Assembly (NCBI RefSeq): GCF_003418935.1
Contig: NZ_QVMT01000003.1
Span: forward strand, 1-64,000
Length of the DNA: 64,000 nucleotides
Direction: 5' to 3'
DNA from: Emticicia sp. C21
GTDB taxonomy: Bacteria; Bacteroidota; Bacteroidia; Cytophagales; Spirosomataceae
Notes under the pieces: generated by a model
What the model was told of the DNA's origin: nothing
Database searches by the model: none
The model's input: only the letters and a program-made list of their open reading frames with translations
Part shown: in pieces, positions 1 through 64,000 of the stretch
Layout: every line of letters starts with the position of its first letter
How positions within the stretch are numbered: the stretch's first letter is position 1
Made by a program: the position numbers and the translations under genes

Positions 1-82
1 CTACTTCCTTAACGACTTGAAGCTTAAAGCTTAGCGTATAATCTTTTTGTGTACGCTTCACATAGTTGTTTTGATTTCCCAT
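1..82 (-). CDS. IS3-family transposase OrfA, N-terminal 27 residues (partial)
   Basis: Reading leftward from ATG at 82 gives MGNQNNYVKRTQKDYTLSFK and then LQVVKEV before the window ends. The basic start followed by YTLSFKLQVVKEV is the characteristic N-terminus of Bacteroidota IS3 OrfA proteins, which begin with a helix-turn-helix that binds the element ends. The rest of orfA and all of orfB would lie outside the window, so activity cannot be judged. The reading frame is open over the whole visible stretch. Confidence 0.75.
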   Translation of the reverse strand, partial: MGNQNNYVKRTQKDYTLSFKLQVVKEV

Positions 83-123
83 CTTCGATACTTTTTAATG
101 TATCGCTATTTCAGGACGTGACA
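1..123 (-). mobile_element. IS3-family insertion sequence, terminal part, runs off the left edge
   Basis: The first ~123 bases are unrelated to the DUF1800 gene that begins abruptly after them. On the minus strand they hold the start of an IS3-type transposase OrfA (82 to 1), preceded by about 40 bases of terminal non-coding sequence. The element end reads TGTCACGTCCTGAAATAGCG inward from about position 123, a plausible terminal inverted repeat. The exact end is uncertain by a few bases because the A and TGG at the junction also occur in the target gene. The other end and any target-site duplication lie outside the window. Confidence 0.75.
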
Positions 124-1255
124 TGGTACAGAAAAGAAGGATGGCGCTGGGAAATCTATCCCCACTTATAACAATAATGATATTGCTAATCTGGCGAAAG
201 TATTCACCGGATTATCGTGGGGTGATAGCAAATATTTAGGGGATGTAAATAAAGACTACTGGAGTTATACAAAAAAGCTTAAATTCTATGCAATTGACTC
301 AAGTGATGCCTATCTTAGACCTTGGGTTCATCCTAGTAATTGGGTTATTGTAAATGGTCATGAAGTTGGGCCTAAAACTTTCTTAGGAAATACCATTCCA
401 ACCCGCTCTGTTCAACAAGGAGAGTTAGATATTAAAGATGCATTGGATATTTTATTTAATCACCCGAATGTAGGCCCTTTTATAGGACGCCGCCTTATTC
501 AACGATTGGTTACATCGAATCCTAGTCCTGCTTATATACAACGTGTAGCATCCATCTTTAATAATAATGGCAGTGGGACCAGGGGAGACCTAAAGGCAGT
601 TGTCAGGGCAGTTTTGCTAGACCCTGAAGCTAGAGACTGCTGTAACAATGGCGATACGCAGTTTGCCGGTATATTTAAAGAGCCATTTATCAGATATACG
701 AATTTAGTCAAAGGTCTTAATTTAACCGCCACAGGTGGTGTGTTCCGTAACGTTATGAGAAGGGCTTATGACAAAACTGGACAAATTCCTATGTATTCAC
801 CTAGTGTGTTTAACTTCTTTGCGCCTGATTACACACCAGATGGTGCACTAAAAGGTACGGGCAAATATGGACCTGAATTTCAGACTTTAAATTCTCAGAC
901 CTTAACAGGCTATCTGAATGCATTAAATAGCTGGATTATTGTAGATGATGTGGTTGAATACACTACCTATTTTAGTGGCGAGAAGTATAAGCCATTGCAA
1001 GAGCCTGGGTTTATTTTAACTGCTGACTATCCGTTGACAAGAAATGACAGGTTGCCACAGTTATTAGATAAATATAATCTGATTCTGGCTCATGGCAGGC
1101 TTTCTCAAAAAACGCTTGACATTATCAAAGGGGCTTTATTAGAGATGCCTATTAGTGTAACCAATGGAGTTCCTAATGCTGATGACGCTTCAAGAAGAGT
1201 TCGTATTGCAATTTTCTTAATTATGGCATCTCCAGATTATCTTATTAATAAGTAA
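122..1255 (+). pseudogene. DUF1800 protein, 5'-truncated by the IS element
   Basis: This is the C-terminal ~377 codons of a DUF1800 gene. Homology to the intact copy at 5715-7649 starts exactly at the IS junction (codons H-G-T-E-K-K against D-G-T-E-K-K, about residue 268 of the intact protein). An in-frame TGA (119-121) from the IS lies directly upstream, so no full product can be made. The first in-frame ATG is at 443. The remaining frame is undamaged up to TAA at 1253-1255, which suggests the insertion is recent. The two genes downstream keep the cassette spacing but have presumably lost their native promoter unless the IS supplies one. Confidence 0.85.
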
Positions 1256-1262
1256 CAATAAA

Positions 1263-2777
1263 ATGAATAGACGTGATTTCATAAAACAGTCTGGTTGTGC
1301 GGCTATGGGAACGACAACTTTACTGAGCACACTAACCAGCTTAGGAGCAGTAAATGGAGCTATAGGACATAAAAAATATCCTTCAAAAGAGGCTGCTGCT
1401 GAAGATTATAAAGCATTAGTATGTGTGTTATTCTCAGGTGGGCTTGATTCTTATAATGTGTTGGTTCCTAGGGGAACAACTTCAGGTGATAATGGCTACA
1501 CTGAGTATGCAAATACAAGAGGAGATCTTGCTATAACTAACGCATCGCTTTTACCGCTTAATAATCCTCAATGCACAGGCTTCAGAAATTTGCCTTGCAA
1601 TTATGGGTCTTTTGGGATTCACCCTTTGATGCCTAGCATGAGAGACTTGTTTAATACAGGTAAACTGGCATTTATGGGTAACGTGGGTACTTTAGTAGAG
1701 CCTATTAAGAATTTATCAGAGTTTCAGAGTGGTTTAAAAAAGATTCCGGATGGTATCTATTCTCATTCTGATCAAATCATGCAGTGGCAAACGTCAGTTC
1801 CACAAAGTAGACGTGCGTTGGGAGTTGGTGGAAGAATTGCCGATCTATTGAATGCTGGTAATTCGAATGCACAGATTTCGATGAATATCTCTTTAGGAGG
1901 TAAAAATATCTTTCAAACCGGAGAGAGTATTACTGAATACTCTATAGGTAATAATGTAAACCCTAATACTGTAGGGCTGGAGACTCTGCCTGCGTGGTGG
2001 AGTAGTTCAGGTTTGATGACTGATTTGAGAAATGCAGCAATTGATAGTTTAGTTGGGCAGACTTATGCTAATTTACTTCAACAAACCTATGCGGGTTCAG
2101 CTAAAAGCGCTATTGCTGCCTATGGTTTCTTTAAAGAGGCTATAAAAAAAGTACCAACTATGGCTACCCAGTTTCCGGCTACAAGTTTAGGAGCAGACTT
2201 GGCAGCGGTGGCAAAAGTAATAAGTGTAAGAAGTTATCTTGGTGCTAAAAGACAGATTTTCTTTGTAAATTACGGTGGTTGGGATATGCATGATAACCTT
2301 GCAGGAGGGTTAAACCAACGTTTGCCAGTAGTAAATGATGCCCTGAAAGCTTTTTATGAATCTACCGTAGAATTGGGTTTGGCAGATAAAATAACAACGT
2401 TTACAATTTCAGATTTTGGTCGTACAGTTACCTCTAACGGCTTAGGTTCTGACCACGGCTGGGGTGGAAACTCTATGGTTATAGGTGGAAGTGTGAAAGG
2501 GGGTAAAATTTATGGTTCTTTTCCTAGAATGAATCTTACAGACAATACGCAGACTATTTCTTTTAGAGGGAACTTTATTCCGGCTGTTTCTACAGATGAA
2601 TTATATGCAGAAATGGCCCTATGGTATGGTGTAAGTCCTGCTGATTTATGTTATGTTTTGCCTAATCTCAGTAATTTTTACAATTATACGCCAGGTAATT
2701 ACCCGATAGGATTCATGAATTTTAATGGTACTACTATTTCAACCGATAATAAACCTCAATCATGCTTAACATATTGA
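1263..2777 (+). CDS. DUF1501 family protein, Tat-exported (cassette copy 1)
   Basis: 504 residues. The N-terminus MNRRDF is a twin-arginine motif followed by a hydrophobic stretch (TTTLLSTLTSLGAV), so export by Tat is predicted. DUF1501 proteins are distant relatives of the alkaline phosphatase/sulfatase fold and nearly always sit directly after a DUF1800 gene; the biochemical role of the pair is unknown. Fits the family in length and in blocks such as SHSDQIMQWQ and the GWDMHD segment near the middle of the second half. It starts 7 bases after the truncated DUF1800 gene. It is highly similar to 7657-9168 along its whole length, clearly a paralogue. Confidence 0.85.
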   Translation: MNRRDFIKQSGCAAMGTTTLLSTLTSLGAVNGAIGHKKYPSKEAAAEDYKALVCVLFSGGLDSYNVLVPRGTTSGDNGYTEYANTRGDLAITNASLLPLNNPQCTGFRNLPCNYGSFGIHPLMPSMRDLFNTGKLAFMGNVGTLVEPIKNLSEFQSGLKKIPDGIYSHSDQIMQWQTSVPQSRRALGVGGRIADLLNAGNSNAQISMNISLGGKNIFQTGESITEYSIGNNVNPNTVGLETLPAWWSSSGLMTDLRNAAIDSLVGQTYANLLQQTYAGSAKSAIAAYGFFKEAIKKVPTMATQFPATSLGADLAAVAKVISVRSYLGAKRQIFFVNYGGWDMHDNLAGGLNQRLPVVNDALKAFYESTVELGLADKITTFTISDFGRTVTSNGLGSDHGWGGNSMVIGGSVKGGKIYGSFPRMNLTDNTQTISFRGNFIPAVSTDELYAEMALWYGVSPADLCYVLPNLSNFYNYTPGNYPIGFMNFNGTTISTDNKPQSCLTY

Positions 2778-2790
2778 GATTATATAGTAC

Positions 2791-5178
2791 ATGAAAAAAA
2801 TCTATAAAATATTTTTATTATTTCTACTTATCCCATTAGTGGATATTAAAGCCCAGAGTTGTATCGGTCCGGCAGGGCAGGTTAAATGGGGATATTGGGG
2901 AAATTTCCCTATGTTTCCAGATGTAACTGATGTCTGGGCCTTAGAAAATTTTCCGAGCAGACCCGACGGTTCTCAGATAATCAACTCTTTAAGAGCACCT
3001 ATTAATTATAGTGATTTTTATGCTGGTATGATTCGAGGCTTTATTAAAGTACCTCAAACAGATAACTACATTTTTAACCTGACTGCTGACGATAAGGCTG
3101 TTTTTTATTTAAGCACCAATCAGTTGCCAGCAAATAAGGTAAAAAGAGCAGAAGTCGTAGTTTCTACTACCTTAGATCAGCATGATAAAGATCCTGCTCA
3201 GAATTCTGTAAGTATACAATTGGTGGGAGGACAGTATTATTATTTTGAAATGTATAATTTCGATTGGACAGGTAATGATCATTTGACTTTATCATGGAAA
3301 AAAGCTTCTACTCCTGCTGCTCCCTGGGCTATAGTAGATTTTAATAATATTTATGAATATGCCTGCGGACAAGTATGCCCTGAAAGAGGAACACCTTGTA
3401 ATGATGGTAATTCTGCAACTACCAACGATCAGCAGGATGGATTCTGTAATTGTTTAGGCACTCCTGCTAAAGCTAATACCTGTATAGGTGAAAAGGGACT
3501 TACTGAAGCGTATTATTATGATAATATCGTGGGTAATTATGTAGTAAACGATTTGATTAATGCCCCAAAATTTCCATTATCACCAGATAGAAAAGAAAAA
3601 CTTTTGGGAGCTTATGGCCCTTTATCGGCTACCCCAACTTATTCTGCTGATAATTATGGAACCCTCGTACAAGGTTATTTAACAGTACCAGTCTCGGGTA
3701 ATTATGAGTTTAATATAACTGGTGATGGGAATGTGCTATTTTACTTAAGTAGCAATGATAATATCGCGAATAAGACGGCTCATCAGGCAAATGTTTACCA
3801 GGTAGATGAAACCGACCATACTAATAGTGTTTCTCAAACAATAGCACCATTTTTTATGGAGAAAAATAAGTACTATTATTTTGAGTTCAGGCATAAAGAA
3901 AATACCTGGAGAGATCACTTTAATTTGTTCTGGAAAACGCCTTTCCATGAAGATAAAGAGTGGAAAAGAGTACCTGCTTTTTATTTATATGATTATAAAT
4001 GTGATGTGCAATGTATTCCTGCGGGGACTGCTTGTAATGATGGGGATCCTTTTACTAATGATGATAAGATAGTTAATTGCGAGTGTGTAGGGACACCTTG
4101 CTCAGGGGCTAATTGCGATGATGAATCAGCAAGATATAAGGTTTATGATTCTTGTAGTCCGACAGATAACCTGACTACGCTTTCAGAAGCTGCGTGGGTT
4201 TCTTGTGGTACACTTAAACCAAATCCTAATCCGGCAAGGTCTGCTAACAAAAACTGGATTATGTACGATTTTAATAATAGTTATAAATTTCAGGATACCA
4301 GAGTTTGGAATTATAATGTAACCGGCGAAACCAATAAAGGCTTTAAAAGTGTCTATGTGGATTATTCGATAAATGGTACAACCTGGCAACAACTAGGGGG
4401 TACTTATTCCTGGCCACAAGCGCCCGGAAATGGTGATTATGCTGGCTTTATTGGGCCTAATTTTAATGATATCAGAGCTCGATATGTGCTTATTTCAGCT
4501 ATTAATAACTGGGGAGATGCCTCTTGTTCCGGATTTAGCAAAATAACTTTCAATGCGTCTTTGTGCGATACTGAGGGTACTACTTGCGATGATGGTGATC
4601 CGCTTACAATAAATGATAAATTTGATAATAGTTGTAACTGTAGAGGTGTGAATATTAATTGTGCCAGCGATACTATTAAATTAGACCGTTCTCCTTTGAG
4701 CGATGGCGATTATAAGGCTAAGAAAAGTATTGCAGCTGAAAGCCTTGTTCCTGCTACCAAGGATATTTCTTTTACAGCAGGTAATAGTATTGTGCTACTT
4801 CCGGGTTTTCAGGTAAATAATACTGCAGTATTTAAAGCTGATATTGCCAATTGTGTGCAACAAGCTTTTGCTAATAATACTGGTGAAAAATTAACTAATG
4901 CAACTGACGATAAATCAGTAACAGAGTTTTCGACTGATAGTACTGAAATCAATAAACTCAAAAAGATTATCTTCAGAATTAATAAGCCGGGTTATGTAAA
5001 ACTCAAACTGAAAGATAAGAGTGAAAATACAATAGTAACCATCATAGATAGTTACTATGAGAATCTTGGAACACAAATCAAATTGTTGCCAACTAATAGA
5101 CTTCCGAAAGGTATATACTGGATAGAATTAGACTATGCTGGTAAAGTACTGAAAGAGCAATTAGAAATAAAGGATTAG
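2791..5178 (+). CDS. Secreted PA14-domain, Cys-rich, discoidin-like protein with T9SS-like C-terminus (cassette copy 1)
   Basis: 795 residues with a signal peptide (to about residue 22, ending KAQS). Two PA14-like beta-sandwich units (about 30-195 and 235-410) each carry the G-x-I/L-x-V-P..NY.FN pattern. They are separated by Cys-rich linkers of the form CNDGN/DxxTxND..CxCxG, three in all. A discoidin-like (F5/8 type C-like) unit follows at about 475-605. The last ~75 residues (LPKGIYWIEL near the end) resemble a type IX secretion sorting domain, so a cell-surface or secreted product is inferred. PA14 and discoidin-like folds usually bind glycans. It starts 13 bases after the DUF1501 gene and is paralogous to 9184-11577. 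Ligand unknown. Confidence 0.75.
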   Translation: MKKIYKIFLLFLLIPLVDIKAQSCIGPAGQVKWGYWGNFPMFPDVTDVWALENFPSRPDGSQIINSLRAPINYSDFYAGMIRGFIKVPQTDNYIFNLTADDKAVFYLSTNQLPANKVKRAEVVVSTTLDQHDKDPAQNSVSIQLVGGQYYYFEMYNFDWTGNDHLTLSWKKASTPAAPWAIVDFNNIYEYACGQVCPERGTPCNDGNSATTNDQQDGFCNCLGTPAKANTCIGEKGLTEAYYYDNIVGNYVVNDLINAPKFPLSPDRKEKLLGAYGPLSATPTYSADNYGTLVQGYLTVPVSGNYEFNITGDGNVLFYLSSNDNIANKTAHQANVYQVDETDHTNSVSQTIAPFFMEKNKYYYFEFRHKENTWRDHFNLFWKTPFHEDKEWKRVPAFYLYDYKCDVQCIPAGTACNDGDPFTNDDKIVNCECVGTPCSGANCDDESARYKVYDSCSPTDNLTTLSEAAWVSCGTLKPNPNPARSANKNWIMYDFNNSYKFQDTRVWNYNVTGETNKGFKSVYVDYSINGTTWQQLGGTYSWPQAPGNGDYAGFIGPNFNDIRARYVLISAINNWGDASCSGFSKITFNASLCDTEGTTCDDGDPLTINDKFDNSCNCRGVNINCASDTIKLDRSPLSDGDYKAKKSIAAESLVPATKDISFTAGNSIVLLPGFQVNNTAVFKADIANCVQQAFANNTGEKLTNATDDKSVTEFSTDSTEINKLKKIIFRINKPGYVKLKLKDKSENTIVTIIDSYYENLGTQIKLLPTNRLPKGIYWIELDYAGKVLKEQLEIKD

Positions 5179-5714
5179 AAAGGGAACCTGCTGATGAAAT
5201 TTATGAATTATTTAACACATAAATTTTTACCAGGAGGTCTTTTTATGTTCATAATGATAGTAAAACTAGGCTTATTTCTATAGGAACTGATTAATAAAGA
5301 GTTTTCATCCTGATATTTGCTTTATTATCTTTGCCTATAGAAGCATCATACAGTATTATTAAATACCATATTTTGAAATTTTAATCTTAACTTAATAATG
5401 TTTTTTTTATATTTGTATATATAACCAAAAATACTACCTAGTCCTACTTACAAATTGTCCCAAATTTGTATAATTATATATTATAACAAATAACTTTTAA
5501 ATTTTTTAAAAGTCTATATAACTACTATTTTCTAAATAAATACGACATCTAACTTTATAAAAATCACCAAAAGTAAAAAATAATATAAATGGGATTACTA
5601 TGTCCTTTTTATATACTATGAATAATTTTTTGTGGGTTGATTTTTGCTGCTACTGTATAAATCATACTATTATTATAGGTTTGAATTATTTACTTAAATT
5701 TCTATTCATTTGAG
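5179..5714 (+). promoter_or_regulatory. AT-rich intergenic region between cassettes with a candidate promoter
   Basis: 536 bases without a credible gene. TATCTTTG at 5326-5333 matches the Bacteroidota -7 consensus TAnnTTTG exactly, but no TTG at a proper -33 distance is evident, and the site is ~380 bases from the DUF1800 start at 5715. Extremely AT-rich blocks lie at 5390-5640. The equivalent region of cassette 1 is missing because of the IS, so the two cannot be compared. Confidence 0.35.
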
Positions 5715-7649
5715 ATGAGCTTTCCTTTGTTGGTGTTCCAAGGGCTTTTTAGAATCCGTCGGGTAATAACTTTTACTTTATTGATTGGCTTTACAGGCAT
5801 AAGTATGCTTACTAATGCTCAGCAAAAAATCATATTTGGTAAAGGTAATACTACTAATGTATTGGTTTCCTCCTCTTCTTCTAGTGCAAGTAATCAGACC
5901 GCTCCCAAAACGCTTATGAGTTCAGGTTACCTGCCCAATAAGAATGCAGCTGCCAGACTACTTTCTCAGGCTACTTTAGGAACTACGTATGGCGAAATTG
6001 AAAATGTAGCCACCATTGGTATCGAAAAATGGGTTGAGCAGCAATTGGCTATGCCTAATTCATTTAAGATTACAAATTATCTACAAAATCTTCATCAGTC
6101 TATAGTAGATTCAGTGAAACGGACTGATCCAACAAGAACATTATCAAATGTATTTTTAAGTGATTGGCATTTTGATATTTCATGGTTTCAGGGTAGTATG
6201 ACGGCTGCTGATATTTTGCGTTGGAGAGTCGCTTTAGGGCTTAGCGAGATATTCGTTACCTCTCGTGTTTCTGCATTTGCTGATAATCCATATGCGTTGG
6301 CCAGTTACTATGATGTATTATTAGATAATTCATTTACCAATTATCGTACGCTGATTGAGAAAATCACTTACCATCCTTCGATGGCTGTTTACCTTACCTT
6401 TATGAATAATCATGCAACCGATTTTAATAATGGTAAGCAGACTTACCCTGATGAAAACTATGCACGTGAGGTAATGCAGCTATTTTCAATAGGGCTGTTT
6501 CAACTAAACATAGATGGTACCGAAAAGAAAGATGCGAATGGAAAGTCGATTCCGACTTATAATAATAATGATATAGCTAATCTGGCAAAAGTTTTTACAG
6601 GTTTATCATGGGGTGATAGTAAATATATCGGCGATAGAAGCAAAGACTACTGGAGCTATACAAAGAAGCTTAAATTTTATGCCATTGATTCAAGTGATGT
6701 GTATATAAGATGGTGGGTGACTAATCCAAATAATTGGAGAATTGTAAATGCTCATGAAGTGGGTGTTAAAACCTTTTTAGGTAAAACTATTCCTGCCCGG
6801 TCTGTAGAGCAAGGCGAATTGGATATTAAGGATGCCTTGGACATTATATTTAATCATCCGAATGTAGGCCCCTTTATGGCAAGACGTTTAATCCAACGCC
6901 TGGTTACTTCCAATCCGAGTCCGGCTTTTATTCAGCGTGTAGCTACTGTTTTTAATAATAATGGGAGCGGTGTAAGAGGGGATTTGAAAGCAGTTATAAG
7001 AACTATTTTGACTGACCCCGAAGCGAGAGATTGCTGTAACAACGGAAATACTCAGTTTTCAGGAATGTTAAAGGAGCCATTCTTAAGATATATGAACTTG
7101 GTTAAGGGCTTAAACCTAACTTCTGCAACAAATGTATTTCGGAATTCAATGAGAAGAGCTTATGAGAAAACCGGACAAATACCTATGTATTCACCAAGTG
7201 TATTTAATTTTTTCTCTCCTGATTATACACCGGATGGTGCTCTAAAAGGTACAGGTAAGTATGGCCCTGAATTTCAGACATTAAACTCTCAGACGCTTAC
7301 TGGTTATATGAATGCCCTTAATACCTGGCTTATCAATGACGATCCTATGGAATATTATGGCTATTTCGGAGGTGAAACCTATAAGCCTGAACAAGAACCT
7401 AAATTTAATCTGACGGCAGACTACGCCTTAGTAAGAAATGACAGACTTACACAGCTTTTAGATAAGTACAACCTTATTTTAGCACATGGAAGATTATCAA
7501 AGAAGAACCTCGATTTTATAAAAAAAGCTATATCGGGTATACCTCTTAGTATAACTAATGGCGTACCTGACAGCGATGATGCTTTCAGAAGAGTGCGTAT
7601 TGCTATCTATCTGATCATGTCTTGCCCTGACTACCTCATCAATAATTAA
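5715..7649 (+). CDS. DUF1800 family protein, full length (cassette copy 2)
   Basis: 644 residues. A hydrophobic N-terminal segment (about 19-34) ending NAQQK looks like a signal peptide. The body has the DUF1800 features: an early AARLLSQATLG block, REVMQLFSIGL in the middle, HPNVGPFMARRLIQRLV, and FNFFSPDYTP. DUF1800 proteins are large exported helical proteins of unknown function, co-occurring with DUF1501. The gene is 7 bases upstream of its DUF1501 partner, so the two are surely co-transcribed. It gives the complete sequence of what the IS removed from the copy at 122-1255. Confidence 0.85.
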   Translation: MSFPLLVFQGLFRIRRVITFTLLIGFTGISMLTNAQQKIIFGKGNTTNVLVSSSSSSASNQTAPKTLMSSGYLPNKNAAARLLSQATLGTTYGEIENVATIGIEKWVEQQLAMPNSFKITNYLQNLHQSIVDSVKRTDPTRTLSNVFLSDWHFDISWFQGSMTAADILRWRVALGLSEIFVTSRVSAFADNPYALASYYDVLLDNSFTNYRTLIEKITYHPSMAVYLTFMNNHATDFNNGKQTYPDENYAREVMQLFSIGLFQLNIDGTEKKDANGKSIPTYNNNDIANLAKVFTGLSWGDSKYIGDRSKDYWSYTKKLKFYAIDSSDVYIRWWVTNPNNWRIVNAHEVGVKTFLGKTIPARSVEQGELDIKDALDIIFNHPNVGPFMARRLIQRLVTSNPSPAFIQRVATVFNNNGSGVRGDLKAVIRTILTDPEARDCCNNGNTQFSGMLKEPFLRYMNLVKGLNLTSATNVFRNSMRRAYEKTGQIPMYSPSVFNFFSPDYTPDGALKGTGKYGPEFQTLNSQTLTGYMNALNTWLINDDPMEYYGYFGGETYKPEQEPKFNLTADYALVRNDRLTQLLDKYNLILAHGRLSKKNLDFIKKAISGIPLSITNGVPDSDDAFRRVRIAIYLIMSCPDYLINN

Positions 7650-7656
7650 CATAGAA

Positions 7657-9168
7657 ATGAATAGACGTGATTTCTTAAAACATTCAGGTTGTGCTGCTAT
7701 GGGAACCACAACCTTACTGAGTACACTGACAAGTCTGGGTGCTGTAAATGGAGCGATGAGCCATAAAAAATTTTCTTCAAAAGAAGCAGTTGTTGCAGAG
7801 GATTATAAAGCACTGGTTTGTGTACTATTGGCAGGGGGTATTGATTCTTACAATGTATTAATCCCTAATGGAACAGCTGACAACGGATATAGTGAATATG
7901 CGGCAACGAGATCAGACCTTTCAATAGCACAAGCTTCACTTTTATCATTGAATAATCCTCAATGTACAGGTTTCAGAAATATACCATGTAATTACGGTTC
8001 TTTCGGAATCCACCCGGCTATGACCGGAATGCGGGATTTATTCAATTCAGGAAAACTGGCATTTATGGCCAACATCGGTACTTTGGTAGAGCCCATTATG
8101 AATGCCTCTGAATTTAATAATGGATTGAAAAAAATTCCGGATGGCATTTATTCTCATTCAGACCAGATTATGCAATGGCAAACTTCTGTTCCACAAAGCC
8201 GCAGTGCCCTAGGTGTTGGAGGTAGAATAGCTGATTTATTGAATGCCGGCAATGTTAATAACCAGATTTCGATGAATATTTCTTTAGCAGGAAAAAATAT
8301 TTTTCAGACCGGTGAAAACATTGCTGAATATTCTATTAGTAATAATGTAAATCCTAATAATGTAGGACTGGATGTTCTGCCTACTTGGTGGAGTGACTCA
8401 GGCTTGATGAATGACCTGAGAAATACATCAGTTGATAGTATGGTTGGGCAAACTTATACCAACTCACTTAAGGAAACCTATTCAGGTACAGCTAAGGGCG
8501 CTATTGCCTCTTTCGATATATTTAAAGAAGCATTGAAACGGGTGCCAAGCCTGGCTACGCAATTCCCTAATACAAGCTTAGGAAATGATTTGGCGGCAAT
8601 TGCCAAGGTAATAAGTGTAAGAGGTAACCTTGGAGCAAAAAGACAGATCTTTTTTGTGACCTACGGGGGTTGGGATATGCACGATGGCCTTGCTACAGGG
8701 CTAAACCAACGTTTGCCAGTAGTAAGTGGAGCTTTGAAAGCATTTTACGATGCTACAGTTGAATTAGGCATAGCCGACAAGGTAACAACTTTTACTATTT
8801 CAGATTTTGCACGTACCATAACTTCTAACGGACTAGGTTCAGATCATGCCTGGGGTGGAAACTCAATGGTAATAGGCGGGAGCGTAAAAGGTGGAAAGAT
8901 TTATGGAGCTTTCCCGAGAATGGATTTAAATAATAGTCCGCAAAACATTTCATTCAGAGGCAACTTTATTCCGGCTGTATCTACTGACGAATTATACGCA
9001 GAAATGGCACTCTGGTATGGTGTCAGCCCTACTGATTTATGTTATGTGTTACCAAATCTGGGGAATTTTTATAGCTACACGCCTGGCAATTATCCAATAG
9101 GATTTATGAATTTTAATGGTACCTCAATTTCGACTGACGATAAGCCGCAGTCATGCTTAACTTACTAA
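7657..9168 (+). CDS. DUF1501 family protein, Tat-exported (cassette copy 2)
   Basis: 503 residues with the same twin-arginine start (MNRRDFLKHSGCAAMG) and hydrophobic stretch as its paralogue at 1263-2777. The two align almost without gaps; copy 2 lacks a few residues near position 70 and has one extra near 45. Neighbours are DUF1800 (7-base gap) and the PA14 protein (15-base gap). Predicted periplasmic or outer-surface protein of unknown activity. The DUF1501 family is remotely related to sulfatases, but I cannot identify a complete set of metal ligands by eye. Confidence 0.85.
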   Translation: MNRRDFLKHSGCAAMGTTTLLSTLTSLGAVNGAMSHKKFSSKEAVVAEDYKALVCVLLAGGIDSYNVLIPNGTADNGYSEYAATRSDLSIAQASLLSLNNPQCTGFRNIPCNYGSFGIHPAMTGMRDLFNSGKLAFMANIGTLVEPIMNASEFNNGLKKIPDGIYSHSDQIMQWQTSVPQSRSALGVGGRIADLLNAGNVNNQISMNISLAGKNIFQTGENIAEYSISNNVNPNNVGLDVLPTWWSDSGLMNDLRNTSVDSMVGQTYTNSLKETYSGTAKGAIASFDIFKEALKRVPSLATQFPNTSLGNDLAAIAKVISVRGNLGAKRQIFFVTYGGWDMHDGLATGLNQRLPVVSGALKAFYDATVELGIADKVTTFTISDFARTITSNGLGSDHAWGGNSMVIGGSVKGGKIYGAFPRMDLNNSPQNISFRGNFIPAVSTDELYAEMALWYGVSPTDLCYVLPNLGNFYSYTPGNYPIGFMNFNGTSISTDDKPQSCLTY

Positions 9169-9183
9169 GCTAAATAAGAGCAG

Positions 9184-11577
9184 ATGAAAAAAACTTTATA
9201 TATACTATTATTTATTTTAACTGCCTGTTCGGTGAGTGTTAGAGCACAAACCTGCATAGGCCCGGCCGGACAAGTAAAATGGAGTTATTGGACAAATTTT
9301 GATTCTTACCCCGATATGAAAGATTTGTCGGTTCTGGAAAATTTTCCTAGCAGACCAGATGGTTCTGAAATCATAGGTTCTTTAAAAGGGCCTGTTAACT
9401 ATACAGACTATTATGCTGGTATGATCAGAGGATTTATTAAAGTTCCACAGACCGCAAACTATATTTTTAACCTGACCAGTGATGATAAAGGCTTTTTTTA
9501 TCTGAGTACTAATCAGCTGCCGGCCAATAAGGTGAAAAGGGCTGAGGTAACTTCTTATACAGAAGAAAATCAGCATGACAAAGAACCCGGACAAACCTCT
9601 GTAAGCATACAGCTAGTAGGTGGCCAATATTACTATTTTGAATTATATAATTTTGAGGGTGGAGGTGGAGACCATCTGACTTTATCATGGAAAAAAGCTT
9701 CAACTCCTGAGGTACCGTGGACTATAGTTGATTTTAATTATATTTATGAATATAGCTGCGGACAAGTATGCCCGGAAAGAGGAACTCCATGCAATGATGG
9801 CAATGCGGCAACTACCAATGATCAGCAGGATGGTTTTTGTAATTGTGTAGGTATAGCGCCAACAGCTAATGCATGTGTAGGTGAAAGAGGCCTGATTGAA
9901 GCTTACTATTATGATAATATTGTCGGTTCTTATGTAGAGAACGATTTAATTAATTCTCCGAAATTCCCTTTGTCTCCAGATAGAAGAGAGAAATTAAAAG
10001 GCGCTTATGGACCTTTACCTGCGGCTCCTTTGTATTCTACTGATAATTATGGAACGCTTGTTCAGGGATTTTTGACAGTACCGGTAACAGGAAATTATGA
10101 ATTTAATTTAACGGGCGACGGGCAAACTTTCTTTTTCTTAAGTAGTAACGATTCTCTTGAAAATAAACAGGCTCGTCAGGCATTGGTGATGTATGGAGTT
10201 GATGAAACAGACCACACTAATTCGGTATTTCAGACTATAGGTCCATCTTATCTGGAAAAGGGCAAGTATTATTATTTTGAGTTCAGACACAAAGAAAATA
10301 CCTGGAGAGACCACTTTAATTTGTATTGGAAAACCCCATTTTATGAAAATAAAGTCTGGAAAAGAGTACCGAGTTTCTACCTTTTTGACTATAAGTGTGA
10401 AGTTTCATGCATAGCACAAGGTACGCCATGTAATGATGACAATCCTTTTACGAATGACGATAAAATTAATGGGAGTTGTGAGTGTGTAGGAACACCTTGT
10501 TCGGGGCCTGATTGTAACGACGAATCGGCCAGGTATCAGGTTTATGACTCATGTAGCCCGACCGATAACCTGACTACTTTTACGGAGGTTTCGTGGATTT
10601 CCTGTAGTAATGCAACGCTTAAGCCAAACCCTAATCCAACAAGAGCAGCTAATAAAAACTGGATCATGTATGATTTTTCAAACCAATACAAATTCCAGGA
10701 TACCAGAGTCTGGAACTATAATGTAGCTGGTGAAACTACCAAGGGACTTAAAAGTGTATATGTTGATTATTCGGTAGATGGTACAACCTGGCAACCTTTA
10801 GGTGGTACTTACAACTGGCCTCAGGCACCCGGCAGTGCTGATTATGCCGGTTTTGTGGGACCGAATTTTAACGATGTGAAAGCCCGGTACATTCTTATTT
10901 CAGCTATTAATAACTGGGGAGATGCCACCTGTTCAGGATTGGGTAAAATAACTTTTGGTGCATTTCTTTGTGATAACGAAGGTACTCCCTGTGATGATGG
11001 TGACCCGTTGACTGAATACGATAAGTTTGATAATAGCTGTAATTGTAAGGGTATTAAAATCGATTGTGCTGTTGATTCGATTACATTAGATCGTTCACCT
11101 TTGAGTGATGGTGATATTAAAGCGATTAAAGGTATTGCTGCACAAAGTTTGGTACCTACAACGAAAGATATTTCATTTTCAGCAGGTAATAGCATCGTTT
11201 TACTACCTGGCTTTGAAGTAAATGCAAACGCAGTATTCACGGCTAATATTGCTGATTGTGTGCAACAGGCTTTTGCCAATAATGAAAGAGTGAGCCATGC
11301 AACTGATGATAAATCAGTAACAGAGTTTTCTACTGATACTACTGAAACCAGTAAATTGAAGAAGATTGTTTTCAGGATTAATAAGCCTGGTCAGGTAAAA
11401 CTTAAACTGAAAGATAAGAGCGAAAAAACGGTAGTAACTCTTATAGATAGCTATTTCGAGAACCTTGGTACACAAGTAAAATTATTGCCTACCAACAAAC
11501 TTCCAAAAGGTATATATTGGATAGAATTAACCTATGCCGGGAAAGTAATGAAAGAGCAGTTAGATTTAACGAAGTAG
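9184..11577 (+). CDS. Secreted PA14-domain, Cys-rich, discoidin-like protein with T9SS-like C-terminus (cassette copy 2)
   Basis: 797 residues, paralogue of 2791-5178 with the same order: signal peptide (ending VRAQT), PA14-like unit, CNDGNAATTND linker, second PA14-like unit, CNDDNPFTNDD linker, discoidin-like unit (KNWIMYDF...VWNYNV), CDDGDPLTEYD linker, a short domain starting about residue 630, and a C-terminal sorting-like domain (LPKGIYWIEL). Differences between copies cluster in signal peptides and in loops of the PA14 units, whereas the linkers are nearly invariant. Role inferred: surface glycan or cell-wall binding partner of the DUF1800/DUF1501 pair. Confidence 0.75.
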   Translation: MKKTLYILLFILTACSVSVRAQTCIGPAGQVKWSYWTNFDSYPDMKDLSVLENFPSRPDGSEIIGSLKGPVNYTDYYAGMIRGFIKVPQTANYIFNLTSDDKGFFYLSTNQLPANKVKRAEVTSYTEENQHDKEPGQTSVSIQLVGGQYYYFELYNFEGGGGDHLTLSWKKASTPEVPWTIVDFNYIYEYSCGQVCPERGTPCNDGNAATTNDQQDGFCNCVGIAPTANACVGERGLIEAYYYDNIVGSYVENDLINSPKFPLSPDRREKLKGAYGPLPAAPLYSTDNYGTLVQGFLTVPVTGNYEFNLTGDGQTFFFLSSNDSLENKQARQALVMYGVDETDHTNSVFQTIGPSYLEKGKYYYFEFRHKENTWRDHFNLYWKTPFYENKVWKRVPSFYLFDYKCEVSCIAQGTPCNDDNPFTNDDKINGSCECVGTPCSGPDCNDESARYQVYDSCSPTDNLTTFTEVSWISCSNATLKPNPNPTRAANKNWIMYDFSNQYKFQDTRVWNYNVAGETTKGLKSVYVDYSVDGTTWQPLGGTYNWPQAPGSADYAGFVGPNFNDVKARYILISAINNWGDATCSGLGKITFGAFLCDNEGTPCDDGDPLTEYDKFDNSCNCKGIKIDCAVDSITLDRSPLSDGDIKAIKGIAAQSLVPTTKDISFSAGNSIVLLPGFEVNANAVFTANIADCVQQAFANNERVSHATDDKSVTEFSTDTTETSKLKKIVFRINKPGQVKLKLKDKSEKTVVTLIDSYFENLGTQVKLLPTNKLPKGIYWIELTYAGKVMKEQLDLTK

Positions 11578-11609
11578 TTCTTTTGCGGTTAGATAATTTC
11601 GTTTTCAAG

Positions 11610-11641
11610 AAAGTGATTAAAGGCAACTTTAATCACTTTTT
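11610..11641 (+). terminator. Terminator of cassette copy 2
   Basis: A perfect 13-bp stem (AAAGTGATTAAAG with CTTTAATCACTTT) around a GCAA tetraloop, running into TTTT, 32 bases after the stop of the PA14 gene. It closes the three-gene operon. Confidence 0.85.
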
Positions 11642-11784
11642 AATTAATAGCCTTACGATTAAGCTCTGAAATAGGTATACCTTCGCACTATATATTTTGT
11701 ATTTTTCCTATATCAGTAGTTTTTTAAAAACAGCTGTATAGGATAAGTACAAACCTGACATTACCAAGGTTATAACTGAATTTT

Positions 11785-12780
11785 ATGGAGTTTTTAAGTA
11801 AGATTCTAAGTGAAATTATTGATTTCTTTAGAATTGGCGGATTATTGAGTATCATACATTCCGGTCATTATGAGGTATTATTAACGTTAGAGGGTTTTCT
11901 GAGTTTTCTTTCTCCTATTGCGCCCTTATTAATAATTTTCGAAATTGGCTGGTTACTCGCTTCCCACCGCTTTAATAAAGAAACTTATCGGGTTCCTTTT
12001 ATGATTATTCTCATTAATAGGGTTTTAACTCGTTTAATAGGAGTTTCTGTTATTCTTCTCTGTATCAAAATTTTCAGTAAATATGCTATCTTCCATGTAT
12101 CGCTTAAATGGTACTGGTTTATTTATGGCTATCTGATTTATGAATTAAATACTTTTATACGGCATTATTTATCACATAAGATAAGATTACTTTGGTGCTT
12201 TCATTCGGTACATCACGCACCCGAAAGCCTTAATGCTTCTATCACCCTTAATACCTCTTATATAGAGAATATCTATACCGAAATCTTTACGGCTACTTTT
12301 TGTACTTTATTGGGAGTAAACCCTATCATGCTATTTACTATTATGATTTTAGATAGTATATGGGGCGCATTTGCGCATATCAGCGAAAACTCATTGAAAA
12401 ACGCCCGATTAGGGTTCTTAGAGAAGTTTATCCTTACACCGTCTCACCATAGAGTTCATCACGGCCGTAATTATTTATATATGGATACCAACTTCTGTTC
12501 AATCATCAATATCTGGGACAGATTGTTTCATACTTACCAGGAAGAGGATGAGAGTGTACCTGTTGAATATGGTATTACCAGAGAGGTTGATTCCAGAAAA
12601 ATAGTTGATGTATACTTTGGAGAATTCAGCGAACTATGGCAGGATATTAAACAAGCCTCAGGTTTGAAAAATAAATTGCTTTATGTTTTTATGCCACCGG
12701 GTTGGAGCCCTGATGGAGAAGATTTGACAGCTAAGACTTTGAGGACAAATTTTATAAAGACATTAAAAGAAGAGGTTTAG
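11785..12780 (+). CDS. Fatty acid hydroxylase / sterol desaturase superfamily membrane protein
   Basis: 331 residues with four or more hydrophobic segments in the first 230. The diiron histidine clusters of the family are present: RHYLSH (about 134-139), HSVHH (about 148-152) and HHRVHHG (about 226-232). Family members use a non-haem diiron centre to hydroxylate or desaturate membrane lipids, with the active site facing the cytoplasm. Likely substrate is a lipid, but which one cannot be read from the sequence. It stands alone and converges with the rhodanese-thioredoxin gene. Confidence 0.85.
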   Translation: MEFLSKILSEIIDFFRIGGLLSIIHSGHYEVLLTLEGFLSFLSPIAPLLIIFEIGWLLASHRFNKETYRVPFMIILINRVLTRLIGVSVILLCIKIFSKYAIFHVSLKWYWFIYGYLIYELNTFIRHYLSHKIRLLWCFHSVHHAPESLNASITLNTSYIENIYTEIFTATFCTLLGVNPIMLFTIMILDSIWGAFAHISENSLKNARLGFLEKFILTPSHHRVHHGRNYLYMDTNFCSIINIWDRLFHTYQEEDESVPVEYGITREVDSRKIVDVYFGEFSELWQDIKQASGLKNKLLYVFMPPGWSPDGEDLTAKTLRTNFIKTLKEEV

Positions 12781-12798
12781 TTTTTGCTAAACCTCTTC
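12769..12798. terminator. Bidirectional terminator between convergent genes
   Basis: GAAGAGGTTTAG pairs perfectly with CTAAACCTCTTC around a TTTTTG loop. The left arm covers the last codons of the hydroxylase gene. T-rich sequence follows the stem on the minus strand, so it can serve both genes. Confidence 0.7.
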
Positions 12799-12811
12799 TA
12801 TACTCTATTAA

Positions 12812-13519
12812 TCATTCCAATTGTTTCACTACATCCCCTTTCTCAATAAATCCCGCATTCGACCACTGGAGGGTTTTATTTTTATAAAGTTGCAAAACAG
12901 GCAAGGCATCTACACCTAAGCTTTTACACAAAGCCTGATTATCATCGGCATTGATTCGTATCACCTGTACCTTATCTTTCATATCCGTTGAGATTTCTTT
13001 CAGATACGGCTCCATTCTTTTGCAGGGTTCACACCAATCAGCATAGAAATCTACCAATACCAATTTATCAGAGTCAATTAACTGGCTGAACTGTTGCTGG
13101 GTCATACCCTCAGGTTTTGTTACCCCATCAGTAGTTTCGGGCAAATTAGCTGCACGCCATTTTACAATTCCGCCATCTAGTTCATATACTTCTTTGAAAC
13201 CCATCTCACGCATTTTTTTGGCTGCTGCAGCGCTACGTATACCACTCAGGCAATAGACAAACACAGGTTTCGATTTATCCATCTGCTCAATTCTATTGGC
13301 AAAATTCGTGTCTTTCCAGTTAATGTTTTTAGAATCTATTAAGTGTCCTTTGGCATATTCTTCCGGTGTTCTTACGTCAAGAACCAGCTCGTTAGATAAT
13401 GCTATTATTTTTTCAGAAAAGGTATTTGCTGAAAGGTTTGTTGCCTGATTTTTTTCTTGTGAGCAAGCTGTACCGAATAAGGTAAGGCTTAAAAAACAGG
13501 TATATAAGTATTTCTTCAT
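12812..13519 (-). CDS. Lipoprotein with rhodanese and thioredoxin domains
   Basis: 235 residues. A lipobox (LFGTAC, lipidated Cys19) predicts membrane anchoring outside the cytoplasm. Residues ~30-125 form a rhodanese domain with LDVRTPEEYAKGH and the active-site loop CLSGIRS (Cys90). Residues ~140-235 form a thioredoxin domain with WCEPC (Cys163, Cys166). The fusion suggests periplasmic sulfur transfer or disulfide reduction in which the two cysteine centres exchange electrons or persulfide. Physiological partner unknown. Confidence 0.85.
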   Translation of the reverse strand: MKKYLYTCFLSLTLFGTACSQEKNQATNLSANTFSEKIIALSNELVLDVRTPEEYAKGHLIDSKNINWKDTNFANRIEQMDKSKPVFVYCLSGIRSAAAAKKMREMGFKEVYELDGGIVKWRAANLPETTDGVTKPEGMTQQQFSQLIDSDKLVLVDFYADWCEPCKRMEPYLKEISTDMKDKVQVIRINADDNQALCKSLGVDALPVLQLYKNKTLQWSNAGFIEKGDVVKQLE

Positions 13520-13708
13520 GATTATGCTAACAATTATAGATAAATGAGTAATGCAATATACAAAAGCCTGATTATAAGTATATAAATATTTTACTAGACA
13601 AAATCAAGTCTGAAGTGCAAAAGAACGCGTTTTGCGCATAAATACCTACAATTGACAGGCCTTTAACAGATTTTTAACACTAGCCAAACATAACCAACCC
13701 ATAATATT

Positions 13709-13745
13709 GACTTAACATTCACTTAATATTGGAGCAGTAGTTTTG
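13709..13745 (+). promoter_or_regulatory. Promoter of the TonB receptor gene, sharing a 14-bp box with the SusC promoter
   Basis: TAGTTTTG at 13738-13745 is a perfect TAnnTTTG -7 element, 29 bases upstream of ATG. GACTTAACATTCAC (13709-13722) begins 29 bases before it. The same box at the same distance precedes the SusC gene at 32771. The 15 bases between box and -7 differ between the two, so the shared parts look functional. Confidence 0.6.
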
Positions 13746-13773
13746 CACCGTTAAAAACGACACAAAAACCAAT

Positions 13774-16590
13774 ATGACCAAGCGAGCAATTTCTACGACT
13801 CTTTTTTTATTATTTGCTACTGTTATCACTTTTGCCCAGACGGGTACTATTCGCGGAACAATCAAGGATATTAAAACCAACGAAGATTTAATTGGTGCTA
13901 CTGTTAAAATCGACGGAACTACTTTAGGTTCAGTGACTGATGTTAACGGTTTCTTTTCGATTGCTAAAGTTCCGGCAGGTAAAGCGAAAGTGGTAATTAC
14001 TTATGTTTCTTATAAAGATAAGGTAATTCCTGATGTAGCAGTGGTTGCCGATAACGTAACAGAAATCAATACAGTTCTTGAAGAAGAAGGCGCAGTTTTA
14101 GCTGAGGTAAAAGTTACTGCTGCCCGATTAACAAATACTGAGGTGTCGGTGATTTCCGAAATAAAAGCAGCACAAATGGTTGTAAATGGTATTTCGGCAC
14201 AGCAAATTGCCAAATCTCTTGACCGCGACGCCGCACAGGTAGTGAAACGTGTACCAGGTATTACTATTGTAGGCGATAGATTCATCAATATCAGAGGTTT
14301 GAACCAACGTTATAACAACGTAATGTTGCACAACGCTTTCACGCCAAGTATGGAAACTGACGTAAAGTCGTTCTCATTCGATATTATCCCAAGTTCACAA
14401 ATCGACAGAATGTTGATTTTTAAAAGCCCATCGGCTGAATTACCTGGCGAATTTGCAGGTGGTTTGGTTAAAATCTTCACTAAGAATATTCCTGATAAAA
14501 ACTCTCTGGTAATAGATTACAGTACTTCTTACCGTAGCAATACTACTTTCGGAGATTTCTATCAGCCAAATCAAGGCAAAAACTACTGGACAGGCTTCAA
14601 TAATGGCTACTATGATTTGCCTAAATTCTTCCCGGCAAATATCAGCCAGATTGCAAACAATCCTGCTGCATTAGAAACGGCTGGTAGATCATTGAAAAAC
14701 GAATGGATTGCTAATAAAGGTAACGCTACGCCAGACCAGAGAATTGGTATCACAGGTAATTATAGATTTAATGCCGGTAATGTAAAAATAGGTAACGTAA
14801 CAGCTGTAAACTACTCTGATACGCGTACCAACTTTGTAATTGATCGTAACGACTTCAACGCAAATATTAATAACACGCCATCTCCGATTTATAATTTTAA
14901 CGACCAGCAATATAGCCGTAATATCCGTGTAGGTGTTATGCACAACTGGGCGTTCCGTTTGAACGAAGATAACTCTATCGAATTCAAAAACTTATTCAAT
15001 CAGTTAAGCAACTCAAACTATACACACCGTACAGGTCGTGCGATTGAGGCAAACTATAATCCTGATAACCATTCGTTTAACCAGGTATATCGCGGTATTT
15101 ATACCGGACAGTTAACCGGTAAACATACAGTGGCAAAAGGAAAAACTACGATTGACTGGGTGATTGGTTATAACAATTCTTATCGTGACCAACCAGATTA
15201 CCGTCGTTATCGTTCAGATGTTGACCCTGGCACTGGTACGAAATCAGTATATATTCCTGTTGGAACTGCGCAGGCTTTCTTCTTAGGAAGATGGTTTTCA
15301 AAAATGACAGAGAATGGTTATACAGGTGCAGTTAACTTAAGTCAGAAAATCACACTTTCTAAAGAGAAAGAAACTGAAATGGAGTTGAAAGCAGGGGTTT
15401 TCTATGAGAAAAAAGACCGTACTTTCGATGGTAGAAATTTAGGTTATGTACGTGGGTCAAACTTTAATGGTGAGCTTTTCACTGCCCCGATTAACGTTAT
15501 CTTCAATAATGTTAATAATACTAACGGTATCAGAATTGATGAACAGACGAACCCTAATGACTCTTATACAGCAGGTAATAAGCTAATGGCCTATTATGCT
15601 AATGCCAATATTCCGCTTAGCAAGAAACTGAACATCATTGCCGGTGCACGTGTAGAAGACAATACGCAAAGCCTGCAAAGTGCCTTTATCGGTGGGGCAA
15701 AAGTATCTGTTAAAAATCCGGTACTAAGTATATTACCATCTGCTAACCTTTCGTATAACTTCTCTGAAAAAATGTTGGTCAGAGCTGCTTACGGACAAAC
15801 CATCAATCGTCCCGAGTTCAGAGAGTTAGCACCGTTCTCATTCTATGATTTCGATTTCAATGTGGTATATGAGGGTTATACAGGCTTAAAAATCGCGACT
15901 GTAAACAATTTCGATGCTCGTTGGGAATTTTATCCAACGCCATCAGAGGTAGTTAGCTTTGCTGCTTTCCACAAAGATTTCAGAAACCCGATTGAAATTG
16001 AGGTTGAAGCCGGTAGTGGTTCGTTAGGTGCAAAAACTTTTATTTATAACAATGCTAAAAGCGCCAGAAGCACAGGTATCGAATTAGAAATCAAAAAAGG
16101 ACTGGCAAGTATCACTTCTTCAAAATTCCTTGAAAGAGTAAGTGTATTATTCAATACTACTTTATTAGTAAGTAAAGTAAAATTAAGAGATGGTTCGGCA
16201 GGCCAGTCAGACAACCGTCCTTTACAAGGTCAATCTCCATACATTGTAAATACTGGTATCAACTACAACGACCAGGACAGAGACTTCCAGGTAAACATTC
16301 TCTACAACGTAATTGGCAAAAGAATCTTTGCCGTAGGTTTCGATGGGTATCCTGACCTTTACGAAATGCCAAGAAATGTGCTTGACCTTACTTTCTCTAA
16401 AGGAGTGGGTAGAGACAACAGATTCGTAATCAAAGGTGGTGTGAATGATATATTCAATCAGGCAGCTTTGATTTTGCAAGATGGCAATCAGGACGGCAAA
16501 TTTGACCGTAAAAAAGATGAAATCATTCAACAGTACAAGCCGGGCAGATTATTCTCAATAGGTGTAAGCTACACTTTAAGTGGAAAGTAA
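13774..16590 (+). CDS. TonB-dependent outer-membrane receptor with carboxypeptidase-regulatory-like N-domain
   Basis: 938 residues. Signal peptide to about residue 21 (ending FAQT), a carboxypeptidase D regulatory-like beta-sandwich (about 23-95: GTIRGTIKD... GSVTDVNGFFSI), a plug domain (about 120-235, with INIRGLNQRYNNV) and a barrel ending in FSIGVSYTLSGK. It imports an unknown ligand using TonB energy. It is not a classic SusC (no SusD follows); its partner appears to be the lipoprotein at 16665, 74 bases downstream. Confidence 0.9.
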   Translation: MTKRAISTTLFLLFATVITFAQTGTIRGTIKDIKTNEDLIGATVKIDGTTLGSVTDVNGFFSIAKVPAGKAKVVITYVSYKDKVIPDVAVVADNVTEINTVLEEEGAVLAEVKVTAARLTNTEVSVISEIKAAQMVVNGISAQQIAKSLDRDAAQVVKRVPGITIVGDRFINIRGLNQRYNNVMLHNAFTPSMETDVKSFSFDIIPSSQIDRMLIFKSPSAELPGEFAGGLVKIFTKNIPDKNSLVIDYSTSYRSNTTFGDFYQPNQGKNYWTGFNNGYYDLPKFFPANISQIANNPAALETAGRSLKNEWIANKGNATPDQRIGITGNYRFNAGNVKIGNVTAVNYSDTRTNFVIDRNDFNANINNTPSPIYNFNDQQYSRNIRVGVMHNWAFRLNEDNSIEFKNLFNQLSNSNYTHRTGRAIEANYNPDNHSFNQVYRGIYTGQLTGKHTVAKGKTTIDWVIGYNNSYRDQPDYRRYRSDVDPGTGTKSVYIPVGTAQAFFLGRWFSKMTENGYTGAVNLSQKITLSKEKETEMELKAGVFYEKKDRTFDGRNLGYVRGSNFNGELFTAPINVIFNNVNNTNGIRIDEQTNPNDSYTAGNKLMAYYANANIPLSKKLNIIAGARVEDNTQSLQSAFIGGAKVSVKNPVLSILPSANLSYNFSEKMLVRAAYGQTINRPEFRELAPFSFYDFDFNVVYEGYTGLKIATVNNFDARWEFYPTPSEVVSFAAFHKDFRNPIEIEVEAGSGSLGAKTFIYNNAKSARSTGIELEIKKGLASITSSKFLERVSVLFNTTLLVSKVKLRDGSAGQSDNRPLQGQSPYIVNTGINYNDQDRDFQVNILYNVIGKRIFAVGFDGYPDLYEMPRNVLDLTFSKGVGRDNRFVIKGGVNDIFNQAALILQDGNQDGKFDRKKDEIIQQYKPGRLFSIGVSYTLSGK

Positions 16591-16664
16591 AAGACGAATC
16601 GTATCAATCGATCATACAGTAAAATTAAACATTCAAAGAGTTTACATTATAAACCCCAAAAATT

Positions 16665-18428
16665 ATGCAGTTTTCTAAAATCTCTAGATTGTTTGCAGCA
16701 TGTACAATGGCAGTTTCAGCCATGTTTGTACTGAATGCATGTAAAGAAGATGAAGAAGTGTTCCCAGCGCCAAGTGTATCGGCAGGTACAGAGGCATCAG
16801 GTGTGCCAGGTGCTAAAGTTAACGTTACGGCTTCTGTTAGCGCGCCGGCTGGCTTAAAAACTTTGACAGTTTTGAAAAACGGTGCTCCTTTTGACACAAA
16901 AACTTACGGTGGTACTGAAACATCAGATAACTATACAAAAGAATATACTATTGATAATCTAGCCGCTGGTACTACTGTAAACTTTACAGTAATTGCAACA
17001 GATAGCAAAAATCAGTCGTCTCCTGCCACTACATTTACTGTAAAAGTAACAGCTGTACCTCCTAAAGAAGTGGTTACAGTTAAAGGTGTATTAACCGGCA
17101 ACGTTACCTGGACAAAAAACAAAATCTATAAATTGTCAGGTTTTGTTCGTGTAGGTGGTGATACCACTTCAGCAACTGCTGCAGGTGTATCTACAGGTAT
17201 TTTAACTATTGAGCCTGGTACAGTTATCATCGGAGAACGCGCAACTAAAGGAACTTTGATTATTCAACGTGGCAGCCAGATCGTTGCCAATGGTACAGCT
17301 GCTGAACCAATCGTATTTACATCTGAGCGTGGTGTAGGTGAGCGTGAAGCAGGTGACTGGGGTGGTTTAGTAATTTGCGGTAAGGCAGTAAATAACTTAC
17401 CTGGTGGTTCTGCACAATTAGAGGGTAGCTATAAAGGCTGGCACGGTGGTACATCTGATACCGACAACTCTGGTAGCTTGAAATATGTACGCGTTGAATA
17501 CGCTGGTGTACCTATCAACCCTAACCAGGAAATTAACTCATTTACTTTCGGTTCAGTAGGTAGTGGTACAGTATTAGAGAACTTACAGGCTTCTTTCGGT
17601 GGTGATGATGCTTACGAGTGGTTTGGTGGTACTGTAAATGCTAAATATTTAATCTCTTATAGAACATTGGATGATGACTTCGATATGGATAATGGTTATA
17701 GAGGAAGCATCCAGTTTGCAGTAGCACTTCGTGGTGGTACAAGTGCTGACCAATCAGGTTCAAATGGATTTGAAGTTGACAACGATGGTCAGGGAACTGT
17801 TAACGAGCCTTTCACAGCTCCAACATTATCAAACGTTTCGTTGATTGGTGCAAAACAAAGCCAGGAGACTTTCATCAGTACTCTATTCCAGAATGGTATG
17901 CACTTACGTCGTAACAACAAAATTAAAGTATACAATACATTCGTAACAGGTTTCCCTAACGGTGTTTATATTGATGGTTCTACAACTGCTGCTAATGCTA
18001 ACAGTGGTTCATTAGTACTAAACAACATAATATTGGCAGGTGTAACAGGCTGGGGTAGCAACGGTTTTGGACAAGGTGCTCCAACTTTACCATCAGGTTT
18101 CCCTGTTCGTGATATTAATACAGCTACTCCTGCAGCTGATTTATCTATCGGTGGTAAAAAACCATCAGAGTGGTTTGCAGGCCTAACTGGTAATAAAGTA
18201 TTGGCTTCATGGTCAACTTCTGGTATCAATACTAATGTATTCGGTACTGGTCGCCCGACATTTACTTTGACTGCTACAGCTGCTGATGCATTGAACAAAG
18301 GTATTACAGCACCAACTGGTTTACCGGCATTCATTACACCAACTACTTATGTAGGTGCATTTGACGCTACAGACTGGACTGCAACATGGGCAGAATTCAA
18401 CCCAAGTTCAGTAGTGTATATTAAATAA
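16665..18428 (+). CDS. Large surface lipoprotein, beta-helix-like, partner of the TonB receptor
   Basis: 587 residues with a lipobox (MFVLNAC, about residue 26). An Ig-like or PKD-like unit (about 40-135) is followed by a long Gly/Thr/Asn-rich region with short repeated strands (LTIEPGTVIIGE, LIIQRGSQIVANG) typical of right-handed beta-helix folds. The sequence from about 140 to the end resembles a family found next to TonB receptors in many Bacteroidota. No catalytic motif is recognisable. A ligand-capturing role for the receptor is inferred from position. Confidence 0.6.
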   Translation: MQFSKISRLFAACTMAVSAMFVLNACKEDEEVFPAPSVSAGTEASGVPGAKVNVTASVSAPAGLKTLTVLKNGAPFDTKTYGGTETSDNYTKEYTIDNLAAGTTVNFTVIATDSKNQSSPATTFTVKVTAVPPKEVVTVKGVLTGNVTWTKNKIYKLSGFVRVGGDTTSATAAGVSTGILTIEPGTVIIGERATKGTLIIQRGSQIVANGTAAEPIVFTSERGVGEREAGDWGGLVICGKAVNNLPGGSAQLEGSYKGWHGGTSDTDNSGSLKYVRVEYAGVPINPNQEINSFTFGSVGSGTVLENLQASFGGDDAYEWFGGTVNAKYLISYRTLDDDFDMDNGYRGSIQFAVALRGGTSADQSGSNGFEVDNDGQGTVNEPFTAPTLSNVSLIGAKQSQETFISTLFQNGMHLRRNNKIKVYNTFVTGFPNGVYIDGSTTAANANSGSLVLNNIILAGVTGWGSNGFGQGAPTLPSGFPVRDINTATPAADLSIGGKKPSEWFAGLTGNKVLASWSTSGINTNVFGTGRPTFTLTATAADALNKGITAPTGLPAFITPTTYVGAFDATDWTATWAEFNPSSVVYIK

Positions 18429-18437
18429 TATTGCTTC

Positions 18438-18483
18438 GGAAAGAGCAAGGAGGAGTGAGATTCTCCTTGTTCTTTCCCTTTTT
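18438..18483 (+). terminator. Terminator after the surface lipoprotein gene
   Basis: GGAAAGAGCAAGGAG pairs with CTCCTTGTTCTTTCC (one G-T pair) around a 10-base loop, followed by CTTTTTT. Its position argues that the next gene starts at ATG 18503 rather than at the earlier ATG 18431, which would put the hairpin inside the coding region. Confidence 0.7.
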
Positions 18484-18502
18484 TGATTACCTCAACACCA
18501 AT

Positions 18503-19051
18503 ATGAAGAAGATTTTTTTAGTGTGTATTTGTCTGCTTACACTATCGTGCGAAAAAGACAAATACAATGTAAATACCTATTTTGATAAAACACAACAAGA
18601 TTCTTTACTGACAAATATCGTAACCTATATTTATAGTAAAGCGCCGCAATCAAGCAATGAAACGAGATTTCAGCCGCAGTTCCGGAAATTCTACGCGGGT
18701 GTTCTACCAAAATTTAGTATTCAGAATTATTACATTGCCCCTGATAGTACGCATTATTTTTTTGTGATTCGTCCGGTAGGAGGATTACCTTATAAAAGAG
18801 GGGTAATTGGTCGATACAAATTAGATAAAAACTTGTTGCCGACTGATTTTGAAGAAGTAGTGAATACACCACATTTAGAAGAAAAATTAGTAAAAGAAAG
18901 AGGGAAGTTTTTATTTACTGAATTCATCAAAAACGGAAATCTGGATAAGTACCTGCCTATGAAACATTATGTTGAATGGCCTGATGCCAATCTGATTTAC
19001 GATAAAAAACTGAACGAATGGGTAGCGCCCGTATCTAAATCTATACAATAA
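18503..19051 (+). CDS. Small lipoprotein of unknown function
   Basis: 182 residues from the chosen start, MKKIFLVCICLLTLSCEKDK, which gives a clear lipoprotein signal (LTLSC). The upstream ATG at 18431 would add 24 residues in front of the signal peptide and overlap a terminator hairpin. The rest is soluble, with FVIRPVGGLPYKRGVIG in the middle and DKYLPMKHYVEW near the end. No family recognised. It lies after the TonB receptor and large lipoprotein on the same strand and may get read-through from them. Confidence 0.65.
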   Translation: MKKIFLVCICLLTLSCEKDKYNVNTYFDKTQQDSLLTNIVTYIYSKAPQSSNETRFQPQFRKFYAGVLPKFSIQNYYIAPDSTHYFFVIRPVGGLPYKRGVIGRYKLDKNLLPTDFEEVVNTPHLEEKLVKERGKFLFTEFIKNGNLDKYLPMKHYVEWPDANLIYDKKLNEWVAPVSKSIQ

Positions 19052-19133
19052 AAGACGTTAGTTTAATCACTAAAAGACTATCAGCCCTTTGGTTGAGAAT
19101 TGAATCAGCAGATTCATATTGGTGTTAAATCAG

Positions 19134-19164
19134 AAAAGTCAGAAGCTTTGCTTCTGACTTTTTC
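19134..19164 (+). terminator. Terminator after the small lipoprotein gene
   Basis: AAAAGTCAGAAGC / GCTTCTGACTTTT, a perfect 13-bp stem with a TTT loop and a following T run. Confidence 0.8.
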
Positions 19165-19250
19165 TTTTGAGTGTATCCTGACAAATTTAGTTTTAACAGT
19201 AATTTTGTTGTTATTTCAAGTTGACAATAATTTTATTGTTAAATCTGCAA

Positions 19251-20372
19251 TCACTTCTCTTCTTTCTTCTTCGCTTTCTTCTCCAACCCCTTAAAATTAA
19301 ACGCGACCTTGCCCACTCTGGGTTGGTTATCACCTATCAGAAAGCCAAATGGTTTTAAATCATCAATTCTATCAAAAATCACTTTTAAAATAGCTGTAAG
19401 TGGTATTGAAAGAAACATGCCGGCTATTCCCCACAAAGAACCCCCGATAAGCACTACTACAATAGAAACAAGGGCATTCAGATTGACTTTACTGGCTACA
19501 ATTTTAGGTACAATGAGATTATTATCTACGAACTGAACTACTGAAAACAAGGCTATTACCCAAAGCACATAGCTTGGTTCTTTAGTTGTGAGTGCCATTG
19601 TTATCGGGAAAACCATGGCGATCAGGTTACCTATATATGGTATTAAGTTCATCAAGGCCGCAATAATACCCATTAAAACAGCATATTGAATGCCCATAAG
19701 TAACAGACCTGACGAAATAAGTGCTGATACAATAACGGCTTCAATAAGTAAACCTATCAGATAACTTTGAATGAGCGATTTGGTTTCGTACAGTACTTCT
19801 TCTACTATTTTCTTCTTGTCACCTTGAAAAAGCATGGCTATAAATTCCAGTAACAAAGGCTTATAGAAAAGAATCAGAAAAATATATACGGGCATTAATA
19901 TAAATAAAGTAAATATATTGCCCATTGCTCCCAATACTTTGGTAATTAATGCGGTTCCGTTTTTCAGACCCTCACTTTTCATACTTTCTATTGATTGTTG
20001 AATCTTAGGTTTACTAAGACCAAAAGTCTGCGAAATCCAGTTGATGGCATTTTGAGCAAATTCATCGAACTTTTCTTTAAATTGAGGAGCAGAATCGCTG
20101 AACATAATCAACTGTGAACCAATAAAAAACAAAACACTTCCAATTACAATAGCTGCAGCCAGAATCGCCAGAACGATAGCCAGAATCTTGTTAACATTTT
20201 TGCTCATCAGATAATTAACTACCGGATTAAGCAGAATAGCCACAATAGTTGCCAGTACAAACGGAATGATAATATTTTGCCCAATATATAGCACATAGAA
20301 AAAAGCCAGCAAACCCATAATGATTTGCGCTAGCTTAAGATAAACAGGTACTTTAATAGATGTTGAATTCAT
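19251..20372 (-). CDS. AI-2E family (PerM-like) transporter
   Basis: 373 residues with about eight hydrophobic segments: two pairs near the N-terminus, one near 145-170 and a block from 205 to 345. The family pattern is visible in YFLAMG-equivalent loops such as LIPYIGNLIAM and in GSLWGIAGMFLSIPLTAILKV near the C-terminus. Members are membrane carriers named after autoinducer-2 export, but most have other or unknown substrates. The C-terminus is Lys-rich. Monocistronic, converging with the small lipoprotein gene. Confidence 0.85.
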   Translation of the reverse strand: MNSTSIKVPVYLKLAQIIMGLLAFFYVLYIGQNIIIPFVLATIVAILLNPVVNYLMSKNVNKILAIVLAILAAAIVIGSVLFFIGSQLIMFSDSAPQFKEKFDEFAQNAINWISQTFGLSKPKIQQSIESMKSEGLKNGTALITKVLGAMGNIFTLFILMPVYIFLILFYKPLLLEFIAMLFQGDKKKIVEEVLYETKSLIQSYLIGLLIEAVIVSALISSGLLLMGIQYAVLMGIIAALMNLIPYIGNLIAMVFPITMALTTKEPSYVLWVIALFSVVQFVDNNLIVPKIVASKVNLNALVSIVVVLIGGSLWGIAGMFLSIPLTAILKVIFDRIDDLKPFGFLIGDNQPRVGKVAFNFKGLEKKAKKKEEK

Positions 20373-20627
20373 GAGCTTATATAATTAATAGGTGTTTGAC
20401 GCCACTGGTGTTTAAAATATCTCTCTAAAAACTCTAGCCAACGCATTTTTGTAGGGATTTTAACCGAACAAATGTGCTTATACGTATAAAGAATCCGCAT
20501 TTGTGGCGTGATACGTATATAGATTGTAGAATTAATTCCACAGGCTGAAATTCTTTATTTAATACTGGCTTAACAGTGAGTTTACATGGGTTGTCGAAAT
20601 TACAGGTTCATTTAATAGCGGCAATCT

Positions 20628-21923
20628 GTGAAGAAAATCCTGGTAAAATCTGAAGCATTGTTGATAGTCTGGTGTATCATTGCAGCCTTTGGCACATATT
20701 TCTGTATGTATGCTTTTCGCAAACCATTCACTACCGGATTATACGAAAATTACGAATTGTGGGGAATGGGCTACAAGAGTATTCTGATTATCTCGCAGGT
20801 ATTCGGTTATATGCTTTCTAAGATAATTGGTATAAAGGTCATCGCCGAATTAAAAGCCAAAAGCCGCGTTTTACTGATTATAGGATTAATAGCCTTTGCC
20901 GAAATTGCCTTATTGGCCTTTGGTTTTGTGCCTTTCCCATACAATTTTGGATTTCTATTTCTGAATGGGCTACCCTTAGGTATGGTATGGGGTGTTATCT
21001 TTAGCTTTCTGGAGGGGCGCAAGTTGACAGAATTTTTATCTTTAGGACTAAGCCTGAATCTGGTCATGACTTCCGGGGTTTTAAAGACTATTTATTTATA
21101 TCTCCAAGAAACCTATCAGATTAGCGAATTTCATTTGCCTTATGTAATCGGGCTCATTTTTCTGCCTTTCTTCCTGTTTTTTGTCTGGATTCTGGCACAG
21201 ATACCACCACCGAATGACGAAGACAAACGACTAAGAGCAAGCCGTTCGGCTATGACTAAACAAGACAGAGGCAGAATTGTTAAGGAGTTTGGTTTAGGAC
21301 TTTTCTGCTTTGTAGGCATGTATCTGTTAATGGCTACCATGCGTGATTTCAGAGATAACTTTGCTGTAGAGGTATGGCGGGAAATTGACCCGAATTTCAG
21401 TAAAATTATTTTCTCAGAGATAGAAACAACCATTGGTCTGGTAGTAGTAAGCTTGATTGCATTGATTGCCTTTGTCCGTAACAACTTTCATTCTTACCTC
21501 ACATTCACAGGTATGATGCTTGTTGCGGTAGCTGCTTGTGGAGGTAGCACATGGGCCTTTCAACAACAGTTAATTTCTCCAAAGCTATGGATGTTGAGTT
21601 TAGGCATTGGTTTATTTCTGCCTTATTTATTAATACAAACAGTGGTCTTTGAGCGACTGATAGCTCTGTTTAAAGCTAAAGGTAATGTAGGTTTTCTGGT
21701 CTATATCTGCGATTCGATAGGCTACTTAGGTAGTGTGTCGCTCTTGGTATACCGAGAGTTCTTTCTGAAACAGATTTCTTTTGTAAATGTGCTCATCACA
21801 TTCGGTTATATCATTTCAGGCGTATGCCTGGTTTTATTGGTAATACAGCTCACCTACTTTACGAATAAGCATTTAAAAGGAAAAGTATGGTGGAGGTTGG
21901 CTCCGAAGTCAGAGATGGTATAA
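20628..21923 (+). CDS. DUF5690 family, 12-helix MFS-like membrane protein
   Basis: 431 residues, GTG start (MKKILVKSEALL), no other start nearby. About twelve hydrophobic helices in two halves split by a charged loop at about 195-215 (PPPNDEDKRLRASRSAM). The first helix region carries TYFCMYAFRKPFTTGLY, which resembles the conserved Y-x-x-x-R-K segment of organophosphate/phosphate antiporters (GlpT/UhpT type). DUF5690 has no assigned function. Given the phosphonate genes 7 kb downstream, a carrier for a phosphorylated or phosphonylated compound is a reasonable guess and no more. Confidence 0.75.
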   Translation: MKKILVKSEALLIVWCIIAAFGTYFCMYAFRKPFTTGLYENYELWGMGYKSILIISQVFGYMLSKIIGIKVIAELKAKSRVLLIIGLIAFAEIALLAFGFVPFPYNFGFLFLNGLPLGMVWGVIFSFLEGRKLTEFLSLGLSLNLVMTSGVLKTIYLYLQETYQISEFHLPYVIGLIFLPFFLFFVWILAQIPPPNDEDKRLRASRSAMTKQDRGRIVKEFGLGLFCFVGMYLLMATMRDFRDNFAVEVWREIDPNFSKIIFSEIETTIGLVVVSLIALIAFVRNNFHSYLTFTGMMLVAVAACGGSTWAFQQQLISPKLWMLSLGIGLFLPYLLIQTVVFERLIALFKAKGNVGFLVYICDSIGYLGSVSLLVYREFFLKQISFVNVLITFGYIISGVCLVLLVIQLTYFTNKHLKGKVWWRLAPKSEMV

Positions 21924-22055
21924 TCTTGAAATTTGATTTAACTGATTTATTTGATTTCACTGAAATCACTATTGATACTTTCAGATTGGATAAATATGTT
22001 TTACAATATCGATACATCATTCTAATCATTAAATCAGGTTAATCAAAGTTCAGAT
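21922..22055. repeat. Intergenic inverted repeat, type B
   Basis: Left arm 21922-21956 (AATCTTGAAATTTGATTTAA...) pairs imperfectly with right arm 22024-22055 (...GTTAATCAAAGTTCAGAT). The same arms occur at 61119-61148 and 61216-61246, so this is a repeat family and not a local terminator. It fills the gap between two convergent genes. Confidence 0.65.
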
Positions 22056-22067
22056 AATAATCTACTA

Positions 22068-24914
22068 TCAAGGTTTTACAAGAAGTCCCGAGCTTTTTGG
22101 AATATCTAAAACAGCACCGGGCTGGGTTGTTAAAAATTTGGCTTGAGCATTATAGTTATTGGGAACCGTAACAGTATGTTCGCTTTTAATAAGTACTATA
22201 TCACCTGAATCGGGAACTCTGCCACAAGTCCAGATATCAGACGAAGCCCAACTTCCTGATTGTTTAGTATAATTTCTATTTCCCTCACAATCCATTGGCA
22301 GGTATTGCCACAGCTCACTTCCATGTATTTCATCAGTACCCCAGAATAATATCTTGTCAGGGAAATCCATCAGGTTATAAATCATAGAATTTTTGCTCCC
22401 ATTTCTTATTTCACCGGCAAGACAGATTCCGGTATTAGTTTGATTGACTTTGAAGAGTTCGGTTCCATATTCTTTATCATAATAGCTAAAGAATAATTTA
22501 TCGTAGAAATTAATAGCTGAAACCATATTGCTATTTGCTGCATTATTTAATAACTGAACAGTACCCTCAGGGGTACCATCGCTTTTCCAGATATTCAGAA
22601 TACTTCCTGTAGCATTAGCTTTTAAGAATAGATAAAGCTGATTATTAACACTAAAAAAGTCGAGATTTGAATTTTGTCCAAAAGTAATTGTTTTTACTGG
22701 TTGGGTTCCTTGTGTAGTACCATCACTTGTCCATAAATTGAAAGAATAGGGTGGAGAGCCGGTATTAAAACCATATCTAAAAAATAATCGGTTATTAGTT
22801 TTTTGTAAGAATAAATAAATACTACTCAATAAAGCGTAATTAGACTCAAAATCTTTTACAATCTTTGTACCAACTGCACTACCGTCAGATTCAAAGAGTG
22901 CTTCTTTAAAATCAGAGTCTTTAAAGTAATCGGAGAAAAAATAAAGTTTATTTTTAAATTCAATCATAAGATAAGGGCTAAGGGATGTTCCTGAATCAAT
23001 ATAAAATACTTCATGAGTTCCAATTTCAGTTCCATCACTCACCCATAAACCATAATTGTCGAAAAATACCTTGCTCCCAACGGCTGTTAGATGTGGGGTT
23101 ATTGAACCTACGGCCGGCGAAGTTTGTATCGTATGAGTGCCAATGATTGTTCCGTCAGACACCCATAATTTTAAGTTATTTTCTCCCCAAAAAAATAATT
23201 TATCAATAGTGGCTGTCAATTTCTGTGGATTTACTGGAACCTGATTACTACTTGAAAGAATGATTTCAATTGTGCCATTTTCTGTGCCATTTGATTTAAA
23301 TAATCGATTTGTGTTTTCATTAGTAAACCTGGCAGTGAAGTAAATAGTATTACCAACAGCGACAATTTCCTGAATGATAGTACTTAAGTAACCAGAATTT
23401 ATATCTTTTACTAACATAGTCCCGGTTTCTGTACCATCAGTTTTCCATAGTTCTCCTCCACGATGATCTCTCCCATTAAAATACCAGGTATTACCTAATT
23501 TTACTTTTTTATCAGATGCCAACGAGCCTTTTGTATAAGTAACTATGTTTTTTACTAATGCTGTGCTTTGAAGATTAACATCACCTTTCCATAATTCAAT
23601 ATTATGTTGTGGGTCATGATTACTGAATAATACCTGATTATTAGAATTATAGATAAATTCCTGACTTAATACGATTGTTTCAGCAGGAGGAACAGAAAAA
23701 ATTAAAAGACGAATAGTTCCTGCTTCTGTACCGTCTGCTTGCCATACCTCGCCCAAACTGGTTTTAAAGAACAATTTATTAGCGATTTTTGTGAAAAAGA
23801 AAGGGTTTGAGCTACCAGTAGGATTAATATCTTTTGATAGGAGGGTTCCGTCGACAGTTCCATTCGATTCCCATAATTCTAAGTTGTTATTTTCCCCTGC
23901 TGAAAAATAAAATTTGTTATCTAAAACACCCCATTTTCTATTAAAAGAATAATCATCCGGGATAGCGGAAAAAGTTCTCAGACGTGTAGTAGTACTATCA
24001 GTGGTAGTATCATATATCCACAATTCAGTGGTATTTAAAATAAAAATAAGCTTGCCATCGAAACTACCTAAACTTGAAGTTTGTGAAACAGAATTTAAAG
24101 CTTTTTTTTCTAAAATAGTTTTTATAAATAAAGTTTGAGAGCCATCTGTTTTCCAAAGCTCTATCACCGTTTTACTTGATAAGTTATCAGGCGAAATTAT
24201 AAATCTTTTTATAAAGAAATAAAGATTATTGCCTATTACATAAACTCGATTACTGCTAGTCGGAAATTCAAATAATTTGTTAATACTCTGAATAACACTC
24301 GTACCCTCGGTAGTTCCGTCGCTTTTCCAGACCTGAAAAATCTTATCAGAGCTACCAGGATTCATAATTGTAAAGAATACCAAATGGTTATTAACAATAG
24401 TCATTTGATGGTGATTAGAGATGCTCGTATTAACAGGTAAAGCTTTTACCAGAATACTTTCACCATTACTAATTTTAAATAATCCACTTAAACCAATATA
24501 ATAAATTTCATTTTTGAAAAAATACAATTTTTCAATTGAGTTGGCACTAGCTAATACCAGTGTTCTGTCAATACCATTGGTCTTCCAAAGACTTATATTT
24601 GTAGATTCACTAATGTCCTGTACAAAATAATAGAGTTCATTGTTAAATGAATAAAGACTAGCACCTTTGAAACCGTATGGGTAGGCAATAATTGATTGGT
24701 CTGTAACCCTTATTGTGCCGTTTTCTGTCCCGTCAGTTTTCCATAAGCTATTAAGCCCCAATTCATAGGTAATAAAAAAAGTAACCCCATTTATTTCAAT
24801 AAAATTTGAAGGATAAGACCCGTCTTCAGCTGTATTCAAGTCTTTAAAGAAACTAATTTGTGCAGAAGCAGTATAAGAAAGAAGTGCTAAAAGAAGTGTA
24901 AAGATTTTTTTCAT
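22068..24914 (-). CDS. Secreted ELWxxDGT-repeat protein
   Basis: 948 residues from ATG 24914 (MKKIFTLLLALLSYTASAQ, a good signal peptide; the ATG at 24929 adds five residues in front). The whole body is built of repeats with the ELWKTDGTExGT pattern, each alternating with FFxxxxxLY strands, as in beta-propeller proteins. Residues from about 890 form a separate unit (GSWASSDIWTCGRVPDSGD) seen at the end of many secreted Bacteroidota proteins. Typical type IX sorting motifs are not evident at the very end (..SSGLLVKP). Function unknown; such proteins are usually cell-surface or secreted. Confidence 0.8.
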   Translation of the reverse strand: MKKIFTLLLALLSYTASAQISFFKDLNTAEDGSYPSNFIEINGVTFFITYELGLNSLWKTDGTENGTIRVTDQSIIAYPYGFKGASLYSFNNELYYFVQDISESTNISLWKTNGIDRTLVLASANSIEKLYFFKNEIYYIGLSGLFKISNGESILVKALPVNTSISNHHQMTIVNNHLVFFTIMNPGSSDKIFQVWKSDGTTEGTSVIQSINKLFEFPTSSNRVYVIGNNLYFFIKRFIISPDNLSSKTVIELWKTDGSQTLFIKTILEKKALNSVSQTSSLGSFDGKLIFILNTTELWIYDTTTDSTTTRLRTFSAIPDDYSFNRKWGVLDNKFYFSAGENNNLELWESNGTVDGTLLSKDINPTGSSNPFFFTKIANKLFFKTSLGEVWQADGTEAGTIRLLIFSVPPAETIVLSQEFIYNSNNQVLFSNHDPQHNIELWKGDVNLQSTALVKNIVTYTKGSLASDKKVKLGNTWYFNGRDHRGGELWKTDGTETGTMLVKDINSGYLSTIIQEIVAVGNTIYFTARFTNENTNRLFKSNGTENGTIEIILSSSNQVPVNPQKLTATIDKLFFWGENNLKLWVSDGTIIGTHTIQTSPAVGSITPHLTAVGSKVFFDNYGLWVSDGTEIGTHEVFYIDSGTSLSPYLMIEFKNKLYFFSDYFKDSDFKEALFESDGSAVGTKIVKDFESNYALLSSIYLFLQKTNNRLFFRYGFNTGSPPYSFNLWTSDGTTQGTQPVKTITFGQNSNLDFFSVNNQLYLFLKANATGSILNIWKSDGTPEGTVQLLNNAANSNMVSAINFYDKLFFSYYDKEYGTELFKVNQTNTGICLAGEIRNGSKNSMIYNLMDFPDKILFWGTDEIHGSELWQYLPMDCEGNRNYTKQSGSWASSDIWTCGRVPDSGDIVLIKSEHTVTVPNNYNAQAKFLTTQPGAVLDIPKSSGLLVKP

Positions 24915-24939
24915 AGAATTTATAGTCACATTTGTTTAG

Positions 24940-24947
24940 CAAATCTA
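24940..24947 (-). promoter_or_regulatory. -7 promoter element for the ELWxxDGT gene
   Basis: On the minus strand TAGATTTG matches TAnnTTTG, about 25 bases before the ATG at 24914. The terminator of the preceding gene lies directly upstream and occupies the place where a -33 element would be. Confidence 0.45.
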
Positions 24948-24979
24948 ACAAAAAAAGAGCCAACTTATGTCGGCTCTTT
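24948..24979 (-). terminator. Terminator of the DUF4494 gene
   Basis: On the minus strand AAAGAGCC / GGCTCTTT with a 10-base loop, running into TTTTTTT, 20 bases after the stop codon at 25000. Confidence 0.75.
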
Positions 24980-24999
24980 CAGAAATGACAATAAAAATA

Positions 25000-25482
25000 T
25001 CAATTCTCCATCACCTCAGCCAAAGGCTTGAAATTGCCATGTTTCAGTTTCTCTTCTACTTCATCGTAAGGAATTACTTCCAGAATATTGGTGATATTAA
25101 TATCTGTAATCTGGTAGTCTTCTACCGTGCCTAACCTTTCTGAAATAAGCTGATAGGCTTCCAATGAATTTTCTGCGTTAATCAACATATTGAAAGGGGT
25201 ACGCTTCTCTTTCTGAGATTTCTCGTCGAAACTCACGAAGTTTACCTTTACTTTGAACCAGGTTTCTGCCCCATCTTCTACAAAGTATACCTCTTGCAGT
25301 TTCATGCGAGATAGTCCGAATAAATGAAAGTCGGGCGTATTAGAAGCAACAGTTGAGTAGATTCTTGCCTCTGCATCTGTATACGATACGGCGTCTACTA
25401 AATAAACTTCCGTGATTTTAATGGTTCTGTCTTTTTCGTCTACTTTCTGATAACGAATTTTTCCTTGATACCAAGCTGACAT
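25000..25482 (-). CDS. DUF4494 domain protein
   Basis: 160 residues. The start MSAWYQGKIRYQKVDEK and the block ITEVYLVDAVSYTDAEARI are typical of DUF4494, a small cytoplasmic family conserved in Bacteroidota and of unknown function. Full length for the family. Preceded by a good -7 box (25524-25531) and followed by a terminator, so it is transcribed alone. Confidence 0.85.
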   Translation of the reverse strand: MSAWYQGKIRYQKVDEKDRTIKITEVYLVDAVSYTDAEARIYSTVASNTPDFHLFGLSRMKLQEVYFVEDGAETWFKVKVNFVSFDEKSQKEKRTPFNMLINAENSLEAYQLISERLGTVEDYQITDINITNILEVIPYDEVEEKLKHGNFKPLAEVMEN

Positions 25483-25523
25483 ACGTAAATGGATTATTTA
25501 TGATTGGAAAACAATTATGAGTG

Positions 25524-25531
25524 CAAAAATA
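25524..25531 (-). promoter_or_regulatory. -7 promoter element for the DUF4494 gene
   Basis: TATTTTTG on the minus strand, an exact TAnnTTTG match, 42 bases before the ATG. TTTG at 25550-25547 could be a -33 element but sits about 4 bases closer than usual. Confidence 0.5.
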
Positions 25532-25584
25532 CGAGGCTAATTTAAACAAAAGGTATATACGCATCAATTAAATTAAAATTCAGG

Positions 25585-26766
25585 CTAATCTTTACAAGCC
25601 TGCTCTTCCAGCCTAAAAAAGTCAATATGCGCTGGTTTAGCAGGTGTATGAGGCATAAAGCCCTTCAAGGCAAAGATCCCTACATATCTAGGCTCAATCA
25701 ATAAACCACGGGTGATTATCTCTTTGAAAGCAAAAATGTCATTTTCTCCTGTAGCATATAAGAATCGGAAAGTATGATTCTGTTTTTCAATACGCAAAGC
25801 TGATTTTTTCAGGTTTTTATTAACTATAGCTGATTGCGTTGAATCAGTACTGAAAATGACTGTGTGAGCTATTTCTTCTGGTTTACTAAGATTTCCATTA
25901 ATAGCACTTATAGCTTGTAGCAGAATTTCTCCGGGCTTAGTGAAGCCTCCAAAGAAGTTATTAAAGGAAAGCGTCAATCTGACGCTCTTGCTCGTAAAAG
26001 TGGTATCTTCCATTAATAAAATCCCTACCTGTTGCCAGTTTTGCTGAGGGATAAAATTATTCAGGTGGATTTCGGTTGAGAAACAGGAGTTGGGTATTTT
26101 TCTCAATAAGAGATTCTTAATACCTATTCTGCCTGCTGTATCAGGATAATTGTCGCCATCTAAAGTATAGAGTGTCAAATGTCCAGCCTTTTCGTCTTTT
26201 TTATCCCAGTAGATAGGATCTTCGTTTTTTAGCACCCAACCTTTTTTTGCCAATGAATCCTGACTGACTGATTTAAAATGGTCAGTAAAATTAGTTGATT
26301 TAATGCTATTTCTATAGATATAAATGGCTATAGTTGTCAGTAAAACAACAATAGCAATTAAATCCCAGAACTTGAAATGATAGACGAATATATGTTTACG
26401 ACGCTTGCGTTTAGGACTGTACGACCTGGCATAAGTATCCCTATAGTTGTACCAATACCTGAAATGCGCTTCATTTTTCTTCCGATTAGCTTCATCTGTT
26501 TTTGCCGCGTTGGTTACATAGCGGGCAAATGTATCTAAAGTGGCTGTGCTTGGATTTTCCTGCTTATTCGTGCCGGGATTAAGAATATGAAGTGAGTAAT
26601 TTTTAATACTCTTCCAGCCAACTACCAAACCCGTGCGCTCCAGAATCTCGTTCGAAAAATGCTTGCTTTCCGTCTCCGAAAGGGGAGTGGTTAAGCTCTT
26701 CCAGAAGCACTTTTCATGCGCTTCGTGGAATAATCTGAAAAAAGCTTTTTCGTCTATAGAACTCAT
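25585..26766 (-). CDS. Membrane-anchored protein: HTH-like N-domain, one TM helix, concanavalin-like C-domain
   Basis: 393 residues. The first ~110 resemble the helical N-terminal domain of Bacteroidota regulators (EILERTG..GWKSIKNYSLHIL...NPSTATLDTFARYV). A basic stretch (SPKRKRRKH) precedes a single TM helix (about 133-150, FWDLIAIVVLLTTIAIYIY). The outer part (about 165-393) looks like a beta-sandwich related to the C-terminal domain of GH43 enzymes (FSTEIHLNNF..NWQQVGILLMEDTTF). An extracytoplasmic ligand sensor that signals to an intracellular domain is inferred. It diverges from the DUF5020 gene. Not an enzyme as far as I can see. Confidence 0.55.
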   Translation of the reverse strand: MSSIDEKAFFRLFHEAHEKCFWKSLTTPLSETESKHFSNEILERTGLVVGWKSIKNYSLHILNPGTNKQENPSTATLDTFARYVTNAAKTDEANRKKNEAHFRYWYNYRDTYARSYSPKRKRRKHIFVYHFKFWDLIAIVVLLTTIAIYIYRNSIKSTNFTDHFKSVSQDSLAKKGWVLKNEDPIYWDKKDEKAGHLTLYTLDGDNYPDTAGRIGIKNLLLRKIPNSCFSTEIHLNNFIPQQNWQQVGILLMEDTTFTSKSVRLTLSFNNFFGGFTKPGEILLQAISAINGNLSKPEEIAHTVIFSTDSTQSAIVNKNLKKSALRIEKQNHTFRFLYATGENDIFAFKEIITRGLLIEPRYVGIFALKGFMPHTPAKPAHIDFFRLEEQACKD

Positions 26767-26883
26767 GCAGTTGGTTGCTGGTATGCGTAATTAACGTTTA
26801 CGTGACATTTATGCTTCAATTACGGAGCATATTTTTTTTTCGGCCGAGATTTGAAGCATCGAAAAACAAAATTAAAGATTCAA

Positions 26884-27621
26884 ATGAACTCAAACATCAA
26901 GTCAAACCTGATTTTTCTCTGCCTCTTATTACACTCAGTTCTTTCGCAAGCACAAGACTTTCAGCTTCATTATGATTTTCGTCATACAGTTGACCCGAAG
27001 TTAAATCCAAAAAATTTCCCAATGATTAGCTTTCAGTATTTCAAGGAGATTGATACCCTTGGCACCGGCTCATTCCTATTCAAAGCACAGACCTTTTTAG
27101 ATGGTGAGAAAAACAATACTAATCAGGCTTTTTTACAAGTCTCACAGTCTCTACGTTTCTGGAAGCCTAAAGTTTATCTTTCGCTGAATTATAGCGGTGG
27201 ATTGGGCATTGCCGAACCATCATTTGGTTACTATATCCGCAATTCTTTTGGTGTGGGAGTTGCTTACCCTTTTCAATGGAAAGGTGCATGGATAAGTGCT
27301 GCTGCCTTATATCGCTACAACGCTTTTCAAAAAGGTAGTCACGACCCTCAATTTACCTTCTACTTTGGCAGAGGATTTCTGAACTATAAAATATTTGTAG
27401 AAGGGAGCATTGTTGCATGGACAGAAAACCGGAACCAAGGTATTGAATACACCAAAGGATTGACAGGTAAGAAATTCGCCTTTTTCGGCGACCCACAAAT
27501 CTGGTTTACTATTAAAAAGGGTTTGGCTGTTGGTTCCAGGGTGAGTTTATATTATCATCTTTTGACAGATAAGAATATTGTTCAGGCATATCCTACAGTT
27601 GGGACCAGGTATAAGTTTTGA
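26884..27621 (+). CDS. DUF5020 family outer-membrane protein (Tsx-like)
   Basis: 245 residues from ATG 26884 (MNSNIKSNLIFLCLLLHSVL, signal peptide ending SQAQDF); an earlier ATG at 26851 would put a basic leader in front of it. Starts with LHYDFRHTVDP and ends GTRYKF with a terminal aromatic residue, as beta-barrel proteins do. DUF5020 is related to the nucleoside channel Tsx. Its stop is 4 bases from the stop of the convergent FAD oxidase gene. A role as small-molecule channel for the phosphonate locus is possible but rests only on position. Confidence 0.75.
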   Translation: MNSNIKSNLIFLCLLLHSVLSQAQDFQLHYDFRHTVDPKLNPKNFPMISFQYFKEIDTLGTGSFLFKAQTFLDGEKNNTNQAFLQVSQSLRFWKPKVYLSLNYSGGLGIAEPSFGYYIRNSFGVGVAYPFQWKGAWISAAALYRYNAFQKGSHDPQFTFYFGRGFLNYKIFVEGSIVAWTENRNQGIEYTKGLTGKKFAFFGDPQIWFTIKKGLAVGSRVSLYYHLLTDKNIVQAYPTVGTRYKF

Positions 27622-27625
27622 ATAA

Positions 27626-28768
27626 TTACAACAACCCCTCAATCACACTCTCTGCATACCCGGCGCTGGTTGTCATACCCTTACCGCCTATGCCTGTACG
27701 GATATGAATATTCGGACTAATATCATGTTCGAAAATCTCATCGGGGTGTTGAGCGTAGAAACCGGCCCATGAGCGGGCAATTTTTCTGACCGGAAAACTC
27801 ATGATGCGTTCGGCTTCTTTCAGCATCAGGTCATTGATATACGTTTTGGTATCAAAGCCTAACTCATCTGTTCGGCCAACTGGGGCATATTCGTGCGAAT
27901 CACCGATGATGATAGAACCATCAATGGCTTGCTTAAACAAAATATGAATACCCCATTTCTTTAATTCTGAATAATGATCAGGCGTGGTAATATTTTTGAA
28001 AGAAGGGCATTGCTCAAATGACTCGTATCGACGAATAGATAGGCCTGTCAGGATATTCCCTTTGATAGAAACATTTGTCATGGGTACAGTCTGTAGCATC
28101 TGTAATTTGCTGACAATCATACCACTTTGTGCATATACTTCCGGAAAAAGTAGGTTAAATATATAGCCACTGCAAATAATAGCTTTATCAGCCGTGTATT
28201 GGTCGTTGCTACTTGTCATAAGTGTTACAAAGCCTGATGCTTCTGTACAGCCAATCACGCTGGTATTGGTCAGGTATGTCACCTGCAACTGTTCTTGTAG
28301 GTATTGGAGTATTCTATGGATAAGCAGGTTGGGTTCAACGCTTACCTCGCTTGGATAGTAGATAGCACCACGCGCATAATCTTCTTTCAACTCAGGATAT
28401 AAATCAAGGCATTGTCTTTTCGAAAGCAGAATGCACTCATAGCCCTGGCTTTGGTGTATATCATACAACTCATTAGCCAGTTGCCATTCTGTTTCGTCAG
28501 ATGCAAAATAGATTGAGCCGTTTTTTCTGACAGAAATATCGAATTGACTTTGAATGTCTTTATAAATATCAAGGCTTCGTCTACCAAAGTCAAACCATTT
28601 TCCGGCGGAACCTGAGGGAACGGCTTGCCCAAAGTTGCGGACTGTTGAACTGACTGGAAAATTATCTTTTTCGATAATTAATACTTTCTTTCCTTTTTTT
28701 GCCGCGTGAAAGGCATGAAAAGCCCCCATAATGCCGCTGCCAACTATAATTAGATCGTGATTTTTCAT
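27626..28768 (-). CDS. TIGR03364-type FAD-dependent aminophosphonate oxidase
   Basis: 380 residues, DAO-fold flavoenzyme with the dinucleotide motif GSGIMG at 10-15, an FAD-binding acidic residue at ~34 (LIIEKD) and a C-terminal TGIGGKGMTTSAG block. The start (SSTVRNFGQAVPSG) is characteristic of the TIGR03364 family. Known for the family: members are linked to phosphonate genes, and some are reported to oxidise 2-aminoethylphosphonate or its N-methyl derivative to phosphonoacetaldehyde. Here its ATG directly abuts the TAA of the phosphonatase-like gene, so the two are translationally coupled and probably act in sequence. Substrate choice within aminophosphonates cannot be read. Confidence 0.85.
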   Translation of the reverse strand: MKNHDLIIVGSGIMGAFHAFHAAKKGKKVLIIEKDNFPVSSTVRNFGQAVPSGSAGKWFDFGRRSLDIYKDIQSQFDISVRKNGSIYFASDETEWQLANELYDIHQSQGYECILLSKRQCLDLYPELKEDYARGAIYYPSEVSVEPNLLIHRILQYLQEQLQVTYLTNTSVIGCTEASGFVTLMTSSNDQYTADKAIICSGYIFNLLFPEVYAQSGMIVSKLQMLQTVPMTNVSIKGNILTGLSIRRYESFEQCPSFKNITTPDHYSELKKWGIHILFKQAIDGSIIIGDSHEYAPVGRTDELGFDTKTYINDLMLKEAERIMSFPVRKIARSWAGFYAQHPDEIFEHDISPNIHIRTGIGGKGMTTSAGYAESVIEGLL

Positions 28769-29509
28769 TTATGCTTCGCTAAGAACGCCTAAGTTAATAA
28801 TAATGTCTTTTAAATCTTTCAAAGAATCTAATAAGCCATCATTACGCAGAATAGTTAATTGTTGACGGGTATGTGTACCATTCACCACGCCTAAAGACAT
28901 ACGGCAACCGGCTCTTACACCTGACTTTAAATCTGATGGCGTATCGCCGATGTTAATCACCTCATAAGGGTCAGATACACCCATCAGTTTCATGGCTCTT
29001 TGAATCATGTAAGGTTCCGGGCGGCCTTTGGGTACTTCGTCACTGGCGATAGACACATCAATGACTGATTTTCCAGAAGTATTCACGTAATTATATTCCA
29101 GGCCATCAAGCCAGCCCAATTTTTCTAAAATGATATTGGTAACTACTCTATAAAAACCTGTAGTTAAAGCGATTCTGATATTATTCCTACGTAAGAAATC
29201 AAATATTTCCAGACAACCCTCAGTGGGCAATACCTCATTTTTGCGATAATGCTCTTCAAGAATCAGCCGGAAATAGTCATAAGAGTAGATTACATTTTCA
29301 TTGTACTCTGGATGATCCTTACCTGTTTTTTCTTCCCAAAGCATTTTAAACACCTCTACTTTCGAGTAGCCCTGTAAAGCTAAAATCCGTTCTTCCGATA
29401 CATTCAAACCTACATACTCACAAGCATTGGCAAAGCAGGTTTCAACTTCCTTTTTGTCCTGAACGGTAGTTCCGGCCATATCGAAAACAACTAATCTGAT
29501 TGGAAACAT
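28769..29509 (-). CDS. Phosphonatase-like HAD hydrolase (TIGR03351, PhnX-related)
   Basis: 246 residues from ATG 29509 (MFPIRLVVFDMAGTTVQD); an ATG at 29557 gives 16 extra basic residues. All signature features of the PhnX branch are visible: nucleophile Asp10 in DMAGT, cap-domain Lys50 (GYSK), which aligns with the Schiff-base lysine of phosphonatase, TTGF, Arg in KGRPEPYM in place of the usual HAD lysine, and GDTPSD. Expected reaction: phosphonoacetaldehyde + water to acetaldehyde + phosphate. First gene of the two-gene operon with the FAD oxidase, which would supply its substrate. Confidence 0.85.
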   Translation of the reverse strand: MFPIRLVVFDMAGTTVQDKKEVETCFANACEYVGLNVSEERILALQGYSKVEVFKMLWEEKTGKDHPEYNENVIYSYDYFRLILEEHYRKNEVLPTEGCLEIFDFLRRNNIRIALTTGFYRVVTNIILEKLGWLDGLEYNYVNTSGKSVIDVSIASDEVPKGRPEPYMIQRAMKLMGVSDPYEVINIGDTPSDLKSGVRAGCRMSLGVVNGTHTRQQLTILRNDGLLDSLKDLKDIIINLGVLSEA

Positions 29510-29980
29510 AAGGTATTGTTTTTTGACAAAAATAAGCCATCGTCTTCTATAAAACATATTATGTTTTTGTTAAGTCCAATCGCTAAAAGGCCAAAAAGGT
29601 GTGTAAAATACACTTAAAAAAAGCGTGTTTTTATATCTACATTTTTAAGAAATACGTCTCCCCAATTAATACTTTCATAGAAGTGTAGATCAGACATTTT
29701 ATAGTATAATTTATAAGATTTGGGGAAAATATTCCCCGTAAATGGATAAAAATCCACTTTTTGCCGCGTATGGAAATTATTGTAAAAATTAGAATATATA
29801 TATATTAAATGATTGATTATTAAGTATTTAATGAATTCTTCTTGATTCTGAGGCATTTTTTCAGGATGGAGGAATTAATTTTTTAACTTATATAGCAGGT
29901 ATTGATTTTAGCTAATTTATCAGATTTTAAACTTTATATGAGGTGCTACTGTCAAAACCACAAATAAACACGATACGATT
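29510..29980. other. Intergenic region upstream of divergent genes, one doubtful small ORF
   Basis: AT-rich gap between the phosphonatase-like gene and the glycine-zipper lipoprotein. An 80-codon minus-strand ORF (29856-29614) could be a gene remnant or an orphan small protein; it has no recognised family, signal or promoter box. The minus-strand sequence GGACTTAAC near 29575 resembles the shared TonB-promoter box only in its first half. Nothing else is supported. Confidence 0.3.
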
Positions 29981-30511
29981 ATGAAAAATGTAATAATTAT
30001 CACTTCACTTGTAGCAGCTACAATGGGGTGTACTAGCAAAGAAAATACTAATGAACAGATACAGGCAGCCAGAAAAGCTGCAATTGATTCAGTGAACAGA
30101 GTAGTTGAAATAGAACGTATGAAACAGGCAACTATTGACTCGATGAATCTTGTACAGGAACAACAATTGGCAATAGCAGAAGCTAAAAAAGCCAATACCT
30201 CAACCAGAACAAAAGAGACTGTAATTTATAGAGACGGGGGTTATTCTAATGCTAATGGTGGCGGTTATACGCCGGTATCATATACCTCAACAAAGCCTGC
30301 TAAGAAGAAAATGAATCCTGCTGTGAAAGGTGCTTTGATTGGTACAGGTGTAGGTGCTTTGGCCGGGGTAGCGATTGCAAAGGATAAAAAAGGTAAAGGT
30401 GCCTTGATTGGTGCCGCTGCCGGTGCAGCCGCTGGTGCCTTAGGTGGGGTAATTATTGATAAGCAGAAACAGAAAAAACAGGCACAGCAACAGCCCCAGA
30501 TTTATTACTAA
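29981..30511 (+). CDS. Glycine-zipper lipoprotein
   Basis: 176 residues. Lipobox near residue 17 (ATMGC), an amphipathic Gln/Ala/Lys coiled-coil-like stretch (about 24-70), a Gly/Tyr/Ser-rich linker, then a glycine zipper at about 112-160 (GALIGTGVGALAGVAIA, GAAAGAAAGALGGVIID) and a Gln-rich tail. Proteins of this type insert in or span the outer membrane or stabilise the envelope. Transcribed alone, with its own terminator. No visible tie to the phosphonate genes around it. Confidence 0.7.
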   Translation: MKNVIIITSLVAATMGCTSKENTNEQIQAARKAAIDSVNRVVEIERMKQATIDSMNLVQEQQLAIAEAKKANTSTRTKETVIYRDGGYSNANGGGYTPVSYTSTKPAKKKMNPAVKGALIGTGVGALAGVAIAKDKKGKGALIGAAAGAAAGALGGVIIDKQKQKKQAQQQPQIYY

Positions 30512-30535
30512 TTTCACAACCAGACTATATATTCA

Positions 30536-30577
30536 CCCTCCTGAAAGAGTCTTAGGACTTTTCTCAGGAGGGTTTTC
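30536..30577 (+). terminator. Terminator of the glycine-zipper lipoprotein gene
   Basis: CCCTCCTGA pairs with TCAGGAGGG, with an inner partial stem (AAAGAGTC / GGACTTTT), followed by TTTTCTTATTTTTTT. Confidence 0.8.
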
Positions 30578-30744
30578 TTATTTTTTTAGTAAACAACTAT
30601 TAGAGGGATTCCCGAAAAGTAGTTGAAAATTATGAACGATAACTAATAAACGTAAATAAAGTATTTGGTTATATCAAGTAATAAATACAGTGCAAAAGGG
30701 TTGTGTATATTCAAGAGTTATATCTTAGTAATGAAGAAATAAAC

Positions 30745-31542
30745 TCATACAATGTCTTGTATGAGTTTTGACCATTTCTCAATATTGTCTTCAAAAACAC
30801 CACGGTAGTAGTTAATCAAGTTGTGGTATTTTTCCTGAAACTCAGGTGTCATTCTTCTGTTAAAACTCTTATCTCTAAAAACACATTCAAAATTATTAAT
30901 ACTGCCAATCAGGTATTTATAATCAGTGATGAGTACCGAAGGGGCATTATTTCTTAGGGCTGGTTTAATCACCTCTTCATGCATAGTCAAGGCAGTTTCG
31001 TTAGCGGCCAATCCCTTCTCAAACCATTTATTTTCTAAGCATGTCCCTTCAATCGGATAAAAATTTCCATTAAAAAGGCTTTTATTCGGTTTTTTAAGTC
31101 CAGGTGAGGAGTAAAACAGAAAGTTCTCAGGTTCTTCAATTTTATACTGATAATTTTTAGTATTCATGTGAGATAGCCATTCTTCAAGGTTTAAAGGAGC
31201 TTCTTCTGAAAAATTAAAATCAAAAATCAAGTCCTGATTACCTTGCTGAACAATGGGTGCTACATGATAACCCCAACGGATGTATCCTTTGGGGGTCATA
31301 TGATTAGGGTCCTGAATCAGGAAGACTTCATTTGAAGTCTCTGAATAGCGGCATGGAGCGAAGACCCATATTTTTTTATGCGGAATATTATGCTTTTTTA
31401 AAAGCAAAGAACTCAGGTGAGCATTACAATGACAGTTACCTTGCAGATAACGGTAAGATGGATAGAGTTGATGTTTTATTTCTTTAAACACTCTATCTAT
31501 TAAGGGTTGAATCAAAGTTTTTGATTCAAATACATTCAGCAT
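30745..31542 (-). CDS. Protein-glutaminase-like papain-fold protein
   Basis: 265 residues from ATG 31542; a TTG at 31566 would extend it by eight. Residues ~35-140 resemble the protein-glutaminase (Gln_deamidase_2-type) domain: GNCHCNAH with candidate nucleophile Cys, WGYHVAPI with candidate His, and LIFDFNF with candidate Asp. Such enzymes deamidate glutamine side chains in proteins. Unlike the secreted Chryseobacterium enzyme, no signal peptide or propeptide is visible, so it would act inside the cell or leave by another route. The C-terminal ~100 residues are unassigned. Similarity judged from short motifs only. Confidence 0.5.
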   Translation of the reverse strand: MLNVFESKTLIQPLIDRVFKEIKHQLYPSYRYLQGNCHCNAHLSSLLLKKHNIPHKKIWVFAPCRYSETSNEVFLIQDPNHMTPKGYIRWGYHVAPIVQQGNQDLIFDFNFSEEAPLNLEEWLSHMNTKNYQYKIEEPENFLFYSSPGLKKPNKSLFNGNFYPIEGTCLENKWFEKGLAANETALTMHEEVIKPALRNNAPSVLITDYKYLIGSINNFECVFRDKSFNRRMTPEFQEKYHNLINYYRGVFEDNIEKWSKLIQDIV

Positions 31543-31566
31543 TTTGTTGAGTTGATTAGAGTTCAA

Positions 31567-32770
31567 AACTAATAGTTTAAAGCCTATTATTATGTTATGT
31601 TTTGGTAAAGGAATTGTAACGCAGAAGTTAAAAGAAGACTCTTTCTTCCGCCTGAATAGAAGAGGTAAAATAGACCTGTAATTGAAGATGAAAAAAAGAT
31701 TGTCAACGAGAGCAATATCGTATCAGCACAGCTACTGAAATGTTGCCTGAAACCCTAAAAATCTTTTTAAGCCTTATTATTTCTATATTACAAAAAGATA
31801 TCTACTTTATAAGAAGAACACATGAATTTCTGCCTCCTGCTCTTTTCAAACCTTACCCTTAATTCACAAACGTTAATAGATTTTTTTTACCATTTATACA
31901 CAGCATAGAAACTATTTCTACTACAGATTTATTGTTTACAAAGATACTTTATTTCTACTAAAAAGAAGAATTTCATCAATACTATTTAATGGGTTTTGTA
32001 AGACTAAAAAGCAACCTTCTCCACCTTTCATTAAAAGGTATATTTAGTTGGTAAAAAGACTACTTTTCTCAGAATTTTTATTTCACTAACCACTCTAAAA
32101 ACATGATAAAATGGAATGTTAAGAAAAGCTTAAAAAAAGATTAAGAAAGAAATTTGTTTTACCAGAAAACTCCTTAAATTGTTGCTCTATACCATACAAA
32201 CCTTTTGTACCTATTATCTATCTAATTAAAACACCTACTTTATGACAAAAACACACGCGGCCTTTTGTTCTCTATCCTGATTCTTCTTTTCAAACCTTAT
32301 CATTGTTGATAAGCATCTATTAATTGTGATGCTTTACAATTTACCTGGAAAAGAAATCTATTTGCGTTGCTGATTCACCGGCTATCAAGCTACCTGAAAC
32401 GTATGATGATTAGAGTATTACCAACACACCTTTAAACTTTTCTTCAAACCTCAAAAAAAACACCATACACACTACCTTTTCTGTTACCAGTAAGGTCTGG
32501 TTATGCCTTTGCTTGTTAGCGGTGCATTTATGCACTATGTCTTGCATGAGTAAAAGTACTTAATTCTTAAAAAATGCCTGTTTTTTCATGTTTTTGCACA
32601 AAAAAGCCTGAAAAAACAGATAATTCCATCATTTACTTAACAATAGCTTAATTCCGACTTAACATTCACAGAATGTAAGAAGCGTACTTTTGCATGCTGA
32701 AAATCATGCTGGCTTATTATAAATTTTTAACGACTAAATCTTTCAAAAATCAAACAAAAAACAAAAGTTT
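31567..32770 (+). promoter_or_regulatory. 1.2-kb gene-free region ending in the SusC promoter
   Basis: No credible ORF on either strand. The last 115 bases hold the promoter: box GACTTAACATTCAC at 32656-32669 and -7 element TACTTTTG at 32685-32692, leaving a leader of roughly 70-75 bases before ATG 32771. Upstream (31567-32655) I see only AT-rich sequence with scattered short repeats of T-rich and CTTTT motifs; a small RNA or a decayed gene cannot be excluded. Confidence 0.5.
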
Positions 32771-35700
32771 ATGAAAAAACAACTCCTATTATGCATGGTA
32801 GTTTTTCTGATTAGCCTCTTTATCAGCGAAGCAACTTATGCGCAGACTTCAGTAAGCGGGAAGGTATCTGCTGCCAATGGCGAGGGCATCCCCGGCGTAA
32901 GCGTGTTGGTAAAAGGCAGCAATCAGGGTACCAATTCTGATGCCAGCGGAAATTTCAGATTAAGTAATGTTAGTTCAAGTTCGGTTCTTGTGTTCTCTGC
33001 TATCGGTTTCGTAACAGAAGAACGTACAGTAGGTAACCAGACTACTATAAATATTACCTTGAACGAAGATAACAAAACCTTAAACGAGGTAGTAGTAACA
33101 GCTTTGGGTATTAAAAAAGACATTCGCCGTATCGGGGTGGCTATCCAGTCAATTGATGGAGCTTCTACCGTTAAAGCACGTGAGCCAAACGCCATTAATG
33201 CGTTGGCAGGTAAAGTAGCCGGTTTGACAATCGGAGCACAACCTGAAATGTTGCGTAAACCAAACATTTCGTTACGGGGTAATACCGAGATTTTATATGT
33301 AGTGGATGGTGTACCTATCAACTCTGATACCTGGAACATCAGTCCGGATGATATTGAAACTTATTCAGTGTTAAAAGGAGCTTCTGCTTCGGCGCTTTAT
33401 GGTTTCCGCGGTAAAAATGGTGCTATCCTGATTACCACCAAACGTGGTTCTAAAGATAAACGTGGATTCTCGGTTGAAGTAAACTCTTCAACTATGTTAG
33501 ATAAAGGTTTTTATGCGATACCTAAAACACAAGACTTGTATGGCCCGGGTGACCACGGTCGTTATGCCTTTGTTGACGGTAAAGGTGGTGGATTAAACGA
33601 CGGTGACTACGATGGTGGCTGGGGCCCTAAATTTGAGGGTCAGTTGATTCCTCAATACGATAGCCCGGTTGACCCGGTAACAGGTGTAAGAGCAGGTACT
33701 CCATGGATTGCCCGTGGTAAAGACAACTTAGCCCGTTTCCTGCAAACAGGTATCTTATCAACTAATAATATTGCTGTTTCAGCCACAGGAGAAAAATATA
33801 ACTTGCGTTTCTCTACTTCACAGATTTCACAACGTGGTATTGTTCCGAATACAAAATTAAATATCAGCAACTTTAACATTGCTGCTGATTATAAATTCTC
33901 TGACAAACTTTCGTTCACTTCGAACTTACAGTATAACAGACAATACACGCCAAATATCCCTGATATTAACTATGGCCCTAACTCAATCATCTATAATATG
34001 ACACTTTGGGCCGGTGCTGACTGGGATGTTGACGATATGCGTAACTACTGGCAACCGGGTAAAGAAGGAATCCAACAGATTTATGCTGAGTACCAACGTT
34101 ACAACAATCCATACTTCATGAGTTATGAATGGTTGAGAGGTCACCAGAAATCTGATATTATCGGCCAGGCCGCTTTGACTTATAAATTTACAGACTATCT
34201 GGAAGCTACACTTCGCTCGCAAATTACTACCTGGAACTTGCTACGTACAGAGAAAATGCCTTATTCAGCAGGTTCTTATGGGCGTGATGAGCGTCGTGGA
34301 GACTACCGTGAAGACCGTCGTAACCTGTTTGAAAACAACACCGACATCTTATTGAAATTTGACAAGGACATAGTAAGAGGTTTTAACGCAAAAATCTGGG
34401 CAGGGGGTAATATCCGTACTTTTGAGTATAGCTCACAATATGGTTCTACTGATTATCTGAACGTACCGGGCTTATACAACTTCAGCAACTCGGCGAACCC
34501 TGTTCGCGGCGCTAATTTTAACTCAGCTATGCGTGTAAATTCAGGATATTATTCTGCTGACTTTACCATTAAGAATTTTGTAACTATCGGAACAACCGGT
34601 CGTGTGGATAAATTGTCAACTTTACCATCTGGTAACAATACATTCTTTTATCCATCAGTTTCTGCTTCAACAGTTTTATCTGATTACATTAATCTTCCAT
34701 CAGTTATCTCGTTCTTCAAGTTAAGAGGTTCGTATGCTAACGTGAAAGACGGCTTAACTCGCTCTACTATCGGTACAACCCCTAGCTTAGGCGATGGTAA
34801 CCCACTAGGGTATGGCGATCAATATTATTCTCCATACGATGGCCCTGCTTATAGCAACGCTGCGGTTTATTCTACGCCTTTCTCTTACAATAACCAGCCA
34901 TCGGCTTACTATACAGGTACATTGAACAACCCTGGCCTGAACCCAAGTTCAACTTCACAAACCGAGGTGGGTCTTGATTTCAGAGTATTGCAAAACCGTA
35001 TCGGCTTGGATGTAACTTACTTCATCTCTGACGAAGGCCCTAGAATCTTCTCTTTACCAATTTCTTCTACTACCGGTTATACAGCCGCTTTGGTAAACGG
35101 TATTAAAACACAGAAAAAAGGTTGGGAAGTTGCCTTAACTGGCTCGCCAATCAAAAACCCTGATGGTTTAAACTGGGATGTAGTGGTTAACTACTCTACT
35201 TATCAGGAAAGACTAACAGAGATTTATCCGGGTGTTGCAAATCTGAATACTTTCTTCAAGGTAGGTGACCGTCTGGATAAATTCTATGGAACTGCCTTTG
35301 CCAGAACTCCAGACGGACAAATTATCAATGATGATTCAGGTCGCCCTGTTACTACTCCTGTGGCTCAGTTCTTAGGTTATATAAATCCTAAATTTGTATT
35401 TGGTATCAATAACAAATTCAACTATAAAAACCTGAGCTTCAGCTTCCAGTTTGATGGTCGTATCGGTGGTGTAATCTCTAACTATATCCAACGTCAGACA
35501 TATCGCGGTGGTCGCCATATCGGTACCACTGAAGGGATAATGGGTATTGCACGCGAACAGGATTATAAAGGTGTAAAAGCTTATGTGGGCGAAGGAGTAC
35601 AGATTTCAAATGGAGTACCTATTAAATACGATGCAGATGGTAAAATTACCAATTATGCTGAATTGCAATACAAACCAAATGAAACCAAACAATTTGTACA

Positions 35701-35974
35701 AGACTACGTGAGCCGTTACTATAATACAGATGATGGTAACTTAATGAACCGTTCTTTCGCTATGTTGCGTGAGGTTGTAATTGGTTATTCGTTACCTGAA
35801 AGATGGTTTGGCGGAGTTGTAAAAAATGCCTCGGTATCGTTGGTAGGTAGAAACCTATTGTATTTTGCAGAGAAGAAAGATATTGATTTGAACCAGTATA
35901 TCAACGATGGTGGCTCAGGTCTGCAAACACCATCTACCAGAAGATACGGTATCAACCTGAACTTTACTTTCTAA
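32771..35974 (+). CDS. SusC/RagA-family TonB-dependent receptor
   Basis: 1067 residues: signal peptide to ~25 (ending TYAQT), carboxypeptidase-regulatory-like domain (about 27-100, GKVSAANGEGIPGVSVLVKG), the SusC signature NEVVVTALGIKKDIRR, plug domain (about 118-225, with LRGNTEILYVVDGVPI and ASALYGFRGKNG), and a 22-stranded barrel ending INLNFTF. Forms the pore half of an outer-membrane SusCD transporter with the next gene. Usual cargo of the family is glycan or peptide fragments, but here the downstream genes encode phosphonate and phosphoester enzymes. Confidence 0.92.
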   Translation: MKKQLLLCMVVFLISLFISEATYAQTSVSGKVSAANGEGIPGVSVLVKGSNQGTNSDASGNFRLSNVSSSSVLVFSAIGFVTEERTVGNQTTINITLNEDNKTLNEVVVTALGIKKDIRRIGVAIQSIDGASTVKAREPNAINALAGKVAGLTIGAQPEMLRKPNISLRGNTEILYVVDGVPINSDTWNISPDDIETYSVLKGASASALYGFRGKNGAILITTKRGSKDKRGFSVEVNSSTMLDKGFYAIPKTQDLYGPGDHGRYAFVDGKGGGLNDGDYDGGWGPKFEGQLIPQYDSPVDPVTGVRAGTPWIARGKDNLARFLQTGILSTNNIAVSATGEKYNLRFSTSQISQRGIVPNTKLNISNFNIAADYKFSDKLSFTSNLQYNRQYTPNIPDINYGPNSIIYNMTLWAGADWDVDDMRNYWQPGKEGIQQIYAEYQRYNNPYFMSYEWLRGHQKSDIIGQAALTYKFTDYLEATLRSQITTWNLLRTEKMPYSAGSYGRDERRGDYREDRRNLFENNTDILLKFDKDIVRGFNAKIWAGGNIRTFEYSSQYGSTDYLNVPGLYNFSNSANPVRGANFNSAMRVNSGYYSADFTIKNFVTIGTTGRVDKLSTLPSGNNTFFYPSVSASTVLSDYINLPSVISFFKLRGSYANVKDGLTRSTIGTTPSLGDGNPLGYGDQYYSPYDGPAYSNAAVYSTPFSYNNQPSAYYTGTLNNPGLNPSSTSQTEVGLDFRVLQNRIGLDVTYFISDEGPRIFSLPISSTTGYTAALVNGIKTQKKGWEVALTGSPIKNPDGLNWDVVVNYSTYQERLTEIYPGVANLNTFFKVGDRLDKFYGTAFARTPDGQIINDDSGRPVTTPVAQFLGYINPKFVFGINNKFNYKNLSFSFQFDGRIGGVISNYIQRQTYRGGRHIGTTEGIMGIAREQDYKGVKAYVGEGVQISNGVPIKYDADGKITNYAELQYKPNETKQFVQDYVSRYYNTDDGNLMNRSFAMLREVVIGYSLPERWFGGVVKNASVSLVGRNLLYFAEKKDIDLNQYINDGGSGLQTPSTRRYGINLNFTF

Positions 35975-36033
35975 TCTCAATTGATTGCTCATTGAGCTTT
36001 ATTTTAACATCATTCAGATAAAAATATTAAAAA

Positions 36034-37626
36034 ATGAAGATACATAAATTATTCGCAGGAGCTTTCGCAGTATTAGCTGTTAGCCTTAGCAGTTGCGAAA
36101 AATCGTTTGAAGACCTTGAAAAAGATCCGAACCGCCCGGTAAACGTACCTGCCTCCCTTGTATTGCAAGGCGTTGAAGCCGATTTAGCTAACAATACAGG
36201 TCGCCCATTTAGTGCAGAAATGCGTTGGAACCAGTTCTATGCTTCTAACTATAATTATTATGCTAACAATGAATATACATGGACAGCGACTCCTAACCAC
36301 TACAATACGCTTAAAAACGTAGTAAAAATGGAAGAAGAAGCTAAACGTGCAGGGTTAGCAGAAGTTAACGGTTACACAGCGCTTGGGAAGTTTTTCCGTG
36401 CGTATTTTATTGACGAAATGTCGAAACGTGTAGGTGACCTGCCAGTATCTGAAGCCCTAAAAGGTATTGCGAACACTACTCCTAAATATGATACCCAAAA
36501 AGCAGTTTACGTACAGATTTTGAAATGGTTGGATGAGGCGAATGATAACCTGGCTACTTTGATTGCCCAGGGACAATCTGTACAAGGTGACTTCTACTTT
36601 GGTGGAGACCTTCGTAAATGGCAAAAAGCCGTAAATGCTTTCAAATTGAGAGTTTTGATTTCATTAAGTAAAAAGGAAGGTGAAAGCGAGTTAAATGTGA
36701 AGGCGCGTTTTGCTGAAATATTAGGCAATCCAACTAAATATCCTTTGTTTGCAGGTCTGGAAGATAACTTAGAGTTTAAATACAATAACTTTAATAAATA
36801 TCCGTCGAATCCTGATAACTTTGGTTTTGATGCGACTCGCCAGAACATGGCAAAAACTTATGTAGGTTTGCTATCTGGTCTGAATGACCCACGTGTAATG
36901 GTTACTACAGAACCGGCAGGTGGAGAATTGAAAGCTGGTAAATTGCCATCAGATTATACAGCGTATGTAGGGGCAAGCTCGGCAGAAGATTTAGCTGATA
37001 TGAGTGATAAAGCCGGAAGAAACAATGGTGCTGGTTTTGCTCCGGGTTTGTATTCGTTCCAGAACCGTTTCCGTTACTACCGTAATTATACAGCCGAGAA
37101 TACTTTCATTGTAGGTTATCCTGAAATGTGTTTCAACATAGCAGAGGGCTTACACAGAAACTGGGCAACAGGTGATGGCGAAGCATGGTATAAAAAAGGT
37201 ATTCAGGCATCTATGAGTTTCTATGGAATCGTAAATGGCACTAATACCATGACTTACTCAAAAACTGGGGGTAGAGAAGCAGCTGATCTTGCAACCTTCA
37301 CTATTAACTTTAATTTCGATACTTATTATGCGCAGGATATGGTGAAGTATGACGGTAAAACTACAAAAGGTTTACAACAGATTATCAGCCAGAAATATGC
37401 AGCATTCTTTATGAACTCGGGTATGGAAGCCTATTTTAACTGGAGACGTACGGGCTTCCCTAAATTTGAAACAGGGGTAGGTAATGGTAACTCAAACCGT
37501 ATCGCAGTTCGTTGGCAATACCCGCTTTCAGAGCGTACTACTAACACCAAAAATTATAATGATGCGATTAACAGCCAGTATGGCGGTAAAGACGACATCA
37601 ACGATTCAGTTTGGATAATGAAGTAG
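36034..37626 (+). CDS. SusD/RagB-family nutrient-binding outer-membrane lipoprotein
   Basis: 530 residues with a lipobox (SLSSC, about residue 22). The mature start FEDLEKDPNRPVNVPASLVLQG and the late IAEGLHRNW segment identify the SusD-like nutrient-binding lipoprotein subfamily, an alpha-helical TPR-like protein that lids the SusC barrel. It starts 59 bases after the SusC gene, the normal order. The ligand cannot be predicted from sequence. Confidence 0.9.
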   Translation: MKIHKLFAGAFAVLAVSLSSCEKSFEDLEKDPNRPVNVPASLVLQGVEADLANNTGRPFSAEMRWNQFYASNYNYYANNEYTWTATPNHYNTLKNVVKMEEEAKRAGLAEVNGYTALGKFFRAYFIDEMSKRVGDLPVSEALKGIANTTPKYDTQKAVYVQILKWLDEANDNLATLIAQGQSVQGDFYFGGDLRKWQKAVNAFKLRVLISLSKKEGESELNVKARFAEILGNPTKYPLFAGLEDNLEFKYNNFNKYPSNPDNFGFDATRQNMAKTYVGLLSGLNDPRVMVTTEPAGGELKAGKLPSDYTAYVGASSAEDLADMSDKAGRNNGAGFAPGLYSFQNRFRYYRNYTAENTFIVGYPEMCFNIAEGLHRNWATGDGEAWYKKGIQASMSFYGIVNGTNTMTYSKTGGREAADLATFTINFNFDTYYAQDMVKYDGKTTKGLQQIISQKYAAFFMNSGMEAYFNWRRTGFPKFETGVGNGNSNRIAVRWQYPLSERTTNTKNYNDAINSQYGGKDDINDSVWIMK

Positions 37627-37652
37627 TTTTTGTACATCATAGGTAAGAGTTG

Positions 37653-37685
37653 AAAGTAGCGGAGCGGTGTTCCGCTACTTTTTAA
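37653..37685 (+). terminator. Terminator-like hairpin between SusD and the PhnZ-like gene
   Basis: AAAGTAGCGGA / TCCGCTACTTT, perfect 11-bp stem with a 7-base loop and a T run. It lies 26 bases before the ATG at 37711 and no new -7 box follows it, so it may act as a partial terminator that lowers expression of the catabolic genes relative to susCD. Confidence 0.75.
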
Positions 37686-37710
37686 TTCAAGGTTTAACCC
37701 AATATTTATT

Positions 37711-38277
37711 ATGGCAGATATTCCCAAAGTGATTGATGAGATTCGTGCGATATTCCTCTCGCAAGGCGATGAGCAATATTATGGCGAACCTGTAAGCCAG
37801 TTTGAACATGCCGCTCAATCTGCTATTCTGGCCGAGAAATCAGGCTTTGATCAAGGGGTGCAGATAGCGGCTTTTTTGCATGACATCGGGCACCTGTTAC
37901 CGGCGGCATCAGAAGAAGAACTCATGGCTAACTATGGAAGAAAAGACCACGAGGGCGTGGCAGCAGACTGGTTGAGAGACAGGGGTTTTTCTGAAAGAAT
38001 AGCGGTTCTGGTAGAAAACCACGTAAACGCCAAGCGTTATTTGTGCTATGCTAACCCGGCTTATTATAAAAATCTATCTGAGGCCAGCAAACAAACCCTG
38101 GAGTTTCAGGGTGGAAAGATGAAAAAAGAAGAAGCCGAAAGATTCGAACAGAATCCTTATTTTGATGTTATCATCAGAATGCGCAGATGGGATGAAGCCG
38201 CTAAAGTAGAACACCAGCAATTACCTGATTTAGGTCATTTCCTGAAAATCTGTGAAGATTATTTAAGGACTCATTAA
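37711..38277 (+). CDS. phnZ: PhnZ-type diiron HD oxygenase
   Basis: 188 residues. All six metal ligands of PhnZ can be placed: His33, His57-Asp58 (HDIGH), His80, His104 and Asp161. The Tyr23 and Glu26 of QYYGEPVSQFEH match the Tyr/Glu pair that distinguishes phosphonate oxygenases from myo-inositol oxygenase and ordinary HD phosphohydrolases. AKRYLCY...LSEASKQTLEFQGGKM is also PhnZ-like. Known reaction of PhnZ: O2-dependent cleavage of (R)-2-amino-1-hydroxyethylphosphonate to glycine and phosphate; the relative TmpB acts on the trimethyl analogue. No PhnY/TmpA-type hydroxylase lies in the window. Exact substrate open. Confidence 0.85.
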   Translation: MADIPKVIDEIRAIFLSQGDEQYYGEPVSQFEHAAQSAILAEKSGFDQGVQIAAFLHDIGHLLPAASEEELMANYGRKDHEGVAADWLRDRGFSERIAVLVENHVNAKRYLCYANPAYYKNLSEASKQTLEFQGGKMKKEEAERFEQNPYFDVIIRMRRWDEAAKVEHQQLPDLGHFLKICEDYLRTH

Positions 38278-38341
38278 GTGTCTCAGATTATCAGTTTGTT
38301 TATTATTTCCTCGCACAATATCATAAAAACATCTAACTACA

Positions 38342-39409
38342 ATGAAGAAAATACTCGTATTACTTTTATTGGTTATTGAGACATTTGCCCAGAATAAAAC
38401 TGAAAATGTATTTATCATCACTACCGATGGCTTTCGCTGGCAGGAAGTTTTTGGTGGCATGGACTCTGAGTTATTGAAGAAAAAAGAGTTCGTGAGAAAT
38501 GAAGACCGTCTGAAAAAGACTTTCGGAGCTGATGAGGCAGAAGAAAGAAGGAAAAAACTATTGCCGTTTTTCTGGAATACCATTGCTAAAGAAGGTCAGC
38601 TATATGGTAACCGTTGGCAGAATAATAAAGTAAATGTTATGAATCCTTATTGGTTTTCATACCCGGGTTATAACGAGATTCTTACAGGATACGCAGATGA
38701 TAAAGTGAATTCAAATGATAAGAAACTGAATGAGAACATTACAGTATTGGAGTTTCTGAACCAACAAAAAGGCCTAAAAGGTAAAGTGGCTGCCTATTCT
38801 ACGTGGGATGTTTTTCCGTACATCATTAACGAGCAGCGCAGTGGTGTTCCGGTTAATTCTGGGAAAGAATTAGTGGAGGGCAAAACGACTGATAAAGAGG
38901 CCATGCTGAACGAAATTCAGTCTAACTACCCAAGCTTGGCCAGCGACCGCCACGATTTTATTACTTATTATCTGGCAAAGGAATACATCAAGAAAAACGA
39001 TCCTAAGGTGTTCTTTTTATCGTTTGATGAAACCGATGAGTTTGCGCATGAAGCTAAATACGACGAGTATCTTTTTGCTGCCAATACAGTAGATAAATTC
39101 ATAGGTGACCTTTGGAATTATTGCCAGAGCAATCCAAAGTACAAAGATAAAACCACATTCATCATTACTACAGACCACGGTAGAGGCGATAAAAACAAAT
39201 CGCAATGGACAAGCCATGGGCAGCGTGTATCTGATTGTTATCAGATCTGGTTTGCGGTTATCGGGCCAGATACCCCTGCTACAGGAGAGATGAAAACAGA
39301 TGTTCAATTATTCCAGAATCAGATAGCAAAAACAGCTGCGAAATTCCTGGGTTTCGACTTTCAGAATGGAAAGGAGATAGGAAAAGAGGTTCCGACGGTG
39401 ATGAAATAA
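38342..39409 (+). CDS. Exported alkaline-phosphatase-superfamily phosphoesterase/phosphonate hydrolase
   Basis: 355 residues with a signal peptide (to about residue 16, FAQN). Two-metal ligands of the superfamily can be placed: Asp29 (TTDGFRW), nucleophile Ser106 (FSYPGYNEILTG), Asp232 and His236 (DETDEFAH), Asp278-His279 (TTDHGRGD) and His292 (SHGQ). Relatives include nucleotide pyrophosphatases, phosphodiesterases and phosphonoacetate hydrolase. Located 64 bases after the PhnZ-like gene; a periplasmic role in releasing phosphonates or phosphate from larger molecules fits, but hydrolysis of phosphonoacetate cannot be ruled out. Confidence 0.8.
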   Translation: MKKILVLLLLVIETFAQNKTENVFIITTDGFRWQEVFGGMDSELLKKKEFVRNEDRLKKTFGADEAEERRKKLLPFFWNTIAKEGQLYGNRWQNNKVNVMNPYWFSYPGYNEILTGYADDKVNSNDKKLNENITVLEFLNQQKGLKGKVAAYSTWDVFPYIINEQRSGVPVNSGKELVEGKTTDKEAMLNEIQSNYPSLASDRHDFITYYLAKEYIKKNDPKVFFLSFDETDEFAHEAKYDEYLFAANTVDKFIGDLWNYCQSNPKYKDKTTFIITTDHGRGDKNKSQWTSHGQRVSDCYQIWFAVIGPDTPATGEMKTDVQLFQNQIAKTAAKFLGFDFQNGKEIGKEVPTVMK

Positions 39410-39414
39410 AAGAA

Positions 39415-39501
39415 ATTTAGTGAATGAGTGAGTTAGTGATTGAGTGATTAGATTAAAATATAGAAATTCAACCAATCGCTCAATCACTCATTCACTAAAT
39501 G
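39415..39501. repeat. Inverted repeat of 8-bp units, type A, copy 1
   Basis: Left arm 39415-39450 is TTAGTGAA, TGAGTGAG, TTAGTGAT, TGAGTGAT in succession, an 8-base periodic tract. Right arm 39474-39500 is its near reverse complement. It lies between convergent genes and could also act as a transcription stop for both. Confidence 0.8.
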
Positions 39502-39504
39502 ATT

Positions 39505-39858
39505 CTAAATATCATGATGCACATAAAACAGATGTCCATTTAAATCTCTGATAGTAAATTGTCGTTGATTCCATGGTTTATCTTCAATATCGTCTATTAT
39601 ATCTACGCCGCTATTTTTCATTTCTAAATAACTTGCATCGACATCTTCTGCAAAAATCCAGTGAATATTTGGCGTAAAGGGCTCTTCTGTTCTTCTAAAA
39701 AAAATGGCTATTTCATCCCGATGAACTGCGCCAATCCACTTGCTTTCATCCAGCCAGGCGATATAAAAACCTAGTTTTTCTACATAATAAGCCATTGCCT
39801 TTTCTACATCTTCTACAGGCAATTGCGCAACAGGCTGAGCAAGTCTTGTCTTTTCCAT
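39505..39858 (-). CDS. VOC-family (glyoxalase/bleomycin resistance-like) protein
   Basis: 117 residues, full length for a single VOC unit with two beta-alpha-beta-beta-beta halves: PVEDVEKAMAYYVEKLGF opens the first and the second ends RDLNGHLFYVHH. Family members use a divalent metal for isomerase, dioxygenase or antibiotic-binding roles. Likely ligands are sparse (one His near the middle, a late Asp/His), so a pure binding function is possible. Flanked on both sides by type A repeats. Confidence 0.8.
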   Translation of the reverse strand: MEKTRLAQPVAQLPVEDVEKAMAYYVEKLGFYIAWLDESKWIGAVHRDEIAIFFRRTEEPFTPNIHWIFAEDVDASYLEMKNSGVDIIDDIEDKPWNQRQFTIRDLNGHLFYVHHDI

Positions 39859-39878
39859 GTGATTTGGGATTAGATGTT

Positions 39879-40050
39879 ATTGAGTGATTTAGTGAATGAG
39901 CGATTGAGTGATTAAAATTATGTGAATTGTGATTTACCTCATAGGAGCTTACAGTAAATATTATTCACTAATTCACCCGCTCGGCGTCCTCATTCGCTAA
40001 TTTGCAATTAAAAATAATCACTCAATCACTCATTCGCTCAATCACTCAAT
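39879..40050. repeat. Inverted repeat of 8-bp units, type A, copy 2
   Basis: Left arm 39879-39914 and right arm 40015-40050 are both built of the TGAGTGAT/TTAGTGAA/TGAGCGAT units in opposite orientation, 36 bases each with a few mismatches. The 100-base centre holds a degenerate related tract (ATTCACTAATTCACCCGCTC) around 39963-39982. Confidence 0.8.
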
Positions 40051-40078
40051 AAAAAAACGAGCACTAGCTCGTTTTTTT
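40051..40078. terminator. Bidirectional terminator
   Basis: AAAAAAACGAGC / GCTCGTTTTTTT, a perfect 12-bp stem with an ACTA loop directly joined to the right arm of repeat copy 2. It can terminate the glycosyltransferase operon on the minus strand. Confidence 0.8.
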
Positions 40079-40195
40079 ATTGTATCGTTTTCATGACTAT
40101 GATTTTCTCAGCAAATTTTCTATTGGGACACTGCATGCGTTAACATAGGAACTGTTCTGATAGAGGATTAACTGAAACAGTTGTCAGTATATATC

Positions 40196-41386
40196 TTAAT
40201 TTCTTGTCAGAGGCCATACAAGCGATAAGGCCAAGCGTTTGACTAATTGAGGTACAACATCAAGGCGGCGGAATGTGGTGCGCATGGTGCGGCGTTTAGA
40301 TGCATTAAACAAGCTTTCAATCTCTCTTAAGAAGATGAAACTACCATGGCTATACCAGCTCTGAAAGTCACGGCTTATGTCTTTATGTGTAGGCAGATAA
40401 TTCATAAATTCGGTTAAATCAAAGCTTGCCCCTGTAATTCCGGCTCCGGCTCTTTTAGCATCTATGGCATTACAGGCTTGCTCGTAGTGTTTAGGTACAG
40501 GAATCATCAGTGTCGGCTTACCTAAATACATGGCCTCACATACTGACTCAAAACCTGCGGTAGTTACTAATCCACGGCAATTCTGCATCATTTCTAAAAA
40601 CTTTTTACCGTTAATTTTATGAAAATGCAGGTTGGGTGAATAGTGGAAAGTATCGTTGTATGTCGGGTTATCCCAGAAACAATGTACTTCCGTATCAGGG
40701 TTTTTATCGTGCCATGCCATTATCTGCTCAGCCAATGAATGTTGCGTTACATAAGCCAGCAGATAATTGTGGACATTGGTACTTAACCTTGATAGCTCTG
40801 ACCGAAGCAAGGGTGGAATGGCAAAGATTTTCTGGTTTTTAGCGTCGTCGAATGGTGTAAACGAGAGTGCCAGTTTTTTTGTTGAACCTAAGGCTGTAAT
40901 GCGCGTGTTAGTGTTGACTAAAACTTTATCTAACCAATGATTTTTTGGGTGGTGAAAATCGGGATGGAGCAATAAATATTGGTGTGCAATACAAACCATT
41001 GGTATTTTAGGGCGAAACATAAACTGGTGAAGTCCGCCTAAAACATCATAAAAATTAATGATAACATCAGGCTTCAGTGCTGATGTATGGATTTGGATTT
41101 TTTTAAGGCTGCGAATATATGCCGGCAGGTTAAGAAATGTATGGGTAATGGTTTTTGGTATATCCAGTGCCTTTGTTTTCTGGCAATAGGCCAGATAAGG
41201 GCTTGAAAAAGGAATAATTGTATTTTTGAAGTTTTCGCTGAAAAAAGTGGGTATTTCTCTTCCGGTAGCAGTTCCTACTAATGCACCTGCTACAGTGTGG
41301 CCATTGTTTTCCAATATCTCGGTCAACGCAATGGCTTGGGTCAGATGCCCACGTCCCTCTCCTTGTATAATCAATAAAAACCTCAT
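40196..41386 (-). CDS. GT-B fold glycosyltransferase family protein
   Basis: 396 residues. The N-terminus MRFLLIIQGEGRGHLTQAIA and the late TTAGFESVCEAMYLGKPTLM segment are the acceptor- and UDP-sugar-binding motifs of the MurG/UGT-like GT-B group. No signal peptide; probably a peripheral membrane enzyme of envelope glycolipid synthesis. Its ATG overlaps the stop of the LpxH-like gene by 4 bases (ATGA), a conserved pairing in Bacteroidota that suggests a shared lipid-sugar pathway. Acceptor unknown. The C-terminal ~50 residues are basic and hydrophobic. Confidence 0.75.
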   Translation of the reverse strand: MRFLLIIQGEGRGHLTQAIALTEILENNGHTVAGALVGTATGREIPTFFSENFKNTIIPFSSPYLAYCQKTKALDIPKTITHTFLNLPAYIRSLKKIQIHTSALKPDVIINFYDVLGGLHQFMFRPKIPMVCIAHQYLLLHPDFHHPKNHWLDKVLVNTNTRITALGSTKKLALSFTPFDDAKNQKIFAIPPLLRSELSRLSTNVHNYLLAYVTQHSLAEQIMAWHDKNPDTEVHCFWDNPTYNDTFHYSPNLHFHKINGKKFLEMMQNCRGLVTTAGFESVCEAMYLGKPTLMIPVPKHYEQACNAIDAKRAGAGITGASFDLTEFMNYLPTHKDISRDFQSWYSHGSFIFLREIESLFNASKRRTMRTTFRRLDVVPQLVKRLALSLVWPLTRN

Positions 41387-42225
41387 AGAGTGGCTGCTAT
41401 TCTTGGTAAAACAAATCTTTCTTCCTTGCTGAGTTCCTCATTCATCTCAACTTCTTCTGGGTCTTCCTCTGTCTTGCAATCGCTTACAGAATAGTAGACC
41501 AGACTCCAGTTTCCATCAAAATCTTCTACCAGTGCTGACATGGTTTCAACCCAGTCGCCCGAGTTCAGATACATTATTCCATCTATTTCTCTGATAGCCG
41601 GTTGGTGAATATGCCCGCAGATAATACCGTCACAGTCTTTTGCTTTGGCTAGTTCAGCTAGTTTTTCCTCATAATCGTTAATATAGCTGACGGCCATTTT
41701 TACAGCCTGCTTTACCTGTTGTGAAAGCGAATAATAAGGTAGCCCTCTCCACTCACGATATTTATTATAATTTTTATTCAGCCAGAGTAAGAAAGTATAG
41801 CCTAAATCGCCAAGATGCGCCAGCCATTTCATGTTGGTAGTAACACTATCGAAAACATCGCCATGTGTTACATAGAAGCGTTTATCTCCCGATTTCAGGA
41901 TATAATCTCTTCGTATCTGAAATTGTCGACCTATAACCAATGGGAGAATCTGGTCAAGAAAATCGTCATGATTACCGCGTAGATAAATAACCTTGGTATC
42001 ATGTTTATCCATCTTTTTTAGCACAACTCTGAAAAACGCAGTATGTTTTTTCTTCCAGTTACCGTATTTTTTTAGTTGCCAGCCGTCAATAATATCTCCA
42101 TTAAGGATAAGCCGTTCACAGCGGTATTGTTTAAGAAATTCAGTTACCTCCTTCGCTTTGCAGCCACTTGTTCCTAAGTGAAGGTCTGAAAGCACGATTG
42201 TCCGAAAATGTTTGCCTTTATTCAT
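41383..42225 (-). CDS. LpxH-like UDP-2,3-diacylglucosamine diphosphatase family phosphoesterase
   Basis: 280 residues, calcineurin-like metallophosphoesterase with all motifs: SDLHLGT, NGDIIDGW, RGNHDD, THGD and GHIHQPA. Larger than E. coli LpxH, as usual for the Bacteroidota branch. Known family role: cleavage of UDP-2,3-diacylglucosamine to lipid X in lipid A synthesis. Because it is coupled to a glycosyltransferase and has an acidic C-terminal extension (EEDPEEVEMNEELSKEE), a different nucleotide-linked lipid is possible. Confidence 0.8.
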   Translation of the reverse strand: MNKGKHFRTIVLSDLHLGTSGCKAKEVTEFLKQYRCERLILNGDIIDGWQLKKYGNWKKKHTAFFRVVLKKMDKHDTKVIYLRGNHDDFLDQILPLVIGRQFQIRRDYILKSGDKRFYVTHGDVFDSVTTNMKWLAHLGDLGYTFLLWLNKNYNKYREWRGLPYYSLSQQVKQAVKMAVSYINDYEEKLAELAKAKDCDGIICGHIHQPAIREIDGIMYLNSGDWVETMSALVEDFDGNWSLVYYSVSDCKTEEDPEEVEMNEELSKEERFVLPRIAATL

Positions 42226-42374
42226 GTCAACAAATTTCCGTAACTATTGTAAATTGTTGATTAAGAGGATATTACTAAAATGTAAAGAAAAAAAATAAAG
42301 CAGAAGAAAAATTCCTCTGCTAATCTTCAATCAATTAACCTAAACAAACTATATAACGTATGTGTAAACATTTC

Positions 42375-42566
42375 TTAAGCCGCTAATTTCATCTCTTTGA
42401 TAGAGATTTCATCTTCGTAGGATTCATCAAATTCATCGCCCTCAAACGCTTCTTCAAAAAAATCGTCGTCTGAATCCTCATAGAGACGTTCCTCACTAAA
42501 GCCATCCACTATTCTGGTAGTGTATTTCCAGTGAAACTGATTCAATTGATAGGGTATTTTCTTCAT
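42375..42566 (-). CDS. Small acidic hypothetical protein
   Basis: 63 residues from ATG 42566 (MKKIPYQLNQFHWKYTTRIV); ATG 42590 would add eight. The second half is very acidic (DSDDDFFEEAFEGDEFDESYEDE). No family recognised. It lies alone, upstream on the same strand as the LpxH-like operon start by 150 bases. Its composition and clean start suggest a real gene but homologues are not known to me. Confidence 0.45.
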   Translation of the reverse strand: MKKIPYQLNQFHWKYTTRIVDGFSEERLYEDSDDDFFEEAFEGDEFDESYEDEISIKEMKLAA

Positions 42567-42785
42567 ATTCTTTTCATTTTGATGCCACAAAGGTCGTGTT
42601 AAGATTTAAACACACTATTGCCGTAATGTTAAGAAACTGCTAACACGACACTTTTAATGACCTAAAAATGAATAAAACAGGACAATGGCGATTTCTAAAA
42701 CCTTTAATCTTTATTTTTTCTTAATATTCAGATAAACTCTACTTAATCTTAAAGCAGGTATTTTGTAATAAAAATTTCTTTTACT

Positions 42786-43187
42786 ATGGTTATTCTTCGT
42801 CAGACCTATTTTCAGAATTTTTTATCTGTTTTCGTTTTTATGCTAATCATTTGTTATTACGCTTTTAATGGGGTTCCGGAAGAGAGTTTCGAAAGGCAAA
42901 GCTATTCGATAGAAAAAGCTACTGAATATGAAAACAGTATTGAGTTTGAAAAAAATGCCAGCCAGCTAAGAGCTGCTATATTGATGGATGCCGATGTGGT
43001 GCAAATAAAGGGTTTGCTATATCAGTTGGAAATAGCAGTGGCCAATCTGAGTTCTGGAGAGGAAGCAAAAGCTCAGATTAAGAGTATCTATGACTTATTA
43101 TTGAAAGATAATAAAAAAGCAGCAATCAAAAGTATCAACCAGTTGCGTACCTATTTATTGAAGAAATCTAAAACAGCAGGTAATTAA
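42786..43187 (+). CDS. Hypothetical protein with one N-terminal TM helix
   Basis: 133 residues. A hydrophobic helix at about 9-27 (FQNFLSVFVFMLIICYYAF) may be a signal anchor; the rest is helical and charged, rich in Ala, Lys and Glu, with likely coiled-coil pairing (QIKGLLYQLEIAVANLSSGEEA). No family recognised. Start ATG follows an AT-rich promoter-like stretch (GGTATTTTGTAATA), which is one base short of the -7 consensus. Confidence 0.5.
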   Translation: MVILRQTYFQNFLSVFVFMLIICYYAFNGVPEESFERQSYSIEKATEYENSIEFEKNASQLRAAILMDADVVQIKGLLYQLEIAVANLSSGEEAKAQIKSIYDLLLKDNKKAAIKSINQLRTYLLKKSKTAGN

Positions 43188-43590
43188 CGCAATAGTTAAA
43201 ATAAAAGAGAAATACTTTTTCATGAGATAGTTGTTTAAAAATAAATAAGATTAATTCTTAAAACTTCATGAAGTTATATAAAAGGATTTGAGTCATTTTT
43301 TAACCTTGACCCATAAAAGTTTTTTTTATCGAAGGAAAAATTGGTATATGAAAATCGGGCGAAATTGTAGTTTTTGTTGATTTTACTGTTAATTATTTAA
43401 AAACAAAATAGACCATTTAGTGAGGAGATATGGCTATATTAAACGCAGGTCATGTGTAAAAAATAATCGCTTAGTTTAAGATAATTCAATCCTTATTATT
43501 GTGTTAGATTGAGTTATTACCATTTAAAATCAAAAGGTCAGTTCTGCTATTCAAGAACTGAACTTTTGATTTTATAAATTCTATCGTATA
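43188..43590 (-). terminator. Gene-free gap with terminator of the beta-helix gene (hairpin 43525-43574)
   Basis: The gap is AT-rich and holds no ORF. A 20-bp stem with one mismatch lies at 43525-43545 and 43554-43574 (TAAAATCAAAAG...CTTTTGATTTTA), 16 bases beyond the stop codon at 43591, so it terminates the minus-strand gene. Nothing else is recognisable at 43188-43524. Confidence 0.7.
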
Positions 43591-44454
43591 TTATTGTGTA
43601 GAACTAACTACTGTAGGTTTTGCACTTGTCGTGTTAGCAATTATCTGGTTGTTACCAAATGAAATGACTTTTCCAGATCCGGTACCGATACCTGTGCCAT
43701 TGTTCATGATACTTGTATTAGAAAGGCGTATGATTGAATCTGCTGCTTCGGGAGAAATCGCTATGATACTATTAGATATATAAGAATTTACTACGTTAAT
43801 CTCAGTAGCAGTCTTAGATATAACAGCAGTTCCTATATCCTGCATATGCACATTGTCAATAAAAGCAATTACTTTGTCTGTAGCTACAGCTGTGCTACAT
43901 TTAACACTTATACCATTCATATCAGCTGGCCCTGAAATAGTAGTATTTTTGACGGTAAGTATCCCACTGCCAGCAGTAGTGTAGTCCACCAGAATGGCAT
44001 TACCGTTAGCACCACTTGGTGACGTAATTCCATTAATGGTACAATTGTCAATATGAACATTTGAGGGGACAGTAATTCTTATACCATTTGTACCAGTGCC
44101 AGCACCATTAATAGATAGGTTTCTGAGTGTCACTGTAATGCCAGGTGTAGTAGTAATATTTATAGCATTAACCAAGGGTGAGAGGATATGCCCCATTGTT
44201 CCCTTTCCATCAATTGTTATTGATTTTGTTATTGTTACGGCACCGAACCCCCCCGGATCTAATACATTTATTTCACCGCCTACTGCAGTTTTAGAAATAG
44301 CTCCGGCAAATGTTTTGCAAGGGGCTGTGCGGCTGCAAGGATTGACGTCATCGCCCACACCTGAAACCCAGGTACGGGTAGCTTGTGCCAAGGTCTTTTC
44401 TGAAAATACGATAGTGACCAGAAGCATTACTAGTAAAATGGATATTTTTTTCAT
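43591..44454 (-). CDS. Secreted right-handed beta-helix protein
   Basis: 287 residues with a signal peptide (to about residue 24, LAQATRT). TWVSGVGDDVNPCSRTAPCKTFAG followed by GGEINVLDPGGFG is a motif set seen in many secreted parallel beta-helix proteins of different phyla; two cysteines probably form a disulfide. The body repeats INITTTP..VTLRNLSING..GIRI-type coils. No catalytic residues or sorting domain can be named. It is 27 bases from the stop of the DUF1566-like gene upstream, so the two form an operon. Confidence 0.65.
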   Translation of the reverse strand: MKKISILLVMLLVTIVFSEKTLAQATRTWVSGVGDDVNPCSRTAPCKTFAGAISKTAVGGEINVLDPGGFGAVTITKSITIDGKGTMGHILSPLVNAINITTTPGITVTLRNLSINGAGTGTNGIRITVPSNVHIDNCTINGITSPSGANGNAILVDYTTAGSGILTVKNTTISGPADMNGISVKCSTAVATDKVIAFIDNVHMQDIGTAVISKTATEINVVNSYISNSIIAISPEAADSIIRLSNTSIMNNGTGIGTGSGKVISFGNNQIIANTTSAKPTVVSSTQ

Positions 44455-44481
44455 AAGAAATGTCTTTTAGAGATTGAAATG

Positions 44482-45261
44482 TTAGAATCTTCTGATAGGG
44501 CGGACTCTATAAGCAGTACTTTTAGCGGTAGTACCCTGGCTTCCATTACTAAAGTTGAGATAATAAGCAGTCAGTGAAACCTCACCATAGGGTGCAGGTA
44601 CTTCTGTAGAACTCCAGTAAGTCAGTGCCACTCCTCCCATACCAATATTGGCTCTCTGGTTATACATCAACTGAAGTTCTAATTTTGACGGTAAATACCA
44701 GTCTCCATAGTTACCTCCGTCATATTGAGCAGCAGCCAGAGCCGCCGAAATTCCATTTCCCTGAACCTCGTTAATCCGCTGTGTATTATATTCGCCGCCA
44801 TAAACACCTGACCTCACTGCGTTGGTATTCATATTACTACCAGCTATCCAGGCAACAGTTGCACTTGCGTTATAGTCGGCTGTGGCTACAACCAGACCGT
44901 GCTGACCAGAATCATCTATATAAAATATCTTGCCGCCTTGGGCGCTTTGGCCAATAGCATATGTAATTCCGGCAGTATTAAACATAGGTACCCAGACTGA
45001 GCCGTTATAGCCATAAGGGCCAGCACCACCAGCACAGTTGGTACAATAGATTTGAAGACCTGCTGTAGGGTTGCTGATAGCTGTGCGTTGGGCTTCATTC
45101 ATCCTGGGTAGAAGAAACCCTTTTTGGACAGATGAAGCATTGATAATAGGTCCCGGATTCGCATTATTGGGATCAATGGTTACACTTTGTGCTTGAGAAG
45201 GAAAATAAAGACTAATAGCAACAAAGGCAATCCATAAAATGGCATGTAAATGTTTTTTCAT
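44482..45261 (-). CDS. Secreted DUF1566-domain protein
   Basis: 259 residues from ATG 45261 (MKKHLHAILWIAFVAISLYF, signal peptide ending SQAQS); ATG 45306 adds 15. The first part (GFLLPRMNEAQRTAI...GLQIYCTNC) is a short module common in Bacteroidota secreted proteins. The second part (GGKIFYID..GLVVA.., GDWYLPSKLELQLMYNQ, YWSSTE, YRVRPIRRF) is a DUF1566/Fib_succ_major-like C-type-lectin-like fold. Likely cell surface; role unknown. First gene of the operon with the beta-helix protein. Confidence 0.75.
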   Translation of the reverse strand: MKKHLHAILWIAFVAISLYFPSQAQSVTIDPNNANPGPIINASSVQKGFLLPRMNEAQRTAISNPTAGLQIYCTNCAGGAGPYGYNGSVWVPMFNTAGITYAIGQSAQGGKIFYIDDSGQHGLVVATADYNASATVAWIAGSNMNTNAVRSGVYGGEYNTQRINEVQGNGISAALAAAQYDGGNYGDWYLPSKLELQLMYNQRANIGMGGVALTYWSSTEVPAPYGEVSLTAYYLNFSNGSQGTTAKSTAYRVRPIRRF

Positions 45262-45445
45262 GGTAAAGCTAATTAAAGTGATTGTAATTACTTTTAAGTG
45301 TGTCAAAATTAAGTAAAAAGACTTATAACATTTTGGAATTCGTCAACAAAGAGAAAATTTTTTATTAAGTGGCGGACACAAGAATATTGGGTATAACACC
45401 TATTTGCCTAAGAAATATAGCTAAATTCCCAAAGCAATTATTTAT

Positions 45446-45453
45446 TATCTTTG
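45446..45453 (+). promoter_or_regulatory. -7 promoter element of the two-component operon
   Basis: TATCTTTGCA is a perfect Bacteroidota -7 box about 54 bases before the response-regulator ATG. No TTG at the usual -33 distance is evident. Confidence 0.5.
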
Positions 45454-45506
45454 CAACATATACGCAATTATTATGAAGTTACTCCACCTACACTATACAG
45501 CGTTTT

Positions 45507-46202
45507 ATGAAAAAAATACTTCTTGTAGAAGATGAAATCAGTGTAGTCAGTTTTATCAGAAGTGGCTTGTCAGAAGAGAATTATGCAGTTTCTGTGGCAT
45601 TAGATGGCACTACAGGACTTAATATGGCATTAGGCAGCGAATTTGATTTGATTATTCTCGACATTATGCTGCCTGATAAAAACGGCTTAGAAATATGCAA
45701 GGAAATAAGAGCAGATGGCATTCAGACGCCTATTCTATTCCTGACCGCCTTAGGTACTTCTGAAAATATTGCTTTAGGCCTGAATACAGGTGCAGATGAT
45801 TATCTGGTAAAACCCTTTAAGTTTATTGAACTAAGTGCCAGAGTCAAGGCATTGCTACGCAGATCGGTTATTAAAAATGAGGCAGCGCCAGAAACCTTCC
45901 AACACGTATATACGATGGCTGATCTGAAGATTAATGATGATGCCAAAACAGTTGAAAGAGCAGGAATTGCCATTTCATTAACTGCCACCGAGTACCGACT
46001 GCTTTTAACACTAATGAAAAACAGAGGAAAGGTGTTATCAAGATTAGATTTACTGGAAAGTGCCTGGGACATTAACTTCGATTTAGGAACAAATGTAGTA
46101 GATGTATACATCAATTATTTGCGTAAGAAAATAGATTCAGAAAATAAGCAGAAACTCATCCATACGGTTATCGGTATGGGCTATGTGTTGAAAGAAGCAT
46201 GA
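45507..46202 (+). CDS. OmpR/PhoB-family response regulator
   Basis: 231 residues. Receiver domain (1-118) with Glu8-Asp9 (VEDE), phosphoacceptor Asp52 (LIILDIMLPD), Thr in FLTALG and Lys in LVKPFKF. C-terminal winged helix (about 130-231) ending YINYLRKKID...IHTVIGMGYVLK. The stop overlaps the kinase start (ATGA). Candidate operator: the 11-base-spaced repeats at 47579-47606 before the UspA/SulP genes. Stimulus unknown. Confidence 0.9.
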   Translation: MKKILLVEDEISVVSFIRSGLSEENYAVSVALDGTTGLNMALGSEFDLIILDIMLPDKNGLEICKEIRADGIQTPILFLTALGTSENIALGLNTGADDYLVKPFKFIELSARVKALLRRSVIKNEAAPETFQHVYTMADLKINDDAKTVERAGIAISLTATEYRLLLTLMKNRGKVLSRLDLLESAWDINFDLGTNVVDVYINYLRKKIDSENKQKLIHTVIGMGYVLKEA

Positions 46203-47575
46203 AAACCCAAACCAAAATAGCTGTTTCGTTAGTAGTATTTAATATTGGATTATTGCTGCTCTTTGGTATCGGGATATACTTTTTCCTGAATGAGTATTCA
46301 TATGTTGATTTCTATAAACGTCTGGAAACCCGGGCTAACATTGGGGCAAGATATAACCTGAAAATTGATAGCGCTAATGCTGAAGGTTTTAAAAAGATAC
46401 GAGAACAACACCTCGAGAAACTTGAAGCAGAAAAAGAATATCTTATCAGAATTATTCCTACCGTATCATTAGAAGAGCAGGCAACTAAGTATCATTTACC
46501 TTTATCTTTATTACAAGCCTTAATGAAAGATGGCAGGGGCAGACATCAGGAGGGAAGTACCTTTTATGGAGGAATTAAATTGCAGCACAATAATGCTACT
46601 TATCTGTCCATCGTATCAGCTAATAGTCGGTTCGTTTCTCACCATCTTACTTTCTTACGAAATATTCTGCTCTGGGGCTTTTTGTTTATAGTAGTGGTTA
46701 CGGTCTATCTCTCTATTTATTTCTCAAAACATTTCTTCGATCCTATCAAAGAAATGATAGATAAAGTAAAACAAATCAGCACCGAAAATATCCATCTACG
46801 GCTGAAAGAGCCGGAAAATAACAATGAAATCAGCGAATTAGCGAGTACTTTCAATGATTTACTGAACAGGATAGAGACTGCTTTTGAAACCCAGAAAAAC
46901 TTTATCAGCAATGCCTCGCATGAATTAGCCACACCTCTCACAGCAATCATGGGTGAGGCCGATGTGGCTTTGATAAAAGAGCGCAAACCGGAAGATTATC
47001 AAAAAGTATTGCAGAATGTGGTAATACAAGCTGAAAGGCTCAACCAGATAACCAAATCACTACTCTTTCTGGCTCAGACAGGTTACAAAGGCAAGAAAAT
47101 AGTCCTTGAAATTCTAAGGCTTGATGAGGTTATATGGGAAGTAAAGGGGCTGATTGACCGCCTGAATCCTGAGAATAAAATACAGGTTGATTTAAGCCTT
47201 CTGCCAGAGGACCCCAAGAAACTCAAAATTAATGGTAATAAACAATTGCTACATCTGGCTTTGGCTAATATATTGAATAATGCCTGCAAGTATTCGCATA
47301 ATAAACCAGTATCGGTACATATTGGTGCCAGTCAGGATCAGGTATTGCTTTTCATTAAAGACCAGGGAATAGGTATCCCTGAAAATGAACTGGCATTTAT
47401 CTATGACCCATTCTTCCGGGCTTCAAATACACGTTTGTTTGAGGGCTATGGTATTGGTTTACCACTGGCTCGAAATATTATTAAACTGCACAATGGTACA
47501 CTTTTAGTTACTTCCAAGGCCAATAGTGGCACGAGTGTACAAATTAATTTCCCGCTTGCTAAGCTGATTAAGTAA
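46199..47575 (+). CDS. HAMP-containing sensor histidine kinase
   Basis: 458 residues: TM helix 1 (about 9-30), periplasmic sensor loop (about 31-152), TM helix 2 (about 155-177), HAMP (about 178-230), dimerisation domain with the phospho-His in SNASHELATPLTA, and a catalytic domain with N box (NILNNACKYS), G1 (DQGIGIPE) and G2 (GYGIGLPLA). General structure matches CusS/QseC-type kinases. Coupled by a 4-base overlap to its response regulator. Confidence 0.9.
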   Translation: MKTQTKIAVSLVVFNIGLLLLFGIGIYFFLNEYSYVDFYKRLETRANIGARYNLKIDSANAEGFKKIREQHLEKLEAEKEYLIRIIPTVSLEEQATKYHLPLSLLQALMKDGRGRHQEGSTFYGGIKLQHNNATYLSIVSANSRFVSHHLTFLRNILLWGFLFIVVVTVYLSIYFSKHFFDPIKEMIDKVKQISTENIHLRLKEPENNNEISELASTFNDLLNRIETAFETQKNFISNASHELATPLTAIMGEADVALIKERKPEDYQKVLQNVVIQAERLNQITKSLLFLAQTGYKGKKIVLEILRLDEVIWEVKGLIDRLNPENKIQVDLSLLPEDPKKLKINGNKQLLHLALANILNNACKYSHNKPVSVHIGASQDQVLLFIKDQGIGIPENELAFIYDPFFRASNTRLFEGYGIGLPLARNIIKLHNGTLLVTSKANSGTSVQINFPLAKLIK

Positions 47576-47578
47576 TTT

Positions 47579-47606
47579 TCTAATCTAATTCTAATCTCTC
47601 TTAATG
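47579..47606 (+). promoter_or_regulatory. Candidate response-regulator binding site (11-bp spaced direct repeats)
   Basis: TCTAATC at 47579-47585 and again at 47590-47596, exactly 11 bases apart, then a degenerate CTTAATG at 47600-47606. OmpR-type regulators bind such helical-turn-spaced repeats. It lies immediately after the kinase stop and ~75 bases before the UspA-like gene, so the two-component system may control usp-sulP. Confidence 0.4.
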
Positions 47607-47680
47607 TATTTTAATTCGGTTCTTAGACCCGACTAATGTGGTTTGTAGACCTTTGTACCTGATAATTAAATGTATTAGGT

Positions 47681-48163
47681 ATGCAGAAAACTATATTGAT
47701 TCCCATTGACTTCCGGGTAGCTTCTCTCAACACATTAAAATATGCGCTTGAAAGAAGTTCTGGTAATCCCCACCATGTCATTCTTATTTATGCCGAGTAT
47801 CTTGAAGACTCGATTACAGAATTACTTTTTTATAGACCTGAAAGCAAAATAGCCAGTAAGATTACCCCCGAATTTAAGAATGCACTTGAAGTACTCAGAA
47901 ACAGATTTGAGTACCAGATAGCAGACCTCGACATCAAGCTGTTTCATAACCGAAGCAGAAGAGGATTAAGACGCTTCGTTGAAAATCATCAGATTGATGC
48001 CATCTACATCCCGCAAACGTATCGCCTGAAAATGCCAAAAAAGGCCTTTGATCTGGTAAGTATTATCAGGCAGACTTTTGTTGACTATCAGGAAATAGAC
48101 TGGCCGCAAGACCACAGTGATGCTTCAGAGAAAGATCATCTCGAATATCTATTTAACCAATAA
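47681..48163 (+). CDS. Universal stress protein-like domain protein
   Basis: 160 residues with the UspA-like start TILIPIDFRVASLNTLKYAL and a Rossmann-like alternation. The ATP-binding G-x2-G-x9-GS/T motif of classical UspA is not evident, so nucleotide binding is doubtful. The stop is 6 bases before the SulP gene. Pairing of a Usp-like protein with an anion transporter suggests a regulatory subunit; this is inference. Confidence 0.65.
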   Translation: MQKTILIPIDFRVASLNTLKYALERSSGNPHHVILIYAEYLEDSITELLFYRPESKIASKITPEFKNALEVLRNRFEYQIADLDIKLFHNRSRRGLRRFVENHQIDAIYIPQTYRLKMPKKAFDLVSIIRQTFVDYQEIDWPQDHSDASEKDHLEYLFNQ

Positions 48164-48169
48164 AACACC

Positions 48170-49555
48170 ATGAGCAAAACCTCGTTTCCTACCACACCGT
48201 TGGGGAGGATAAAACTGTTCTTTACTTTTTTTGATTCCCGCTGGGAAGATATTAACAAAGATAATTGGGCTAAAGTAGCCTACAAAGACTTTAGCGCCGG
48301 CTTGATTGTAGCCATGACAGCCATACCAATGGCGATGGGATTTGCCATGGCCATGGGCATGAGACCCGAAAACGGGATTATTGCCGGAGCTATGGCCTGT
48401 ATAATCGGGCGTACGTTTGGTGGCTCAAAGTATCAGGTATATGGTCCTACGGCGGCATTTATTCCTGTAATAGCCGCCTTATTTACCAAATATGGGCCTG
48501 CCAGTGGAGGAACATTTGAGGTGGCGCATGGTTTTCTGGTATTGGTATCGATTATCGCAGGTATTATCCTGATAATCATGGGCATTTATGGTTTTGGCCG
48601 TTTCGCAAAGCTAGTGCCTAACTCAATCATTGTGGGTTTTACGGTAGGCATTGCGGTTGCTATTGCCCTTACCAATTTAGAAGATGTACTAGGTATTGAA
48701 TCGTTCAAGGATCTGCTGGGACAGGATGAAGAGATAAAGGGGGGTATCATACATAACTTGCAAAGCGCCTTTCAGAATCTCGACAAAATAAATATCTGGT
48801 CTATTTTTCTGGGTTTATTAACTTTTGCTCTCGCCAAAGGACTGTTGCGTATTTCTATTTTTATTCCAGGCCCGATAATCGCGTTAGGGGTTGCTACCCT
48901 GCTTTCGGCTACCGTTTTGTCTGATAAAGGAATCATTCTTGTAAAAGACATCTACGGTGCAATCCCTAACAATTTCTTTGTGTTCACGCCTCCGTCTCTA
49001 CCAAATATGACAACGCAGGTAATTGTAGACATCTTCTATTTTGTTGGAGCTATCGTATTCGTGTCGGGTGTAGAGAGTGTGCTTTGCTCATCAATGGCTG
49101 ATAGACTGGCTAATAATAAAAGAACGCCTTTTAATCCTGATAAAGAGTTTTTTGGTCAGGGGTTGGTACAGATAATCACACCTTTGATTCAGGGTTTCCC
49201 ATGTACAGGAGCATTGGCAAGAACAGCTACCAGCATCAAAGCAGGAGCAACTACACCACTAGCAGGGTATTTTAAGGCGATTCTGAAATTAGTAATGGCT
49301 TATTATTTAGCACAATATTTAGAGTTGATTCCGATGGCTTGTATTGGGGGAATCCTTATCTGGGTTGCCAGTAATATGATTAAGCCTGCCGAAATCAGAG
49401 AGGTGAAGCACTTAGGTAAATTTGAATTTGCCATAATGGTTTATACAGCCGTGATGGTACCTGTAACAGACTTTCTTACAGGTGTATTATCAGCTTTGGT
49501 AATTTACTTTGTTCTGAAAGCTATTTTCAATAGAAGGGTTAAGAGTATCTTATAA
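48170..49555 (+). CDS. SulP-family inorganic anion transporter without STAS domain
   Basis: 461 residues, ~11-12 hydrophobic segments. SulP features: AGLIVAMTAIPMAMGFAMAMG near the N-terminus, YQVYGPTAAFIPVI, and a conserved QGFPCTGALARTATSIKAGA late in the protein. It ends right after the last membrane segment; the C-terminal STAS domain of classical sulfate permeases is absent. Substrate could be sulfate, bicarbonate or another anion. Follows the Usp-like gene as an operon. Confidence 0.88.
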   Translation: MSKTSFPTTPLGRIKLFFTFFDSRWEDINKDNWAKVAYKDFSAGLIVAMTAIPMAMGFAMAMGMRPENGIIAGAMACIIGRTFGGSKYQVYGPTAAFIPVIAALFTKYGPASGGTFEVAHGFLVLVSIIAGIILIIMGIYGFGRFAKLVPNSIIVGFTVGIAVAIALTNLEDVLGIESFKDLLGQDEEIKGGIIHNLQSAFQNLDKINIWSIFLGLLTFALAKGLLRISIFIPGPIIALGVATLLSATVLSDKGIILVKDIYGAIPNNFFVFTPPSLPNMTTQVIVDIFYFVGAIVFVSGVESVLCSSMADRLANNKRTPFNPDKEFFGQGLVQIITPLIQGFPCTGALARTATSIKAGATTPLAGYFKAILKLVMAYYLAQYLELIPMACIGGILIWVASNMIKPAEIREVKHLGKFEFAIMVYTAVMVPVTDFLTGVLSALVIYFVLKAIFNRRVKSIL

Positions 49556-49579
49556 AGCTGATGAAGCACACTTTTATGA

Positions 49580-49608
49580 GAGCCATTGGGTAACCAATGG
49601 CTCATTTT
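49580..49608 (+). terminator. Terminator of the usp-sulP operon
   Basis: GAGCCATTGG / CCAATGGCTC, perfect 10-bp stem with a GTAA loop, followed by ATTTTTATTTT. Confidence 0.85.
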
Positions 49609-49727
49609 TATTTTAAACAATCTTAAAGGTATAGATCTGGATATTTACAATGCAATCGCCTTTTTCGAGTTTACATTATTCTGTTTTACATTTTTCGGTT
49701 ATTCCTTATTATTTGTCTGAGGATACT

Positions 49728-50237
49728 TTATTTCGTCAAAATCTTTACTGTAACCAATAGCTGTCCTACATGCCTGGTTGTATGTTCTGCTGAGTGGGTT
49801 AACAAGCCTATAACTGTCGAAGGCAATTTTGCCCGGCCTACTTCTCTGGCTTGTGTAAGTATGCTTTCATTGGTTTGCGCCAGTTCCGAAACAGATTGTT
49901 CAACTTGCCTGTCGAGCGCAAAAACCAATTCTTTTACTGTAATTGCTTCATTAAACCTTCCCTCTGCTGCCAAAGCACCCAATTGGATAGTGCTTAACGA
50001 TTCGCCACGGGCATATGTAAATAACCTGTCTAAAACACCAGTGAGGTGTTGTAAATGAAAAGCCGGAGAAGCTACATTGAATGGACGTTCCCACAAAAGA
50101 TTTTCCGGGAAATCAACCATCATGGCATGTACTTCTTCCTGTGCCTGTAAGAGTGCATGGGCAATCGGTTGTAATAAAGCAGTGATATTTGGGAGTGGCC
50201 CACGGAGCCATACTTCTAATTTAGGTGCATCAGCCAT
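49728..50237 (-). CDS. DinB-family protein
   Basis: 169 residues from ATG 50237 (MADAPKLEVWLRG); a TTG at 50264 would add nine. Four-helix DinB/YfiT fold with the likely metal histidines in AFHLQHLTGVLDR (about residue 60) and HSAEHTTRHVGQL near the C-terminus. DinB-like enzymes are metal-dependent thiol transferases or hydrolases; the substrate is not known. Only 41 bases from the stop of the DUF4956 gene. Confidence 0.8.
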   Translation of the reverse strand: MADAPKLEVWLRGPLPNITALLQPIAHALLQAQEEVHAMMVDFPENLLWERPFNVASPAFHLQHLTGVLDRLFTYARGESLSTIQLGALAAEGRFNEAITVKELVFALDRQVEQSVSELAQTNESILTQAREVGRAKLPSTVIGLLTHSAEHTTRHVGQLLVTVKILTK

Positions 50238-50278
50238 TTTTTGATTGTAAGTTTGGTTGTGCAAAAATAGCTCTTTTC

Positions 50279-50947
50279 TTAATCATCGCTATCGCCACCC
50301 CCATAAGCGGCACTTTTAGTTTCGTTTTCGTTCGAATAATAAAAGGCATGAATTCGAGCCACATCCCGAAGGAAGTCAACATTCAGTATCTCTACTCTAT
50401 GAATAGGTAAACCTATACGTTTTCTTAAATCTTCTATCATTTCATCTCTGCGTTCGGGTACTACTAACTCTACTTTTTCGTAGCGTATTTCTCTGAAATT
50501 CTCGTGTTTGATGTTTAGTCCATGCTCTAAGCCAAAAGTAAGTGCTACTAAAACCACATCAGCTATAATTAACTCATAATGAGTCATATTGAGTGGCGTA
50601 AGCGCATTGATGAGACCAATTGCCACGCAAACAAAAAAGTAACCCATTTCACGCACAGGCACGGTAACCGTGCGATATCGGATAATTGAAAATATAGCAA
50701 AAAGCCCAAAAGCAAATCCCATTTTCAGTTTGGCTGTGCTCAATAGAAAACAAATCAGGAAATTGACAACATTGAATAAAAAGAATGTAAAAACAAAGTC
50801 TTTATTCTTATAGCGATTGTAATAAATGCCCCGTACCAGAATAAAAATAACAATCATATTCAGGAGAAACCTTACGCCAAATTCTATTGCTATATTATCT
50901 CCTAAAAAATGATTAACGGTGTGCGATGAGCCTTCGAGTTCTTCCAT
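50279..50947 (-). CDS. DUF4956 membrane protein
   Basis: 222 residues with four hydrophobic helices in the first 140 (LLNMIVIFILVRGIYYN opens the first). GFAFGLFAIFSIIRYRTVTVP is the family hallmark. The soluble C-terminal part (ENFREIRYEKVELVVPERRDE...) ends near residue 205. DUF4956 proteins co-occur with VTC-like polyphosphate polymerase and CotH genes, as here, in what is thought to be a surface-polymer or polyphosphate system. Preceded by a type A repeat that separates it from the VTC gene. Confidence 0.85.
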   Translation of the reverse strand: MEELEGSSHTVNHFLGDNIAIEFGVRFLLNMIVIFILVRGIYYNRYKNKDFVFTFFLFNVVNFLICFLLSTAKLKMGFAFGLFAIFSIIRYRTVTVPVREMGYFFVCVAIGLINALTPLNMTHYELIIADVVLVALTFGLEHGLNIKHENFREIRYEKVELVVPERRDEMIEDLRKRIGLPIHRVEILNVDFLRDVARIHAFYYSNENETKSAAYGGGDSDD

Positions 50948-50953
50948 GAAATC

Positions 50954-51145
50954 TATTGAGTGAATGAGTGATTAGTTTTTATTTAGTGATTGAGTGAATG
51001 AGCGATTGAGTGATTATTTACTTGCGAGTAGGTGACTGAAAATGTGATATAAATCCAGGAATGGTGACAGTAATAATGTATTTATAATATAAATAAGTCT
51101 TTAATAAACTAATCACTAAATCACTCATTCACTAAATCACTCAAT
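50954..51145. repeat. Inverted repeat of 8-bp units, type A, copy 3, overlapping the end of the VTC gene
   Basis: Left arm 50954-51016 has two blocks of ATTGAGTGAATGAGTGATT-type units; right arm 51109-51145 is their reverse complement. The right arm supplies the last codons and the stop (TGA at 51121-51123) of the VTC-domain gene: its C-terminus ILSDLVNE is encoded by repeat units. It therefore sits inside an operon. Confidence 0.8.
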
Positions 51146-51867
51146 ATTTTGTCGAGTTTTCTCAACACCGGCTTAAACGAATTGCGTTTGACGTTTTCAA
51201 GAGTTGCGATTCCTACGGAATATTTACTGAAACTTGCCTGTGAGATATGTCTTTTTTTGAAACTTTGTACAATCGGGCTAAAGATTGAGCCTTTATCCTG
51301 CTTGATTTCTGCAACTATCAACCCTTGATTCGCCTTTTTTAGTTCACCTTTCTGGAAAACCAGATTCAGGTCTAAAGTAAGGCGCTCAGTGAAGTCCTTT
51401 CTGACTAAGGTGATGCGGTCGAAATAAATCCAGAGTTGGTCGTGTAAGCGTTCGGGCTCTTGTAGAAAGCGATTGAATAATTGATAATCGTCATTTTGCA
51501 ATTCCTTATTCAGACTAATGCGTTCTTCTCTGTATTTAACCGTACGGCTATTGCTGATTTTCTTTTTTACCTCAAAAAACACCAGCCCGGTGTCTGAATA
51601 GCGACGATAGCGAACTTTCAAACGATTAGGTTTACCATTATGGTGTTGGTAATAAAGCGCGTAATCATCAGTATCAAAATACAAAGATTCGTAGCTATGT
51701 GAGCGCTTCTGATTGATTTCCAGAATATGATAATAAGGCTTGATTTCCTCCAATATTTCAGATAATACATTTGTATGAAAGATGTATTTACTATCTACCC
51801 GATTGAGCAGCTTAACAGCTTCGATTTCGGCTAAAGAGACGCTTTCAAATGTTTGTAGGTCAATCAT
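51121..51867 (-). CDS. VTC-domain polyphosphate polymerase-like protein
   Basis: 248 residues. VTC/CYTH tunnel-fold pattern: NRVDSKYIFH, SYESLYFDTDDYALYYQHHNGKPNRLKVRYRRY, FFEVKKKISNSRTVKYREER and late VAEIKQDKG. Conserved Arg, Lys and Glu residues lining the tunnel are present. In yeast the domain polymerises phosphate from ATP; bacterial members are assumed to be similar. Its last eight codons lie in a repeat arm, so the end of the protein may have been recently rewritten. Confidence 0.85.
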   Translation of the reverse strand: MIDLQTFESVSLAEIEAVKLLNRVDSKYIFHTNVLSEILEEIKPYYHILEINQKRSHSYESLYFDTDDYALYYQHHNGKPNRLKVRYRRYSDTGLVFFEVKKKISNSRTVKYREERISLNKELQNDDYQLFNRFLQEPERLHDQLWIYFDRITLVRKDFTERLTLDLNLVFQKGELKKANQGLIVAEIKQDKGSIFSPIVQSFKKRHISQASFSKYSVGIATLENVKRNSFKPVLRKLDKILSDLVNE

Positions 51868-51915
51868 ATCGGGTGTAATAGCTTCAAACAGCCTGTTAAT
51901 CTACGAATAAAAATG

Positions 51916-53346
51916 TTATTTCAAAAATGTTGTCACGGCCTGATTACGTGTACTCACATGCGTTTTAAGTGTATTCAGTTCGGTTGTAAAAGCTGCCGTA
52001 CTGGTCAGATTAGAATAAGGTTTCTGCTCTACCTCGCTGCCGTTTACATAGGGGGCTATCAGGTTATGATATTTGTCAAAAAGCGTTCCCATTTTTGCTA
52101 CTGTAAAAACATTACTGGCAAACTCACCTACATATTGTTTGTATTTGGCATAATATACCGCATCATCAGCAACGTATCTCAACAAAGGCCATGATTTAGT
52201 AACCTCTGTCATAGCTAACGAAACTGCATTTCTTCCGCTGGTTTTCATCGATTCGTTATGATCCCACGGAATCCAGATAAGCTTTTTTGTCGGCGAATTA
52301 TACAGATAATAATTATGGGCCATAGCTCCGTAGGCATCCCAGTTCACAATCGTATTATTCACAGCCAGATATTTCAGATAATGGTCAACATTGAAAGTTT
52401 TTTCTAAGTTGGCTCGCCAGATAGATGCATCTGAGATACGATTCGTTGCATTAAGGGCAGTAATAAATGCCTGTACATCACTATAATCGGCTTCGGTCTT
52501 GTTATTCTTCTTTTCAAACTGACTCTGTGTAAAAGATTGAAAGGTCGATTCAGGCTTGTATATATTGCCTTTACTCTCGGGGTCGTCGGTAAACTGGTTT
52601 TTTACCATTGTGTCGTCTACTACCTCAACCATTGTATAGATGCCGCAGTATTTTTTACCATCACCAAAATCAATATATACTTTGTAGAAGGCAGTTTTAG
52701 CTGCAGGAACACCTGCCTCCCTAAAAATATCAGCCGCCACTTTCTCACGTATTAAAGAATTATCTCCATAAGCGGGCGACATGGATAATTCCTGAAAACC
52801 ATACAAGCGTTGATTTTTGATGGCAGGAATCTTATCTTCAAACTCATCCATATTCAAACGAAAAGGAAGTTTATAAACACCCGAACGCCAGATTGACGAT
52901 AAACTCGAATTACCTTTCAGGCGAAAGCCCACATTCGTCCAGATTTTTTCGTTGAATTTCATCGTAACGGCAAAGTAAGCAGGTTCGTCTGTTCCGAAAG
53001 ATACAGCACCGCCTCCTCCATTTCCGCCACCACCCGGGCCTCCTCCAGCTCCACCCATACCTCCCGCACCGCCTGTACCACCGGAACCAAAGTCATTACC
53101 ATATTTGGCTTTCATATCGGTTCTGATACTATCCCATTGTGTTTTCCGGATGGTAATTTCTAAAGAATTAACGGCCTCTTGCGGAAAGACAACTGCATAG
53201 TTGGGTGAAACCTCACTGCCATGCGACTCAGCCGTCCAGTCTGGATTAGTAGCGGTTGAAGGGGTTACATCCTCCTCCTTAGGTTTGCAGGCGGCAACCC
53301 AAAGCAGAAAAATGACCGTGGGCCATACGAATCGCAGTTTTTTCAT
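51916..53346 (-). CDS. CotH-kinase family lipoprotein
   Basis: 476 residues from ATG 53346 (MKKLRFVWPTVIFLLWVAAC, lipobox). The ATG at 53487 would add 47 residues and overlap the divergent Crp gene. CotH pattern: FRLKGNSSL, FRLNMDEF, LSMSPAYGDNSLIREKVAADIF and KLIWIPWDHNESM. A Gly-rich insert (GGTGGAGGMGGAGGGPGGGG, about 108-132) lies before the first core motif. CotH kinases phosphorylate proteins; an exported lipoprotein form would act on surface proteins. Part of the CotH-VTC-DUF4956 cluster, 48 bases before VTC. Confidence 0.8.
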   Translation of the reverse strand: MKKLRFVWPTVIFLLWVAACKPKEEDVTPSTATNPDWTAESHGSEVSPNYAVVFPQEAVNSLEITIRKTQWDSIRTDMKAKYGNDFGSGGTGGAGGMGGAGGGPGGGGNGGGGAVSFGTDEPAYFAVTMKFNEKIWTNVGFRLKGNSSLSSIWRSGVYKLPFRLNMDEFEDKIPAIKNQRLYGFQELSMSPAYGDNSLIREKVAADIFREAGVPAAKTAFYKVYIDFGDGKKYCGIYTMVEVVDDTMVKNQFTDDPESKGNIYKPESTFQSFTQSQFEKKNNKTEADYSDVQAFITALNATNRISDASIWRANLEKTFNVDHYLKYLAVNNTIVNWDAYGAMAHNYYLYNSPTKKLIWIPWDHNESMKTSGRNAVSLAMTEVTKSWPLLRYVADDAVYYAKYKQYVGEFASNVFTVAKMGTLFDKYHNLIAPYVNGSEVEQKPYSNLTSTAAFTTELNTLKTHVSTRNQAVTTFLK

Positions 53347-53462
53347 ATTGGTGTTAAAAAGGGTGTTTGCTCGGATAGACGCAAAAAGATTAAAGCGGGT
53401 TGCTTGCATAATTTTGGGTTTTTGAGAATATTGCTCAGATGTAACTGATAAGCATCCTGACA

Positions 53463-54065
53463 ATGATACCTGCGGAAAAAGCCCCAATCTGTGAATTTAT
53501 ATCGAAAATCTATCCGATGTCGCAAGAACAATTGGCTTCGGTAGTAGAATATTTTAAGCCCAGAGAATTTCAGAAGAATGACTTTGTGCTGGAAGAGGGG
53601 AGGGTATGCCAGATTTACTATTTCATGGAAGAGGGATTCATGCGGGCTTATACTTATGATCACGATGGGAATGAGGTAACTACCGCCTTGTATTCATCCA
53701 GGCAAATAGTTTGCGATTTGTCTTCATTCTTCAAGAGAATACCTGCCCAGGAATATATCCAGACTCTGACCGATTGTAAACTCTGGTACATCACCTTTGA
53801 GGAATTGCAGCACGTTTTTCACGCTATGCCATATTTCCGTGAGTTTGGTAGAATGATTCTGGTAAATTCTTATGCACAATTGAAACAAAGAATGCTTTCA
53901 ATGCTACAGGAAACAGCCGAAACCAGATATGCTAAATTGATAGAAACAAACCCAATGATTTTTCAGAAAGTGCCTTTAAAAATGATTGCTTCTTATATCG
54001 GGGTAACAGATACCTCATTGAGCCGTATCAGAAAAGAATATGCAAAAAACAGAAATAACAATTGA
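53463..54065 (+). CDS. Crp/Fnr-family transcription regulator
   Basis: 200 residues. Cyclic-nucleotide-binding-like beta roll (about 15-125, FVLEEGRVCQIYYFMEEGFMRAY) and C-terminal helix-turn-helix (about 155-195, VPLKMIASYIGVTDTSLSRIRKEY). The phosphate-binding Arg motif of true cAMP receptors is not recognisable and no Fnr-type Cys cluster is visible. Divergent from the CotH gene with ~115 bases between starts, so it may regulate that cluster or the membrane protein behind it. Confidence 0.85.
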   Translation: MIPAEKAPICEFISKIYPMSQEQLASVVEYFKPREFQKNDFVLEEGRVCQIYYFMEEGFMRAYTYDHDGNEVTTALYSSRQIVCDLSSFFKRIPAQEYIQTLTDCKLWYITFEELQHVFHAMPYFREFGRMILVNSYAQLKQRMLSMLQETAETRYAKLIETNPMIFQKVPLKMIASYIGVTDTSLSRIRKEYAKNRNNN

Positions 54066-54138
54066 AAACTTGCCAAATGGCAAGAATTAATTGCAAGCTC
54101 AAGGCTTCCTTTGCATAGAAATTAAACATGTATTATCA

Positions 54139-54810
54139 ATGCAACATCTGCCTTTTTATATATCCTTAGTGATGGGTCTTAGCACTTTTTTAAGTGTATA
54201 TTTCCTGGCCAGGGCTTCTTCAAAATATACTACCCGAATCTTAATAATAGCTACTATCTGGCTTGTGATACAGGCCTTGCTAGGCACAAGCGGTTTTTAT
54301 GCAAATACTCAGGCTATGCCACCAAGATTTCTGTTAGCTATTGGCCCCCCTTTATTATTAATCATCAGCTTATTTGCTATCAAAAATGGAAGGAATTTTA
54401 TAGACGGATTAAACCTTAAAACCCTGACTATCCTGCACGTTGTCAGAATACCTGTAGAACTGGTTTTATTCTGGCTATTTCTTCATAAGGCAATACCTGA
54501 AATTATGACCTTTGAGGGGCAAAATTTTGATATTCTTTCGGGCATTACGGCACCTATTGTATACTATCTATTCATCAAAGAGCGCATAGGGATGGGCATT
54601 ATGCTTCTATGGAATTTTGTCTGTCTGGTGCTTTTAATCAATATCGTTAGCACAGCTATTTTATCTGCACCATTCCCTTTTCAGCAACTGGCTTTTGACC
54701 AACCTAATGTTGCAGTATTGTATTTTCCTTTCAACTGGTTGCCCGCTTGTATAGTGCCGATTGTATTGTTTTCGCATTTGGTGGCGATTCGGGGGTTGTT
54801 GAGGGGGTAG
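54139..54810 (+). CDS. Multi-pass membrane protein of unknown function
   Basis: 223 residues from ATG 54139 (MQHLPFYISLVMGLSTFLS); ATG 54091 would add 16. Seven likely hydrophobic helices. No family recognised with confidence. It starts 74 bases after the Crp-type regulator on the same strand and is probably co-transcribed. Only integral-membrane location can be asserted. Confidence 0.6.
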   Translation: MQHLPFYISLVMGLSTFLSVYFLARASSKYTTRILIIATIWLVIQALLGTSGFYANTQAMPPRFLLAIGPPLLLIISLFAIKNGRNFIDGLNLKTLTILHVVRIPVELVLFWLFLHKAIPEIMTFEGQNFDILSGITAPIVYYLFIKERIGMGIMLLWNFVCLVLLINIVSTAILSAPFPFQQLAFDQPNVAVLYFPFNWLPACIVPIVLFSHLVAIRGLLRG

Positions 54811-54904
54811 AAGAATTCTAACCTATATTTCTCCTTGATTTAAATAATGAAATTATCGATTTTTTTTATTAAATTTAAAGAAGAAACTAATCGAATTAGA
54901 GCCT

Positions 54905-55984
54905 ATGACTTCCCGCAATTTAAATATTAAAACTGAACAACAAGGTGTTCGTTATATACAAGGTATAGTTCAAGATAACAATTCAATTTTTCAAAATATT
55001 AATAGAGAGAATGATCAGGGTAACGACTGTTACATTGAGTTTGTAGAAAATGGGTATGCTTTAAATTATGGAATATTTGCACAAATCAAAAGCGGAATGA
55101 GCTATAGGGATAATCAGGGTTATAAGATTCCTACAGATAAAGCACATCTCAAATACTGGAGTCAAGGATTAAATCTTAGTATTGGTATTGTGTATGACCC
55201 AGAATTACAGAAGGCATATTGGGTAGATATTACTGCTTATATAAAAGCTAACAATAATATTCTAAATCAAGAATATCACGCGATAAGAATCGATACAAAA
55301 AATGAATTCTCGCAAGATTTCTTTCCTGGTTTCATGAAGTATTGTATAGATTTTAGGGAAGAATTTAATAATTATGAAAATTATGGTAGAAGCTTAGATG
55401 CATTTGCAGATTTAGATAATCCTAATAATTGTTATGAGGGATTAAAATCTTTATATTCTAATCATAGAGATAAGCAATCAACTTGGTTTTATATTATTTC
55501 GACCTTTTCAAAGATAAAGCACGAAGGTATTCAAAGAAATATTATAGGTCTTCTAAGTAATTATACTTATCAACCGTATATATTTTATTCTAATTCTAAA
55601 CTTCTACCTTCTGAGGAAATTCGGGAGAAGATTTCAGAATTAATGACAAAGTATTTTAGGAAAGAAGAAGTTGAATTAACTTTAAAATATATGGAAAATG
55701 GTATAATTAAGGGTAGTTTTAGCTATTTAGTATTTCTTGTAATAAATTTTGTAAGTGATATTCATATTATTTTTAAAGACATATCTTTTAGCGTCGGAAT
55801 AGATGATGATAAAAGAAATTTTTGCTTTTGGTTATATATTCATTTAGCAAAATTTCATTCAATTGAAGAGACAATTAAAACAACAGAGTTATTTCTCTCA
55901 AAATTTCCAATTGGGTATAAAGATGAGGCTATGATAGGAGTTATAGAAAGTATTAAGATTGGACAGTTGTGGCCGGTTGGATAG
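54905..55984 (+). CDS. DUF4365-domain protein (PD-(D/E)XK nuclease-like)
   Basis: 359 residues. The first ~150 match DUF4365: an early Glu (KTEQQGVRYIQGIV), then ENDQGNDCYIEFVE with the candidate catalytic Asp, IFAQIKSGMSY with the Q-x-K active-site strand, and LNLSIGIVYDPELQKAYWVDI. This is the arrangement of restriction-endonuclease-like folds. The rest (150-359) is helical and unassigned, so the protein may be a two-domain defence or toxin factor. Very AT-rich in base and codon use compared with neighbours, and no partner gene. Its start is preceded by an AT tract. Confidence 0.65.
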   Translation: MTSRNLNIKTEQQGVRYIQGIVQDNNSIFQNINRENDQGNDCYIEFVENGYALNYGIFAQIKSGMSYRDNQGYKIPTDKAHLKYWSQGLNLSIGIVYDPELQKAYWVDITAYIKANNNILNQEYHAIRIDTKNEFSQDFFPGFMKYCIDFREEFNNYENYGRSLDAFADLDNPNNCYEGLKSLYSNHRDKQSTWFYIISTFSKIKHEGIQRNIIGLLSNYTYQPYIFYSNSKLLPSEEIREKISELMTKYFRKEEVELTLKYMENGIIKGSFSYLVFLVINFVSDIHIIFKDISFSVGIDDDKRNFCFWLYIHLAKFHSIEETIKTTELFLSKFPIGYKDEAMIGVIESIKIGQLWPVG

Positions 55985-56069
55985 ACTATCTTTATCACCT
56001 CAATACTTTAATAATCGTGCAAAAAACTCAAAACTTAATAAGGATTTTTGCAAATAAACTTTTAATGCT

Positions 56070-56303
56070 ATGGAAGAGAAAGATTTTATTGGTTACCATG
56101 AGTGGGGTATTCGTGTATCAAGATTGATGGAACTCATAGCAATGACAAACCGTACTATTCAAGTGCACAGAGAAGAAGGAGATTCAGAACTTTATATAAA
56201 GCAATATGAAGAAGTACTTGAAAGACATACAGATGAATTACAGGAATTAATGAAAGTAATGGGCTTAGCAGTTCAATTAACCCCATTATCTAATGTAGCT
56301 TAA
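56070..56303 (+). CDS. Small hypothetical helical protein
   Basis: 77 residues: MEEKDFIGYHEWGIRVSRLM then a helical heptad-like stretch (YIKQYEEVLERHTDELQELM). Cytoplasmic, acidic. No family recognised. It sits 85 bases after the DUF4365 gene on the same strand and ends just before a tRNA on the opposite strand. Could be a partner of the DUF4365 protein, but nothing shows that. Confidence 0.45.
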   Translation: MEEKDFIGYHEWGIRVSRLMELIAMTNRTIQVHREEGDSELYIKQYEEVLERHTDELQELMKVMGLAVQLTPLSNVA

Positions 56304-56306
56304 AAC

Positions 56307-56381
56307 TGGTGTTCCCGAAGGGATTCGAACCCCCATCATCAGAACCGGAATCTGACATTCTATCCATTGAACTACGGGAAC
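56307..56381 (-). tRNA. tRNA-Arg (anticodon CCG), CCA end encoded
   Basis: On the minus strand a complete cloverleaf: acceptor GTTCCCG / CGGGAAC, D arm TTCAATGGATAGAA, anticodon stem CAGA / TCTG around TTCCGGT (anticodon CCG, reads CGG), T arm GGGGGTTCGAATCCC, discriminator A (56310) and encoded CCA (56309-56307). 72 bases plus CCA. Confidence 0.93.
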
Positions 56382-56439
56382 AGGATACTATTAAATTTTT
56401 AGAACCGCAAAACTACGAAAATCTTTTTTCAAATACTAT

Positions 56440-57018
56440 TTACGGATTTAAATGATAACAACGGCGGCAACGGGCTTCGTATCTTTCAGATTCTCCCAGA
56501 AGCACTTGCGGCCCGTCAGCAGTTTTACGGTAGGAATAATGAGCAATATCGCCACAGACTACGCAAATGGCATGTACTTTTGTTACATATTCGGCTATAG
56601 ACATCAGATTAGGCATTGGTCCGAACGGCACACCTCTTGAATCCATATCTAAGCCTGCCACAATGACTCTTTTTCCCTGTTCAGCCAGTCTATTCACTAC
56701 CTCAACAATTCCCTGATCAAAGAATTGAGCTTCATCAACACCCACCACATCACAATCACTACACATCAGCAAAATTTCTTCTGAGGTATTCACAGGCGTA
56801 GAACGGATAGCCGTCTGGTTATGCGAAACTATATCAGCTTCGTGGTAGCGGACATCAATGGCAGGTTTAAATATCTCAACTTTTTGCTGCGCAATTTTTG
56901 CCCGGTTCAGCCGCCGAATCAGTTCTTCTGTCTTCCCTGAAAACATAGAGCCGCAAATTACTTCAACCCAGCCTGTCTTATGTCCTTGTCCTCTACCTCT
57001 TTTTGGTTCAATAAACAT
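56440..57018 (-). CDS. tdk: Thymidine kinase
   Basis: 192 residues. P-loop [26 protein letters not shown] (Walker B with catalytic Glu), AGLDMDSRG, and the zinc site CVVCG...CRRC near the C-terminus; all as in bacterial type II thymidine kinases. Phosphorylates thymidine in the nucleotide salvage pathway. Transcribed alone, away from the tRNA gene's 5' end. Confidence 0.95.
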
Positions 57019-57173
57019 TATTTTCCTAATTTTTTCGTTCTAAGTAAAACTGGCAAAAAAGTTGTAGTAAATTTACAGTTAGTTAGCAGAAATGATGTTC
57101 CACATGACGTACTAACCTTAGCTTCCAGTCATAAATTATAGCTATTTAACTTACAAAACAAATAAATTTAAGA

Positions 57174-58442
57174 ATGTCGAACAAATTGAATTTGTCGGCC
57201 GTTGAACGGTACAGTAAGGCTTATGCAGCCCGTGTGTGTGATGAGTTTTTTGCCCAGAACAATACTATCTCTGGTAAACAAATACTTTCTTTATGTAATG
57301 TACAGCAGGTTAACCTGTTGACTATAAGGGCTTTGTTTGAAAAGTGGCAAGGAGATACGCAGCGTTTACGCAGCCCATATTTTGACTTTACTGCGCCTGA
57401 AGTACAACAAGCATTAAAGAACTTTATGAATATAGTTTCACAATTTATTTCGGTGAAACGCGAACAATTTGAACCTCTGTTGGTAGATTCTGTGGGTGAA
57501 ACCCTGGTATTAATTCTTGAACCGCAGACTTTTTATAAGGAATTAATGCGCGACCTGCCGAATTTCAGATTTACACAGGAAAATGCCGCCCCTCTCGCTA
57601 AATATATACAAATTAATAAGCAGGTGCTACCGGGTTTGGTTGAAAAGCTGAATGGCAAAGAGTTTGTATTTGCCAATCAGGCCATGGCCTGGATTGATGA
57701 AATGCCGATTACTGCCGAGACTCCCGATAAATATCTGTCACTTTTTGCGCAAAAAGTAGCAATTCCTGAGGAATTGGTGCCTACTAAAGCTGTTTCAGTT
57801 TCTGAAGTTATCAGCAGCCCGGCTTCATCTTCTTTCTTTGATTTAGAATTGAATAAACCTGTGGTAGAAGAAAGACCTTATACACCTCCTCCGGTAGTAA
57901 TTCCACCACCGGTGGTAATTCCTGAGCCTAAAATACAAGAATATAATGCTTATGTGGAAACTCCGCAGTATATAGAACCACCCAGGCCGGAACCGGTAAA
58001 AGAAATAGTAGTTGAAAGACCTGTGCCTGTATTTGAGCAAAAACTCAATTTGGTGGCATCTAAAGTAAATGAATCGGCTTATGATAAATCGCCATCAAAA
58101 GAGCTGGAAGAAATGCGGTTGAATGAGAGATTGGCCAGTGAACAAAAAAGTCTGAACGACCAGACTAAAGCGAACAGAACGATTCTTGATCACCATCAGA
58201 ATAACCGCATTGAGGGCATTAATAGTGCAATCTCATTGAATCAACGATTCTTATTTACTAATAATCTTTTTGGAGGGAACATACAGGCATTTTCGAATGC
58301 ATTGGATGAAATTGAATTGTGCAAAGATTTCAGTGAAGCTAAAGAATTGATTCTGAAAAAATATGTTCCTCGCTACTTATGGGATATCACAGGTGCAGAG
58401 GCCGAAGAATTTATAGAAATTGTAAAGCGCAGATTTAATTGA
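57174..58442 (+). CDS. Hypothetical protein with Pro-rich linker
   Basis: 422 residues, cytoplasmic. N-terminal helical region (about 1-190), Pro/Glu/Val-rich low-complexity linker (about 230-290, PPPVVIPPPVVIPEP), then a charged helical region and a C-terminal unit (about 345-422, GINSAISLNQRFLFTNNLFGG). The last part resembles a helical domain conserved in Bacteroidota proteins next to cell-division or organisation genes, but I cannot name it. No membrane or export signal. 58 bases before the PorV-like gene. Confidence 0.55.
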   Translation: MSNKLNLSAVERYSKAYAARVCDEFFAQNNTISGKQILSLCNVQQVNLLTIRALFEKWQGDTQRLRSPYFDFTAPEVQQALKNFMNIVSQFISVKREQFEPLLVDSVGETLVLILEPQTFYKELMRDLPNFRFTQENAAPLAKYIQINKQVLPGLVEKLNGKEFVFANQAMAWIDEMPITAETPDKYLSLFAQKVAIPEELVPTKAVSVSEVISSPASSSFFDLELNKPVVEERPYTPPPVVIPPPVVIPEPKIQEYNAYVETPQYIEPPRPEPVKEIVVERPVPVFEQKLNLVASKVNESAYDKSPSKELEEMRLNERLASEQKSLNDQTKANRTILDHHQNNRIEGINSAISLNQRFLFTNNLFGGNIQAFSNALDEIELCKDFSEAKELILKKYVPRYLWDITGAEAEEFIEIVKRRFN

Positions 58443-58501
58443 TTATTTGATTTGCCTTTTTCTGAGTAACCCCGTATTTTGCTTCAAAATCAAACGCTAC
58501 C

Positions 58502-59371
58502 TTGGCTAAGAAAGAAGTAAAATATGGGGTTAAGTTTTTTCAGGGCAAAAGACTGAATCTTCTTTGCTTCTTTTGTCTTCTTTCTATTCATCAGGTAAAT
58601 GCTTCGGGTGAACCTTTTCCCATAGGAGCCAGAAGCTGGGGCATTGGCAATGCAAATGCAGCCATTGCCGACAAACAATCCATTTTTAATAATCCTGCCG
58701 GATTGGGATTTCTGACGGATAATTATATTACCACATCTTATCATAATCGCTACACTGTTGCCGGATTGAATACTTTTTCTTTAGGTGGAAACTATACTAC
58801 TCAATTTGTCAATATAGGGTTAACCGTAGAGCGTTTTGGTGATAAATTGTATCATGAAGAGAAACTGGGAATGACCTTAGCCAAAAGTACCAACAGAGTT
58901 TCTTTGGGTATAAAAGTATCTTACCTGCAAGCGGCGGTTGAGGGTTTGGCTGTTAAGCAAACAATCCTGACAGAATTTGGGGTAATGGCCAAACTGAGTT
59001 CGACTCTGCAACTGGGTTTTTGCGGGTATAACCTTACCGGTGCCAGGCTTTTTGTTTCGCAACGCGTACCTACTGTGCTTCGTTTGGGCTTGGCTTATCA
59101 ACCCACTAAACAGTTATCATTGGTTGGGGAGGCTGAAAAAGACATAGTTCTGCCCATCTTATATAAAGTCGGACTAGAATATCAGATAGTCAAAAATTTT
59201 TATCTTCGTACAGGTATTACTTCTAAGGTTAGTAATGTCCATTTTGGCATTGGTTTTCAGGCAAAACAATTTATCTTTGATTATGCCGCCAGTAGCCATT
59301 CAATACTGGGTTTTTCGCATCATCTGACATTAGCCTATCAATTAGGTAAAGTACCAAAGAAATCGTTATGA
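58502..59371 (+). CDS. PorV/PorQ-like outer-membrane beta-barrel protein
   Basis: 289 residues starting at TTG 58502; no ATG exists in frame before the mature protein. Signal-like stretch RLNLLCFFCLLSIHQVNASG, then the motif FPIGARSWGIGNANAAIADKQSIFNNPAGLG shared by PorV/PorQ and FadL-like barrels, then alternating strands. In type IX secretion PorV carries cargo to the sortase complex. Without a second family feature, the exact PorV/PorQ/PorP branch is uncertain. TATTTTGC at 58475 could be a promoter just upstream. Overlaps the dehydrogenase gene by 4 bases. Confidence 0.65.
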   Translation: MAKKEVKYGVKFFQGKRLNLLCFFCLLSIHQVNASGEPFPIGARSWGIGNANAAIADKQSIFNNPAGLGFLTDNYITTSYHNRYTVAGLNTFSLGGNYTTQFVNIGLTVERFGDKLYHEEKLGMTLAKSTNRVSLGIKVSYLQAAVEGLAVKQTILTEFGVMAKLSSTLQLGFCGYNLTGARLFVSQRVPTVLRLGLAYQPTKQLSLVGEAEKDIVLPILYKVGLEYQIVKNFYLRTGITSKVSNVHFGIGFQAKQFIFDYAASSHSILGFSHHLTLAYQLGKVPKKSL

Positions 59372-60351
59372 AAATCGCATTTTTCAGTACAAAACCCTAT
59401 GACCGGGAGTTTTTTGAAAAATATAATGAAGCAAATCAGATTAGCTTCTATGAAGTAGCTTTAAACGAACAATCCATTCGTCTGGCAGAAGGTGCTGAGG
59501 CAGTCTGCGTATTTGTGAATGACAAAATCAATGCTTCAATTATTGAGGCATTACAAAAAGCAGGTGTTCAGTTAATTGCGCTCAGATGTGCAGGTTTTAA
59601 TAATGTAGATTTAGGAGCTGCCAGAAATGCCAGTATCAAAGTAGTTCGGGTACCTGCTTATTCGCCTTATGCTGTGGCAGAGCATGCTTTGGCCTTGATT
59701 ATGACCTTGAACCGTAAAACACATAAGGCCTATAACCGAGTGCGTGAGGGTAATTTTTCTTTAGAAAAATTGACAGGCTTTGATTTATATCATAAAACTG
59801 TTGGCATAATAGGTACAGGTAAAATAGGAGGAATATTTGCTAAAATCATGTTGGGTTTGGGTTGTAAAGTGCTGGCTTACGATATGTTTCCTGATGAGCA
59901 TTTAACAGCTGCAGGAGTAAATTATGTGGACTTTGAAGAGTTGCTCATTCATTCCGATATAGTTTCTTTACATTGCCCATTGACAGAAGCTACCCGACAT
60001 CTGATTAATGCAGAGGCACTGGCACAGATGAAACTAGGAGTGATGTTGATAAATACGAGTAGGGGAGCCCTGATTGATACCCAAGCTGTAGTGGAGGCGC
60101 TAAAGAATAAAACATTGGGTTATCTGGGCATTGATGTATACGAACAGGAGGAAAATATATTCTTCAACGATTTGTCGGGACAGATTCTCCAGGATGATAC
60201 GCTGGCTAGACTGATGACTTTCCCGAATGTATTAATAACCTCTCACCAGGGCTTCCTGACTGAGGAGGCATTGACGCAAATAGCCATTACCACCTTGCAG
60301 AATGTCAGCGATTTTGAACATAAAATTGCCCTGATAAATGAAGTAAAGTAG
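59368..60351 (+). CDS. 2-hydroxyacid dehydrogenase, D-lactate dehydrogenase type
   Basis: 327 residues. NAD-binding motif GIIGTGKIGG at ~145-154, substrate Arg in LIALRCAGFNNVD, DIVSLHCPLT, TSRGALID and the catalytic Glu and His (DVYEQEE, ITSHQGF). Closest in pattern to fermentative LdhA. Interconverts pyruvate and D-lactate with NADH. Coupled by an ATGA overlap to the PorV-like gene, an odd pairing of a cytoplasmic enzyme with an outer-membrane protein. Confidence 0.88.
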   Translation: MKIAFFSTKPYDREFFEKYNEANQISFYEVALNEQSIRLAEGAEAVCVFVNDKINASIIEALQKAGVQLIALRCAGFNNVDLGAARNASIKVVRVPAYSPYAVAEHALALIMTLNRKTHKAYNRVREGNFSLEKLTGFDLYHKTVGIIGTGKIGGIFAKIMLGLGCKVLAYDMFPDEHLTAAGVNYVDFEELLIHSDIVSLHCPLTEATRHLINAEALAQMKLGVMLINTSRGALIDTQAVVEALKNKTLGYLGIDVYEQEENIFFNDLSGQILQDDTLARLMTFPNVLITSHQGFLTEEALTQIAITTLQNVSDFEHKIALINEVK

Positions 60352-60407
60352 TCGGGAACTTTTCACATGAACTTATTATTTTTATAGATAAACTCAACAC
60401 TATAGAC

Positions 60408-61079
60408 ATGATACAAGCGCAAACACTACAATTTTTAGAAGATTTAAAGGCTAATAATAATAAGCCCTGGTTTGATGCCAATCGCAAAACTTATGAAGCT
60501 GCCAAGGCAAACTTTGGTGAGGTTGTGGGGCAACTTATTATAGGCCTTGGTAAATTTGATGTGGGCATTGCAGAGACCAATCTACAGGTAAAAGATTGTA
60601 TCTTCCGTATCAATCGTGATGTACGTTTTTCCAAAGATAAATCGCCTTACAAAACTAATTTCGGTGCATGGTTCAATGGAGGAGGGAAAAAAGCACACGG
60701 AGCTGGCTACTATTTTCATATTGATGCCAATGAGTGCTTCCTGGCAGGTGGAGTCTGGATGCCGGAAACAAACGATTTAAAGAAAATCCGTGATGAAGTT
60801 GATTATAACTACGAAGAAGTAAAAGGCATTATTGATGCCGAGAGTTTCAGAAAACAATTTCCTAATGGGCTTGACAGAGAAGCAGCTACTGTTCGTCCGC
60901 CCAAAGGATATGATGAAAGTAATCCTGCCATTGAACTCTTAAAACTCAAGAGTTTTACTGTCTCTAATGCCTTTAATGCATCAGAATCACTCAAAAAAGA
61001 TTTTGACGCTACCATCCTGGCGGGCTTCGAAGCCATGCATCCATTTGTTGAATTTTTGAACAGGGCAATCAAAGGATAA
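60408..61079 (+). CDS. DUF2461 family protein
   Basis: 223 residues with the family core: FLEDLKANNNKPWFDANRK, RDVRFSKDKSPYKTNFGAWF, GAGYYFHID and FLAGGVWMP. Function unknown; widely conserved cytoplasmic protein. 56 bases after the dehydrogenase. Its stop directly precedes a type A repeat. Confidence 0.88.
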   Translation: MIQAQTLQFLEDLKANNNKPWFDANRKTYEAAKANFGEVVGQLIIGLGKFDVGIAETNLQVKDCIFRINRDVRFSKDKSPYKTNFGAWFNGGGKKAHGAGYYFHIDANECFLAGGVWMPETNDLKKIRDEVDYNYEEVKGIIDAESFRKQFPNGLDREAATVRPPKGYDESNPAIELLKLKSFTVSNAFNASESLKKDFDATILAGFEAMHPFVEFLNRAIKG

Positions 61080-61080
61080 T

Positions 61081-61325
61081 TTAGTGAATGAGTGAGTTAG
61101 TGATTGTGTGATTAATCTTGAACTTTGATTTACTTGATTTATGTGATTGCACTGAAATAACTACCTATATTTTCATAAGGATAACTGATTTAACCATTCT
61201 TTATTAAATCAGATTAATCACATAAATCAGGTAAATCAAAGTTCAGACAGCTATTCACTAATTCGCAATTCGCCATTCACGATTAAAAATTAATCACTAA
61301 ATCGCTCATTCACTAAATCACTCAA
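61081..61325. repeat. Nested inverted repeats: type A (copy 4) enclosing type B
   Basis: Outer arms 61081-61115 and 61290-61325 are the 8-bp-unit tracts; inner arms 61119-61148 and 61216-61246 are type B, 30 bases with one mismatch (TGAACTTTGATTTACTTGAT against its complement). Between the inner right arm and outer right arm is CTATTCACTAATTCGCAATT, a variant of the unit also seen in copy 2. This fills the whole 294-base gap. Confidence 0.85.
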
Positions 61326-61382
61326 TAGCTTTGAACTAATTCGTAAATATATATGTATATACATTAAATGTAAATGTATAAA

Positions 61383-62099
61383 ATGAGAACAATATATTAT
61401 AAAGCTGATGAAAGAGGACATGCCAATCATGGTTGGTTAGATGCCTGGCATTCTTTCAGTTTTGCAGGATTTCAGAATCCAGAAAAAATACACTTTGGTG
61501 CTTTACGGGTATTAAACGATGATATGATCATCGGTGGCAGAGGTTTTGGAATGCACCCGCACGATAATATGGAAATTGTTACCATTCCACTTTCAGGTGA
61601 TTTAGAGCATGCTGATAGTATGGGTAATAAGGGGGCTATCGGTAAAGGCGAAGTACAGGTGATGTCGGCTGGTACAGGAATTTATCACTCTGAACGAAAT
61701 AAGAATATCGACAGAGCACTCAGGCTTTTACAAATCTGGGTATTTCCGAAGTTGAAAGACATTCAGCCACGTTACGACCAGAAGGCTTTTTCTATTAAAG
61801 GTAGAAAAAATCAATTGCAGACAATAGTTTCACCACTTGGTTCGAAAGATGGGGGCATGGGTATGAATCAAGATGCGTGGTTCTCTCTGACTGACCTTGA
61901 CCAGAATAAGGAACTGACCTATACACCTAAATTGAGTACAAATGGTGTGTATGCCTTTGTGATTGAGGGAGAAGCGGAAATAAACGGACAACTGTTAGGA
62001 CGCAGAGATGCTTTAGGTATCAGCGAAACCGATGAAATTTTAATTAAAGCCAATACAGACTCGGAAATTCTCCTGATAGATGTTCCGATGTCGTTTTAA
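61383..62099 (+). CDS. Pirin family protein (YhaK-like)
   Basis: 238 residues from ATG 61383 (MRTIYYKADERGHANHGWL); ATG 61374 would add three. Bicupin with the iron-type ligands in GFGMHPHDNMEIVTI (two His, Glu later) and SAGTGIYHSERN. Pirins are metal-binding cupins; some are quercetinases, others are redox regulators. First of three collinear genes (pirin, FMN reductase, pirin), 26 bases before the next. Confidence 0.85.
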   Translation: MRTIYYKADERGHANHGWLDAWHSFSFAGFQNPEKIHFGALRVLNDDMIIGGRGFGMHPHDNMEIVTIPLSGDLEHADSMGNKGAIGKGEVQVMSAGTGIYHSERNKNIDRALRLLQIWVFPKLKDIQPRYDQKAFSIKGRKNQLQTIVSPLGSKDGGMGMNQDAWFSLTDLDQNKELTYTPKLSTNGVYAFVIEGEAEINGQLLGRRDALGISETDEILIKANTDSEILLIDVPMSF

Positions 62100-62125
62100 G
62101 CTAAATATCTTAAACCAGAGAAAAT

Positions 62126-62701
62126 ATGAAAATTGAAATCATTTCAGGAAGCCCAAGGCAAGAAAGCGTTACGGCGAGAGTGGCCACTTATTTACAAAAA
62201 CACCTGAGCGAGATCACGGATGCCGAGGTAGGCATTATTGATGTAAGAGATTATGAATTACCTTTTGTTCAAAAAGTCTGGACTTCGGTAGACGCGGTTC
62301 CTTCAGAATGGAAATACTTGGGTGAACGTATGTTTTCGGCAGATGCGTTTATTCTGGTAACACCCGAATACAATGGTAGCTATTCGCCTGCAATGAAGAA
62401 TTTATTAGACCATTTTCCGAAACAATTACATAAACCTTTTGGTATCGTAACAGCTTCGACAGGAATAATGGGTGGTATGAGAGCCAGCCAACAAGTAATA
62501 AGCCTGGTTGCTGCTTTGTTTGGTATTGCTTCTCCGCACATGCTGATTGTGCCCACTGTAGACAAGAAATTTGATGCCGAAGGGAATTTAACAGATCCGA
62601 CATTCTTTAAAGCGATTGAGATGTTTACCAACGAATATATCTGGTTAGTAAATAAAATAGTAGCCAGAAAAGAAGAACCAGTATTACAACCACATGCCTA
62701 G
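62126..62701 (+). CDS. NAD(P)H-dependent FMN reductase family protein
   Basis: 191 residues, flavodoxin-like: ISGSPRQESVTARVA binds the FMN phosphate and TPEYNGSYSPAMKNLLDH is the family hallmark. Reduces FMN, quinones or chromate with NAD(P)H. Flanked by two pirins, with which it is likely co-transcribed (26 and 30 bases). Confidence 0.88.
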   Translation: MKIEIISGSPRQESVTARVATYLQKHLSEITDAEVGIIDVRDYELPFVQKVWTSVDAVPSEWKYLGERMFSADAFILVTPEYNGSYSPAMKNLLDHFPKQLHKPFGIVTASTGIMGGMRASQQVISLVAALFGIASPHMLIVPTVDKKFDAEGNLTDPTFFKAIEMFTNEYIWLVNKIVARKEEPVLQPHA

Positions 62702-62731
62702 TGTTTAAGGAAACACACTATCTCTGAAATA

Positions 62732-63586
62732 ATGAAAGCTCGTACTATTCAGAACATTAGTTTTGCAAATGAGGTCCAGATGGGGCCCATGCGAGTAAAA
62801 CAACCTTTACCTGCCACCAATATCAGACAGGTGAGTCCTTTTATATTGTTACACCATGCAGGGCCAACTTATCATAACCCTGATGCCAGTAAGCCACGTT
62901 TAAGCCCTCACCCACATAGAGGATTCGAACCTGTTACCTTTTTGTTTCAGGGAAAAATCCATCATAAAGATTCTTTAGGAAATGAAGGATTTTTGAATGC
63001 CGGAGATGTTCAATGGATGACTTCCGGCAAAGGCATTATCCACTCAGAAGGGCCATCGGCAGAATTTATGCGCGAAGGTGGTAATTTTGAGTTGATACAA
63101 TTGTGGGTAAATCTGCCTCGTGCACATAAAATGACTGAACCAAAGTATCAACACCTGACTAAAGATACCATGCCTGTAATCAAGGAAGAGGGAATAGAAA
63201 TGCAGTTAGTTGCAGGGAATTATAAAGGTCAGGCAGGCGCGGCTTCTACTTTTTCACCCATATTAGCAATGATGGTAAATTTTGAAGCAGGAGCCAAGAC
63301 TTTCTTTGAGTTACAAGGGTCTTATAATGCCTTAGTGTATGTACTTGATGGAGAAATAAAAACCAACGAAACTATTATAGAAAAATTGAATATGGTCACA
63401 TTCGACCATGAGGGAGAGGGGATAGATTTTGAGGCCATTACCAAAGGCAAACTATTGTTTCTGGCAGGCGAACCTATTCAGGAGCCACTTTCTACCTATG
63501 GGCCTTTTGTAATGAATTATCCTGCTGAATTGAAGCAGGCCATAGAAGATTATGAATTAGGATTGATGGGAGTGCTGGAAGATTGA
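62732..63586 (+). CDS. Pirin family protein
   Basis: 284 residues, the classic longer pirin: SPFILLHHAGP, SPHPHRGFEPVTFLFQG (metal His), SGKGIIHSEGP (metal His/Glu). Conserved second cupin ends with GEPIQEPLSTYGPFVMN. Third gene of the pirin-reductase-pirin set; the two pirins are of different subtypes, not recent duplicates. Confidence 0.88.
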   Translation: MKARTIQNISFANEVQMGPMRVKQPLPATNIRQVSPFILLHHAGPTYHNPDASKPRLSPHPHRGFEPVTFLFQGKIHHKDSLGNEGFLNAGDVQWMTSGKGIIHSEGPSAEFMREGGNFELIQLWVNLPRAHKMTEPKYQHLTKDTMPVIKEEGIEMQLVAGNYKGQAGAASTFSPILAMMVNFEAGAKTFFELQGSYNALVYVLDGEIKTNETIIEKLNMVTFDHEGEGIDFEAITKGKLLFLAGEPIQEPLSTYGPFVMNYPAELKQAIEDYELGLMGVLED

Positions 63587-63599
63587 TTGAAAGCGAAAA

Positions 63600-63628
63600 G
63601 GGTGGTATATTTTATACCACCCCTTATT
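63600..63628. terminator. Terminator between pirin and convergent SDR genes
   Basis: GGGTGGTATA / TATACCACCC, perfect 10-bp stem with a TTT loop, followed by CCTTATTTTT. Likely ends both convergent transcripts. Confidence 0.8.
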
Positions 63629-63629
63629 T

Positions 63630-64000
63630 TTACTTCTGCACACCCTCTTTAGGGCCTTGCTGTTTATAAACTCTTTCAGCCACAATTTCGTCTGGGGTTA
63701 TACTGCTCATGGCTACTTGTAGCTTATTATTTAAGCCGGATACTACCATATCGTCTCCATTCATCAGGGCATTGTATCCATCCATTGCCACATCGGCTGG
63801 GTCAGCTAGTTTACCATCTTTTACTGTTTTAGAATGTAGCATATCAGCTTTTCTGAAAAAATCAGTAGCTGTTGCTCCCGGTAGGAGGGAAGTAATCACC
63901 ACACCACTATCTTTTACCTCGGCTCGTATCGCTTCAGTAAATGAATGCACAAAGGCTTTAGTACCATGATAAACTGCCTGAAAAGGCCCTGGTACCTTAC
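63630..64000 (-). CDS. Short-chain dehydrogenase/reductase, C-terminal part (partial)
   Basis: The minus-strand frame is open to the window edge, giving KVPGPFQAVYHGTKAFVHSF at the visible start. YHGTK is the SDR catalytic Tyr-x3-Lys, followed by SFTEAIRAEV and VVITSLLPGATATDF. The true start, with the NAD-binding region, lies beyond 64000; the internal ATG at 63950 would remove the active site. Ends at 63630 with GPKEGVQK. Substrate unknown; similar to DltE-like oxidoreductases. Confidence 0.85.
   Translation of the reverse strand, partial: KVPGPFQAVYHGTKAFVHSFTEAIRAEVKDSGVVITSLLPGATATDFFRKADMLHSKTVKDGKLADPADVAMDGYNALMNGDDMVVSGLNNKLQVAMSSITPDEIVAERVYKQQGPKEGVQK

Follow-up and report, generated by a model that had tools for sequence, protein, structure and literature searches.

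A SusC/SusD pair is often taken in genome annotation as a sign of glycan use, which raises the question of what such a pair does when it lies among phosphonate-degrading enzymes. A locus of this kind is found in Emticicia sp. C21 (GCF_003418935.1, genome completeness 99.94%), in a window that comprises the whole stretch of 64,000 nucleotides analysed (NZ_QVMT01000003.1, positions 1-64,000, forward strand). An earlier note on this DNA described a phosphonate-scavenging locus at 26884-39409, and profile searches recovered every gene it named, namely the FAD oxidase, HAD, SusC, SusD, PhnZ-type and AlkP-superfamily genes, at the coordinates claimed (Table 1). The interval does enclose these genes, but it misses the gene for a DUF5690 membrane protein together with the repeat before it. 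We consider it probable that this is a phosphate-starvation locus that imports aminophosphonates or their esters and mineralises them by two C-P-cleaving branches.

Table 1. Features of the Emticicia sp. C21 locus and the module next to it (positions in the window; scores in bits)
Feature	Position	Strand	Basis
Pho-box-like 11-bp repeats (TTTAATA-N4-CTTAACA-N4-GTTTACA) upstream of DUF5690	20558..20586	+	
DUF5690 membrane protein, probable inner-membrane phosphonate permease	20628..21923	+	PF18943, 476
TIGR03364 (PbfD-type) FAD-dependent aminophosphonate oxidase	27626..28768	-	TIGR03364, 365 (cut-off 285.1)
PhnX-like HAD hydrolase	28769..29557 (probable true start 29509)	-	Best family TIGR03351, 174.7
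Pho-box-like repeat upstream of probable HAD start	29557..29574	-	
Three 11-bp repeats (CTTAACA/CTTAATT/CTTAACA) upstream of SusC	32636..32664	+	
TACTTTTG, Bacteroidota-type -7 element	32685..32692	+	20 bp after last SusC repeat
SusC TonB-dependent outer-membrane channel	32771..35974	+	TIGR04056, 464.6 (cut-off 368.25)
SusD-like_2 lipoprotein	36034..37626	+	PF12771, 210; lipobox-like SLSSC by inspection
PhnZ-type HD-domain di-iron oxygenase	37711..38277	+	TIGR03276, 220.3 (cut-off 214.6); ligands
Exported AlkP-superfamily phosphoesterase	38342..39409	+	PF01663/PF01676; Sec-type leader by inspection
Glycosyltransferase, probable lipid-remodelling partner (neighbouring module)	40196..41386	-	PF13528/PF04101
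PlcP-like metallophosphoesterase (neighbouring module)	41383..42225	-	PF12850/PF00149

In the first branch, the PbfD-type FAD oxidase would convert 2-aminoethylphosphonate (AEP) or its N-methyl form to phosphonoacetaldehyde, from which the PhnX-like HAD would then release phosphate by cleavage. The oxidase scores above the curated TIGR03364 cut-off, and the FAD-binding glycines are present in all 99 locus FAD oxidases. The HAD stays below the cut-offs of both TIGR03351 (174.7 versus 218.9 bits) and TIGR01422 (PhnX; 93.9 versus 220 bits), although it may still work like a PhnX-like member of TIGR03351. Its GYSK-motif lysine corresponds in alignment to one of the lysines of PhnX (2iof) and is preserved in 94 of 94 locus HADs; the aligned cap lysine of PhnX is presumably the Schiff-base residue. 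Since the HAD of a related locus (L009) measures 246 aa, the true start is probably at 29509, which makes this lysine residue 50, as had been claimed. PbfD1, another TIGR03364 enzyme, oxidises N-methyl-AEP and AEP (PMC10590968), and by analogy with such members the Emticicia oxidase would form phosphonoacetaldehyde from N-methyl-AEP. The PbfD-PhnX hydrolytic pathway described there likewise has a TIGR03364-type FAD oxidase adjoining a PhnX-type HAD without PhnW, whereas the Emticicia set adds SusCD, PhnZ and DUF5690 and has a HAD below the PhnX and PhnX-like cut-offs.

Other routes were rejected on gene content. The genome has no PhnW over the cut-off (five weak matches), which removes a PhnW route, and no PhnJ, which removes C-P lyase. 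A PhnCDE ABC transporter is not in the window. No PEP mutase over the cut-off occurs in the genome either (one weak match), and phosphonate biosynthesis was rejected for this reason. The absence of PhnW, PhnY* and C-P lyase, originally stated for the window, thus extends to the genome, where no PhnY*-type hydroxylase is clear (best match 28% over 114 aa; five matches to PF05721).

In the second branch, the PhnZ-type protein would oxidise (R)-1-hydroxy-2-aminoethylphosphonate (R-HAEP) to glycine and phosphate. Its residues H33, H57, D58, H80, H104 and D161, which we take to be the metal ligands of PhnZ, as well as Y23, E26 and K108, match those of PhnZ (4mlm), bearing out the six ligands and the Tyr/Glu pair of the earlier reading; each ligand is preserved in all 97 locus proteins or in all but one. 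These ligands and the substrate-side residues checked are shared with the PhnY*-PhnZ oxidative pathway (4mlm, 4n71), but a search with one reference (L031) detected no PhyH relative in 100 PhnZ loci. The PhyH-type partner is present in the proteobacterial relatives L026 (where it is fused) and L031. Because a hydroxylase partner is missing, R-HAEP would be taken up ready-made, and the joint presence of both branches predicts that it is a regular environmental phosphonate; little is known of its occurrence in nature (PMC8154272). The phnWX/phnWAY clusters also carry phnZ without phnY*, and never with pbfA in the same cluster, in the part of the survey available (PMC8154272), but the Emticicia genome lacks PhnW over the cut-off and has SusCD in the locus.

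It is improbable that PhnZ acts on another 1-hydroxyphosphonate, such as hydroxymethylphosphonate or trimethylated HAEP. Matches to TmpB (NF049941, 146.6 bits) and the hydroxymethylphosphonate dioxygenase PhnZ1 (NF052439, 134.3 bits) could be read in this way, but both fall far below the cut-offs of 300, and the closest solved chain is PhnZ (1.3e-41, versus 4.3e-33 for TmpB). Furthermore, PbfA, which is proven on R-HAEP and is hence an alternative enzyme for the PhnZ substrate (PMC8154272), replaces PhnZ in loci of one genus (g5): PbfA (NF049939) occurs in 19 of the 38 FAD oxidase loci apart from PhnZ, all from this genus, and the 89 PhnZ loci contain none. Two of these PbfA proteins score 730.6 and 734 bits (cut-off 525). 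PbfA is over the cut-off in 29 of 390 genomes. Genome-wide mutual exclusion was rejected, as eight genomes carry both enzymes; the exclusion is local only. The exchange, which the earlier note had missed, comes from this single genus.

The conservation of the set was surveyed in 390 Cytophagales genomes, with 89 PhnZ loci from the order and 11 from elsewhere in the phylum giving 100 regions. PhnZ is found in 90 of the 390 genomes, 89 of which also have the FAD oxidase, and within about 10 kb of PhnZ the 89 loci contain the FAD oxidase in 56 cases, the HAD in 63, DUF5690 in 54, the AlkP protein in 30 and a PF04185-type hydrolase in 25. The SusC (TIGR04056) and SusD (PF12771) genes are adjacent in the window, with both products over their cut-offs. 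A SusD gene accompanies PhnZ, no more than about 10 kb away, in 73 of the 89 Cytophagales loci, in shuffled gene order and in 22 of 32 genera (a count given because related genomes are not independent), and in 10 of the 11 loci of other Bacteroidota. SusC is present in 83% of loci against 12-31% estimated by chance for such a stretch, based on a genome count of at least 37 SusC genes (42 of 105 candidates scored); since 37 is a lower bound, 42 and 105 were used as well. Conservation of the gene set is far above chance, and chance adjacency of SusCD was rejected. The neighbourhood on which the earlier note made its SusCD link depend is therefore retained in relatives, and its interpretation of the locus is supported. 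Among the 86 SusC ORFs of more than 700 aa in the 100 regions are two lineages with 42% identity (62 and 16 members), and every member of these has an adjacent SusD. No SusD was in reach in 16 of the 89 PhnZ loci, nine of them in full-length stretches. FAD oxidase loci apart from PhnZ have SusD in only 7 of 38 cases, so that SusCD is associated with PhnZ more closely than with the FAD oxidase/HAD pair, and the enzymes can do without SusCD.

Accidental proximity of a polysaccharide utilisation locus to phosphonate genes would agree with the usual link of SusCD pairs to glycans (PMC8115612), and an alginate lyase (L063), a GH1 and a GH25 protein each occur once among the matches listed for 53 unassigned neighbour ORFs. 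This explanation is disfavoured as very improbable, given the pairing across genera despite shuffled gene order, the excess over chance and the lack of any recurrent sugar enzyme in the best 25 of 86 families for these 53 ORFs.

Under the aminophosphonate-import proposal, SusC/SusD would capture and import the aminophosphonate, more likely as an ester or larger conjugate (a phosphonolipid headgroup or phosphonoglycan) than as a free small molecule. Exported phosphoesterases would trim this cargo to free aminophosphonate, here the AlkP-superfamily protein and in some relatives a phospholipase C, GDPD or metallophosphoesterase. Residues D29, S106, D232, D278, H279 and H292 of the AlkP protein are invariant in 28 aligned proteins. 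Its AlphaFold2 model (pLDDT 92.5) retrieves AlkP-superfamily folds, including LtaS/LtaP, sulfatases, NPP and the phosphonate monoester hydrolase 2vqr (rank 49), which indicate no single substrate; a sequence search of the PDB gave two chance-level matches only. Alternatively, exported hydrolases would release a free small aminophosphonate at the surface and SusCD would import that molecule itself, as the Sec-type leader and the position of the AlkP gene, downstream of SusCD and PhnZ and co-oriented with them, could suggest. We regard this as unlikely: no lipobox cysteine is seen on inspection of the leader, which therefore does not indicate surface anchoring, and SusCD would be little needed for a free aminophosphonate, since small solutes usually cross via porins.

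A general organic-phosphorus island, in which SusCD imports plain phosphoesters (phospholipid headgroups, glycerophosphodiesters or teichoic-acid-like chains) and the phosphonate enzymes are merely co-regulated and co-located, finds support in the neighbouring genes. A phospholipase C type occurs in 8 of 89 PhnZ loci (L106, the single case tested, exceeds the TIGR03396 cut-off), and the 53 unassigned neighbours, counted from the best 25 of 86 families, include at least eight metallophosphoesterases and at least three GDPD proteins, with one phosphate transporter and one PI-PLC among the matches listed. A PlcP-like/glycosyltransferase pair also comes next in the window, the glycosyltransferase being near the locus in relatives too; no NCBIfam model is over the cut-off for the PlcP-like protein, whose putative identity follows PMC8115612 and PMC4796936. 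The SusCD clusters of Flavobacterium called phosphate utilisation systems (PUS) are interpreted in this manner (PMC8115612). However, plain phosphoester uptake would not predict that SusD accompanies PhnZ so much more often than it accompanies the PhnZ-less FAD oxidase loci, and we hold this alternative to be somewhat unlikely.

The PUS clusters resemble the Emticicia locus in co-locating SusCD with phosphoesterases and phosphonate enzymes, so that SusCD beside phosphonate genes is not unprecedented; the dedication of SusCD to organophosphonates proposed earlier agrees with the conservation survey, but such an arrangement had already been noted in Flavobacterium (PMC8115612). Expression has been shown for PUS, which are marked by induction on phosphate depletion, whereas the Emticicia locus is known from genes and Pho-box-like repeats. 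The available part of the PUS account gives the phosphonate enzymes one sentence without names, and the set of PhnZ, PbfD, PhnX-like HAD and DUF5690 and its spread were not met there.

DUF5690, overlooked in the earlier note, would carry the aminophosphonate into the cytoplasm. It is close to the FAD oxidase, HAD and PhnZ genes in relatives, almost 6 kb from the FAD oxidase in the window, and is found in 74 of 90 PhnZ genomes and in 20 genomes without the FAD oxidase. Its AlphaFold2 model (pLDDT 91) has an MFS fold, as an organophosphate:phosphate antiporter would: the top PDB folds are G6PT/SLC37A4 (E 6.7e-8, TM 0.67) and other MFS proteins, NorA and sialin at similar E, with GlpT (1pw4) at rank 31. 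A detectable sequence relationship to GlpT is not supported (hhalign probability 0.3% against GlpT-type permease profiles; no matches in a sequence-profile search of PDB chains). We place DUF5690 in the gene set as a probable inner-membrane phosphonate permease. AepP, a proven 2AEP permease of the organophosphate:phosphate antiporter family (PMC8316502), shares its transporter family with the permease beside PhnZ in seven loci and its fold class with DUF5690, which differs from the AepP type in lacking detected sequence similarity. In genus g31, a GlpT-type permease stands in for DUF5690: seven genomes have it beside PhnZ and show no DUF5690 match. This exchange comes from that genus alone; of the 16 PhnZ genomes without DUF5690, only seven have a GlpT-type permease in the stretch.

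The 11-bp direct repeats, likewise absent from the earlier note, are Pho-box-like and may mark PhoB control and a response to phosphate. Those before SusC have their first two units invariant and the third nearly so in four Emticicia-type loci. The -7 element after them follows TAnnTTTG, which we take to be the Bacteroidota consensus, and the repeat before the HAD is accompanied by TATTTTTG at 29534-29527. Repeats precede 12 of 83 linked SusC and 11 of 92 HAD genes versus 10 of 747 other genes. The composite of repeat and TAnnTTTG matches 21 sites across 2.6 Mb, none of them more than 250 bases from a gene start, and one site in a shuffle; 12 of the 21 belong to HADs of one genus, and the repeat before DUF5690 is not among the matches.

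The large pool of reduced phosphorus in nature includes aminophosphonates (PMC8316502), and plant-associated Bacteroidetes are described as being without common organic-phosphorus transporters (PMC8115612). The conserved SusCD-permease-enzyme set opens phosphonate uptake in Bacteroidota to direct testing, offers a candidate function for DUF5690, a term not met in the literature searched, and would extend SusCD to a role outside sugar uptake. A broader reading, to which we give somewhat less than an even chance, is that a widespread Bacteroidota SusCD class serves specifically for conjugates that carry phosphonate (phosphonolipids or phosphonoglycans, whose sources might include amoebae or predatory bacteria). 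DUF5690 would then represent a new family of phosphonate permeases, PhnZ and PbfA would be interchangeable modules for environmental R-HAEP, and the locus would be the phosphonate counterpart of a polysaccharide utilisation locus.

For the remaining neighbours, NCBIfam gave no name to the Gln_deamidase_2, DUF5020 and 587-aa proteins, and the sole Rfam match in the window is a tRNA at 56310-56381. A PhnO-like acetyltransferase is present in six loci of one genus, and PhoB-like proteins are found near PhnZ in a few loci.

The locus is real, and its most credible explanation, probable in our view, is a phosphate-starvation locus in which SusCD and DUF5690 would import aminophosphonates or their esters and two branches, one formed by the FAD oxidase FadOx with HAD and one by PhnZ, would cleave the C-P bond. 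Confidence is held lower because two gene exchanges discussed below, of the permease and of PbfA, rest on a single genus each. All phosphonate and SusCD genes named in the earlier note are present in the window (see table), and at the comparative-genomic level the proposed phosphonate-SusCD interpretation stands.

Features of the locus and its surroundings; positions refer to the window unless a fetched stretch of another genome (L-number) is named
Feature	Position	Strand
TonB-dependent receptor region	13700-16590	
DUF5690 membrane protein	20628-21923	+
DUF5020 protein	26851-27621	
FadOx, TIGR03364/PbfD-type FAD oxidase	27626-28768	-
HAD, PhnX-like hydrolase	28769-29557	-
Gln_deamidase_2 (PF18626) protein	30745-31566	
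SusC	32771-35974	+
SusD	36034-37626	+
PhnZ-type HD oxygenase (TIGR03276)	37711-38277	+
AlkP-superfamily phosphoesterase	38342-39409	+
PlcP-like metallophosphoesterase/glycosyltransferase pair, next after the locus	40196-42225	
PhnZ-PhyH fusion, gammaproteobacterial MAG	L026:9941-11383	
PhnO-like acetyltransferase	L071:10308-10748	

The earlier note made conservation of susCD beside these enzymes in relatives its check, and such conservation is found. In a first pass, SusD was present in 18 of 24 related loci, the other six being three proteobacterial ones (L026, L031, L032) and three on short or cut contigs (L024, L027, L028). A profile search detected TIGR03276 in 90 of 390 genomes of the order Cytophagales, with 41 of the 90 over the cut-off. 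With the window's own genome set aside, each of the 89 remaining positive genomes contributed one stretch of at most 20 kb surrounding PhnZ. SusC occurs in 74 and SusD in 73 of these (each in 70 of the 79 stretches longer than 18 kb), and 22 of 32 genera have SusD in at least one PhnZ locus. Among 395 Bacteroidota genomes, TIGR03276 gave 32 matches at E<=0.001, 17 strong and the rest weak; strong matches from other orders supplied 11 further stretches, of which ten contain SusCD. The same 89 stretches hold HAD in 63, FadOx in 56, DUF5690 in 54, the AlkP protein in 30 and a PF04185-type hydrolase in 25, counts per stretch that are undercounts, as in the genome of L075, where FadOx falls beyond the stretch, about 13 kb away from PhnZ. 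Gene order varies, with AlkP 5' or 3' of PhnZ, FadOx/HAD divergent or collinear and DUF5690 in several slots, which argues for selection rather than for a single block passed on unchanged. Most of the SusC copies belong to two lineages of 42% identity (62 and 16 members), whose members are all accompanied by SusD. Both are represented in the window's own family, where L099, L101 and L102 carry the lower-scoring type; at L102 it adjoins another SusCD pair.

SusC genes are numerous in this genome (at least 37, with 42 of 105 candidates scored), from which the chance of finding one in a 20-kb stretch is estimated at 12-31%. The observed 74 of 89 loci, or 22 of 32 genera, greatly exceed this. As a comparison set, 38 FadOx stretches apart from PhnZ were used, 34 from the 33 PhnZ-negative genomes that carry FadOx and four from PhnZ-positive genomes with a FadOx copy elsewhere. 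SusC is found in 14 of these and SusD in seven, one of them (L184) in a PhnZ-positive genome. The difference in SusD (p = 1.4e-11, related genomes being taken as independent) indicates that SusCD is tied more closely to PhnZ than to the FadOx/HAD pair.

The HAD, earlier called phosphonatase-like, indeed has TIGR03351 as its best family match, but scores below the cut-off of that family. The key residues are in place: DxAGT, the cap lysine and GDxxxD each recur in 91-94 of 94 locus HADs. The PhnZ-type protein retains, as previously read, the residues aligned to the six PhnZ ligands and to the tyrosine and glutamate, and the alignment adds the lysine; we take these to be six metal ligands and three substrate-side residues, respectively. 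It is 87-89% identical to its two nearest named relatives, both from Emticicia, a kinship on which the placement of the genome in the Cytophagales is based. In 28 aligned AlkP-superfamily proteins D29, S106, D232, D278, H279 and H292 are invariant and H236 nearly so, presumably forming two metal sites and a serine nucleophile as judged from the superfamily. The DUF5020 gene is convergent with FadOx and also present in the close relatives L009 and L010. The Gln_deamidase_2 gene adjoins SusC in Emticicia-type loci and has the opposite orientation at L012, L014, L018 and L022.

By analogy with PbfD enzymes, for which activity on 2-aminoethylphosphonate (AEP) and N-methyl-AEP is described in the accessible part of PMC10590968, the FadOx/HAD branch would take these two compounds. 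For PhnZ, no relative of the PhnZ-linked PhyH hydroxylase was detected in 100 PhnZ loci with a single reference (L031), and the own genome has nothing clearly resembling it. PbfA, which acts on (R)-1-hydroxy-2-aminoethylphosphonate (R-HAEP) according to the text available of PMC8154272, is encoded within the HAD-FadOx-DUF5690 row of 19 stretches from genus g5, half of the 38 comparison stretches with FadOx apart from PhnZ; it exceeds the curated cut-off in two locus proteins scored directly and in all 19 genomes in a genome search. In PhnZ loci, PbfA was not found, the one distant aminotransferase (L130) reaching 69 bits. Of 29 genomes with PbfA, 21 lack PhnZ and eight have both at different places, and the same local exclusion of phnZ and pbfA is reported for phnWX and phnWAY clusters (PMC8154272, as far as accessible). 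From the lack of a PhyH partner and this exclusion we conclude that the most likely substrate of this PhnZ is R-HAEP taken up ready-made. The g5 stretches L163-L182 have HAD-FadOx-PbfA-DUF5690 loci without PhnZ in 19 of 20 cases and SusD in four (L170, L172, L173, L176). PhnZ and a PhyH-type hydroxylase are fused in one protein in L026, and their genes are adjacent and unfused in L031.

DUF5690 is a candidate inner-membrane phosphonate importer. Of the 90 PhnZ genomes, 89 have FadOx and 74 DUF5690; 20 genomes that lack FadOx carry DUF5690 too. The structure model is all-helical (pLDDT 91), with the glucose-6-phosphate transporter G6PT/SLC37A4 as best PDB matches, followed by other MFS proteins such as NorA, sialin and, at rank 31, GlpT. 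Profile comparison with GlpT-type proteins found no similarity, so kinship would be by fold only. Seven loci, all of genus g31, encode an MFS protein at a median of 264 bases from PhnZ, and DUF5690 had no match in any of these seven genomes. The sole one tested (L074) matches GlpT 1pw4 at 2.3e-24, and its matches to the PgtP/GlpT models fall short of the respective cut-offs. The same family contains AepP, for which 2AEP permease function is demonstrated (PMC8316502, accessible part). This exchange, seen in one genus only, is the strongest argument for DUF5690 as the missing importer. The nine remaining PhnZ genomes that lack DUF5690 showed no GlpT-type permease in the stretch either. The own genome (L201) carries a second DUF5690 copy, distant from any phosphonate gene or SusCD.

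Three CTTAACA-type 11-bp repeats, putative PhoB boxes, lie upstream of SusC, 20 bp 5' of a TAnnTTTG element, and are for the most part conserved among four Emticicia-type loci. Similar repeats precede HAD, DUF5690 and the TonB receptor at 13774. In the window, the plain pattern is mildly above chance (13 matches vs an expectation of 5.0; one shuffle in 100 gave at least as many). Across all fetched regions, good repeat pairs precede 12/83 linked SusC, 11/92 HAD, 2/105 FadOx, 3/91 DUF5690 and 10/747 other genes, and 0/92 SusD, 0/98 PhnZ and 0/40 AlkP genes; by position, they precede 26/283 operon heads vs 7/406 internal genes. The composite of repeat and TAnnTTTG has 21 matches in 2.61 Mb, every one near a gene start (one match in one shuffle): 14 before HAD (12 of them in g5), two before SusC, one before AlkP and four before unassigned genes. 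Four lie in the window, before HAD, the TonB receptor, the Gln_deamidase_2 gene and SusC, the last not independent since the motif was derived there. The TonB receptor has one mismatch-free pair among its repeats, and the two genes after it have no match in Pfam; the region is possibly another phosphate-starvation operon.

In the accessible text of PMC8115612, Flavobacterium SusCD pairs induced by low phosphate are co-located with phosphonate-degrading enzymes. The locus is the PUS idea in a new variant, joined to known phosphonate chemistry; the PhnZ-centred set and DUF5690 were not found in the open-access text passages covered by the literature search. The 89 PhnZ loci further include a phospholipase C type in eight (the sole one tested over the TIGR03396 cut-off), calcineurin-type phosphoesterases in 21, alkaline phosphatase in six (one genus) and XRE-cupin regulators in 22, the last also found in 26 of the 38 FadOx stretches. 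A PhoB-like regulator lies 3' of AlkP in L143 and L144 (207 and 203 bits, below cut-offs). A PhnO-like acetyltransferase (PhnO model 65.9 bits vs cut-off 142) occurs in six loci of one genus, L071 and five sister loci; these relatives (g6) have small genomes, and the gene lies within their phosphonate locus. The metallophosphoesterase/glycosyltransferase pair of the window resembles the PlcP/glycosyltransferase lipid-remodelling pair described in the accessible parts of PMC4796936 and PMC8115612, and likely serves lipid remodelling under phosphate starvation; both genes are near PhnZ in 6 of the 89 other loci.
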